A stretch of 33,684 nt of DNA from contig SDWO01000130.1 in the NCBI GenBank assembly GCA_004195325.1, positions 1 through 33,684 of the forward strand, given 5' to 3'. The translations under genes were made by a program, and so were the position numbers. The DNA is from Candidatus Izemoplasma acidinucleici. Lineage in GTDB: Bacteria > Bacillota_I > Bacilli_A > Izemoplasmatales > Izemoplasmataceae. Below the pieces are notes generated by a model. The model was not told the DNA's origin and did no database searches. It saw only the letters and a program-made list of their open reading frames with translations. Positions 1 through 33,684 of this stretch are shown piece after piece (position 1 is the stretch's first letter; each line of letters starts with the position of its first letter).

Positions 1-348
1 AAGGATTAAACAGTTTACTACGATTAAACTTAAGAATGTTCCTAAACTAATATATAAATCGTAAAGTTTCCATTCCATAAAGATTTCTAATATTGTAACC
101 AATCCTGCGATTATAACAATAAATATTGGAATACGTACTTCTTGAGGTACATAGTTTCTGATTAACGAAATAATCAAGTTACTAAATACTAGTACGAGAA
201 TTACTCCTGCACCCATTCCTAGTGCGTCACTTACAACAGATGTAACTGCCAATGTTGGACACATTCCTAAGAATTGTACGAATGTAGGATTTTGTTTAAA
301 GAAACCATTTGTGAAAACTTGCATATGAGACTTTTGATGTTTTGCCAT
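1..348 (-). CDS. rnfE: Rnf electron transport complex subunit E (partial)
   Basis: Integral membrane subunit of the ion-translocating Rnf complex; RnfA and RnfE form the two related six-helix subunits. I translated the minus strand from ATG at 348. It begins MAKHQKSHMQV and contains the family signatures NGFFKQNP, QFLGMCPTLAVT, LGMGAGVILVL and VRIPIFIVIIAG. About 116 residues are visible, covering the first three or so membrane segments; the C-terminal part lies beyond base 1. The start overlaps the rnfG stop (TAATG), and its AGGAGGT ribosome binding site lies inside the last codons of rnfG, so the two are translationally coupled. RnfA is a close homologue, but the cytosolic N-terminal extension and the GMGAGV motif favour RnfE. 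Subunits A and B presumably follow outside the window. Confidence 0.9.
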   Translation of the reverse strand, partial: MAKHQKSHMQVFTNGFFKQNPTFVQFLGMCPTLAVTSVVSDALGMGAGVILVLVFSNLIISLIRNYVPQEVRIPIFIVIIAGLVTILEIFMEWKLYDLYISLGTFLSLIVVNCLIL

Positions 349-2645
349 TAGTTTCCACCTCCTACGGTGTTATCTTCATGATATTGTGCGATTGCTTCAA
401 GAGCTGATCTCATACTACCTGTTGTAGTAGTTACTCCGGCCCATGAATCAATGTTTACTTGTGTAGCTGTTATACTACTAATTTGAATATTTTCATATAA
501 ATCCAAGAATGTAGATGTATTAAATTCTTCTGAACCTGAATAATCAGCGTATTCTGAAGCTGATGCTTCATCCCATGATGAAATGTCGGAAATAATATAC
601 AGTGTTTGTGTTAACCCACTATTATCAACACCCCATGTGTATTGAGCATTTAAGAAACTCCCTGGAGCATATCCATAGTACACATAACCAATAACGTTAC
701 TGTTTACATCCAATGCTTCATAGATATTTCTAATTCCACCATCAAATGGGAAATCTATATATACTTCATTAAATGAATCTGCAGTTGGATAAGCTGCCTG
801 TAAATTACCATTTGCAGTTGTCTGTGAAGCAGGTCTAGCAAATTCTAATCCTAAAACTTCTTCGACATAATATCTTGCTACATCTCTAACGCTAATTTCG
901 ATTGCTCCACCAGTAAATGATGAACCAGCAATAGAATCAATATCGTAATTAGCAGTCTCAACATCTATTCCTATATATTGAAGACCGTATGCGTCTAAGA
1001 AATATCCATCTCTAAATCCTTGCGTATCTGTACTATCTAATAAGACAAACCCTTGGAATGTTTTATCAGTATTGATTGCCAACAAGAATGTGTTAACTGT
1101 ATTTCCAGATGCGATGTTTGCTCCGCCACCATCGGCAACAAAGATATATCCTAATACTGCATCTGATCCGTCTTTCACTTCATAAGTACCAACGATCAAT
1201 TCATCAACAGTATTTAGTGATGTAACATCAGTAATACTACCAAATCCTGGATATAAGATTGAAGCTTCAATTGTTACTCTGTCTAATAATGTAGGTTCCA
1301 CTTCTATAATCGGTAATTTGTCCATGAATTCAACTCTATAGAATTGAACAACGTTCCATAACCCATCACCAAGTGCATTAGATGTGTAAGTAGCTCCACC
1401 AGGAGCATCTATTTGACCATACATTGCCAAGATGTGATTCATGTTTGTAAATTGTGCTAAGTATTCTTCTGCTTCTATTTTATCACCGATACCATCAGTA
1501 TCTCCTTGTGATATAATAATTAATTCATTAATATTATTTGTTTCTCTGTCGAATTCTATTGAGAATTTAATAGTACTTCCATTTTGGAACCCAGGTACTT
1601 CAACAGTCAAGTTAACTAGTAAACTGTTTTCTTCGACTTTAGTAATTCCTGTGTTTCCTAAATAGTAATCTGTAGTAGTATCTACTATAGGTTCAACGTA
1701 AGGAACAAATCCTTCAATTGTTTCTCTGTGGTATAAATATACTTCTTCAAATGTTTTTTCAAATTTACCTAATGTTGATGGATAAGTAGCTCCACCTAAA
1801 TCATCAAAATTATTATTCATTGCATCTTCAATTGTCATATTTAAGAATTGCTCTGCAAATTCTGAATCTGCGATATGAGCACCATATATATCAGTGTCAT
1901 TTGCTTCAATAATTGATAATGATTTGATTGTGCTATCTGCCTCATTAACTGTGAATTTGTAAGTTGTTGGAAGATTTGTATATCCGATAAATTCAACAGT
2001 ATAAATATACTCTACTAAGATTCCATCTTTTTGAACTTCTTCAACTGACAATACACTGCTTGGTAAATCACTTAAGGTATCAGTAATATCAGTAGTTACA
2101 ACACCTAGGAATACATTGTTATGGAATTCAATTACTTTATTGAAACTATCTTTCCAACCATTAGTTGTGAAAGTAGCTCCAGCAATTCCATCGAAGTTCC
2201 CTGCTGATAAATCTGAAATAGTAAGTCCCTCTAATTGAGTCCAATAAGCTGGATCTCCAAGTTTGATACCATAACCTGGGGAATCCTTAGCTGATAATGT
2301 TTTGTATCCTGTTACATTTCCAAGTTCATCAAATCCGAGCATATAGATGTTTCCTTCTTCGAATCCTTTGAACTCAGCTTGGTAAACATATCCAAGTCCT
2401 TCATAATAATAAATTCCAGTAATTCCAGTGTCACCAACGTCTAATGTTTCATCTTCATCTAACGCGTTTAACACTGCGATTGGATGAATTGCTGCACCTT
2501 CCAATACTTCATCTTTTGCTTCATTAGCTCTTGCAGCTGCTGCTAATTCGATTTCTCCTCGTAAATTATCTTCAACTAGGAATACAGAAACCATCATTAC
2601 CACAACTACAAATGTAAGAGTTAGAACGATTTTAATATGTTTCAT
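348..2645 (-). CDS. rnfG: Giant multi-FMN RnfG-like subunit with five FMN-binding-like repeats
   Basis: Sits in the rnfG slot (rnfD-rnfG-rnfE) but is 765 residues, where ordinary RnfG has about 200. One N-terminal membrane helix (about residues 4-24) is followed by an extracytosolic part with five consecutive FMN_bind-like units. Each ends in a flavinylation-type motif: GATFT (T158), GATYP (T287), GATYT (T419), GSSFT (574-578) and GVTTTT (737-742). Units 1-3 keep the G-A-T of the S/T-G-A-T motif in which ApbE attaches FMN to Thr; units 4 and 5 are degenerate. The repeats are diverged (about 100-145 residues apiece), so this is old tandem duplication and not an assembly repeat. It starts at an ATG overlapping the rnfD stop (TAATG), with AGGAGGGA upstream. 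Likely role: pass electrons from RnfD/E through several covalent flavins outside the membrane. Confidence 0.88.
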   Translation of the reverse strand: MKHIKIVLTLTFVVVVMMVSVFLVEDNLRGEIELAAAARANEAKDEVLEGAAIHPIAVLNALDEDETLDVGDTGITGIYYYEGLGYVYQAEFKGFEEGNIYMLGFDELGNVTGYKTLSAKDSPGYGIKLGDPAYWTQLEGLTISDLSAGNFDGIAGATFTTNGWKDSFNKVIEFHNNVFLGVVTTDITDTLSDLPSSVLSVEEVQKDGILVEYIYTVEFIGYTNLPTTYKFTVNEADSTIKSLSIIEANDTDIYGAHIADSEFAEQFLNMTIEDAMNNNFDDLGGATYPSTLGKFEKTFEEVYLYHRETIEGFVPYVEPIVDTTTDYYLGNTGITKVEENSLLVNLTVEVPGFQNGSTIKFSIEFDRETNNINELIIISQGDTDGIGDKIEAEEYLAQFTNMNHILAMYGQIDAPGGATYTSNALGDGLWNVVQFYRVEFMDKLPIIEVEPTLLDRVTIEASILYPGFGSITDVTSLNTVDELIVGTYEVKDGSDAVLGYIFVADGGGANIASGNTVNTFLLAINTDKTFQGFVLLDSTDTQGFRDGYFLDAYGLQYIGIDVETANYDIDSIAGSSFTGGAIEISVRDVARYYVEEVLGLEFARPASQTTANGNLQAAYPTADSFNEVYIDFPFDGGIRNIYEALDVNSNVIGYVYYGYAPGSFLNAQYTWGVDNSGLTQTLYIISDISSWDEASASEYADYSGSEEFNTSTFLDLYENIQISSITATQVNIDSWAGVTTTTGSMRSALEAIAQYHEDNTVGGGN

Positions 2646-3772
2646 TATAAAATCCCTCCTAACGTAACTACTATTGCATTAATGCTTGATTCTTCTATTT
2701 GTCCTTTTAACATAAATCCAATAATGAATGTTACTCCAACAACAGCAATAGTGATACCTACTAATGTTTTGAGTAATGCTTTTTTATTTGAATGCTTTAC
2801 AGTTCTATTTAAGAATGGAGTTATCATATTACCAAATAATACGGCATAGATTAATCCTTCTACATTACTACTTAATGTTCTAAATACCATCATTAAGATA
2901 GCGACTGTAACTGCGTAAATTAATTTTGTTTCTCTTGATGTTGGTGTGCTTACTGTCTCACTAATAAAGAATACTGCACCAAATACTGCAAGTCCGGTAA
3001 CGATATTAATTAAAACATAACCTAAAGCCATTTCTCCAAAACCAAATATGATAAATCCAATACCTAGTGACATTACTAATACAGTAAGTAAATAAGTCCC
3101 ACTGATACGTAAGTCAATTACTTTTGTAACACATAGATAAGCAAATAATAAACCAAGCACAGCTACACTAGTACTTCCGATACTTATTGATTGATAATTA
3201 CCAATGATTAATGGCAATACACTTTGAAGTTCAAATGTTGTGTTTGTTGTGATTGCTAATTTAAGTGTTTCTAAAGGTGTAACAATATCTGAAGCTAAGT
3301 GTCCAGCTCCAAATGCACTAAAAGCAAACAATGCTCCTACAAGTGCAGGGTTGAAGATGTAGAATCCATATCCTCCAAATACTATTTTACCAATGTATAC
3401 TCCAACAAATACAGCCAGTGCTAGTACAAAGATTGGAGCGTTAATTGGTAATAATAATGCGATTAAGATCCCTGTGTTAATTGGATCTACAAATCCTTTA
3501 TAAGAACTGAATTTTGAAGTATTTCCTTCACTTAATGCATAGAATAATTCAATCACAACACTGATAACTGATGCGATTGCGATCATTGAAAATACTTTGA
3601 ATGATTGTTCTAATCCTGATGTGAATAATGTAACATCTGGGTATGTGTAAAACCCGTTTAAGATGACTGCTGCTAGTGCAGCTATAATTAATGCGATGTG
3701 TAAGTTTAGAGAACGTTTGTAAGTATGCTCACCGTTAGTAACGATAGGAGGCTTTTTAGTAACAAATTTCAT
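2645..3772 (-). CDS. rnfD: Rnf electron transport complex subunit D
   Basis: Polytopic membrane subunit of Rnf (NqrB/RnfD family). Signatures are GGYGFYIFNPALVG (about 133-146), the SIGSTSVAVLG stretch (about 197-207) and ETVSTPTSRETKLIYA near 272-287, which corresponds to the family's TxPxT...G segment. It has about nine or ten hydrophobic helices. The family's covalent FMN motif D-x-x-S/T-G-A-T-P-L appears here only as DIVTPL (D162-L167): the threonine is present but the preceding S-G-A is gone. I chose the second of two adjacent ATGs (3772) because it lies 7 nt from the AGGAG of TAGGAGTGATATG; the first (3775) is also possible. The TAG in that string is the rnfC stop. Confidence 0.9.
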   Translation of the reverse strand: MKFVTKKPPIVTNGEHTYKRSLNLHIALIIAALAAVILNGFYTYPDVTLFTSGLEQSFKVFSMIAIASVISVVIELFYALSEGNTSKFSSYKGFVDPINTGILIALLLPINAPIFVLALAVFVGVYIGKIVFGGYGFYIFNPALVGALFAFSAFGAGHLASDIVTPLETLKLAITTNTTFELQSVLPLIIGNYQSISIGSTSVAVLGLLFAYLCVTKVIDLRISGTYLLTVLVMSLGIGFIIFGFGEMALGYVLINIVTGLAVFGAVFFISETVSTPTSRETKLIYAVTVAILMMVFRTLSSNVEGLIYAVLFGNMITPFLNRTVKHSNKKALLKTLVGITIAVVGVTFIIGFMLKGQIEESSINAIVVTLGGIL

Positions 3773-3782
3773 CATATCACTC

Positions 3783-5000
3783 CTATCCAACACGACGTTT
3801 TGCACGTCGTACCCATTCTAATACGTTTATATTTGATGGACATGTATATGTGCATAATCCACATTCTATACATGCACCTGTATCTAAATCTACAATTCGT
3901 TCGTTTACGTTTCTCATCTCAGCATCCATTATGTTCTGAGGAAGGATTCCTACAGGACATACATCATTACATTCTCCACATTTTGTACAAACATCTTCTT
4001 CTAATTCTATATACTCTTGGAAATTAATTGTATCAACATTTAATGTGATACTTGTTTCATCTGTTGTTAATTGGTTTCCTGTTGTGAAACTTCCGTAATG
4101 TAACACCATTTCGTCAACTTCATTATATCCACCAAGGTCAGAAACAATTTCAGATAATTTCGTTCCGACTACTACTTCATAAATAACATTTTCTTTTATC
4201 CCATCACCTGTGATTGCTACTTGTCTTGAATTTGATACTTTTCCAAGGACAACTGCATCGTAAACTATTTTAGCTGTATCTACTTTGACGTATAATACTC
4301 CATCACTAAGTAAGTCTGGTGAAACTGGTTTTTTGATTAATTTTGAAATAACTTTAACATCAGATCCATTTACTTTTTGTAATTTAACAGTTTCAAGTCG
4401 CATGTCTTTATCAACGATTGCTTCCCCTAAACTATTAAAGGCAAATGGTTCCATATCTTTATCTGCGATTACTGTTACAGTTTCAGCGTTTGCTGCAACT
4501 TTTAGTAATTCAATACCTTGTGCAATGTGTTCTGCATATTCGTTCACAAATAAGTAATCTGTTTTTAAGAATGGTTCATTTGTAAATGAAGCATTCACAA
4601 CTACATGTTTGATTGGTCTATCAAATTTAAGAGGAGTAAATATTCCATCTACATTTATTTGTTCCAACCCTAATTCTAGTAGTCTAGCTCTTACTTGAGA
4701 AGTTGATGCATTTTCAAATGCTTTTAATTCTATTTGATTGTCTTCCATGTTATTTTCGATAACACAGTGATCTACAGTTTTACCAAAACGATCTTGTAAT
4801 TCTTCAAACCCTTTAACAGTTCCACTCACACTAGAAATAACTGGTAATTTGATTTGACCTTTATATTTATATCCAAGGACAGTTCCTACTAATACTGCGT
4901 CGCCTTCTTCTACTTTTACGTTGGCGATTTTGTATGTTGGATCTGTTAGAGGAAGATAAACAAATTTAGGTTCTAAATAACTTTTATATTCGTTAATCAT
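3783..5000 (-). CDS. rnfC: Rnf complex subunit C, atypical NADH/FMN site
   Basis: Peripheral cytosolic subunit of Rnf, about 405 residues. It has an N-terminal barrel-sandwich region, a Rossmann-like region, an SLBB-type region (about 277-312) and two C-terminal [4Fe-4S] motifs (C338/341/344/348 and C377/380/383/387), ending VRRAKRRVG. In ordinary RnfC, as in NuoF, a GGAxFPT motif binds FMN/NADH and is followed by NGAECEP. Here the equivalent segments read VDGIFTPLKF (117-126) and NASFTNEP (136-143), so the glycine-rich loop and the ECEP motif are lost. The protein may therefore accept electrons from something other than NADH; the hydrogenase gene is directly upstream. The start is ATG 5000 behind AGGTGA; a GTG at 5009 lies within that ribosome binding site. 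Confidence 0.88.
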   Translation of the reverse strand: MINEYKSYLEPKFVYLPLTDPTYKIANVKVEEGDAVLVGTVLGYKYKGQIKLPVISSVSGTVKGFEELQDRFGKTVDHCVIENNMEDNQIELKAFENASTSQVRARLLELGLEQINVDGIFTPLKFDRPIKHVVVNASFTNEPFLKTDYLFVNEYAEHIAQGIELLKVAANAETVTVIADKDMEPFAFNSLGEAIVDKDMRLETVKLQKVNGSDVKVISKLIKKPVSPDLLSDGVLYVKVDTAKIVYDAVVLGKVSNSRQVAITGDGIKENVIYEVVVGTKLSEIVSDLGGYNEVDEMVLHYGSFTTGNQLTTDETSITLNVDTINFQEYIELEEDVCTKCGECNDVCPVGILPQNIMDAEMRNVNERIVDLDTGACIECGLCTYTCPSNINVLEWVRRAKRRVG

Positions 5001-5009
5001 ATTATTCAC

Positions 5010-6788
5010 CTATTCCTTTGTGAAACCTTTTTGAGTGTAATGTGTATGCAAGTATTTGTGAGCGACTTTACTATTTGGTTCTTCTAAGAAGTCTTCGTAC
5101 GCTTCCAATACTGCTTTGTTCTCGTGTGATTTTCTAATTGGTAAATCAGTGCTGTCTTGATCGTATAGACTTTGTGATCTTCTTTGTATAACTTCATGCA
5201 TTGGAATATCGTTTGTGATTGGCATTCCACCACCATTTACACATCCACCAGGACAAGCCATGAATTCTATGAAATGATATTGTTTCTTACCAGCATCTAA
5301 TATTTCATACATGCGTTTAAGTGCTGATCCACCATGAACTACCGCAATGTTAAGTTTTATATTTGTTTTAGGTAATTTGATCGATGCTTCTTTGATTGTT
5401 CCTTCATAATCTTTACTAAATGATACTCCACGAACATCATGGAATTCTACTGATTCTAAAGGGACACCTTCTAAGATTTCATACACACTTCTTAAAGCTG
5501 CTTCTGCAACTCCTCCAGAAGCTCCAAATATCGTTCCTGCTCCACTAAACTGAGCAAGTTGTCCTCCAAGTTCTAAATCTTCTAAACGTTTGAAGTCGAT
5601 ACCTTTTCGTTTTATCATCTTAGCCAATTCTCTTACTGTTAATACTGCATCAACATCACGTACGCCATCAACTTCCATTTCTTCACGAGAAATTTCATAT
5701 TTCTTAGCGGTACACGGCATAATTGATACTACTGCTATATTTTCTGGTTTTTCATCTAAATATTTTTTTCCGTAATAAGCTTTAATCATTTGACCTTGCA
5801 TCATATGTGGAGATTTAGCAGTTGATAAATTTTCCATATATTCAGGTTTGTACATTTCTGTATATCTAACCCATGCAGGACAACAAGATGTGAACATTGG
5901 TAATGTTCCACCATTTTTAATGCGCCCGATTAGTTCAGTACCTTCTTCTAAAATAGTAAGGTCCGCTGCCCAGTTTGTATCTGTTACTTCGTCAAATCCA
6001 AGTAAATCTAAAGCTCTATACATTTTACCTTGTGTCTCTCTAACAGGAGTTCCGATATCATATCCGAATTCTTCAGCTAGTGAAGCACGTACTGCAGGAG
6101 CTACTTGTACAAATACTTTTTTGTTTTGATCTTTTAATAACGATTCCACTTTCTTAATGTGGTCCGTTTCATATAGAGTACCCGTTGGACATGTTTTAGT
6201 ACATTGCCCACAAAAAATACATCCAGCCTCATCAAATGCAAGACCTGGAGTTGGAGATACGATAGGGTTGATTCCATCATCATCTCTAAATTTTAATACT
6301 TTAGCAGTTACAACTTCACTACATACTGCAACACAACGTTTACATAAAACGCATTTGCTTTGATCTTGTGAAATACCTGTCCCAAAGATTTTTTCTGGAT
6401 TTCTCCCAATCCCTGGACCAAATTCTTCAAAGACAACATCATTTGCTTTTAGTAAATCGTAGAATTCACACATTCCATCTTTTGGACATCGCCAACAATC
6501 GAATCTATGTTTTGCCGCAAGTAATCCTAATGTCGTTCTTCTTGCTTTTATAACATCATCTGAATCAGTTTGAATCACCATTCCGTTTACAACTTCTGTG
6601 TTACAAGCTGACACTAAATCTTGTTCTCCTTCAACTTCTACTACGCAGATACGACAGAATCCGATTTCATTGATTTCCTCAATGAAACATAATTTAGGAA
6701 TCTCTATACCAATACTCTTTGCAGCTGTAAGGATAGTTGTGCCATTTTTTACTTTAAGTTCAATACCATTTATTGTAATTTTAGCCAT
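5010..6788 (-). CDS. hydA: [FeFe] hydrogenase, group A, NuoG-like N-terminus
   Basis: Catalyses reversible H2 oxidation/proton reduction in the cytosol. Domain order over 592 residues: [2Fe-2S] ferredoxin-like domain (C34, C45, C48, C62), His-Cys3 [4Fe-4S] site (H94, C98, C101, C107), two [4Fe-4S] ferredoxin motifs (C146-C156 and C190-C200), then the H-cluster domain with all three motifs: TSCCPAW (300-306), MPCTAKKYE (358-366) and MACPGGCVNGGG (510-521). This is the modular layout of clostridial HydA and of the alpha subunit of trimeric HydABC. No HydB or HydC is nearby except the small Fe-S protein upstream, and rnfC follows 9 bp downstream with its ribosome binding site overlapping this gene's TAG. 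The context suggests direct coupling to Rnf or to the ferredoxin pool it uses. ATG 6788 follows TAGGAGG. Confidence 0.96.
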   Translation of the reverse strand: MAKITINGIELKVKNGTTILTAAKSIGIEIPKLCFIEEINEIGFCRICVVEVEGEQDLVSACNTEVVNGMVIQTDSDDVIKARRTTLGLLAAKHRFDCWRCPKDGMCEFYDLLKANDVVFEEFGPGIGRNPEKIFGTGISQDQSKCVLCKRCVAVCSEVVTAKVLKFRDDDGINPIVSPTPGLAFDEAGCIFCGQCTKTCPTGTLYETDHIKKVESLLKDQNKKVFVQVAPAVRASLAEEFGYDIGTPVRETQGKMYRALDLLGFDEVTDTNWAADLTILEEGTELIGRIKNGGTLPMFTSCCPAWVRYTEMYKPEYMENLSTAKSPHMMQGQMIKAYYGKKYLDEKPENIAVVSIMPCTAKKYEISREEMEVDGVRDVDAVLTVRELAKMIKRKGIDFKRLEDLELGGQLAQFSGAGTIFGASGGVAEAALRSVYEILEGVPLESVEFHDVRGVSFSKDYEGTIKEASIKLPKTNIKLNIAVVHGGSALKRMYEILDAGKKQYHFIEFMACPGGCVNGGGMPITNDIPMHEVIQRRSQSLYDQDSTDLPIRKSHENKAVLEAYEDFLEEPNSKVAHKYLHTHYTQKGFTKE

Positions 6789-6797
6789 AATATCCTC

Positions 6798-7151
6798 CTA
6801 ATATTTTTTTACAGGTTGATATAGTGTATTGTAATTATTTTCAAGTACTACCTCGAAGTTCTTACCAATATCTAACCCGACACTGCATCGAGAGCTGCGC
6901 AAGTTGTAAGTTAATTGCTCAAGTTCTTTTAAAGTCTTAAGCGTTGCTGTCTCGTTAGTATACATATCTAATAGTTGTTCCATGCGAATAACACCATCAC
7001 GACACGGCGTACATTTACCACAAATTTCAGGATGCTGTCCAACTAAGTAGCTTTTCATATTCTGTACTAAATCTTGTTCACTTAGTTTAGTTTCTGCATC
7101 AAGAATCCAACTCTCAAATAATTCTTTAACATTTTGAGACTCTGTACTCAT
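6798..7151 (-). CDS. Orphan NuoF-type C-terminal [4Fe-4S] domain protein
   Basis: A 117-residue protein that corresponds to only the Fe-S domain found at the C-terminus of NuoF/HydB (NADH-dehydrogenase F iron-sulfur region). It carries C44-G-K-C47-T-P-C50-R and a fourth ligand C89 in SSRCSVG, with the usual helix bundle between. The FMN/NADH-binding and SLBB parts of NuoF are absent. It is the first gene of the leftward hydrogenase-Rnf operon, and its TAG stop forms part of the hydA ribosome binding site (TAGGAGG). It probably forms a small electron-transfer subunit joining the hydrogenase to a partner. ATG 7151 is chosen because AGAGGTG lies upstream; a longer in-frame reading to 7220 would run through the promoter. 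Confidence 0.85.
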   Translation of the reverse strand: MSTESQNVKELFESWILDAETKLSEQDLVQNMKSYLVGQHPEICGKCTPCRDGVIRMEQLLDMYTNETATLKTLKELEQLTYNLRSSRCSVGLDIGKNFEVVLENNYNTLYQPVKKY

Positions 7152-7188
7152 TGCGTTCACCTCTTTCTGTGTATTCCATACTGATAAC

Positions 7189-7197
7189 AGTATAGCA
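7189..7197 (-). promoter_or_regulatory. Extended -10 promoter of the hydrogenase-Rnf operon
   Basis: The minus strand reads TGCTATACT, an extended -10 element, about 38 bp upstream of the first ATG. No good -35 hexamer is seen at 16-18 bp, only T-rich sequence. It lies in the divergent spacer between the hydrogenase-Rnf operon and the rightward lipoprotein genes. Confidence 0.6.
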
Positions 7198-7277
7198 AAA
7201 TCAGGTGCAAAAATAAACACATTATTATATATTAATTATAATTAAAACATTAAAATAATATTATATATATGAAAGAG

Positions 7278-7286
7278 TGTTATAAT
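7278..7286 (+). promoter_or_regulatory. Extended -10 promoter of the rhodanese lipoprotein gene
   Basis: TGTTATAAT, a perfect extended -10, lies 29 bp before the ATG at 7316, and the GGAGG ribosome binding site is at 7302-7306. The -35 region is AT-rich without a clear hexamer. It is back to back with the opposite-strand promoter about 80 bp away. Confidence 0.65.
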
Positions 7287-7315
7287 GAAGACGATTATTT
7301 TGGAGGTAGATAGAA

Positions 7316-8134
7316 ATGAAGAAAATATTATTGCTTCAATTGGTGCTTTTCTCAGTTCTTTTAACAGGTTGCAAAGAAAAATATCCTTTGGAAGAAGAGC
7401 CAGAATTAATAGAAATAAATTCAGAAGATTTCATTACAATGGACATGTTAGATCAATATATGGAGAGATCAGATGTTCAATATGTAGATTTAAGAAATAT
7501 TGATGCTAAATTCAATAGTGGATATATTAGATTTTTTGAATCCATTCCGTTTTTTGAGTATTTAGATAACAGAGCTTTTGTTAGAAATGGAACTTACGAG
7601 TTTAATGCTGACCAAATTATAAACGAGCATATTATAAAAGGGATTTTTGACAAGGAAAAAGCAATATTCTTGTACGCTGATGGATGTGTTAGAAGTGGGT
7701 ATCTAAGAGATGTTCTTTATCACCTTGGATATGAACGAGTTTATATTCTAGGTGGGTTTTACGAGTATGAAGGTGAATACAAAGTTCTTGGGGATGGGTC
7801 CTTTAACTTAGGTACTTCTAGTTATTTAGTCCACGTTGCAAACGATGGTATAACATACCGTCTAGGTGCTACATACGATATGACTAAATCGATAATCGGT
7901 CTTCGAATTGATATCGTAGATTCAGATGGTATATCAATGAGAAGTGAAAATTATAGCAACACAGTAAATTACAATGAGCAGTTGACCATATTAGAGGATT
8001 ATATCGTTTCTCAATATACAAACCTCTACACAGTTCACTCTTACTTATCAGATGATATCTTAGATAATTACGATGATATTGATGGGTATTCACTAGGATT
8101 CGATCAAGACCTTATTGCCTTGTTTGGTAAGTAA
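7316..8134 (+). CDS. Rhodanese-domain lipoprotein with unknown C-terminal domain
   Basis: A 272-residue predicted lipoprotein: signal peptide with lipobox LLTGC, lipidated at C19. Residues about 42-155 look like a rhodanese domain: YVDLRN (56-61), a conserved-type strand IFLYADGC (117-124) with candidate catalytic C124 in the loop CVRSGYL, then GYERVYILGGF (138-148). Such domains carry sulfane sulfur on the cysteine. The C-terminal ~110 residues match nothing I recognise. The gene is divergent from the hydrogenase-Rnf operon and next to two flavin-related lipoprotein genes, so a surface redox or sulfur-handling role is inferred. The start is set by GGAGG 9 bp upstream and by the signal peptide. 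Confidence 0.8.
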   Translation: MKKILLLQLVLFSVLLTGCKEKYPLEEEPELIEINSEDFITMDMLDQYMERSDVQYVDLRNIDAKFNSGYIRFFESIPFFEYLDNRAFVRNGTYEFNADQIINEHIIKGIFDKEKAIFLYADGCVRSGYLRDVLYHLGYERVYILGGFYEYEGEYKVLGDGSFNLGTSSYLVHVANDGITYRLGATYDMTKSIIGLRIDIVDSDGISMRSENYSNTVNYNEQLTILEDYIVSQYTNLYTVHSYLSDDILDNYDDIDGYSLGFDQDLIALFGK

Positions 8135-8137
8135 TAT

Positions 8138-8156
8138 TAGTTTTAAAATAAAACTA
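8138..8156 (+). terminator. Weak inverted repeat after the rhodanese gene
   Basis: TAGTTTTA-AAA-TAAAACTA forms an 8-bp, almost GC-free stem just after the stop, without a clean T-run. It may be a weak terminator or simply AT-rich chance pairing. Confidence 0.25.
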
Positions 8157-8175
8157 TTAATTACGTTGATTTTTG

Positions 8176-8204
8176 TTGAATAAAGCAATTCTATAATTTA
8201 TAAT
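8176..8204 (+). promoter_or_regulatory. Sigma-70-type promoter of the FMN-binding lipoprotein gene
   Basis: TTGAAT (8176-8181), a 17-bp spacer, then TATAAT (8199-8204). The AGGGAGGAG ribosome binding site follows before ATG 8243. This gives the flavin lipoprotein its own promoter, apart from the rhodanese gene. Confidence 0.65.
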
Positions 8205-8242
8205 TATATAGTATTTCAAGTTAGAAATAGGGAGGAGAAATT

Positions 8243-8995
8243 ATGAAAAAATTAGTATTAGTATTGATTACATTGTTTATAACAGTTACGCTTTCTGCAT
8301 GTTCAGATTTATGCATTGGGGAATCATGTATATCTGAAACTGAAGTTATAGTTGAAGATGAAGATGAAGTTGAAGATGAAGAAATCGTTGCTTTAGAAAA
8401 TGTATTATATTATGATCACATCGACGGATTTGGTCTTCTAGATTTAGACCATGAAGCTTACATTCTATTTGAAGAGGAACTTCAAGGATATGTGAAATAT
8501 CAAGTTGCATATTTATCTTGTACTTGTAGAAATTCAAACGTTAACTACTGGCAAGTCATATATGTCGAAGTTAACAAATACACTGATGACGTTAGAGTAA
8601 TCTCGTTTGGCTATGATGATCCATCAGCTGAGCATCCATACTTAGCAGGTATGTGGGGAGATAGTTCACCAACTCCAGACTCTACTATTGAGGGTGGTGG
8701 AACAAAACCAGGTAAGACAACTGAAGATTTTACTACAATGTACATACCATGGTTATTAAACAAAACAATTGAGGACTTTGAAGGAATATCAGTATTCACA
8801 AACAAAGTTGGTGTTGGAGAAGTTTATGAAGGATTAAATACAGTAACAATCAATGATGCCTTTTATACAGACCCTGACACTCAAGAAGAAATAGATTTAA
8901 TTGATTCATTTAGTGGAGCTAGCGTTTCAACTAATAACATCATTCGTATTACAAAAACAATTCTTGAATATCACGAAGAGCATTACGGTAATTAA
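8243..8995 (+). CDS. FMN-binding-domain lipoprotein (predicted ApbE substrate)
   Basis: A 250-residue lipoprotein: signal peptide ending LSAC, lipidated C20. An acidic linker follows (about 32-48, mostly E/D). The body carries an SCTC motif (C93, C95) followed by RNSNVNYW, and residues about 140-246 end in an FMN_bind-like segment with DSFSGASVST (221-230). D-x-x-S-G-A-S/T is the site type that ApbE flavinylates, here probably on S227 or a nearby Thr/Ser. Further cysteines C24 and C29 lie next to the anchor. The ApbE gene is the next gene, which supports covalent FMN. It is likely a surface-tethered one-electron carrier, a possible partner of the multi-flavin RnfG. It ends in a strong terminator. 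Confidence 0.82.
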   Translation: MKKLVLVLITLFITVTLSACSDLCIGESCISETEVIVEDEDEVEDEEIVALENVLYYDHIDGFGLLDLDHEAYILFEEELQGYVKYQVAYLSCTCRNSNVNYWQVIYVEVNKYTDDVRVISFGYDDPSAEHPYLAGMWGDSSPTPDSTIEGGGTKPGKTTEDFTTMYIPWLLNKTIEDFEGISVFTNKVGVGEVYEGLNTVTINDAFYTDPDTQEEIDLIDSFSGASVSTNNIIRITKTILEYHEEHYGN

Positions 8996-9020
8996 AAAAA
9001 CAGACTTTGTCTGTTTTTTT
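8994..9020 (+). terminator. Rho-independent terminator
   Basis: A 12-bp perfect stem (A-run plus CAGAC / GTCTG plus T-run) with a TTT loop, beginning at the stop codon of the FMN-binding lipoprotein gene and ending in seven T residues. Confidence 0.9.
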
Positions 9021-9042
9021 ATTTGTAAGATATCAAAATGTA

Positions 9043-9071
9043 TTGAAGGTATAATCTAATTTTGTTATAAT
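9043..9071 (+). promoter_or_regulatory. Promoter of the ApbE gene
   Basis: TTGAAG (9043-9048), 17-bp spacer, TATAAT (9066-9071), also preceded by TG to give an extended -10 (TGTTATAAT). It lies 26 bp before the ATG. Confidence 0.75.
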
Positions 9072-9097
9072 AACTTTGTTTGAGAGGAATGATACAT

Positions 9098-10453
9098 ATG
9101 AAAAGACTACTTAGTCTATTATTAATTGCATTATTAGCAACAACTCTATCAGGTTGTAATAAAGAAGAAACATTACCTGACGAATATATATTTGAACTAA
9201 TAGGTACTCCGAGTGTTACATTACAGGTTGGAGACAATTTCGTAGATAAAGGATACATTGCACGTTACAACTTAGAAGATGTAAGCGGCAGCGTAACTTC
9301 TTCTAGTGATGTAGATACCACAAAGATCGGAACTTATAATCTTACGTATTCACTTGATCATAAAGGAAATACAATGTCATTAACAAGAACTGTTATCGTA
9401 GAATATGAGGATGTATATTGTTCAGATGTTTTAGATACAGACCTAACTGACACTGGATATGATAAATGCCAAGTAACATGGACTGAATTCTTAAATACAT
9501 ACGTTACATTGTCTATGTATGTACCAAATGATAATTCAATTGACTTAGGCGAAATAAAAAGCAATGTACAAACTATCTTAGCTTTATATACTATCATTAG
9601 TGATAAGTACACTGAATATGAATATATTGTTAATGTTTGGACAATAAATGAGAATCCAACACAGATACATACAATTTCAGAAGACTTATTCAATTTAATT
9701 GATTACACATTATTTGAACAGACAGATTTAGTTGATTTCTACAACGCTGCTCTAGAACCTGTATTAGAACTTTGGCATGACGCCAGAGAAGCTTGTAATC
9801 CTGAAGAGGTGTGCATTTTACCAGATATTGATGCATTAAATATAAGAAACCAGTACACAGATCCAACAAAGATTATTATGGATCGTGATAACTTAACAAT
9901 AACTATGGAAGAAAACATGGGTCTTGATTTGGGTGGTATAAGTAAAGGATATGTTTCACAACTAATCGTTGATTATTTAGAGACTACAGGACTTTACGGA
10001 TACATATTAAATAACGGACAATCAAATGTAAGTGTAGGTGGTATCAATCCACGTACCGATGATGGAAGTTTTACTATCGCAGTTACAGATCCAACTGATC
10101 CATACGATATAGCTCAGAAATACGGATACGCATGGGTGAAATTATTTGATGGAGAACAGTTAGTTACTTCTGGAGATTACCAAAAATTCTTTGAAGTTGA
10201 TGGAACAATTTATCATCACATAATTGATCCAGTTACGTTATTCCCGTTAAACCATACACGTGCAGTAAGTATAGTAACAGATAACGCTGCATTAGCAGAT
10301 TTATATAGTACAGCGATTTTCAATATGACACTTGAAGATGGAATTGCATTTGTTAATGACATTCCTGGTTTAGAAGCTATCTGGTATGAAACAGATGGAA
10401 CCATTGCTTACAGTGCTAATTTTGAAGATGATTATTTACAAGAATTAAGATAA
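9098..10453 (+). CDS. apbE: ApbE-family FAD:protein FMN transferase, lipoprotein with Ig-like domain
   Basis: Transfers FMN from FAD to Thr/Ser of extracytosolic flavoproteins; the candidate substrates are RnfG (leftward operon) and the lipoprotein just upstream. It is 451 residues: lipobox LSGC (C20); residues about 30-103 an Ig-like/DUF5011-type domain (QVGDNFVDKGY); ApbE domain from about 125 on. ApbE signatures: LDLGGISKGY (276-285), a GG-type strand ILNNGQSNVSVGG (303-315), HHIIDPVT (373-380), and the metal-site region D395-N-A...D401-L-Y-S-T405. An N-terminal Ig-like domain is uncommon for ApbE and may space the enzyme from the membrane. I chose ATG 9098 over upstream TTG and ATG codons because only it starts a proper signal peptide and lies 10 bp from GAGAGG. 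Confidence 0.92.
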   Translation: MKRLLSLLLIALLATTLSGCNKEETLPDEYIFELIGTPSVTLQVGDNFVDKGYIARYNLEDVSGSVTSSSDVDTTKIGTYNLTYSLDHKGNTMSLTRTVIVEYEDVYCSDVLDTDLTDTGYDKCQVTWTEFLNTYVTLSMYVPNDNSIDLGEIKSNVQTILALYTIISDKYTEYEYIVNVWTINENPTQIHTISEDLFNLIDYTLFEQTDLVDFYNAALEPVLELWHDAREACNPEEVCILPDIDALNIRNQYTDPTKIIMDRDNLTITMEENMGLDLGGISKGYVSQLIVDYLETTGLYGYILNNGQSNVSVGGINPRTDDGSFTIAVTDPTDPYDIAQKYGYAWVKLFDGEQLVTSGDYQKFFEVDGTIYHHIIDPVTLFPLNHTRAVSIVTDNAALADLYSTAIFNMTLEDGIAFVNDIPGLEAIWYETDGTIAYSANFEDDYLQELR

Positions 10454-10456
10454 AAC

Positions 10457-10484
10457 AAAAAGCGAGAATTTCTCGCTTTTTTTT
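10457..10484. terminator. Bidirectional terminator between apbE and the Gx gene
   Basis: AAAAAGCGAGA-ATT-TCTCGCTTTTT, an 11-bp perfect stem flanked by A- and T-runs, sits between two convergent genes and can serve both. Confidence 0.9.
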
Positions 10485-10983
10485 ATTCGTACAAGTATAT
10501 TTCTCTAAATCGTTCACTTAATGTTTTCCCAGTTAAACCTACAAAGATACCTGTCGGTACTGCTATTACAATAAGAATCGGTAAGTAGAGTGCTATCTGT
10601 GGCAAATCTAATATGAACATCGCCATTGCTATTTGTCCAACTGCGTGTCCTATAGACCCCATAACACTTACACTGACAACACTAAATATTTTTAATCTTC
10701 TAAACGACCACATTAAGATAAAGGCAAGCATTCCACCAGACAAACTAAGTAAGAATGTTGGTAAATTAAATCCTCTTAATAAAGGTACAAGTAAGATTCT
10801 TAAAACTACTATCATAAATGCATCTTTTTCACTAAATGTATATAGTAATACAATAGTGATTATATTAGCCAGTCCTAGTTTCGCACCTACAATACCAAAT
10901 GTTGGTAAAAAGGATTCTACAATACTAAGTACTATGCTCATTGCTAGTAAAACACCTAGCATAACTGCTTTCTTTGTATTCAT
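10483..10983 (-). CDS. Gx transporter / 'heptaprenyl diphosphate synthase component I' family membrane protein
   Basis: About 166 residues, hydrophobic, five or so membrane helices. Family-type features are LPTFGIVGAKLGLANIITIV near the N-terminus and GHAVGQIAMA further on. The common database name (heptaprenyl diphosphate synthase component I) is historical; the fold resembles ECF-type substrate-binding components. In many Firmicutes it neighbours ApbE and FMN-binding proteins (recalled), as it does here head to head, so a role in the extracytosolic flavin system, for example in supplying a cofactor or a quinone precursor, is possible but unproven. I chose ATG 10983 because AGGTGA lies 4-5 bp before it; a GTG at 10992 is part of that ribosome binding site. 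Confidence 0.8.
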   Translation of the reverse strand: MNTKKAVMLGVLLAMSIVLSIVESFLPTFGIVGAKLGLANIITIVLLYTFSEKDAFMIVVLRILLVPLLRGFNLPTFLLSLSGGMLAFILMWSFRRLKIFSVVSVSVMGSIGHAVGQIAMAMFILDLPQIALYLPILIVIAVPTGIFVGLTGKTLSERFREIYLYE

Positions 10984-11010
10984 ATCTATCACCTATATTT
11001 TGCTTGTTTC

Positions 11011-11039
11011 ATTGTAACAAAGATTTTAAGAAAGTTCAA
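11011..11039 (-). promoter_or_regulatory. Promoter of the Gx gene
   Basis: On the minus strand TTGAAC (11039-11034), 17-bp spacer, TACAAT (11016-11011), with TG one base before the -10. It lies 28 bp before the start. Confidence 0.75.
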
Positions 11040-11041
11040 AT

Positions 11042-11065
11042 AAAAAAGACGATAAACGTCTTTTT
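11042..11065 (-). terminator. Terminator of the PadR-HAAS-DegV operon
   Basis: AAAAAGACG / CGTCTTTTT 9-bp stem with a five-base loop and T-run on the minus strand, right after the DegV stop. Confidence 0.88.
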
Positions 11066-11927
11066 ATTTTGATAAATTAAAATACGCAATACCTACAGTA
11101 CCTTCACCAGTATGACATCCGATTACAGGAGTTATTGGTGCTTCAAGGTATTTATATCCAGGATATGCTTCTTCTATTTTAGCTTTCACTAAATCTAGAC
11201 CTTCTTGGTTATCGGAGGTATCATAAGTAATAATGAAATCATCAAGATCTTTTAAATCGTTTAAAACCAATTCAACCATTCTAGATAGAGATTTCTTCAT
11301 TGTTCTTACTTTTTCAAACGAAACTATTTTACCTTCGTCATTTACTTCTAATATCGGTTTTATTTTAAACATACTACCCATGAATCCAGCAGCTCCACTT
11401 AATCTTCCGTTTGCAACAAACAAACGAAGATTATCTACCATGAAGTATTGTTTCCTGTTTATTCTTAAAATCTCTAAGAATGAGTATGTTTCATCTAATG
11501 ATTTACCCTCTTTAAATAAACGTAACGCTTCTAGTGTTAAATACCCTTCACTAATAGCGGCGTTTCTTGAGTCTAATACTTTAATTGTTAGTGGACCCTC
11601 ATATAGATTGGTTTGAGCTGCGATAACTCCGTACGTCCCACTTAACTCGCTTGATATAGTAATAACAAGTACTTCTTCATATCCATCTTTTTCTAATTGT
11701 TCTAATAAATCAAGATATTCACCAACACTTGGCATTGAAGAAGATGGTACAAGTTTACTATCGGCTTTAATTTTATTATAAAAATCTTCAGCTGTGATGT
11801 CTAAGAAGTCTTCGTATACATCGTCTCCTAGTAATATTTTCATTCTTAAGATTCTTAAATCTTTTTCATTTAAATTCAAATAATCAAGGCAACTAGTCGA
11901 TGTTGCGATAATGGCTTTTTTAGTCAT
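11064..11927 (-). CDS. DegV family (FakB-like) fatty acid-binding protein
   Basis: DegV/FakB proteins bind a fatty acid and present it to the kinase FakA for phosphorylation and entry into phospholipid. At 287 residues it has normal length. Features: early TSTSCLDY, VPSSSMPSVGEY (about 58-69, in place of the usual TSQPS loop), LSGTYG (about 94-99), NGRLSGAAGFMGSMFKIKP (about 171-189) and the C-terminal CHTGEGTVGIAYF, where families have a conserved H-x-G-P-G. It is last in a PadR-HAAS-DegV operon, overlapping the HAAS gene by 8 bp with AAGGAGA upstream. It is about half identical by eye to the second DegV protein at 13209-14060. No fakA is in the window. Confidence 0.9.
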   Translation of the reverse strand: MTKKAIIATSTSCLDYLNLNEKDLRILRMKILLGDDVYEDFLDITAEDFYNKIKADSKLVPSSSMPSVGEYLDLLEQLEKDGYEEVLVITISSELSGTYGVIAAQTNLYEGPLTIKVLDSRNAAISEGYLTLEALRLFKEGKSLDETYSFLEILRINRKQYFMVDNLRLFVANGRLSGAAGFMGSMFKIKPILEVNDEGKIVSFEKVRTMKKSLSRMVELVLNDLKDLDDFIITYDTSDNQEGLDLVKAKIEEAYPGYKYLEAPITPVIGCHTGEGTVGIAYFNLSK

Positions 11928-12348
11928 CTCTGTTCTCCTTTTCGCTTCCCTTGCGATTTAGATACTTATATATCATTGATAATGGCCAAAACAATAAAGC
12001 TAGTGATGGTATTACAAACCAAATTACTTGTTTGAAATATAAATTAACATACGCTAATATACCAATGATGATGATTACAGATACGATGCTGAACAGAATA
12101 TCATTTTTATAATGAGATAGGTTCTTAATACGAAATCTTTTTTTATGTATTTTTATATCTTCAAAATCTTCAATACTTCCAAACTCAGTTACAGTTTTGT
12201 TAATGGCATCCTCAAGTAGATATCCGTTTTCTACTAAATCTTCTACTTTCTCAGTCAACATTTCTGTGACTGATTTTATTAATTTTTCGCGCTCTTCTTT
12301 AGGGTAGTTTTTAAATGTATTTTTAACAAAGTTTCTAATTCTTTTCAT
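11920..12348 (-). CDS. HAAS-domain membrane protein (PadR partner)
   Basis: 142 residues. The N-terminal ~60 residues form a short helical HAAS/DUF1700-type domain (EREKLIKSVTEML...LLEDAINKTVTEFGS), the typical companion encoded next to PadR regulators. Two membrane helices follow (about 82-101 and 106-124), then a charged tail (KGSEKENRDD). These proteins are thought to act as membrane-bound partners or anti-regulators of the PadR protein. It starts 2 bp after the padR stop with GGAGG before the start, and overlaps degV downstream. Confidence 0.75.
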   Translation of the reverse strand: MKRIRNFVKNTFKNYPKEEREKLIKSVTEMLTEKVEDLVENGYLLEDAINKTVTEFGSIEDFEDIKIHKKRFRIKNLSHYKNDILFSIVSVIIIIGILAYVNLYFKQVIWFVIPSLALLFWPLSMIYKYLNRKGSEKENRDD

Positions 12349-12350
12349 GA

Positions 12351-12674
12351 TTACGCCTCCAATAAAGATTCAATGATTAGTTTGAATTCTTTCCATTCAC
12401 TGATTTTTTCTTTATAGTATGTTTTCCCAAACGTAGTAATACGATAATACCTTCTCTTTTTCCCATGTGTAAGAGTCCCAATATATGATTCTATTAACCC
12501 GCGTTCCTCTAATCTTTTAACTACAGAGTAGAGTGTTGCTTCTTTAATTATAAATTGATTTTCGGTGCGTTCTTTGATGGTATTTGATATTTCATATCCA
12601 TATCTGTCTTGTTCGATAATCAATTTTAGTATTACTGTTTCTAAATGTCCCCGAATTAAATCAGATTTAATCAT
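12351..12674 (-). CDS. PadR family transcriptional regulator
   Basis: 107 residues: winged-helix domain with LIRGHLETVILKLI, the DRYGYEISN turn, ATLYSVVKRLEERGLIE recognition helix and wing (GKKRRYYRIT). Short C-terminal helix, as in subfamily 2 PadR proteins. First gene of the PadR-HAAS-DegV operon, behind AAGGAGGTG. It probably represses its own promoter through a dyad at 12698-12724 that surrounds the -10. Its ligand is unknown. Confidence 0.92.
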   Translation of the reverse strand: MIKSDLIRGHLETVILKLIIEQDRYGYEISNTIKERTENQFIIKEATLYSVVKRLEERGLIESYIGTLTHGKKRRYYRITTFGKTYYKEKISEWKEFKLIIESLLEA

Positions 12675-12697
12675 AAAAAAACACCTCCTTAAATCTA

Positions 12698-12724
12698 AAT
12701 TTGTATAATTTATTTTAACAAATT
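12698..12724. promoter_or_regulatory. Dyad around the -10 of the padR promoter (candidate PadR operator)
   Basis: AATTTGT (12698-12704) and ACAAATT (12718-12724) form a perfect 7-bp inverted repeat with a 13-bp centre. The centre holds the predicted -10 TAAAAT, so a bound dimer would block it. Confidence 0.5.
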
Positions 12725-12740
12725 AAGGTCTATAAGTAAA
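12712..12740 (-). promoter_or_regulatory. Promoter of the padR operon
   Basis: Minus strand: TTTACT (12740-12735), 17-bp spacer, TAAAAT (12717-12712). It lies about 38 bp before the padR ATG. Confidence 0.5.
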
Positions 12741-12752
12741 GGTGTTTTAAGT

Positions 12753-13190
12753 TTAGTATTTTTCTTTGAAAAAGTTACTAATGTTTGTAAGTGAACGTAA
12801 AAGTATTGCGTCTTCTTCCATATTCATATCTTGAATTACTGCATTAATCATTTCTTCGTGGAATTCATCGTGTGCTTTCATTATCTGATATGCTTTTTGA
12901 GTTAAGTATACATAGACTTTACGTTTATCGTCTTTGTCTCTATTTCGTTCAACATATCCTTTTTGAACTAAGCGATTTATAGCAGTTGTCAGTGTTCCTA
13001 CAGTAACGCGTAGATTTGCCGCTGTTTTTGACATTGTAGGTTCTTTTGTTTTACTAATCGCTTCTAAAACATGTACTTCATTCATCGATAAATCGACTCC
13101 ACGTTCACGTAGCATTTGTCCTTCGATACTTAAAATATGATGAAATACTTCAACTAATAATTCATTAATTACTTTTTTTGTTTCATTCAT
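12753..13190 (-). CDS. fabT: MarR family regulator, FabT-like
   Basis: 145 residues, MarR winged helix. From memory of streptococcal FabT it lines up closely and ungapped in the core: SMNEVHVLEAI, VTVGTLTTAINRLVQKGY, then VERNRDKDDKRKVYVYLT, an HDEFHEEM segment and LTNISNFF at the end. FabT represses fatty acid synthesis genes when bound to acyl-ACP. Here the gene lies 18 bp behind a DegV/FakB gene, and the operon leader carries a TTTGA-N3-TCAAA palindrome like the FabT box, so autoregulated control of fatty-acid uptake is likely. The ribosome binding site is AAAGGGGG. No fab genes are present in the window. Confidence 0.82.
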   Translation of the reverse strand: MNETKKVINELLVEVFHHILSIEGQMLRERGVDLSMNEVHVLEAISKTKEPTMSKTAANLRVTVGTLTTAINRLVQKGYVERNRDKDDKRKVYVYLTQKAYQIMKAHDEFHEEMINAVIQDMNMEEDAILLRSLTNISNFFKEKY

Positions 13191-13208
13191 ATTTCAGACC
13201 CCCTTTAA

Positions 13209-14060
13209 CTATTTCTTTATATATCCTGCTCCAACTGTTCCAGGACCAGCATGTGCTCCTACCACAGGTGTTAGTGGATATACTTTGATTTCTTTTAAAT
13301 CTGGACGTGCTGCTTGAATCTTTTTCATTATATAATTTACACGATCCATATTATTTGTATTGATTAAGAATGGTTCTACATCATAATCTTTAATTTCTTC
13401 TAAGAACTTTTCAATAAGTCTATCTGTAGCTTTTGAAGTAGTTCTTATTTTCTCTATACTTTCTACTCTACCTTCTTTTGTAACTTCTAACAAAGGTTTT
13501 ACTTTTAATAAACTTCCCATGAATCCAGCTGCTCCACTAAGTCTACCGTTTTTAACTAAGTATTTTAGTGTATCTACAACAATCCAAATCATTGAATTAT
13601 CTCTAATAAATTCTAATCTTTTAATTACTTCGCTCATAGGTTTTCCGTTTTGTAGCATTTCAGCTGCATCTAGAATCATTCTAGATTCAGGGAACGCTAC
13701 AGTTTTTGAATCAAAAATTGTGATTTTAATATCTTCAATCATTTTCGCTGCAAGCATACAACCTTCATATGTTCCGCTTAGATGTTTAGATAATGTTACA
13801 ACTAATATCTCATCGCATCCTTTTTCTTTCATAGCTTCGTACTGTTCCAGTATAACACCAGTTGCAGTTTGTGCAGTTGACGGAGTTAATTCTGGGTTTG
13901 ATTCTAATTTAGCATAAAATTGATCAGCAGTTATATCTATAAAATCTGCGAATTCTTCATCACCAAATAATAAAATAGAACGAAGTACTTGAATGTCGTG
14001 CTTGTGATCGATGTAATCTATTCCTGAGTTTCCACATACTAATAAACCTACTTTTGACAT
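13209..14060 (-). CDS. DegV family (FakB-like) fatty acid-binding protein, FabT-linked
   Basis: 283 residues, standard DegV length. Signatures: TPSTAQTATG (about 59-68) in the position of the TSQPS fatty-acid-binding loop, LSGTYEG (about 94-100), NGRLSGAAGFMGSLLKVKP (about 169-187), and AHAGPGTVGAGY at the end. It is predicted to carry a fatty acid to FakA for phosphorylation. First gene of a two-gene operon with the FabT-like regulator; promoter TTGACA-17-TAAACT and a FabT-box-like palindrome lie upstream. AGGAGG precedes the ATG. Distinct from, but clearly paralogous to, the DegV protein at 11064-11927. Confidence 0.92.
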   Translation of the reverse strand: MSKVGLLVCGNSGIDYIDHKHDIQVLRSILLFGDEEFADFIDITADQFYAKLESNPELTPSTAQTATGVILEQYEAMKEKGCDEILVVTLSKHLSGTYEGCMLAAKMIEDIKITIFDSKTVAFPESRMILDAAEMLQNGKPMSEVIKRLEFIRDNSMIWIVVDTLKYLVKNGRLSGAAGFMGSLLKVKPLLEVTKEGRVESIEKIRTTSKATDRLIEKFLEEIKDYDVEPFLINTNNMDRVNYIMKKIQAARPDLKEIKVYPLTPVVGAHAGPGTVGAGYIKK

Positions 14061-14072
14061 AATAAACCTCCT

Positions 14073-14093
14073 ATATTTTGAAATTCAAAGTAT
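14073..14093. promoter_or_regulatory. FabT-box-like palindrome
   Basis: Core TTTGAAATTCAAA (14077-14089) inside a 21-bp palindrome with 9 of 10 base pairs matching. It lies between the predicted transcription start and the DegV ribosome binding site. The published FabT box is of the form TTTGA-N3-TCAAA. Confidence 0.7.
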
Positions 14094-14103
14094 CCTATAA
14101 AAA

Positions 14104-14132
14104 AGTTTACTATCTTTTAGCCCAAATGTCAA
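14104..14132 (-). promoter_or_regulatory. Promoter of the degV-fabT operon
   Basis: Minus strand: consensus TTGACA (14132-14127), exactly 17-bp spacer, TAAACT (14109-14104). It begins about 10 bp after the nfnB stop, so readthrough from the upstream operon is also possible; no terminator hairpin is visible there. Confidence 0.75.
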
Positions 14133-14141
14133 ATAAACAGT

Positions 14142-15515
14142 CTATTTAAGGCTTTTTATGTACTCATCCATTTTGAATGCTGCATCTTTTCCTGCACCCA
14201 TTGCAAGTATTACTGTTGCTGCACCACTAACAATATCTCCACCAGCAAATACTCCAGGGATACTTGTCATATGATCTTCAACTTCAATACATCCCCATCT
14301 ATTTGTAACAAGATTTTCTGTTGAGTCTTTAATAATCGGATTCGGACTTTGTCCAATAGAAATGATTACACTATCAATATCAATCATCTCATATCTTCCA
14401 GTTGGTTCTGGTCTTCTTCTACCAGATGCATCTAGCTCTCCTAATTCCATAATTTCACATTTCACTTTATTTAAAATATATTTTTCACCGATGAATTCAA
14501 TTGGATTCATAAGTAATCTAAATACAATTCCTTCTTCTTGTGCATGGTGTATTTCATCTAGTCTTGCAGGTAAACTATCCATGTCTCTTCTATATAGAAT
14601 AAAGACATTTTTAGAACCTAATCGTTTGGCTGTTCTAGCAGCATCCATAGCGACATTTCCGCCACCGACCACTGCGACATTATCACCGATTTTAACTGGT
14701 GTTGCAGATGATTTTTTATGTGCTTTCATTAGGTTAACTCTAGTTAAAAACTCATTGGCATAAATAACACCAGTTAGGTTCTCACCTTCAACACCTAATC
14801 CTTTAGGTAACCCAGCTCCACTACCGATAAACAATGCTTTATATTTCATTTCATTTAACAACTGGTCGATAGTTAATGATTTTCCTATTATGACGTTTTT
14901 ATAAAAGACAACTCCAAGGTTTTTTAACCTGTCAATTTCTTCAGTAACAACATCTTTTGGTAATCTGAAATCTGGGATACCATATTTTAAAACTCCACCA
15001 AATTCATGGAGCGCTTCATAAATATCAACACTATATCCCATTCTTCTTAATGACGCAGCTGCACTTAGTCCAGCCGGACCACTTCCTATAATACCTACCT
15101 TGATATTATTTTCCTGAATCTCTTCAGTTGGTGAATAACCAGTTTGTAATGATACATCTCCAACAAATCTTTCAAGAGCTCCAATATTGACACTCTCACC
15201 TTTGATTGCTAATATGCATGATCCTTCACATTGTTTCTCTTGAGGACAAACTCTACCGCAAACTGCTGGTAAGATATTATCTCTATATATTTCTAGATAT
15301 GCTCTATCTAGGTCATTTGTTATTATATGTTTTAAGAATTCTGGAATATTAACTCCTACCGGACAAGCATCAATACATCTTGGGTTTTTACAATCCAAAC
15401 ATCTTGTTGCTTCAAGTTGAGCTTCTTCTAAATTATATCCTAATGCTACTTCTTCAAAATTAGCAGATCTCTTCAATGCATCCTGTAATTTAACTTTTGT
15501 ACGAGGGATCTTCAT
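14142..15515 (-). CDS. nfnB: NfnB-type / GltD-like FAD- and NADPH-binding Fe-S subunit
   Basis: Larger subunit of the electron-bifurcating NADH-dependent ferredoxin:NADP+ oxidoreductase, homologous to the glutamate synthase small subunit. 457 residues: N-terminal two-cluster domain (C39/C42/C47/C51 and C86/C90/C96/C100), FAD Rossmann motif GSGPAG (144-149), NADP motif GGGNVAMDAART (284-295) and the C-terminal VFAGGDIVSGAATV (422-435). The start overlaps the nfnA stop (TAATG) behind GGTGA; an upstream ATG at 15539 has no ribosome binding site. Sulfide dehydrogenase SudA is the nearest alternative name, but the NfnA partner and the ferredoxin-rich context favour NfnAB. Confidence 0.9.
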   Translation of the reverse strand: MKIPRTKVKLQDALKRSANFEEVALGYNLEEAQLEATRCLDCKNPRCIDACPVGVNIPEFLKHIITNDLDRAYLEIYRDNILPAVCGRVCPQEKQCEGSCILAIKGESVNIGALERFVGDVSLQTGYSPTEEIQENNIKVGIIGSGPAGLSAAASLRRMGYSVDIYEALHEFGGVLKYGIPDFRLPKDVVTEEIDRLKNLGVVFYKNVIIGKSLTIDQLLNEMKYKALFIGSGAGLPKGLGVEGENLTGVIYANEFLTRVNLMKAHKKSSATPVKIGDNVAVVGGGNVAMDAARTAKRLGSKNVFILYRRDMDSLPARLDEIHHAQEEGIVFRLLMNPIEFIGEKYILNKVKCEIMELGELDASGRRRPEPTGRYEMIDIDSVIISIGQSPNPIIKDSTENLVTNRWGCIEVEDHMTSIPGVFAGGDIVSGAATVILAMGAGKDAAFKMDEYIKSLK

Positions 15516-16330
15516 TATTTCACCAACTTTAGATTGCATATATGTTCTTCTTTTTTATAGTAATCTTGTCTTGTCATTAATTCTTCAAAGTTAATACCTT
15601 CACTATCAAAATCCGGACCATCAACACAAGCAAAATAAGTCTTATTGTTAATGCTAACACGACAATTTCCGCACATTCCAGTTCCATCGATCATTATAGG
15701 ATTCAATGATACATCAGCGGATAAATTGAATTCTTTGATTAGCGCTACAGTATTTTTCATCATAATTAATGGACCAATAACTATTGAATGGTCATAATCG
15801 TTTTTAACACTTAATAACTCTTTTAATTTTGTTGTAACGTATCCTTTTGTTCCAACTGAACCGTCATCTGTACATATAAATATATTAGTACAAAACTCTT
15901 TATATTTATCAAGTAATATTAGATGCTCTTTACTTCTCGCTCCAATTACTAAATCTACATTGACTCCCTGTCTAGCATATTCTTTTAATTGTGGGAATAA
16001 AGGTGCTGCACCTACTCCTCCAGCTACACCGAGAATATGTTTCTTATCTCTAATGTGAGAAGCTTTACCAAGTGGTCCTACTACATCATTCAGAAAGTCA
16101 CCAACTTCTAGTGTTCCCAGAAGGTTTGTCGAGTATCCTAGTTTTTGATAAATTATCGTTACTGTAGTTTCAGTATTCTCTACAATGGTTAAAGGTATTC
16201 TTTCTCCTTCATCATCTACACGAATAATTAGGAAGTGTCCAGGCATAGCATTCTTCGCCACAAAAGGAGCGTCAACTACCATTAAATCAACGTCTTTGTT
16301 TAAGGCTTGTTTCTCTAGTATTTCATACAT
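15515..16330 (-). CDS. nfnA: NfnA-type ferredoxin-NADP+ reductase subunit alpha
   Basis: 271 residues. FAD-binding barrel (about 1-90), NAD(H)-binding region starting GVAGGVGAAPLFP (101-113), and a C-terminal PyrK-like [2Fe-2S] loop DGTGMCGNC (215-223) with C235 in FACVDGP. Only three cysteines are available for the cluster, as in known NfnA/PyrK-like subunits, where a non-cysteine ligand completes the site. With NfnB it couples reduced ferredoxin plus NADH to NADPH formation. In this window the other ferredoxin users are the Rnf complex and the hydrogenase. Ribosome binding site AAGGTGA. Confidence 0.9.
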   Translation of the reverse strand: MYEILEKQALNKDVDLMVVDAPFVAKNAMPGHFLIIRVDDEGERIPLTIVENTETTVTIIYQKLGYSTNLLGTLEVGDFLNDVVGPLGKASHIRDKKHILGVAGGVGAAPLFPQLKEYARQGVNVDLVIGARSKEHLILLDKYKEFCTNIFICTDDGSVGTKGYVTTKLKELLSVKNDYDHSIVIGPLIMMKNTVALIKEFNLSADVSLNPIMIDGTGMCGNCRVSINNKTYFACVDGPDFDSEGINFEELMTRQDYYKKEEHICNLKLVK

Positions 16331-16344
16331 AGTTTCACCTTTTT

Positions 16345-16767
16345 CTACAGAGTTAGTTGGTTCTTTTTATACATTACAATATCCACTACTTCATTTGACT
16401 CATCAACGATTTCTGTTAGATTCAGTATATATCCTTTTCTTCCACTATCGCTTGATGCGATGATTGTTACCTTTTTGTTTTTAAAAGGTACAGTATCTAG
16501 GTAACATTTCATGTATTGCGCCATTCTACCAGCCCAAATAGGGAATACTAGAACTACTTCGTCGTATTTATCAAAATCTATTTTTGGTAGATCATACGGT
16601 AATCTCTTGTCTCTTATTGTAGCAAATCCTAAAACAACCAATCTAAATAAAATAAACTTCGGAACGTGATTTGCTGGAATCATTTCATACAAATCTCCAT
16701 TGATTGCTTCCGCAATTTCCTTAGATCTTTTTTTCTTACTTACTGATAAGTATATAACTGCTTTCAT
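16345..16767 (-). CDS. Flavodoxin-like fold protein
   Basis: 140 residues. Starts MKAVIYLSVSKKKRSKEIAE, a first strand and phosphate-loop-like turn, followed by DEVVLVFPIWAGRMAQYMK (about 69-87) and a VTIIASSDSGRKG strand, which is the layout of flavodoxin-like NAD(P)H/FMN proteins. The classic T/S-x-T-G-x-T loop is altered to SVSKKKRS, so FMN binding is uncertain. It lies between an MFS transporter and nfnA in an operon of redox genes. AGGAGG precedes the ATG. Confidence 0.72.
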   Translation of the reverse strand: MKAVIYLSVSKKKRSKEIAEAINGDLYEMIPANHVPKFILFRLVVLGFATIRDKRLPYDLPKIDFDKYDEVVLVFPIWAGRMAQYMKCYLDTVPFKNKKVTIIASSDSGRKGYILNLTEIVDESNEVVDIVMYKKNQLTL

Positions 16768-16782
16768 AATTAATCCTCCTTG

Positions 16783-17955
16783 TTATGAAATCTCTTTTGA
16801 TCCTTTTAATATTGGAAGTAAAAGAATGTAAAATCCTGTTACTATTAATCCTAAAACTATAAATGCTGATTGCAATGATACATAATGTCCAACATATCCA
16901 ACTATTAAGAATATGAATATCATCACGAAACTAAATGCCATTCCAAAGAAACTAAGTACAGTTGCTCTTATCTTTGATTCTACCATTTTATTCACATAAT
17001 CTGATAGGACAACATAAAATACACTATCAAAGAATCCAAGTATTATAAATGGAATAATCATATAAGTACCTGTGTTCAAAAACCAGAAGCATATAACTAT
17101 AAATAACGGGATAAAGAATAGAATCTTCTTTTCACCGAATTTCCGTTCTAGTTTCTGAGAATAGAAACCTCCAATAGCTGCAAACAGAGCATGAAACCCT
17201 AATATCACAGTAATCATTGCTATCGAGAACTCTAATTCATACAATCTATTTTGAATAAAGAAGAAGATTGTAGTTATTGGAGCTAACATCATCGCTCCTA
17301 TAATAATTAACAAAAATAATCTTTTATTCTTAAAAACTATTTTCGTTGAAGTTATAAATTGATCTTTTAACAATTCCTTTAATGATTTTTTTTCTCGCTC
17401 TATCTTCACTTCTTTCATAAACAGGATAGAAATCAATCCAAGGATGAAAAATGCACCTGTAGCCATAAATACGTACTCATAACTAACTTCTGCTAGTTTA
17501 CCACTAAGCATCAATGCTGCGAATGCAGCAGACTGCATAATAACTTCTTTTTTTCCGTTAACTGCCATAAATTCTGATTCTATATTTTCTTCAACCATTG
17601 AATCATAAACTAATGCTTCAGCGGCTCCTGATTCTAATGTGTATGAAATTCCACATAAGACAAACGCTAAAACGATTAAGAAGAAATCATCGGTTGTTAT
17701 GATTAAGATAATATATGCTAAGTATAAAATAATCCCAAGTATTCTTGAGACTTTCCTACCAAATACATCAGCGATAACACCAGTTGGTATTTCAAATACT
17801 AGACTACTAATATGAAATATAACTTCGAAAATAGCAATTTGTAAATAATTAAATCCTAAAATAATGTTAAGATAGACCATCCATACTCCGTTTGCTAAAT
17901 TAAAGTTACGGAAAAATGTATGAAGATAATCTAGTTTTATATTCTTTTTATACAT
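16783..17955 (-). CDS. Major facilitator superfamily transporter
   Basis: About 390 residues, with about twelve hydrophobic helices. The MFS loop 2-3 motif reads GVIADVFGRKVSR (about 59-71), and a GGFYSQKLERKFG loop lies midway. Substrate cannot be told; drug efflux and nutrient uptake are both possible. ATG 17955 is chosen: GGAG lies 5 bp upstream and the upstream gene's TAA ends 2 bp before; a longer reading would only add residues from the ribosome binding site region. Confidence 0.88.
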   Translation of the reverse strand: MYKKNIKLDYLHTFFRNFNLANGVWMVYLNIILGFNYLQIAIFEVIFHISSLVFEIPTGVIADVFGRKVSRILGIILYLAYIILIITTDDFFLIVLAFVLCGISYTLESGAAEALVYDSMVEENIESEFMAVNGKKEVIMQSAAFAALMLSGKLAEVSYEYVFMATGAFFILGLISILFMKEVKIEREKKSLKELLKDQFITSTKIVFKNKRLFLLIIIGAMMLAPITTIFFFIQNRLYELEFSIAMITVILGFHALFAAIGGFYSQKLERKFGEKKILFFIPLFIVICFWFLNTGTYMIIPFIILGFFDSVFYVVLSDYVNKMVESKIRATVLSFFGMAFSFVMIFIFLIVGYVGHYVSLQSAFIVLGLIVTGFYILLLPILKGSKEIS

Positions 17956-17957
17956 GG

Positions 17958-18257
17958 TTACTCCTCGAGTTCTTCTCCACATTTTCGGCAGTACTTATCT
18001 TCTAGAACATTCTCAGTCGAACATGATTTACAATTCATTATTGTAAGTCCTTGTTTTTTTAGTCCTTCTGAATCAAATTCCTGATCCTTGTTGTAAAGAT
18101 TCATTGTCATTATGAAGACAGTAAGTAGTATGCCTAGTACTAGCATTAACGCGCCAATAACTAGCATAAACATTGATTCATTTTGATACGATATAATAAA
18201 TAAAGAAACGCCCAATAGTCCAACCAATAAAGCCAATACTGAATATATTCTATTCAT
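17958..18257 (-). CDS. Small membrane protein with C-terminal zinc ribbon
   Basis: 99 residues: two membrane helices (about 5-23 and 28-50), a linker and a C-terminal zinc ribbon with C-x2-C at 76-79 and a second C-x2-C (YCRKCGEE) about 11 residues later. Function unknown. Start overlaps the previous stop (TAATG); it is the second of a pair of like genes, so the two are probably paralogues acting together, perhaps on the adjacent transporter. Confidence 0.65.
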   Translation of the reverse strand: MNRIYSVLALLVGLLGVSLFIISYQNESMFMLVIGALMLVLGILLTVFIMTMNLYNKDQEFDSEGLKKQGLTIMNCKSCSTENVLEDKYCRKCGEELEE

Positions 18258-18631
18258 TAGTATCTTACTTTATTCTGTAAAATAGAATCACAGTTTTGAC
18301 AATACTTTTGATCAAACGGATTCTTATGTTCACATACGGGACAAACAATGTTTTTAATAAATGTATTACACTGTCTACAGTATGTGCGATTGATGTTGTT
18401 ATCTGTGTTACAGACTGGGCATTCTTTTGTATATTTTTCTGTTAAGTCGAATTTTTCTAAATCATTATACTTCTTTTCATCTTTTGGTTTGCTTTGTAGG
18501 TGCAATCCAATTACCAACGTGATACCACCAATAGTAATGAGTACTTGTGTTAATACATCGTTGCTTAGAATGTAAGAAGAGATAGAAATAATTACAACTA
18601 TTACTGCTACTACTTTTGTAGATGTTTTCAT
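18257..18631 (-). CDS. Small membrane protein with two zinc ribbons
   Basis: 124 residues: two membrane helices (about 5-23 and 27-44), charged linker, then two zinc ribbons (CPVCN...YCRQC and CPVCEHKNPFDQKYCQNC). Not a recognised family beyond 'zinc-ribbon domain-containing'. It resembles the next gene, whose start it overlaps by one base; likely duplicate. Both lie in the operon from the dehalogenase-like gene to nfnB. Confidence 0.65.
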   Translation of the reverse strand: MKTSTKVVAVIVVIISISSYILSNDVLTQVLITIGGITLVIGLHLQSKPKDEKKYNDLEKFDLTEKYTKECPVCNTDNNINRTYCRQCNTFIKNIVCPVCEHKNPFDQKYCQNCDSILQNKVRY

Positions 18632-18641
18632 AAAATCACCC

Positions 18642-18872
18642 TTAATATAATTCGTAAATTGTTTCTCCTTGATTCATTGTGAATCTTTTTCTTTTGATTC
18701 TTTTAGATCTTATTTTAAAACGATCTCTAACCAAATCTTTTAATATTGTTCCTCCATGGTATCCATGAATGATTGTTATTTGTTTTTCTGATTCGGGTTG
18801 AGCTGCGATAAATTGTTCAATTCTTTTTTTTGCCTCGTGTTCTGTCATCCCGTGAATGTCAATCTCTGTCAT
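18642..18872 (-). CDS. Stand-alone Smr domain protein
   Basis: About 76 residues that are little more than one Smr domain: DIHGMTEHEA near the start and IIHGYHGGTIL in the middle (the family's HGxGxG is HGYHGG here). Smr domains are nucleic-acid-binding or nicking domains, as at the end of MutS2, and recent work ties some to ribosome rescue. Two adjacent ATGs are possible; the second (18872) is better spaced (6 bp) from GGAGG. It overlaps the upstream gene by 14-17 bp. Confidence 0.78.
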   Translation of the reverse strand: MTEIDIHGMTEHEAKKRIEQFIAAQPESEKQITIIHGYHGGTILKDLVRDRFKIRSKRIKRKRFTMNQGETIYELY

Positions 18873-19962
18873 CATTATCCTCCTTGAATGAAACGATTGG
18901 AAGATCGTTTTTTATATAGTTTCTTCGACCAAATTTTTCAAAATGTTCTTTCATTATTTGGTCCATAATTTCTTCGTTGTTTTTCATTTTGTTTACAAGG
19001 TTTAAATCAATAATTTGAGTGAAGGGACATGCTTGAATACAAGTTCCACAGTCGGTACCCATTTTAGTCCATACTTCATAACATTTATTATCATCAAACT
19101 TATACCAGGTTCTACCGTTTACTTCTCTTGTTTTATGAGTAATTGCTTTTGAAGGACAATTCATAAGACACAATGCACATTTCTTACAAAAGTCTTGAAG
19201 TCCATAATCAATAGGTTGATCGTAATCTAGTTCTAATGTTGTTAACACAGAACCTAGTCTTACATTGTTTCCAAACTCTTTTGTAACTAAATGGTTAGCC
19301 ATTCCTATTTCACCAAGACCAGCATCAACTGCAAGTGGTACTTGAGGTGTTAAATAATATTCACCATTTTGAGATTGTGATTTATATCCAATTTCCTTTA
19401 AATACATTTCAAGTTTTGCTCCAATGTATGCTACATCAAGATATGCATCTTCAGTCGCTAGTAACTCTTCAAAATGAGGAGCTCTATTCATCATATCAAG
19501 ATCCATTTTTACTGTGAATACGATTGCTGTTTTATATACTTTTTTAACTTCTTCATTATAGTTCTTTATTCCGACAGTTTCATTCAAACCACCAAAGTGA
19601 GAATAATAGTGGTGATCATTCAATTTAACAATTCCGACGTCTGTTGCTCCAAAGTATTTTGTTATCTCTTTAATGTTTTTACTAAATCCTTTTGGGACAG
19701 CAACTCTATTTGGATTAACTTTATAATCCTTGGCTGTTAAAAAAACACTTTTAATAAGTGGTTTATTTGGTGAGTTTAAAGGTAAAAAAAGTTCTTTATA
19801 TTTATCTGATTTTTTAATTTTATTTCTAAAAGAGACACCTCTTACCTTGTCATCTTTTTGTTTATATGTTGGATTATTCTTATAAAAAGTTTTGTATTCC
19901 TCTGAATCTTTCTTTAGATGAACTCTTGCGAATAGAGTTTCTCTTTCATCATATTTCTTCAT
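18859..19962 (-). CDS. Reductive dehalogenase-like Fe-S protein without Tat signal
   Basis: 367 residues, starting MKKYDERETLFARVHL, with an N-terminal pattern (ERETLFAR...NP...KDDKVRG) recalled from reductive dehalogenases. The middle AVDAGLGEIG (211-220) and NVRLGSVLTTLEL (233-245) match the dehalogenase core, followed by two [4Fe-4S] motifs: C259/262/265/269 (FCKKCALCLMNCPSKAI) and C294/305/308/312 (DCGTCIQACPF). There is no Tat leader or membrane anchor, so it is cytosolic. QueG was considered, but its cluster sequences differ. Whether it dehalogenates, or binds cobalamin, is unknown. It is the first gene of a long operon, ending in TGA within the Smr start region. Confidence 0.68.
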   Translation of the reverse strand: MKKYDERETLFARVHLKKDSEEYKTFYKNNPTYKQKDDKVRGVSFRNKIKKSDKYKELFLPLNSPNKPLIKSVFLTAKDYKVNPNRVAVPKGFSKNIKEITKYFGATDVGIVKLNDHHYYSHFGGLNETVGIKNYNEEVKKVYKTAIVFTVKMDLDMMNRAPHFEELLATEDAYLDVAYIGAKLEMYLKEIGYKSQSQNGEYYLTPQVPLAVDAGLGEIGMANHLVTKEFGNNVRLGSVLTTLELDYDQPIDYGLQDFCKKCALCLMNCPSKAITHKTREVNGRTWYKFDDNKCYEVWTKMGTDCGTCIQACPFTQIIDLNLVNKMKNNEEIMDQIMKEHFEKFGRRNYIKNDLPIVSFKEDNDDRD

Positions 19963-19979
19963 GTTATCACCTAGTATAA

Positions 19980-19988
19980 ATTATAACA
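19980..19988 (-). promoter_or_regulatory. Extended -10 promoter of the dehalogenase-like operon
   Basis: Minus strand TGTTATAAT, 18 bp before the start codon at 19962, immediately after the upstream terminator's T-run. A 5' UTR of about ten bases would leave only AGGTGA as leader. Confidence 0.55.
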
Positions 19989-20027
19989 AAAAAAAAGGTA
20001 TATTTAAATACTTTAAATATAACCTTT
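19988..20027 (-). terminator. Terminator after the cyclophilin gene
   Basis: Long AT-rich hairpin (AAAGGT...ATATTTAA against TTAAATAT...ACCTTT, one bulge), followed by nine T on the minus strand. It overlaps the stop codon of the cyclophilin gene. Confidence 0.75.
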
Positions 20028-20622
20028 AATCGCATATTGGGTCTGGGTATTCATTTCCAAACAATTCTACTTCGATTGATTCAATTGTAATCTCTACTAC
20101 TGGTGAATCGTTCGAATATGTATTTACTTCTGCTATACTGTCGAGAACATCAAATCCTTCAATGATAATACCGAATCCTGCATATTCGTTATCTAAGAAC
20201 GTTGCAGCTTCGTGAACAAGAAAGAATTGCGTTGTTGCACTGTTATAGTCACTTGTTCGAGCCATTGATATTGTACCTCTTACATGAGTTAAGTCATTTT
20301 CACCGTTGTACGATGGGTTATTGTTTACCTCAGCTTCAATCTTGCAAGTAACATTTGTTTGTCCACCTTGAATAACAAAATCTTCAATTACTCTGTGAAA
20401 AACATTGTTTGTATATACTCCATCTTGAATATTCTTAATAAAGCTATTAACTGTGTTCGGTGCAACATCAGGATACAATTCAACTACTATTGTTCCATAT
20501 CCTTCAACGATAATTGTAACTTCAGGATTTCTCCCAGGCTCGTTCAATTCTGTTTTTTTATCACATCCTGTTAATGAAAATAAGAATGTTACTGCGAGTA
20601 ATATTGTTAGTAATTTTTTCAT
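20026..20622 (-). CDS. Cyclophilin-type peptidyl-prolyl isomerase, lipoprotein
   Basis: 198 residues: lipobox LTGC (C20) and a cyclophilin domain from about residue 35: TIVVELYPDVAPNTV, VFHRVIEDFVIQGG and a shortened region with ATTQFFLV. The active-site arginine (FHR) and glutamine positions are kept. It assists folding of proteins on the outer face of the membrane. Last gene in a four-gene operon; GAGGTGA precedes the ATG and the neighbour's TGA stop lies just before it. Confidence 0.9.
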   Translation of the reverse strand: MKKLLTILLAVTFLFSLTGCDKKTELNEPGRNPEVTIIVEGYGTIVVELYPDVAPNTVNSFIKNIQDGVYTNNVFHRVIEDFVIQGGQTNVTCKIEAEVNNNPSYNGENDLTHVRGTISMARTSDYNSATTQFFLVHEAATFLDNEYAGFGIIIEGFDVLDSIAEVNTYSNDSPVVEITIESIEVELFGNEYPDPICD

Positions 20623-20630
20623 AATTCACC

Positions 20631-21548
20631 TCATAATAAATTTTCTAAGTCTATTTGATCTTCAAAGTTGTTGTCTCTTAATTTAATTAATGTTTTTATT
20701 AGGTCCTCATTTACTTCACTGTTTGTGTTTGTTGTAAACCCACCACTGTGATTTGACATCACTACATTGTCAAGTTCGTGAATTGGATAATCTGAAGGTA
20801 AAATAGTTTCATAATCTTTTGGATAATTATACCAAACATCAGATGCATATCCAGATAACCTTCTAGATTTACAGGCTTCGTATACTGCTTTTTGATTTAC
20901 GATTTTTCCTCTTCCAACATTTACTAAAAACTTTAATTTCATTTGTCTTAATACAGCTTCATCAAACGTGTTTTCAGTTGTATGATTTAATGGCGCACTA
21001 ATAATGATTACGTCACTTACTTGAACTAAATTGATAACGTTTTTGACTAGTTTAATATCAGAGGGATAATCTTTACCCCTGTCAATTGTTACAAATTCAC
21101 AACCAAAGTTAGCTAGTAGTTTATGAATTAGTTTTCCAATTCTGCCATATCCGAATAATCCAACTGTACTTCCTTGAAGTGAAACCCATGGGGTTCTACT
21201 TGGACTGTTTCTATCTGCCCAATTACCTTCTTTAAGCAAGGTATGATATTTCATAAGTTTACCCATCAATGCTAATGTTAACGTTACTGCTTTTTCGGCA
21301 ACATATTTGCTTCTTGTTGGGGTTACAAATAATTTTAGATTGTGCTTTTTCATACTTTCTATATCAATACCATTATGACCTGTATAGGGAATAATAACCC
21401 CTTTAAGGTTTTCAGTGTATGTAGCATCTGAATATCTTCCTGAAATATAATAGTCGCAATCTTTTGGATGACTAACTATTTCGATTCCTTCAAGCTTCTC
21501 ATTCATTAAAAACTCTTGTATTTTCTCATGCCTAACGTTAACTTTCAT
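20631..21548 (-). CDS. D-isomer-specific 2-hydroxyacid dehydrogenase-like protein
   Basis: 305 residues. NAD-binding Rossmann motif GYGRIG (133-138), substrate loop region LVNVGRGKIV (208-217) with R213, and NHSGG with H267. The triad usually includes a glutamate in a DVF..EP motif; here the sequence is DVWYNYP (237-243), so the glutamate seems replaced by Tyr. Substrate is unknown; the enzyme may be inactive or altered. Stop is TGA, one of two in the window. TAGGAGG precedes the start. Operon: APH-like kinase, radical SAM, this gene, cyclophilin. Confidence 0.82.
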   Translation of the reverse strand: MKVNVRHEKIQEFLMNEKLEGIEIVSHPKDCDYYISGRYSDATYTENLKGVIIPYTGHNGIDIESMKKHNLKLFVTPTRSKYVAEKAVTLTLALMGKLMKYHTLLKEGNWADRNSPSRTPWVSLQGSTVGLFGYGRIGKLIHKLLANFGCEFVTIDRGKDYPSDIKLVKNVINLVQVSDVIIISAPLNHTTENTFDEAVLRQMKLKFLVNVGRGKIVNQKAVYEACKSRRLSGYASDVWYNYPKDYETILPSDYPIHELDNVVMSNHSGGFTTNTNSEVNEDLIKTLIKLRDNNFEDQIDLENLL

Positions 21549-21557
21549 AAATACCTC

Positions 21558-22433
21558 CTATAAATCTAAAGTGATTTGGGACGTTTTAATATATGTTTTT
21601 GACGCTTCTACAATATCGTTCATTTTATATAGAATACCATACTTTTTGCATAACTCGCGGAATCTTTTTTTTAGTTGTTTTTGATTAGGTGAAACACAAA
21701 CATAACTATCTTGAAATGCTTCAATATATTGGTTTGTAAGTTTCTCTCCTATTTTTTCAAAAAAGTACAATCTTTGGTTGTCTCTTAATGTCACTCCAAA
21801 GCTAGGATATATGAACTTAGCTCCTGCTTCATTTGCTTGAGAAACGATCTGTTCTATGTTGCTTATTGTATCATTTATAAATGGTAATATTGGCATCATA
21901 AGTATTCCTGCAAATAGTCCTTCTTCAGCGCATTTTTTGATAAGTTCAAATCTCTTTGAGGTTGAACTTATATTTCGTTCAATTCTGGATTGAAGTCTAT
22001 CATCAGCGGTTGTAATGGTTACACCAATTGTAACTGGACTATGTGTGTTTATTTTTTTATATAAATCAATATCGCGTTCTAGTAAGACGTTTTTAGTAAT
22101 ACAGGAAACACCGAATTTGTATTTATTGATCGATTCTAATGATTTTCTTGTGTACTCCAACTCTCTTTCAAGGAAGTTATAAGGATCACTCATACCACCC
22201 ATAGAGATAACACCGGTTTTTCTTTTTGATTTCAATTCACTTTCGATTTTAGTTGCAGCATCTTTTTTAGCTTTTACTGTATCGAAATCCTTAATTTGAT
22301 AACAACTGCTTCTACTATCACAATAAATACAGCCTTGATTACATCCTCGGTAAATATTCATATTGTGAGTAGTTCCAAACCATCCTTCTCCACCACCAGA
22401 TTGAATGATGTTTACTGCGTTAATAAATTCCAT
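21558..22433 (-). CDS. Radical SAM protein (SplB-like)
   Basis: 291 residues. [4Fe-4S] motif C31-N-Q-G-C35-I-Y-C38 (Cx3Cx2C), followed by a Gly-rich MGGMSDPYN segment (76-84) and TITTADDRL. This pattern is that of the spore photoproduct lyase-like 'SPL family radical SAM' group, used for DNA or other modifications. The substrate cannot be told. It overlaps the upstream APH-like gene by 14 bp. It ends in TAG within the next gene's ribosome binding site. Confidence 0.82.
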   Translation of the reverse strand: MEFINAVNIIQSGGGEGWFGTTHNMNIYRGCNQGCIYCDSRSSCYQIKDFDTVKAKKDAATKIESELKSKRKTGVISMGGMSDPYNFLERELEYTRKSLESINKYKFGVSCITKNVLLERDIDLYKKINTHSPVTIGVTITTADDRLQSRIERNISSTSKRFELIKKCAEEGLFAGILMMPILPFINDTISNIEQIVSQANEAGAKFIYPSFGVTLRDNQRLYFFEKIGEKLTNQYIEAFQDSYVCVSPNQKQLKKRFRELCKKYGILYKMNDIVEASKTYIKTSQITLDL

Positions 22434-23418
22434 TTAATATCTTCTTTATGTCTACAAAATCAATATTGTTTTTTATATGATCTAGGTATTTACCGGTAAA
22501 TAATTTACCAAATCCACTTTCAAGTAACTCTTCTCCAGCAGCATAAACTACTATAACTAGAATTGCCTCTCTAAGTCGGAAGAAATCGTTTAGAAGTAAG
22601 AACCATTTCTTATCTAAATGATTTTCTGTTTCATACCCTTTAAGGAATGGTTTAAGGAATGCATCTGTCTTTTCTTCAATCACTTCTTTGGAGTCGTTTG
22701 AAATCCCAAATTGATAAAATATAATAATAGCAATATCACTGATGAAATGCTTGTATGAAAGATCATCGAAATCAAAAAAGGTCAATATGCTTCCATCATA
22801 GTACATATTACCAAAATGAAGGTCAGTATGAATCAAACCATAACTGTCAATATCTTCTTCATATTGCTTTATTTTATCGGTGATTTTTTTTCCTTCTTCA
22901 AGGACAAAACTCAAATCTTTTGGAAGATTTCTTTCACCAATTTCAAGGTAATCCTCTTCATGCCATTGATATCTAATATGTTTTGGTTTAAACGTTTTTG
23001 TTAACTTATGTAGTTTTCCAACTGCTTTACCAAACATATAGTAAAACTCATCAGAAAGTTGTTCTCTTTTAATATATGTTCCTGGAGCTTTGGTGAAAGC
23101 GGAAACTGTAAAATACTCATCATCTACGGTATTAACTTTAAAGGAGATTTCATCATCATTATTATGGATAACAGTAGAAACATTTGCCCCACTTTTACTC
23201 AGATAGTCAATGAATTCTAGTTCTGACAAAACATACTCAAATGATCTATGATTACTATGAGCAAACCTAAGAATTATATCTAGACCATTTTTGTTAAATT
23301 CATAAATGAAATTTTCAAATCCGCCTATTCTTTTTATAGATTCGAATGGTATATCAAATTTTAAACTTGCCGCTTTGATTACTTCATCATTCATTGCTTC
23401 TTGAATGTGTCTTTCCAT
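22420..23418 (-). CDS. Aminoglycoside phosphotransferase-like kinase (APH superfamily)
   Basis: 332 residues with the protein-kinase-like APH fold: catalytic HTDLHFGN (197-204: H197, D199, N204) and metal-binding DFDD (216-219), with a nucleotide-loop region near the N-terminus. Families include choline/ethanolamine, homoserine, fructosamine and aminoglycoside kinases; the substrate here is not evident, and a resistance role is not supported by the setting. First gene of a four-gene operon behind a TGGTACAAT promoter; GGGAG upstream of the ATG. Confidence 0.8.
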   Translation of the reverse strand: MERHIQEAMNDEVIKAASLKFDIPFESIKRIGGFENFIYEFNKNGLDIILRFAHSNHRSFEYVLSELEFIDYLSKSGANVSTVIHNNDDEISFKVNTVDDEYFTVSAFTKAPGTYIKREQLSDEFYYMFGKAVGKLHKLTKTFKPKHIRYQWHEEDYLEIGERNLPKDLSFVLEEGKKITDKIKQYEEDIDSYGLIHTDLHFGNMYYDGSILTFFDFDDLSYKHFISDIAIIIFYQFGISNDSKEVIEEKTDAFLKPFLKGYETENHLDKKWFLLLNDFFRLREAILVIVVYAAGEELLESGFGKLFTGKYLDHIKNNIDFVDIKKILNGIY

Positions 23419-23437
23419 ACTATCACTCCCTTCTTAT

Positions 23438-23446
23438 ATTGTACCA
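23438..23446 (-). promoter_or_regulatory. Extended -10 promoter of the APH-like operon
   Basis: Minus strand TGGTACAAT, about 20 bp before the ATG at 23418. No clear -35. Confidence 0.5.
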
Positions 23447-23464
23447 TAATATTACTCTATAGAT

Positions 23465-23495
23465 ATAAAAAAAAGAGTTACAAAGTAACTCTTTT
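23465..23495 (-). terminator. Terminator of the VTC-DUF4956-CotH cluster
   Basis: AAAAGAGTTAC / GTAACTCTTTT, an 11-bp perfect stem with a three-base loop, followed by a T-run on the minus strand, overlapping the CotH stop codon. Confidence 0.92.
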
Positions 23496-24978
23496 ATCTT
23501 TGATTTTGGTAATACTCTACATCTTCAGTAACAACTCTTATTTTCTCTCTAATAAAAAATTGTTTATCATAATACATCACATGGTCTTCACCATACAAAC
23601 TCTCTGCCAATTCAAACATATCTAAATATGCTTGTTCGCTAAATACACCAGTTTCGATATATTCCATTAAGTAGTTTTCATAGATTATACGATTTTCTTC
23701 AAACATAATAACATTGTCCCATAAAGGAATCGAGAAATCATTCCAAGGTAGCCATCCCCACTCGTAAATTTCATTACAAAGAGTATAGTTACAATGACCT
23801 TCTGTTGCTGGCCAACCACTTCCAAAACTATTATCATAGTCAAATGGAAGATAAGTCATTACTCCTTCTTCATCGAAGTAATACAGGAAATTATTACCAT
23901 TACCTCGATAGTCATCAGGATTACCTGTTAGAACATTTATTGCCATAGTACGCAGAAATGTATCTACATCAAAGTAATCATTTATAAATGTTTTTCTATC
24001 ATTTATATTAGATTGATTAAATAAGTGTGAGTACTCCACAAGATACTCATAGTTTGGGGCATCTTTATTAGTTTCTAAGGCATAGATTGGTCTCATGTTA
24101 TTTTCCCAATCTCTAACACCGTAAAGCCATGCATCGTTGATCGGTTCTAATGTTCCAGACCAAGACACTTTATAAAGATCTCCAACTTCTTTTGTTGGTA
24201 TATCTTGTAGATATCTTCTTATAAATTCTTCATCAAAATGCTCAAACACATTATATAAATGTGTGTTTTCAACTCTACCATCAATAACAATGTGAACTTC
24301 AGCTAATGTTCCTTTAGGTACTGGAACGTCAGCTTGGTTAAACATTTGATAACTAAATATTTCATTTATATAACTAGGATCATTTGTATTATTTCTTTTG
24401 AATAACAATTGCTCCTGTTCAAACACTTCTCTTTTCTTTAAGGCATCGTATTCCTCAGTACCTTCGACAAGATCGAATGTTTCATTGAATTTCATCATAT
24501 AATGAATTTCAGTTACATTGCCGTATTGATCTACAGGCAATCCTCTTGAATAGATATTTCCTTTTGAACGTATTCCTACATTTTCAATAACATATGTTTC
24601 GTCATCTGCAGTGTATGTTATTGTAACGTTTCTATAGTTATTTGATCGATAAGAACCGAATTCATTATAATATGATGTCATATCGTTAATTAAGCCATCC
24701 CATTCTTCTTGAGTGAACTCAATTAGAAATGTGTGTTTCACACTCATATCAAACAGTTTATCGTAATCTTCTGCCTGGTTGTGTTCTTGACTTAGTTTTA
24801 GTTCTTTTTCAAAAAGTTTATCTAGCTCTTCTTGTTGTTTATTTTTATCTTCTATACCTTTGATCACATCTTCTGTACTTGGAATATTTAGTAACAGTGT
24901 TTCATCAGCACTAACTTCAAGAACCACTAATGTAGTTGCTACTAAAGATAAAACCAAGATACGTTTAATCCATTTCAT
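23494..24978 (-). CDS. CotH-kinase family protein, secreted
   Basis: 494 residues with an N-terminal signal peptide (MKWIKRILVLSLVATTL...VSADE), so it acts outside the membrane. The CotH core is clear: SYINEIFSYQMF, PVPKGTLAEV, DYRGNGNNFLYYFD, and LPFDYDNSFGSGW near residue 378, containing the conserved Asp of the nucleotide site. CotH of Bacillus is a spore-coat protein kinase; outside spore formers, CotH-like genes occur next to VTC/DUF4956 genes as here, and their target is unknown. The start overlaps the DUF4956 stop (TAATG). It ends in a strong terminator. Confidence 0.9.
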   Translation of the reverse strand: MKWIKRILVLSLVATTLVVLEVSADETLLLNIPSTEDVIKGIEDKNKQQEELDKLFEKELKLSQEHNQAEDYDKLFDMSVKHTFLIEFTQEEWDGLINDMTSYYNEFGSYRSNNYRNVTITYTADDETYVIENVGIRSKGNIYSRGLPVDQYGNVTEIHYMMKFNETFDLVEGTEEYDALKKREVFEQEQLLFKRNNTNDPSYINEIFSYQMFNQADVPVPKGTLAEVHIVIDGRVENTHLYNVFEHFDEEFIRRYLQDIPTKEVGDLYKVSWSGTLEPINDAWLYGVRDWENNMRPIYALETNKDAPNYEYLVEYSHLFNQSNINDRKTFINDYFDVDTFLRTMAINVLTGNPDDYRGNGNNFLYYFDEEGVMTYLPFDYDNSFGSGWPATEGHCNYTLCNEIYEWGWLPWNDFSIPLWDNVIMFEENRIIYENYLMEYIETGVFSEQAYLDMFELAESLYGEDHVMYYDKQFFIREKIRVVTEDVEYYQNQR

Positions 24979-25679
24979 TATTCGGCTATGTAATCTCCTT
25001 GATGAGATAACAAGATTACACTTTTTACACCTTCCATTTTTGCGATGTCATTGATCAAAGTATATTTATCGTCTTTACTACGTACTTCTAAAGTTAAATC
25101 AAGTTGATCCTTCTTCACTGTTTTATTTCTTAATGTGAATTTTCCATAAATTGATTTTACATGAGCCAATACTTCTTCTTCTTTAGCGAATGAATCGGCG
25201 CGGATGATAAGGAAATAACTCTGTACAAATACTTCTAATGCAATTAGTAAGAATATACTAAACATTATAAGAACTGTACTCACAAGACCTAAGACGTAAA
25301 ACCCAGCTCCAAGTGTGATTCCAAGTCCAACTGCCCAAAAAACAAATACCGTATCAAGTGGATTTTTAATTGCTGTACGGAACCTTACAATACTTAATGC
25401 TCCAACCATACCAAGTGATAAGATAATATTTGATGATACTGTAATTATGATTACAGACGTAATCATTGCTAGTAATGGTAAACTAATTGCGAAACTTTTA
25501 TTATAAACTGTTGTTTGATAACTTCTCTTATACGTGAATAATATAAGTAAACTAAGAACGAATACCCCAAGTATAAGGAATATTACATCTTCTATTGGAA
25601 TACTACCCGAAGTATAAGTACCTACTACATCAGTTCCAAATAATTCATTTAAAAACCCTGTTAAACCTACTAAAATCAT
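24978..25679 (-). CDS. DUF4956 family membrane protein
   Basis: 233 residues with an N-terminal part of four or five membrane helices and a soluble C-terminal domain (about 165-233). The hallmark SLGMVGALSIVRFRTAIKNP is near 87-106. DUF4956 genes are found with VTC-domain and CotH genes in many Firmicutes, and this window holds all three in order. The membrane domain may be the channel or anchor of a polymer- or phosphate-handling complex (inference). Start after TAGGAGG, whose TAG is the VTC stop. Confidence 0.85.
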   Translation of the reverse strand: MILVGLTGFLNELFGTDVVGTYTSGSIPIEDVIFLILGVFVLSLLILFTYKRSYQTTVYNKSFAISLPLLAMITSVIIITVSSNIILSLGMVGALSIVRFRTAIKNPLDTVFVFWAVGLGITLGAGFYVLGLVSTVLIMFSIFLLIALEVFVQSYFLIIRADSFAKEEEVLAHVKSIYGKFTLRNKTVKKDQLDLTLEVRSKDDKYTLINDIAKMEGVKSVILLSHQGDYIAE

Positions 25680-25691
25680 AATTTTGTCCTC

Positions 25692-26369
25692 CTAAAATTC
25701 TGTGCTGCTGAATCCCATAAAATACTTTGAATAAGCGATGTGATCCATTGGGATTTGATGTAATATCGCTTTTATTGATTTTGGTAAATAGTGTTCATAT
25801 TTAACTTCTAATATCAGTTTATCATTTGCCATTAACTGGTAATCAACTGTTTTTAAAAACTCTGAATAACGTTCTCCGCACAACGAGTGGTCAAAGGTAA
25901 CTCTTACGTTATCAAGACTGTCTCTATATGCTTCTCTTTGATACTCTATAAACACCGTTGGTTTCAAATGACTTTTTAACAAATCTAAAGTGTACTTCCT
26001 TATTAAATCATCTTCAAAGAACTTATATAATAAATCAAAATCAGATTCAATAATACCTTTGTATACTTCGTTGTTTATCGGCGTTGAAGTTTTCTCACTT
26101 ACTTCACCAATTTTGTATTTGCATTCAAGTTTCTTTTTGTTTTCATCATGATAGAATCTTACTCTATACTTTTTATGTATTTCATTTCCAAAGGCTTTAT
26201 CACTAGCTCCAGAAAAAACTAAATCATCTAAGTATATACTTCGAACAGGATATGAGTCTTCATCTCCATGTTTGTCATGGATCATAAGAACTCTAAGCTG
26301 TTCGACGATTCTAAAATAATCAACATATGAAATCATGTATTTGTATTCATGTCTTATTGTTGTTTTCAT
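25692..26369 (-). CDS. VTC domain (polyphosphate polymerase-like) protein
   Basis: 225 residues. Triphosphate-tunnel-type fold seen in the VTC domain of yeast polyphosphate polymerase: RHEYKYMI (5-12), RSIYLDD (43-49), KYRVRFYH (67-74), LECKYKIG (about 80-87), VTFDHSL and a C-terminal ILEVKYEHYLP, giving alternating basic/acidic strands. It may synthesise or bind polyphosphate. First gene of the cluster with DUF4956 and CotH. Promoter TGTTATAAT lies about 17 bp upstream, so the leader is very short; ribosome binding site is GGTGAT. Confidence 0.88.
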   Translation of the reverse strand: MKTTIRHEYKYMISYVDYFRIVEQLRVLMIHDKHGDEDSYPVRSIYLDDLVFSGASDKAFGNEIHKKYRVRFYHDENKKKLECKYKIGEVSEKTSTPINNEVYKGIIESDFDLLYKFFEDDLIRKYTLDLLKSHLKPTVFIEYQREAYRDSLDNVRVTFDHSLCGERYSEFLKTVDYQLMANDKLILEVKYEHYLPKSIKAILHQIPMDHIAYSKYFMGFSSTEF

Positions 26370-26385
26370 AACATCACCTTTTAAA

Positions 26386-26394
26386 ATTATAACA
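26386..26394 (-). promoter_or_regulatory. Extended -10 promoter of the VTC cluster
   Basis: Minus strand TGTTATAAT in the 29-bp gap behind the helicase gene. No good -35 hexamer; it would fall inside the helicase 3' end. Confidence 0.55.
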
Positions 26395-26398
26395 CATA

Positions 26399-28753
26399 TT
26401 AGTCTTTACTATTATTATTTTCGTCTTTCCAAAACTGCTTTAATGCACTTTGCACAAAGTCATTTTTCTTAACACTTTTATAATGACTCCAATGTTTAGG
26501 ATACAAATCTCTATACTTCTTATGAGCGTATCTATCATCAAACAATATAGCTGTTCCTACATCCTTCTTTGTTCTGATAACTCTTCCTACTGCTTGTACA
26601 ACTTTATTCATTCCTGGATACGTGTACGCATAGTCAAATCCATTTTCAAAATGTTCATCAAAATAGTTTCTTAATAGCTCGTTATATTTATTAAACATAG
26701 GTAGTGCTACTCCGACTATTAAAACACCAGTGAGCATATCTCCTATGTAATCAACACCTTCACTAAAACTTCCTCCTAGAACAAAGAATCCGATTTTAGA
26801 GGTATTTGATTGTTCACTAAATTCATGAAGCATTTTGGATCTAGCTCTCTGAGACATATTTCTTTTTTGAATGTAAACTTCATATGTTTCAGTATCAAAC
26901 TCTTCTAAAATCATATTCATATAATGATAACTTGGAAAGAAAGCGATGTAGTTCCCTACCTTCGTTTCAGCCATAGCGTAGATAGTATCAATTATATTAT
27001 CTACTGATCTTTCTCTATCTCTATATCTAGTAGATGTAGATTCATCTACGAATAACCCCAAATTCTTTTGTTTAAACGGAGAAGTAATCTTTATACTTTT
27101 ACCAACACCATTAGATATTAGTTGAACATAGTAATCAATCGGGTCCATTGTAGCACTGAAAAATATAGTTCCACTTGATCTTCTTTCTATTGTATCTAGT
27201 ATAAATGCGGATGCATCTAAGCATGCTAATGTGATGTGAATATCTTCAAACTTGCTTTCGACAATATATCTATACTTTCCATTATAGAAATCACTTATTT
27301 TAGAAAACTGGATTAACATAAAATACCCATCTAAAATTAAATCTCTATTTTTGAATTTCTTATTCTCACTCAATATTTGATCTATTTTATTAGTAATTCT
27401 TTCGACCAAAGTTACTAACTCGTAATCCATATCGTCTTGGACGTAAAATTGTGCTTTTTCGATTTCATTTGTTTCCACAAATTCATCAATATAACTTATT
27501 AGTTTATTGATTTGATGTCGTGGATTTGGTTTCACTTTATTGCAGGCTTTTCTAAGCTCAATAAGTGCGTTTTTATTGATAGAAGAACTGTACATACTTC
27601 GCGAGCGGTCAACTAAGTTATGAGCCTCGTCAATCAATAATTTAGGGCTGTAGTATTCCTCGTCAAAATAGCGTATTAAATGTGTCCTTGGATCAAATGC
27701 ATAGTTGTAATCGCATATTACTATATCGCTAAAGTTACTTATCGACAAACTGAACTCATGTGGACATATATTATGAAATTTTCCATAATCTTTTATTAGC
27801 TTCATATCATATACATCTTGATGAACAAAGATGTCGCTTAAGGCTTCATTTAATCTATCAAAGAACCCTTTCGCAAATGGACATATCTCAGGATCACAAT
27901 CCACCTTGTCCATTAAGCACATGCTTTCTTTACTGTTAATAACAACCGTCTTACATATAAGACCATTCTCTTTTAATAAGTTTACTGTATCCACTACTAT
28001 CTTCTTTCCTGCGTTTTTCGCAGTTAAGTAGAATATCTTTTCTTTTTCGGTTTTGATTGTTTTTAAACTTGAGTATAGGCTTCCAATCGTTTTCCCAATT
28101 CCAGTTGGAGCTATACTATATAATACGTCTCCTTGGATAAGCGTTTGATATACCGCACCCATGAACTTGTATTGTCCTTCTCTATATTCTTCAAATGGAA
28201 AGTTAATCCCTTCAATACTTTTTAGTTTTTCGACTTGATGCTTATCAAATATTTTTAACCAATCAGTATATCGTTTAATCGTTTCTAGAAAAAACTTCTC
28301 TAGCTGTGTGGTATTGTATCTTTTCTTGAATGTTTTAACTTTATAATCATCAACTGTTACATATGTCAAATGAACTGTAATGCTTTTTATGTTCTCTTTT
28401 TTTGTATACATGTAAGCATACATTTTTGCTTGCATTAAGTGTTCTGGTCTTGTATCTATTTCTATTATGTTTAAGTCTAGCTTGGTAGACTTGATTTCTT
28501 CGATAACTAGTTTGTTTTCTCTTTTAAGTAAGCCGTCCATTCTTCCTGTTATATAGAATGAATAATCTTCATACTCAAAAAGAGTTTCGACTGAAACTTC
28601 TTTTTTGTCTTGTTCTCCATAGTTGCTTTGAATGTGCTTGTGGACTTCGATTCCTTCTAAAGCACGTTTGTTTGAAGAGAATTCACTTGTAAGGTCTCCA
28701 CCGCTATATATGTACTCTACAATGTCACGAGCGGTTATTTTAATCTTCTTCAT
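26399..28753 (-). CDS. PD-(D/E)XK nuclease-XPD/DinG-type Fe-S helicase fusion
   Basis: 784 residues. N-terminal RecB/Cas4-like nuclease region: GRMDGL (D73), VIEEIKST (E86, K88) and QAKMYAYMY (Q108), the D..ExK..QxxxY pattern. Then a superfamily 2 helicase: APTGIGKT (215-222), four cysteines C279/C286/C291/C330 that fit the XPD/DinG [4Fe-4S] cluster, DEAH box at 375-378, and the C-terminal VVQAVGRVIRT motif. Likely repairs or processes DNA ends and flaps, with the nuclease and helicase acting on the same molecule. Start chosen at ATG 28753 with AGGTGA 5 bp upstream; the GTG at 28762 lies in the ribosome binding site. Single gene with its own promoter. Confidence 0.88.
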   Translation of the reverse strand: MKKIKITARDIVEYIYSGGDLTSEFSSNKRALEGIEVHKHIQSNYGEQDKKEVSVETLFEYEDYSFYITGRMDGLLKRENKLVIEEIKSTKLDLNIIEIDTRPEHLMQAKMYAYMYTKKENIKSITVHLTYVTVDDYKVKTFKKRYNTTQLEKFFLETIKRYTDWLKIFDKHQVEKLKSIEGINFPFEEYREGQYKFMGAVYQTLIQGDVLYSIAPTGIGKTIGSLYSSLKTIKTEKEKIFYLTAKNAGKKIVVDTVNLLKENGLICKTVVINSKESMCLMDKVDCDPEICPFAKGFFDRLNEALSDIFVHQDVYDMKLIKDYGKFHNICPHEFSLSISNFSDIVICDYNYAFDPRTHLIRYFDEEYYSPKLLIDEAHNLVDRSRSMYSSSINKNALIELRKACNKVKPNPRHQINKLISYIDEFVETNEIEKAQFYVQDDMDYELVTLVERITNKIDQILSENKKFKNRDLILDGYFMLIQFSKISDFYNGKYRYIVESKFEDIHITLACLDASAFILDTIERRSSGTIFFSATMDPIDYYVQLISNGVGKSIKITSPFKQKNLGLFVDESTSTRYRDRERSVDNIIDTIYAMAETKVGNYIAFFPSYHYMNMILEEFDTETYEVYIQKRNMSQRARSKMLHEFSEQSNTSKIGFFVLGGSFSEGVDYIGDMLTGVLIVGVALPMFNKYNELLRNYFDEHFENGFDYAYTYPGMNKVVQAVGRVIRTKKDVGTAILFDDRYAHKKYRDLYPKHWSHYKSVKKNDFVQSALKQFWKDENNNSKD

Positions 28754-28769
28754 TTCAATCACCTACTTC

Positions 28770-28778
28770 ATTATACCA
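28770..28778 (-). promoter_or_regulatory. Extended -10 promoter of the nuclease-helicase gene
   Basis: Minus strand TGGTATAAT, 17 bp before the start codon. Confidence 0.55.
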
Positions 28779-28783
28779 AAAGA

Positions 28784-28806
28784 AAAAGAGAAACGTTAGT
28801 CTCTCT
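28784..28806 (-). terminator. Possible weak terminator after the methyltransferase gene
   Basis: AGAGA / TCTCT 5-bp stem, eight-base loop, followed by a T-rich run on the minus strand. Short stem, so weak. Confidence 0.35.
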
Positions 28807-29453
28807 TATTTCTTTCTGAATAATAATGTATTCTTCTTATTATGTTTAACAATTTCTAGATTAAGTTCTTTTGCCAAGTACTCAAATGTTTTCATATTAT
28901 AAAACGCTACATGAGTTATATCTCGTCTATACCACCATACTAAAAATTGTTCATCATTCATTTTTCTGAAGTATGTTGAGATTAATAAATACCCGCCATC
29001 TTCTAGTAAATCAACCAAGTGCTTGAACTCTTTAATTGGATCACTAAAGTGTTCTACAACTTCTGTCGAAACAATTAGTTGATATTTGTTTTCCTTATAC
29101 TCATCATTACGATTGTAAAAGATATCATAATCATGAACATCATAATTCATATCTGTTAATAGTTTTTTTAGAACAGGAGTAGGTCCACTCCCAAAATCTA
29201 ATATTTTACGTTTGATGTATAAATACTCAACAAACTCTTCAATCATGTCTCTAAACATATTCACATAGGCTTTATTTTCAAACGTATTGTCGTGTCTTAG
29301 ATACCTTTTTTCCTCTTCATTATGTGGTAAGTGGTGTTTCTTTTGCTTGTATATGAATCCACATTCCTCACATACATCGTAGTCCACTATGATTTGTGGG
29401 TCGTAAACTGTTTTTGTTTTTGACCCGCAGACTATGCAATTAGTTTCGTGCAT
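28806..29453 (-). CDS. SAM-dependent methyltransferase with N-terminal zinc ribbon
   Basis: 215 residues. Zinc-ribbon-like cysteines C6/C9 and C28/C31, then a class I methyltransferase domain with ILDFGSGPTPVL (84-95), an acidic second-strand end and IVSTEVVEHFSDP as motif IV. Zinc-ribbon plus Methyltransf_23 layout. ATG 29453 is chosen because GGAGG lies 9 bp upstream and the protein then starts with the zinc ribbon; it overlaps the LURP-one gene by 14 bp. Substrate unknown. Confidence 0.82.
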   Translation of the reverse strand: MHETNCIVCGSKTKTVYDPQIIVDYDVCEECGFIYKQKKHHLPHNEEEKRYLRHDNTFENKAYVNMFRDMIEEFVEYLYIKRKILDFGSGPTPVLKKLLTDMNYDVHDYDIFYNRNDEYKENKYQLIVSTEVVEHFSDPIKEFKHLVDLLEDGGYLLISTYFRKMNDEQFLVWWYRRDITHVAFYNMKTFEYLAKELNLEIVKHNKKNTLLFRKK

Positions 29454-29937
29454 TTCTCTTCGCCTCCGCACTTTCCAGAATTTGATCAATAATGATCACG
29501 ATAAATAAATACAGTTCTTCGTTTGTATGATCTGTTACATCTATTACATAGCTGTCTCCAAAACTAAATAGTTTTTTCTGAATGGAAACAACTTCTTGTC
29601 CGCCTTCACTCACATTAAATTTGTGTGCAAGGAAGTTCCCAAAAACATCAAGTGTTCTGTCGCTGATTGTTACAGTGAAATTTGGACGGAAACTAAATCT
29701 TCTTTTCACCTTTGCTAAATGTTCACCTTCTGGAGATTCAATATTATATTCTGCAAAAATCTTAAATAGTTTTTTCTTTGCTTTTAATATTATGTCTCCT
29801 GCAGGATTGGTTAATGATAATTTATTAGTAATTGAGAAGAGTTTACCTTCTACCATATAAAGTGTATTTTGTTGCTCATCAGTAATGTTAAATTTGTCCT
29901 TTAACGTAAATACTTTTTGCTTAATGAAATATCTCAT
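29440..29937 (-). CDS. LURP-one-related (tubby-like fold) protein
   Basis: 165 residues, ordinary length for the LURP-one-related family (B. subtilis YxjI type). Pattern of repeated beta strands with KLFSITNKLSLTNPAG near 32-47, KAKKKLFKIFAEY, and a C-terminal hydrophobic helix (LFIVIIIDQIL). The function of bacterial members is poorly known. Second in the operon between an OLD-like ATPase and the methyltransferase; TAGGAGG overlaps the previous stop. Confidence 0.85.
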   Translation of the reverse strand: MRYFIKQKVFTLKDKFNITDEQQNTLYMVEGKLFSITNKLSLTNPAGDIILKAKKKLFKIFAEYNIESPEGEHLAKVKRRFSFRPNFTVTISDRTLDVFGNFLAHKFNVSEGGQEVVSIQKKLFSFGDSYVIDVTDHTNEELYLFIVIIIDQILESAEAKRNARN

Positions 29938-29947
29938 AATTGTCCTC

Positions 29948-31114
29948 CTAATCCATTAGTATTGTATTAAGTTCTACTACAAATTTATTGTCTAGTTTAA
30001 GATTTTTTCTTGCCCAACTAGATAATACTTTTTTCACGATATCGTCCTTTACACGAATTCGTTTAAAGAAATCTCGCTTCCTTGCAGGTAATGTTTTAAA
30101 GTTTGTCCCAAACCTTGAATTAATATAGTCTACATCACCATATAATTCGATCACATCCCTTTTTAATGATGAATCTAATTCTACGTCACCATCTGTAACT
30201 ACGATGGTTTCAAAATGTTCTTTTTCCAATTGTTCTTTTACGTATGTTATGTTTCCGTAACCCCCACAAGGGATAACTCTATATTTATCTGATATTTCTA
30301 ACAATTGTAATGCTTTTTCAAACCAAGCCACATCATATTTTCCTTCAACAAGAATATACTTTTTGTGATTTGTAATTCTTTTTCGAACTGTTTCGAATTC
30401 AGATTTTATGTCTTCTTTATACAATGATACTACTGAGTAATCAAAGTGTTTTGCTATTTCAGAATCATTGGTTGTAAATAGTGTTTGATAGGTATACTTT
30501 GTCATCTTCTTAATCGCGTCTATATCAAAATTGCTTTCAACGTTATCTATTCCAAGAATTAAATGATGATAAGTAATGTTTGATAACATCACTGTGTAAT
30601 CATTTTTTGAAAACTGAATATCCTTATTAATATTCATTTTGATATCATTGTTGATACTAAATAATTTATAGTTGTCATTTCCTAGTTTGCCATCAATATA
30701 ATCAAAGATTTTGAACATTTTTGCTTGCTCTGTAGCGTCTATTTTCGTTGTATAGTTAATTGTTAATATACTATTAAGCAATGCCTGATCATTTATAACT
30801 TTTGGTATATATAAATACTTTATATGATTGATCTCGAACATATCTCCAATGCACTTCTTAAAGTTGATTTCATAGCTTGGTGGACTGAATGTTTTACGGT
30901 ACCGTTGTTCGTTTATATGGATTTCTACTACGACGTCTTCCTTAGTATCTCTTATGCATTCAAATCGAATTTGGGTATTAAAAAATAAATCCAATGCTTC
31001 TAGTACTGTAGTCTTACCTGAGTTGTTACTACCGATTAAAAGCGAGAATTTATCAAGTGGAATGTTTTCTCTTTGAAATGCTTTGTAATTTCTAATGAAG
31101 ATGTGATCAATCAT
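29948..31114 (-). CDS. Compact OLD-like ATPase with TOPRIM domain
   Basis: 388 residues, short for the OLD family (about 550-700). N-terminal ATPase with Walker A GSNNSGKTT (28-36); the ABC signature is degraded (LSNITYHH, 177-184, in place of LSSGEQQ), with LILGIDNVE (185-193) in the Walker B position and TTND (214-217) where OLD proteins have a switch histidine. C-terminal TOPRIM domain: ILVEGKYD (254-261, catalytic E257), CGGYGN and VVTDGD (305-310). It may be a nuclease of the OLD/Gabija GajA type with altered ATP hydrolysis. It has its own promoter; no UvrD-like helicase partner is adjacent. Confidence 0.78.
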   Translation of the reverse strand: MIDHIFIRNYKAFQRENIPLDKFSLLIGSNNSGKTTVLEALDLFFNTQIRFECIRDTKEDVVVEIHINEQRYRKTFSPPSYEINFKKCIGDMFEINHIKYLYIPKVINDQALLNSILTINYTTKIDATEQAKMFKIFDYIDGKLGNDNYKLFSINNDIKMNINKDIQFSKNDYTVMLSNITYHHLILGIDNVESNFDIDAIKKMTKYTYQTLFTTNDSEIAKHFDYSVVSLYKEDIKSEFETVRKRITNHKKYILVEGKYDVAWFEKALQLLEISDKYRVIPCGGYGNITYVKEQLEKEHFETIVVTDGDVELDSSLKRDVIELYGDVDYINSRFGTNFKTLPARKRDFFKRIRVKDDIVKKVLSSWARKNLKLDNKFVVELNTILMD

Positions 31115-31133
31115 AATATCACCACCTATCTAT

Positions 31134-31139
31134 ATTATA
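31134..31139 (-). promoter_or_regulatory. Possible -10 element of the OLD-like ATPase operon
   Basis: Minus strand TATAAT, 20 bp before the ATG at 31114; no TG extension and no good -35, as the upstream sequence is the preceding terminator T-run. Confidence 0.4.
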
Positions 31140-31150
31140 CTACATTGCAG

Positions 31151-31181
31151 AAAAAAAAGCACTTAAAATGTAAGTGCTTTT
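31151..31181 (-). terminator. Terminator of the ABC transporter gene
   Basis: AAAAGCACTTA / TAAGTGCTTTT, 11-bp perfect stem, five-base loop, eight T residues on the minus strand, 1 bp after the stop. Confidence 0.93.
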
Positions 31182-31182
31182 A

Positions 31183-33600
31183 TTAGAAGTCATACCTGCT
31201 CATTATTTGTGATGGGGTCTGTCTTAGTAGTGATGTTATTGGTATCATACCACTTATAATATTAACTACATAAATAATTAATATACCTGTCGCGAAACTA
31301 AGTGGAGATATTTCTACTACTTCGATTATTCCTGCTGAAGCATCCATTATTTTTAGAATAACATAGCTTACAAGCATATATCCAATCATTGATGTGAATG
31401 TAGTAATCATCAATATTTCTATTAAGAATAACTTCTTAAGATCTCTCTTTTTAGCTCCTAATGCTCTATAGACACTCACTTCATATATTCTAGATAATAA
31501 ACTAGAACGAAGAATAAAGAATGTTGATAAGGCAGAGGCTAATAAGAATATCCCGGCAAATGTTAACGATCCGATTGCTTGTTGGATATTGAAACTTCTT
31601 TGTAGAGTAGTTTGTTCTAAGTAGACATCGGTCGCATCAATGTCAAGCTCTGAGAAATACGATATTGTTTTCTCTTTATCTGTTGAATATAAATCTAAAC
31701 CACTGAAAATCATATCGGTTAATCTAGATTCAATTATCGCTTGTTTGATATGGTCTTTTAAGAACAATACATCCGGAATTGTTTCAGATGCTGTAAATAG
31801 TAAGTCTGCATCATGTCTTTCCTCAAATAAGAATACATATTTTAACAAAGGATCTGTAATACTATCAGCTATGATGATTTCCCCAAATGAAATTGAAGAT
31901 ACATCAAGGTCTAATTCATCTTCAAACATTTCATATATTGCTCTGTTTGTTGACATACTTAGTATTGTTTCCTCTGTTGCGTAAAAGACTGGATTATCTT
32001 CTCTAGTAATTCCTACAATGTCAGCTTCTATCTCAAACTCAACATTATCAAATCCTTTTACTGTATACGTTATTGATAACGTTAAGAAATCTTCTACATT
32101 AGTAATTCCAAATGTAGAATAACTACTATTATTTCTCATTAACTTCATCAAGTATTCCTCATTAACTACTATTTGATTATGACCGGTGATTCCAACGCCG
32201 TATACGATGTCAGACTCGTCTAAGTATTCATCAGGTACACCACTGTATGATGCATAACTATCATATCTGTTTTCTTGATACACCTTAGGGAGAGTAATAC
32301 TAAATGCGCTATTCGTTGTTACATTAACAAATCCAATATGATTTAGATCTTCTAAATCTAAAATATCTTGATAAGTATATGTCTCGGGTATATCAACGTT
32401 AATCGTTTGGACTGGCTCATTATAGTATTCGTGAACATCTAAATTGAAGACATTAAATATCATACTAATAGCTAAGGCTATAAATCCAGACAATACAATA
32501 AACATGAAGTTCATAAATTTAACACCACGTTTTTCATCTCTAAATCTTCTAAACCCAAGTTTGATTGAATCTTTAACACTTATTGCATTGAACTTTGATG
32601 TTTTATGAGATTCATCAATTATCTGTTCTAAGTCGAACGATTTTTCTTCAACGAAGTATTCTTCATCTCTTTTGATAGTTTCATCATAAATCTTAATTTC
32701 AGAGTTGCTATCGATTAAGTTAATACGTTTATATTTATCTGAATCAATGTCAACGTACAATGTTTTATTTCTAACAATTAATCTAACATCAATTTTTTCG
32801 TTTGCATCTTCATCAGTGAATATTGTATATGATTTTGATTTATCACTAAAGTTTACAACCTTGTTAAAATCATTTAAATAGATATCTGTTTCTAAAGTAA
32901 CTTGACCTGATCCCGTAGATATATGCTCGTCATCACTAAAGATTTCTCCATCTTTTAATTCGATAATTCTATCTCCGAATTGTGTTGCTAGATGTCTTTC
33001 ATGAGTTACTAGAACAACAAGTTTTTCTTTAGAGATACTTTTTATGATGTTCATAATATCATATGTGTTTTTACTATCTAAGTTCCCTGTTGGTTCATCA
33101 GCAATGATTATCTTAGGGTTCTTAGCTAGCGCTCTTGCGATAGCGACGCGTTGTTGTTGCCCTCCACTTAATTGTGAAGCTTTACGTCTCTTATATTTTT
33201 CCATACCCATTTGTTCAAGTATGTAATCAACACGTGTGTCTATTTCCTCTTTATCATAAATTCCAACCATGTTTAATGTTAAAGATATATTATCTCTAAC
33301 AGTCATATCATGAATCAAATTATAGTTTTGGAATACGTAACCAATATGTTCGTTTCTGATTCCGTCCCATTTATTTGGACTGTATCTATCCATCTCGATG
33401 TCATCAATTTGAATAAGTCCAGAGTGAAGTTTATCTAACCCACCAAGTACATTAAGTAATGTAGTTTTACCACTTCCTGATGGTCCTAGTAAGATTACTA
33501 ATCCTTTTTGCGGTAGTTCTAAATTTATATCGTTTATTACATGTATTTCGTTTGATCTATTCTTATTAAAATACTTCTCTAAATTCGATAGTTTTATCAT
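31183..33600 (-). CDS. MacB-like ABC transporter, ATPase fused to FtsX-type permease
   Basis: 805 residues. ATPase (1-225): Walker A GPSGSGKT (39-46), signature LSGGQQQR (144-151), Walker B IIIADEPTGNLD (164-175). A poorly conserved linker (about 230-350) follows, then a permease with one membrane helix, a large external domain of about 270 residues and three C-terminal helices with an RALGAKKRDLKK cytosolic loop, as in MacB/FtsX exporters of peptides or lipoproteins. The start is ATG 33600 behind CAGGAG; a longer frame that runs into the last 18 bases would translate sequencing adapter (MYKRQ). Confidence 0.92.
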   Translation of the reverse strand: MIKLSNLEKYFNKNRSNEIHVINDINLELPQKGLVILLGPSGSGKTTLLNVLGGLDKLHSGLIQIDDIEMDRYSPNKWDGIRNEHIGYVFQNYNLIHDMTVRDNISLTLNMVGIYDKEEIDTRVDYILEQMGMEKYKRRKASQLSGGQQQRVAIARALAKNPKIIIADEPTGNLDSKNTYDIMNIIKSISKEKLVVLVTHERHLATQFGDRIIELKDGEIFSDDEHISTGSGQVTLETDIYLNDFNKVVNFSDKSKSYTIFTDEDANEKIDVRLIVRNKTLYVDIDSDKYKRINLIDSNSEIKIYDETIKRDEEYFVEEKSFDLEQIIDESHKTSKFNAISVKDSIKLGFRRFRDEKRGVKFMNFMFIVLSGFIALAISMIFNVFNLDVHEYYNEPVQTINVDIPETYTYQDILDLEDLNHIGFVNVTTNSAFSITLPKVYQENRYDSYASYSGVPDEYLDESDIVYGVGITGHNQIVVNEEYLMKLMRNNSSYSTFGITNVEDFLTLSITYTVKGFDNVEFEIEADIVGITREDNPVFYATEETILSMSTNRAIYEMFEDELDLDVSSISFGEIIIADSITDPLLKYVFLFEERHDADLLFTASETIPDVLFLKDHIKQAIIESRLTDMIFSGLDLYSTDKEKTISYFSELDIDATDVYLEQTTLQRSFNIQQAIGSLTFAGIFLLASALSTFFILRSSLLSRIYEVSVYRALGAKKRDLKKLFLIEILMITTFTSMIGYMLVSYVILKIMDASAGIIEVVEISPLSFATGILIIYVVNIISGMIPITSLLRQTPSQIMSRYDF

Positions 33601-33604
33601 AGTC

Positions 33605-33666
33605 TTACTCCTGTCCCAAAGCTGTAATAACGCTTGTGTTAAATATGCGTTTATTAAACCTTGTTC
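33605..33666 (-). CDS. Possible 3' end of an upstream gene (partial)
   Basis: The minus strand of the last genomic bases has an open frame ending ...FNTSVITALGQE with TAA at 33607-33605, 4 bp before the ABC transporter start, whose GGAG overlaps it. That fits the tight spacing of genes here, but only about 20 codons are visible, so this may be chance. Confidence 0.35.
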
Positions 33667-33684
33667 CTGTCTCTTATACACATC
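33667..33684. other. Sequencing adapter (Tn5/Nextera mosaic end), not genomic
   Basis: The last 18 bases, CTGTCTCTTATACACATC, are identical to the Nextera transposon-end adapter and lie at the very end of the contig. They should be trimmed. They also create the false N-terminus MYKRQ on the minus strand. Confidence 0.97.

Follow-up and report, generated by a model that had tools for sequence, protein, structure and literature searches.

A hydrogenase-linked Rnf locus with a five-unit RnfG-like protein in Candidatus Izemoplasma acidinucleici

The Rnf complex is usually taken to be a ferredoxin:NAD+ pump. In the stretch of DNA analysed here (the window; 33,684 nucleotides of contig SDWO01000130.1 of Candidatus Izemoplasma acidinucleici, a wall-less bacterium of sediments), an Rnf operon encodes an RnfG of 765 residues, and a first-pass annotation made from the sequence alone had proposed that its repeated units would make Rnf a longer-range carrier of electrons outward from the membrane. 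Two questions arise: how many of these units could carry a flavin, and whether the complex around them is still an ordinary Rnf.

Units and flavinylation sites of the long RnfG

The gene (348..2645, minus strand) lies in the rnfG slot as had been noted, flanked by rnfD (2645..3805) and rnfE (1..348). Its product matches the Pfam FMN_bind profile with 83.5 bits (cut-off 22) in four separate stretches and has an N-terminal membrane helix at about residues 2-28 (2562..2642, minus strand; seen in the sequence, with a helix at 2-47 in the AF2 model). Both are features of RnfG; more than one FMN-binding domain is found as in multi-flavinylated proteins. Against the NCBIfam rnfG model TIGR01947 the protein scores 64.4 bits, under the cut-off of 102, so that by this measure it is a divergent, RnfG-like subunit.

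Units were counted with two HMMs that left out the window protein. The first, trained on 49 units of relatives, finds five stretches of 51-101 bits, compared with 5.4 bits for the best of 200 shuffled sequences. The second, built from the first units of 13 relatives only, also finds five, at 116, 57, 49, 31 and 15 bits. Units 1-4 stand far above the 200 shuffles with either HMM; unit 5 does so only with the all-unit HMM, scoring just 15.2 bits with the first-unit HMM versus 9.4 for the best shuffle. An AF2 model built from 8 sequences (mean pLDDT 66.6, pTM 0.33), in which the placement of the units relative to each other is not reliable, contains five copies of a fold made of four strands with a helix at the end; a single-sequence model was discarded (pLDDT 33.7). 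Profile search and structure prediction thus bear out the five tandem FMN-binding-like units of the first-pass annotation, giving five FMN_bind folds. Identity among the units is 18-31%. Judged by the model, unit 1 is of the RnfG fold, its best structural matches being A. woodii 9eri_G (Z 15.0) and C. tetanomorphum 7zc6_G (Z 14.5); the VIA-align fold search was informative mainly at residues 2-184, 197-249 and 336-433 and barely covered units 4 and 5.

All units are encoded on the minus strand. Unit 1 (residues 84-179; 2109..2396) has the site T158 in DGIAGAT and the ring motif DSPGYG, unit 2 (residues 212-308; 1722..2012) has T287 in DDLGGAT and DTDIYG, and unit 3 (residues 347-440; 1326..1607) has T419 in DAPGGAT and DTDGIG. 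In unit 4 (residues 498-594; 864..1154) the site is S576 in DSIAGSS and the ring-side motif DTPGYG is altered to DTQGFR, while unit 5 (residues 652-759; 369..692), with T739 in DSWAGVT, contains an insertion and has lost the ring motif (SSWDEA). A 2025 review gives the flavinylation motif as D-x-x-[S/T]-G-A-[S/T]. The fourth position is A, G, G, A and A in units 1-5 and never S or T, so that in all five units agreement with the strict motif begins at the glycine. The GAT sites at T158, T287 and T419 are intact, and the sequences GSSFT and GVTTTT of the last two units read as claimed. Calling these two degenerate was correct in that GSS and GVT differ from GAT, but too strong in that the Asp at -6 and the S/T acceptor are kept at both S576 and T739. 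According to the same review, in a tested protein A-to-V mutation left about 50% of the flavinylation, T-to-S cut it by 10-55% and D-to-A had little effect; its passages on mutagenesis do not mention A-to-S. Given the published A-to-V effect, unit 5 (GVT) and unit 4 (GSS) may be partly modified, and by analogy S576 and T739 would be weak rather than dead sites. We confidently predict flavinylation of three sites by the neighbouring ApbE flavin transferase (9080..10453, plus strand; N-terminal Ig-like domain, Bact_surface_Ig-like); the fourth and fifth are probably modified in part.

Units 4 and 5, perhaps also units 2 and 3, could instead be redox-inactive spacers or docking domains, leaving RnfG with one to three FMNs. 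Nearly all last units have lost the ring-side motif and have GVS or GVT instead of GAT, which points this way. So do four units with Pro at the acceptor position (G005, G027 twice, L045), a reading that may partly be alignment, and one unit of G008 with Glu there. On the other hand, the acceptor column is S or T in 48 of the 54 units, the A-to-V protein of the review retained about half of its flavinylation, and one relative (G022) has a canonical last unit. We consider such a role a serious possibility, somewhat short of even; for units 4 and 5 the role may be a structural one. It is compatible with both the conduit and the energy-converting hydrogenase discussed below.

Long RnfGs (E up to 1e-10) occur in 17 of the 90 genomes of the order, all in one family, and the named matches are MAGs labelled Candidatus Izimaplasma, Mycoplasmatota/Tenericutes, Bacilli or Bacillales. 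Most have four units, three were counted in G010, G027 and G083, and five in the window protein and in G082; the count of five is correct but not unique. The third unit of G005 is truncated, the G036 protein is cut by a contig end and G032 is a fragment only. A tree of the units was built from few columns, and many of its forks are open. It unites 12 of 13 last units in a single divergent clade (100/99) and has separate clades for the penultimate (99/95) and the middle units (99/98). Of the window units, unit 3 falls with the middle ones and unit 4 with the penultimate ones, while the long-branched unit 2 has no settled place. The end and middle clades suggest old ends and a middle of variable number. 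The last unit of the G022 RnfG (L035, residues 533-627) is unlike all other last units: it is canonical (DTPGYG, SGAT), groups with first units and was likely replaced by recombination.

The operon and its comparison with ordinary Rnf loci

The operon, on the minus strand, has the order NuoF fragment-HydA-RnfC-RnfD-RnfG-RnfE. Its first gene (6798..7220, start probably nearer 7157) encodes a C-terminal 4Fe-4S fragment of NuoF without the NADH/FMN part. A HydA-like [FeFe] hydrogenase of group A (5010..6788) follows, and then an RnfC (3783..5009) that keeps both 4Fe-4S motifs and has lost GLGGxGFPT and ECEP. RnfD is without the covalent-FMN motif D-x-x-x-G-A-T. The N-terminal part of rnfE is cut by the contig end and continues through an identical overlap on contig C141, which carries the operon on with rnfA and an rnfB of 101 aa, so that all six Rnf subunits CDGEAB are present (contigs C119 and C141). 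Divergent from the operon, on the plus strand, are genes for a rhodanese-like lipoprotein (7316..8134; Cys in YADGC; Rhodanese 22.1 bits, narrowly missing the cut-off of 22.2), an FMN_bind-like lipoprotein (8243..8995; site DSFSGAS, conserved SCTCR; FMN_bind 16.3 bits, below the cut-off of 22) and ApbE. The two lipoproteins were identified as such by their lipoboxes. At the contig end, positions 33666-33684 read gatgtgtataagagacag on the minus strand, presumably a Nextera adaptor remnant, and the first codons of ORF 31183-33681 would then be an artefact.

The gene set recurs in relatives as far as their contigs reach. Part of it is found in G103, from another family of the class, where a three-unit RnfG has an Ig-like insert, and the order NuoF fragment-HydA-RnfC is fixed in the two families. 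Among the 90 genomes of the order, the NuoF fragment is present in 17/17 with a long RnfG and in 1/73 others; in that exception (G034) the contig ends before rnfG. Among 395 genomes sampled from the class, 15 have a stand-alone NuoF fragment (E below 1e-20), and among 392 from the phylum 7 do; the two samples overlap, and the fragments are always in the same two families. In G091, of the same family as G103, a cluster (L086, contig C22, 3429-16259) combines a NuoF fragment, an RnfC without the NADH motif, NuoE, NuoF and cydAB with rnfDGEAB, including a one-unit RnfG, and has two HydA-like proteins without a complete H-cluster site.

An ordinary Rnf lies on contig C84 of the window genome, with GLGGSGFPT and NAVECEP in RnfC, DGNAGAT in RnfD and a one-unit RnfG of 204 aa; two Rnf complexes in Izimaplasma strains were noted with a published draft genome (PMC6256511). 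The comparison covered 17 hydrogenase-linked and 23 ordinary loci, the latter comprising 20 hand-picked from RnfC_N matches together with L036, L038 and L050; the hydrogenase-linked loci L108-L110, read later, are outside these counts. The RnfC motifs GGxGFPT and ECEP are present at none of the 17 hydrogenase-linked and all 23 ordinary loci (in L097, L098 and L101 the regex missed them and they were read by eye). The RnfCs of solved structures carry these motifs (GxGGxxFPT, ECEP), which we take to serve NADH and FMN. An RnfD Thr with Asp at -6 is found at 1/17 hydrogenase-linked loci versus 23/23 ordinary ones, the one being G091, which is also the sole hydrogenase-linked locus with a one-unit RnfG. 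In the window RnfD (SDIVTPL) the Thr is kept while the Asp at -6 and the GA are lost. Since the Thr (TPL) persists in 14 of the 16 altered RnfDs, covalent FMN is doubtful there rather than excluded; in G103 and G124 (family f5) Tyr replaces it. RnfG has at least three units at 15 of the 16 hydrogenase-linked loci showing rnfG (the contig of L085 does not reach the gene), compared with 0 of the 22 ordinary loci with a unit found (none was found in L089).

Two-unit RnfGs stand beside ordinary RnfC and RnfD in several genera (L098, L100, L101). Family f3 (L036, L038, L102-L105) has an extra RnfG-like gene of one or two units; in L036 and L102-L105 this encodes 378-586 aa with two units and lies just before a one-unit rnfG. 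At another locus of the window genome (L051, G000:C95, 4644-10154), cydA-cydB are directly upstream of rnfD-rnfG-rnfE-rnfA-rnfB and there is no rnfC; in its RnfD, IPL stands where the flavinylated Thr would be, RnfG has one unit, and a Rnf-type complex working with cytochrome bd is possible. The two-unit RnfGs of ordinary loci and the cyd-linked RnfD weaken the view that a higher unit number is always accompanied by loss of the RnfD motif, and the link is not strict. Nor is a short RnfB special to the long-RnfG complex, as we had considered. The 101-aa RnfB of the locus is without the ferredoxin-type C-terminal domain, the other RnfBs of the genome have 110 and 113 aa and those of ordinary loci 95-132 aa (short RnfBs at L053:10533-10838, L050:10288-10620 and L051:9813-10154); at every Rnf locus type of the lineage where it was found, RnfB is only about 95-132 aa long, with a single Fe-S motif and without the ferredoxin domain. 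A further RnfC-like protein (L052, G000:C39, 112-1440), presumably of PduS type by its context, keeps GAGGAGFPT.

The proposal that Rnf itself becomes a longer-range carrier did not survive this comparison. With an RnfC lacking the NADH/FMN motifs, an RnfD lacking the covalent-FMN motif and a hydrogenase module upstream, the complex is instead a divergent paralogue, and on its sequences the locus resembles another kind of machine, assembled from the parts of Rnf. It could still be an ordinary Rnf with the multi-flavinylated RnfG described in 2021 and the hydrogenase as a mere neighbour: the rnfCDGE(AB) order and the family matches are as in Rnf, and the class is published (Meheust et al. 2021). 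We find this improbable, because all 17 RnfCs have lost the NADH/FMN motifs, the hydrogenase genes keep their fixed place before RnfC in two families, and the genome has its ordinary Rnf elsewhere.

The hydrogenase module and a putative route outward

The window HydA scores 463.5 bits against TIGR02512 (cut-off 405.95), and its H-cluster motifs TSCCP, MPC and ACPGGC, read from the alignments, are intact. The 16 N-terminal Fe-S ligands are all kept in 17/17 HydAs, a set outside which the second HydA-like protein of G091 was placed. At the H-cluster site, 6 of the 17 (window, G006, G020, G027, G103, G124) have the first L1 Cys and 13 the second; both columns were counted because the solved A. 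woodii HydA1 has TSCSP. HydG was found over the cut-off in 17 of the 19 genomes searched, including the window genome, and was not found over it in G020 (88% complete) or G091 (97% complete). Fe_hyd_lg_C has three matches in the window genome, with proteins other than this HydA among them, so HydG alone is no sign of a live HydA. We rejected the view that every such module works as a hydrogenase, given that the first L1 Cys is lost in 11/17 HydAs and that G091 has no HydG over the cut-off. Ligands kept throughout, compared with a first L1 Cys kept in about a third, mean that the wire is better conserved than the hydrogenase, and this suggests that the common function is that of an electron wire and not H2 chemistry.

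With a probability of about 0.5, we believe that the product of the locus is a transmembrane electron conduit derived from Rnf and distinct from the ordinary Rnf, leading from H2/ferredoxin to an external FMN chain. From the units, sites, motif losses and retentions and gene set we infer complex formation, flavinylation, an outward direction and an acceptor. The HydA-type protein, the NuoF fragment and the RnfC without its NADH/FMN site would be joined in one input module, a cytosolic Fe-S chain, and electrons would pass between H2 and/or ferredoxin and RnfD via RnfC. Outside the membrane they would be taken up by RnfG unit 1, which would meet RnfD and RnfA/E as the RnfG unit does in the known Rnf shuttle described in a review. 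The further units, with FMNs attached by the neighbouring ApbE, would lead electrons away from the membrane to the FMN lipoprotein and on to an extracytosolic acceptor.

It speaks against the conduit that the complex still has RnfB, RnfA and RnfE, the latter two with their [2Fe-2S] Cys, so that electrons may still take the U-shaped, ion-pumping path. The complex could then be an energy-converting hydrogenase, in which electrons pass from ferredoxin through RnfB, RnfA/E, RnfG unit 1, RnfD and RnfC to HydA and H2, pumping Na+ or H+, with the extra FMN units as a buffer or side branch. Six Rnf subunits with these Cys, the intact H-cluster motifs of the window HydA, HydG in the genome and the fermentative H2 formation reported for the group (PMC8397711) speak for such a route. 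However, it would have to pass an RnfD whose covalent-FMN motif is gone at 16/17 loci, with Tyr for Thr in G103 and G124, and end at a HydA whose H-cluster site is altered in 11/17 cases while the operon is kept, G091 combining an altered HydA with no HydG match over the cut-off. RnfB is also without its ferredoxin domain, although the ordinary RnfBs of the lineage are likewise. We regard this route as unlikely, if credible.

The FMN lipoprotein proposed to follow RnfG in the conduit is present in 15/17 genomes with a long RnfG versus 11/73 others, and its occurrence in genomes without the complex counts against the conduit. Next to the long RnfGs it has mostly GSS/GAS-type sites. Pairs of rhodanese and FMN lipoprotein without the complex (L111-L114) lie near thioredoxin-like or small FMN_bind lipoproteins, which hints at extracytosolic thiol or sulfur chemistry. 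In the zrk13 growth paper, thiosulfate promotes growth with no obvious up-regulation of sulfur genes; thiosulfate as acceptor is only a lead. A more specific version of the conduit would be a hydrogenase-type Rnf respiring onto an extracytosolic sulfur or thiol acceptor, with up to five FMNs passing electrons to the FMN lipoprotein (conserved CTC motif), which would work with the surface rhodanese, and with the H-cluster loss in part of the family marking a hydrogenase that is becoming an Fe-S wire for the export chain. This is a speculative proposal, which we think is quite unlikely to be right as a whole.

If the conduit exists, a branch of Rnf has been rebuilt at both ends, with a hydrogenase-type module for NADH and a flavin chain for the single external FMN. 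Its natural variants, with one to five units and with or without a live H-cluster, would then help to decide if electrons can leave the complex through RnfG, and a fermentative, wall-less lineage would have a heme-free route of extracellular electron transfer.

Relation to known systems

Multi-flavinylated RnfG has been known since 2021, and the window protein is a further member. Meheust et al. (2021, eLife 10:e66878) described RNF clusters whose RnfGs likewise have several FMN_bind domains and proposed a second path to external acceptors. The words 'hydrogenase' and 'rhodanese' are absent from the main text of that paper, and the clusters may stand in its Supplementary file 1; loss of the RnfC and RnfD cofactor motifs goes unmentioned in its passages on them, whereas both motif sets are lost here. 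A hydrogenase-linked Rnf with these losses was not found in the literature searched, which lacked most subscription papers, and within that literature the novelty lies in the complex around RnfG.

Compared with the Rnf complex (7zc6, 9eri, 8ahx), the locus shares subunits C, D, G, E, A and B, their order and the RnfG fold of unit 1. It differs in the added HydA and NuoF fragment, the five-unit RnfG, an RnfC without NADH/FMN motifs, an RnfD without the covalent-FMN motif and an RnfB without a ferredoxin domain. The bifurcating HydABC [FeFe] hydrogenases and the Bfu family, in which HydA homologues are used for other substrates, also combine a HydA-type subunit with a complex-I-type Fe-S chain (Front Microbiol 2022, 13:946711), whereas of NuoF the locus has no more than the C-terminal cluster domain (116-140 aa), an NADH site is absent and the partner is RnfC. 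Tandem FMN domains are found in SaFMN3 and CbFMN4 too, for which 3 and 4 covalent FMNs were shown (BBA Adv 2023, PMC10339131); these are not RnfG and consist of near-identical repeats, in contrast to the divergent units of the window protein. The two-subunit Nqr/Rnf-like systems (Huang et al. 2024, mSystems) likewise have an RnfD-type subunit without the flavinylation site, and one-way outward flow was proposed for them. They fuse an NAD(P)H reductase domain to this subunit, whereas the RnfD here matches only PF03116 over the cut-off, without a fused NAD-binding PF00175, and would be fed by a hydrogenase-type Fe-S module via RnfC. The loss of the RnfD-type site in these outward systems and the published outward branch of multi-flavinylated RnfG are parallels for the proposed conduit.

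Follow-up and report, generated by a model that had tools for sequence, protein, structure and literature searches.

What does an Rnf complex exchange electrons with when its RnfC has no site for NADH and its operon also encodes a hydrogenase? We address this question for a locus within the window, the whole 33,684-nt stretch of DNA analysed here. Such loci occur in relatives of Candidatus Izemoplasma, bacteria that live freely and have no cell wall. An ordinary (canonical) Rnf is encoded in the same genome as this locus; a 2018 publication on these bacteria states only 'two Rnf complexes' (PMC6256511).

Organization of the operon

Profile searches bore out the gene order, identities and coordinates that a preliminary description had given for a hydrogenase-led Rnf operon. 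On the minus strand, nuoFc (encoding the C-terminal Fe-S domain of NuoF) is followed by hydA, rnfC, rnfD, a multi-flavin rnfG and rnfE, with gaps or overlaps of ~0–22 bp:

6798..7151, minus: NuoFc, stand-alone NuoF C-terminal [4Fe-4S] (N3-type) domain, ~117 aa (PF10589, 46 bits)
5010..6788, minus: HydA, [FeFe]-hydrogenase, 592 aa (PF02906, 296 bits; TIGR02512, 463.5, cut-off 405.95)
3783..5009, minus: RnfC without FMN/NADH site, with two [4Fe-4S] clusters, 408 aa (best PDB matches 7zc6_C, 9eri_C, 8ahx_C)
2645..3805, minus: RnfD, membrane flavin subunit, likely start 3775 or 3772 (PF03116, 177 bits)
348..2645, minus: RnfG-like protein with multiple FMN_bind domains, 765 aa (PF04205)
1..348, minus: RnfE, N-terminal part, running on into contig C141 (99-bp exact overlap)

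Because the window end and contig C141 overlap exactly, we attribute the truncation of rnfE, whose 5′ part lies in the window, to an assembly break. Contig C141 contributes the remainder of rnfE, rnfA and an rnfB encoding 101 aa.

Loss of the FMN/NADH site in RnfC

Alignment to solved RnfCs (7zc6, 9eri, 8ahx) upheld the two loop substitutions and the two retained [4Fe-4S] sites reported in the preliminary description:

4623..4652, minus: VDGIFTPLKF, RnfC residues 120–129, replacing the FMN glycine-rich loop GGAxFPTxxK (alignment)
4572..4595, minus: NASFTNEP, RnfC residues 139–146, replacing NxxECEP (alignment)
3840..3989, minus: two CxxCxxCxxxC [4Fe-4S] motifs, C341–C351 and C380–C390 (invariant in 13/13 orthologues)

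The solved proteins have GGATFPTHVK at the first position and NAAECEP or NGAECEP at the second. Two further motifs that the earlier account did not mention, YPxGxE and GGPMMG, are missing as well. When 30 canonical RnfCs were compared with 17 orthologues of the window RnfC, residues G140, G141, F144, P145, E241, G332 and P333 (A. woodii numbering; all seven at or beside the FMN/NADH site) were found in 29–30 of the former and in none of the latter, which rules out chance or misalignment as the source of the motif differences. The alignment, proposed earlier as a check for an intact nucleotide site elsewhere in the protein, left no known RnfC or NuoF site; judged by its sequence, the window RnfC cannot read NADH through any of them. 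Since the FMN/NAD+ site is missing, we do not class the locus as a ferredoxin:NAD+ Rnf.

The AF2 model of RnfC alone (pLDDT 74.6, with a poorly predicted C-terminal Fe-S domain) had RnfC as its top Foldseek match; it supports the fold and leaves the pocket undecided. It is very improbable that this protein still binds FMN/NADH through other residues, making the complex an ordinary ferredoxin:NAD+ Rnf. A Pfam Complex1_51K match of 32 bits (cut-off 31.2) and the fold as modelled would accord with such binding, but all seven site residues are absent from the 17 orthologues, four separate motifs are lost, and a canonical Rnf is already available to the cell. Decay of the genome's only Rnf is ruled out too, the canonical complex being present and the unusual one conserved.

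NuoFc and HydA

The part that RnfC lacks relative to NuoF/HydB would be filled by NuoFc, whose CGKCTPC plus C motif and C-terminal half are invariant in 13 orthologues. By supplying this missing piece, NuoFc could form with RnfC a NuoF-like adaptor free of flavin, and HydA would dock there via its NuoG-like N-terminal clusters. Stand-alone NuoFc occurs in 15 of 395 class genomes, only those with the FMN-less-RnfC type of locus. From NADH-dependent HydABC or group A6 enzymes the window operon has just the NuoF C-terminal domain and no HydB/NuoF FMN and NADH site; the NuoE-NuoF-NuoG set with an FMN site, typical of the complex I N-module, is likewise missing and was seen only in the G062 relative described below.

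HydA comprises an N-terminal [2Fe-2S] site, three accessory [4Fe-4S] sites and the H-cluster, with these motifs:

5877..5891, minus: H-cluster motif L1, TSCCP, residues 300–304 (motif alignment)
5694..5720, minus: H-cluster motif L2, MPCTAKKYE, residues 357–365 (motif alignment)
5226..5267, minus: H-cluster motif L3, EFMACPGGCVNGGG, residues 508–521 (motif alignment)

Each H-cluster site residue checked is present in the window HydA, so H2/H+ plausibly takes the place of NADH at RnfC. The H2/ferredoxin-linked Rnf suggested in the preliminary description thus fits the window organism, whose genome also encodes the maturase HydF; it does not extend to the gene cluster as a whole. The group A motifs TSCxP, MPCxxKK and ExMxCxGGC are found in only 7 of 17 orthologues, and in the other ten the H-cluster site is degenerate, with the cysteine ligands almost all gone in two. 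A hydrogenase universal to the gene cluster is therefore ruled out. In seven rows the L1 change affects only the first Cys of TSCCP, which we take to be C299 of CpI, a proton-relay position, and neighbouring active-site residues are lost too. Loss of cluster ligands is ruled out as a reading of this change, as these rows retain the four ligand positions.

All 15 accessory Fe-S cysteines are retained in every aligned row, the degenerate ones included. Within the same family, the Fe-S half of HydA is 67–83% identical to that of the window where the H-domain fell to 38–50%. Persistence of this half and its cysteines despite H-domain drift suggests that selection holds the wiring, and by sequence the conserved property of the HydA arm is an electron wire rather than H2 catalysis. 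These data also bear on whether HydA and NuoFc make up a soluble hydrogenase of the usual kind, linked to ferredoxin or NADH, that just shares a transcript with an unusual Rnf. HydA does resemble group A6 and A. woodii HydA1, but we consider this unlikely given the strict co-occurrence of NuoFc with FMN-less RnfC, the retention of HydA after active-site loss, and an operon with no NADH-binding partner.

Membrane subunits and proposed electron path

The RnfA, D, E and G membrane core and its cofactor sites are all encoded. Cluster cysteines of RnfA/E are conserved in 14/14 rows. The 101-aa RnfB consists of the N-terminal anchor and the first Fe-S site, which is conserved, and has no C-terminal ferredoxin domains; the ordinary Rnfs of the class that we inspected lack these domains likewise, ruling out a short RnfB as a special trait of the locus. 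With these cysteines and the RnfB site conserved, the U-shaped electron chain of solved Rnf structures (PMC9588780, PMC11889175) is complete save for the FMN of RnfC. The flavin chain may differ from that of known Rnf, since of the SGAT flavinylation motif of RnfD the family of the window keeps a lone Thr (TPLxxLK), and the other family has Tyr there. RnfG has at least three FMN_bind domains with motifs GATFT, GATYPS and GATYTS (two stretches match PF04205 at E ≤ 0.001, four at relaxed E); having more than one such domain with a flavinylation motif, it is predicted to be multi-flavinylated.

The sequences themselves reveal the operon, the loss of the FMN site, the clusters that remain, which H-cluster sites are complete and which degenerate, and how the parts are conserved and co-occur; from these we infer the physical assembly of an Rnf-HydA complex and its electron-transfer order, direction and ion coupling. 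Our preferred reading, held with about even confidence, is a complete ion-pumping Rnf-type redox complex (RnfB-A-E-G-D-C) in which a NuoFc-HydA arm has replaced the NAD-reading head. With FMN gone, RnfC would be left with its two [4Fe-4S] clusters. In the window organism, electrons would most likely pass from ferredoxin through RnfB, the RnfA/E [2Fe-2S] cluster, the RnfG FMN and the RnfD flavins to the two RnfC [4Fe-4S] clusters, NuoFc and HydA, where H+ would be reduced to H2. The path would be reversible and coupled to Na+ or H+ export, so that the complex would function overall like an Ech-type ion-pumping hydrogenase made of unrelated parts. Several relatives have lost the H-cluster; in these the arm would do no more than pass electrons along Fe-S clusters, probably to a second HydA-NuoEF (NADH) unit.

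Flavin and rhodanese genes next to the operon

Three conserved or flavin-related genes lie upstream in the opposite orientation:

7316..8134, plus: rhodanese-like lipoprotein, conserved neighbour (PF00581, 22.1 bits, just below cut-off)
8243..8995, plus: lipoprotein with a weak FMN-binding-like domain (SGASVST), conserved neighbour (under Pfam cut-off)
9080..10453, plus: ApbE flavin transferase with lipobox (PF02424, 153 bits)

The rhodanese-like protein has an exposed Cys in YADGC(V/I)RSGY that is conserved in 10 relatives, and no second ApbE was found in the genome of the window. As far as sequence tells, the multi-flavin RnfG, ApbE and the flavin and rhodanese lipoproteins leave a third electron route open, to extracytosolic acceptors. 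Such an RnfG and such lipoproteins would be superfluous for a pump and count against the pump model.

The complex could accordingly serve extracytosolic respiration, a possible but rather doubtful reading in which electrons from H2 (or from ferredoxin/NADH via Fe-S clusters) would run through HydA, NuoFc and RnfC to RnfD, the multi-flavin RnfG, the lipoproteins and an acceptor outside the cell, for example sulfane sulfur or metal oxides, and in which the pumping of ions would be secondary. Besides the FMN_bind domains of RnfG, it is favoured by the presence of ApbE, the FMN-like lipoprotein and the conserved-Cys rhodanese lipoproteins beside the operon in nearly all relatives. A reduced rnfC′-rnfD′ version without RnfA/E/G/B occupies the same chromosomal place next to apbE in relatives, so electron transfer from the cytoplasm to the outside may be the shared function. 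PMC8238504 proposes such a second path for multi-flavinylated RnfG, and growth of isolate zrk13 is promoted by thiosulfate (PMC8397711). However, sulfur genes did not respond obviously in the transcriptomes of zrk13 (PMC8397711), the score of the FMN-like lipoprotein is under Pfam's cut-off, and RnfA/E/B, needless for a one-way conduit, are retained with all cluster cysteines.

Distribution and a possible link to NADH

The order nuoFc-hydA-rnfC-D-G-E-A-B is uninterrupted in ten other loci, nine from the same family and one (L114) from another, and a close RnfC is found in 14/37 same-family genomes. A contig scan with short exact peptide patterns, which recover close relatives only, covered the wider distribution, and 392 genomes drawn from the phylum revealed no further family with the locus; the locus may have a distant origin elsewhere. 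That most relatives appear to have lost H2 catalysis counts against the pump model.

In the G062 relative, nuoE-nuoF-hydA(b)-nuoFc-hydA(a)-rnfC directly follows rnfDGEAB in one gene run, which combines NADH-type NuoEF, two HydAs apparently without a working H-cluster, and the NuoFc-HydA-RnfC unit of the window. Because this run joins NADH-type NuoEF and two HydA-like relays to RnfC, NADH may re-enter indirectly. The earlier claim that NADH is not the partner therefore holds for RnfC itself and not necessarily for the whole system. A C157-type HydABC NADH hydrogenase might pass H2, or electrons directly if both H-clusters are lost, to the Rnf-linked HydA. In line with such indirect exchange, of the 8 other genomes whose Rnf-linked HydA is degenerate, 5 have a degenerate C157-type HydA too, against 0 of 5 genomes with an intact Rnf-linked HydA (Fisher p 0.03, G062 included, kinship ignored). 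Both HydAs keep all Fe-S cysteines, and the B160-type hydrogenase is intact in most genomes with a degenerate Rnf-linked HydA. We nevertheless hold this exchange only tentatively: the sample is small and phylogenetically dependent, the G062 rows are very long branches, just one of the two HydAs is degenerate in three genomes, and the C157-type and Rnf operons lie apart in most. With similar reserve, C157-type HydABC and Rnf-linked NuoFc-HydA can be read as one route, NADH - HydB - HydA - HydA - NuoFc - RnfC - RnfDGEAB. H2 would shuttle between two live H-clusters in some species; in others, where both have decayed, electrons would pass directly via Fe-S clusters.

Comparison with known redox complexes

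The locus shares with the Rnf complexes of A. woodii (9eri), C. tetanomorphum (7zc6) and A. vinelandii (8ahx) six subunits in one operon, the RnfA/E cluster cysteines, and the RnfC fold with two [4Fe-4S] clusters; it differs in the RnfC without FMN/NADH site, the added NuoFc and HydA, the multi-flavin RnfG and the (class-wide) short RnfB. NADH-linked HydABC/HydAB [FeFe]-hydrogenases and the complex I N-module (NuoEFG) resemble it in the N-terminal clusters of HydA and the N3-type NuoF C-terminal domain, but here RnfC and the detached NuoF C-terminus stand in for the FMN/NADH-binding HydB/NuoF, and the membrane arm is Rnf. With Ech/Mbh energy-converting [NiFe]-hydrogenases only the proposed function is shared (ferredoxin-linked, ion-pumping, membrane-bound). 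The operon encodes [FeFe] HydA and Rnf subunits, the putative catalytic subunit and pump, with no homologous parts: neither [NiFe] large and small nor complex-I-like membrane subunits. NqrA of Na+-NQR is an RnfC homologue that also lost redox cofactors, but it lost the Fe-S clusters too, whereas the window RnfC lost only FMN and kept the Fe-S wire. NQR/RNF-like and multi-flavinylated RNF systems have a multi-flavin RnfG, ApbE and a weakened RnfD flavinylation site in common with the locus; the NQR/RNF-like ones use NAD(P)H, and the passages of PMC8238504 and PMC11334425 consulted report no hydrogenase or NuoF domain.

As the preliminary description had supposed, the open-access literature searched yielded no well-described complex of this composition and no FMN-less RnfC paired with a HydA; the gene order may be mentioned in the 2016 genome paper on Izimaplasma (doi 10.1038/ismej.2016.55), which lies outside this search. 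We read the locus as an Rnf whose arm resembles complex I and HydABC, which suggests a chimera of these enzymes that has not been described before.

If the assembly is true, the NAD-reading head of Rnf would be exchangeable, and an [FeFe]-hydrogenase could become energy-converting once docked to Rnf; the open-access literature searched has no report of this combination. The Rnf-HydA complex is testable in relatives that have been enriched or cultured (HR2, ZiA1, probably HR1; possibly isolate zrk13); HydA is intact in the HR2 type and degenerate in the HR1 type. In the textbook view, NuoG of complex I descends from a hydrogenase. This gene cluster, with its intact, half-decayed and dead HydAs (as classified by sequence) and its persisting Fe-S wire, would form a stepwise parallel to that origin. 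If the single-route reading is true, these bacteria would offer a living, repeated re-enactment of the change from hydrogenase to NuoG relay, on an unrelated ion pump.

Organization of the hydrogenase-Rnf gene cluster

Gene calls on the window, which belongs to a draft genome of 1.93 Mb, bear out the order given in the preliminary description: NuoF-type Fe-S domain, hydrogenase, rnfC, rnfD, rnfG, rnfE. The genes form one tight run.

Genes of the run in the window
7151-6798, minus strand: nuoFc, first gene of the run, a stand-alone NuoF C-terminal [4Fe-4S] domain
6788-5010, minus strand: hydA
5009-3783, minus strand: rnfC
3805 or 3775 to 2645, minus strand: rnfD
2645-348, minus strand: rnfG
truncated at base 1, minus strand: rnfE, last of the run

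The truncated end shares an exact 99-bp overlap with the end of C141, another contig of this genome, which carries the rest of rnfE, then rnfA and a 101-aa rnfB and, beyond them in convergent orientation, a gene for a rhodanese lipoprotein. Synteny in related genomes supports this join. Divergently upstream of the operon lie genes for a rhodanese-like lipoprotein, a weakly FMN-like lipoprotein and ApbE, the only one found in the genome. Rhodanese-like lipoproteins with a conserved Cys (window 7316-8134; locus L020, 8541-10439) occur on both cluster sides in nearly all relatives, a possible link to extracytosolic sulfur reduction.

RnfB is ~100-113 aa long and devoid of C-terminal ferredoxin domains in every Rnf of the class examined (loci L004, 10288-10620; L021, 9813-10154; L020, 10533-10838; also L073, L117, L118). 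Elsewhere in the window, an adjacent gene pair resembling NADP-dependent ferredoxin oxidoreductase (NfnB/GltA-like and FNR-like, 14142-16330) would be another redox-pool link. The last bases of the contig, 33667-33684, encode DVYKRQ, a peptide that remnants of sequencing adapters typically give; they are probably not genomic.

RnfC lacks the FMN site and is conserved with its partners

Comparison with three solved RnfCs and 30 canonical sequences revealed replacement of four motifs: the glycine-rich FMN loop, the ECEP loop, YPxGxE and GGPMMG. At seven positions the consensus is present in 29-30 of 30 canonical RnfCs and in 0 of 17 orthologues of the window protein, confirming the suspected loss of the FMN/NADH loops. 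The substituted residues are conserved in turn (VDGxxTxxxF, NEPF), and both [4Fe-4S] motifs, whose presence had already been noted, are invariant. The predicted RnfC structure best matches the RnfC fold, then NqrA and NuoF/HydB. The same genome also encodes a canonical RnfCDGEAB, whose RnfC has GGSGFPT and NAVECEP. In the RnfC tree, canonical sequences form one side of a fully supported branch; FMN-less ones group with support 85/88.

Among 37 genomes of the same family, 14 encode a close RnfC, with 47-58% identity against 28-34% for the canonical paralogues. The uninterrupted order nuoFc-hydA-rnfC-D-G-E-A-B was found at nine more loci within the family and at one (L114) from another family of the class, the remaining loci being interrupted by contig ends. 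Stand-alone NuoF domains were detected in 15 of 395 class genomes, every one with this kind of locus; every other match lay inside a long frame of NuoF type, save perhaps one in G078, whose open frame spans 190 aa.

The hydrogenase is intact in some lineages and degenerate in others

Window HydA has all H-cluster residues checked and scores 463.5 against TIGR02512 (cut-off 405.95), and HydF is encoded in the genome. The proposed H2 linkage is thus plausible for the window, but is not conserved across the group: cluster-linked HydAs form a single clade (support 100/100) in which 7/17 are intact and 10/17 degenerate, those degenerate proteins tested scoring 155-320, under the cut-off. Within the family, the Fe-S half is 67-83% identical to that of window HydA, while the H-domain is 65-74% identical in intact and 38-50% in degenerate proteins; all rows retain 15/15 accessory cysteines. 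What selection has maintained is therefore the wiring. The tree points to more than one loss of H2 chemistry.

One relative, G062, carries a single run rnfD-G-E-A-B-nuoE-nuoF-hydA(b)-nuoFc-hydA(a)-rnfC (locus L124, C22 132000-151000; run at 3429-16259), followed 3′ by a gene for a small uncharacterised membrane protein and cydA-cydB (cytochrome bd). Both its HydAs have lost H-cluster residues, its NuoF retains NADH motifs and its RnfC lacks the FMN site. HydA(b), on a very long branch, groups with modest support (89/90) with the second, HydABC-type hydrogenase of the window's genome (contig C157). This second HydA is intact in 5/5 genomes with an intact Rnf-linked HydA (G074 counted by nearest homologue) and degenerate in 6/9 with a degenerate one, G062 included (Fisher p 0.03, uncorrected for relatedness; G036 and G022 scored intact despite partial changes). 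In five of the genomes whose Rnf-linked HydA is degenerate, the C157-type HydA has likewise lost its H-cluster yet keeps all 15 Fe-S cysteines (loci compared: L023, on C157 itself; L164-L167, L170-L177, L180). The paired pattern and retained cysteines suggest that the two hydrogenases are functional partners. NADH may be reached via the second HydA, an idea that is partly compatible with both ion pumping and outward respiration by the Rnf.

A third Rnf-like set in the window's genome (L021 on contig C95, 4644-10154), rnfD-G-E-A-B without rnfC, lies immediately 3′ of cydA-cydB, and its RnfD lacks the flavinylation Thr.

A putative electron path

Cluster cysteines of RnfA/E, the first cluster of RnfB and the flavin motifs of RnfG are all present, as is, in the family's RnfD, the Thr aligned to A. 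woodii Thr156. The U-shaped electron chain of Rnf (PMC9588780, PMC11889175) is therefore complete as far as the RnfC clusters. Judged from the homologous HydABC and complex I, the wire would continue through NuoFc and then the NuoG-like clusters of HydA; NuoF contains the domain that NuoFc represents, whereas RnfC lacks it. With an intact HydA, the chain would end at H+/H2. Physical assembly, electron direction and ion coupling are inferred.

An outward respiratory function, in our view the less probable reading, is suggested by the multi-flavin RnfG (a type already known; PMC8238504), the lipoproteins around the operon and a reduced rnfC'-rnfD' pair that takes the cluster's chromosomal position in relatives. 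This pair (loci L067-L071, L074) encodes an RnfC' without the FMN site, has no RnfA/E/G/B genes nearby and, where complete, adjoins apbE.

In the open literature, where two Rnf complexes are mentioned for HR1, HR2 and ZiA1 (PMC6256511), an FMN-less RnfC with a hydrogenase was not found, in agreement with the earlier statement that no complex of such composition is well described. We class the system as a new Rnf variant with a hydrogenase/complex-I-like arm. For the window organism, we give about an even chance that it works reversibly as an ion pump of the ferredoxin:H+ (or H2:ferredoxin) kind.
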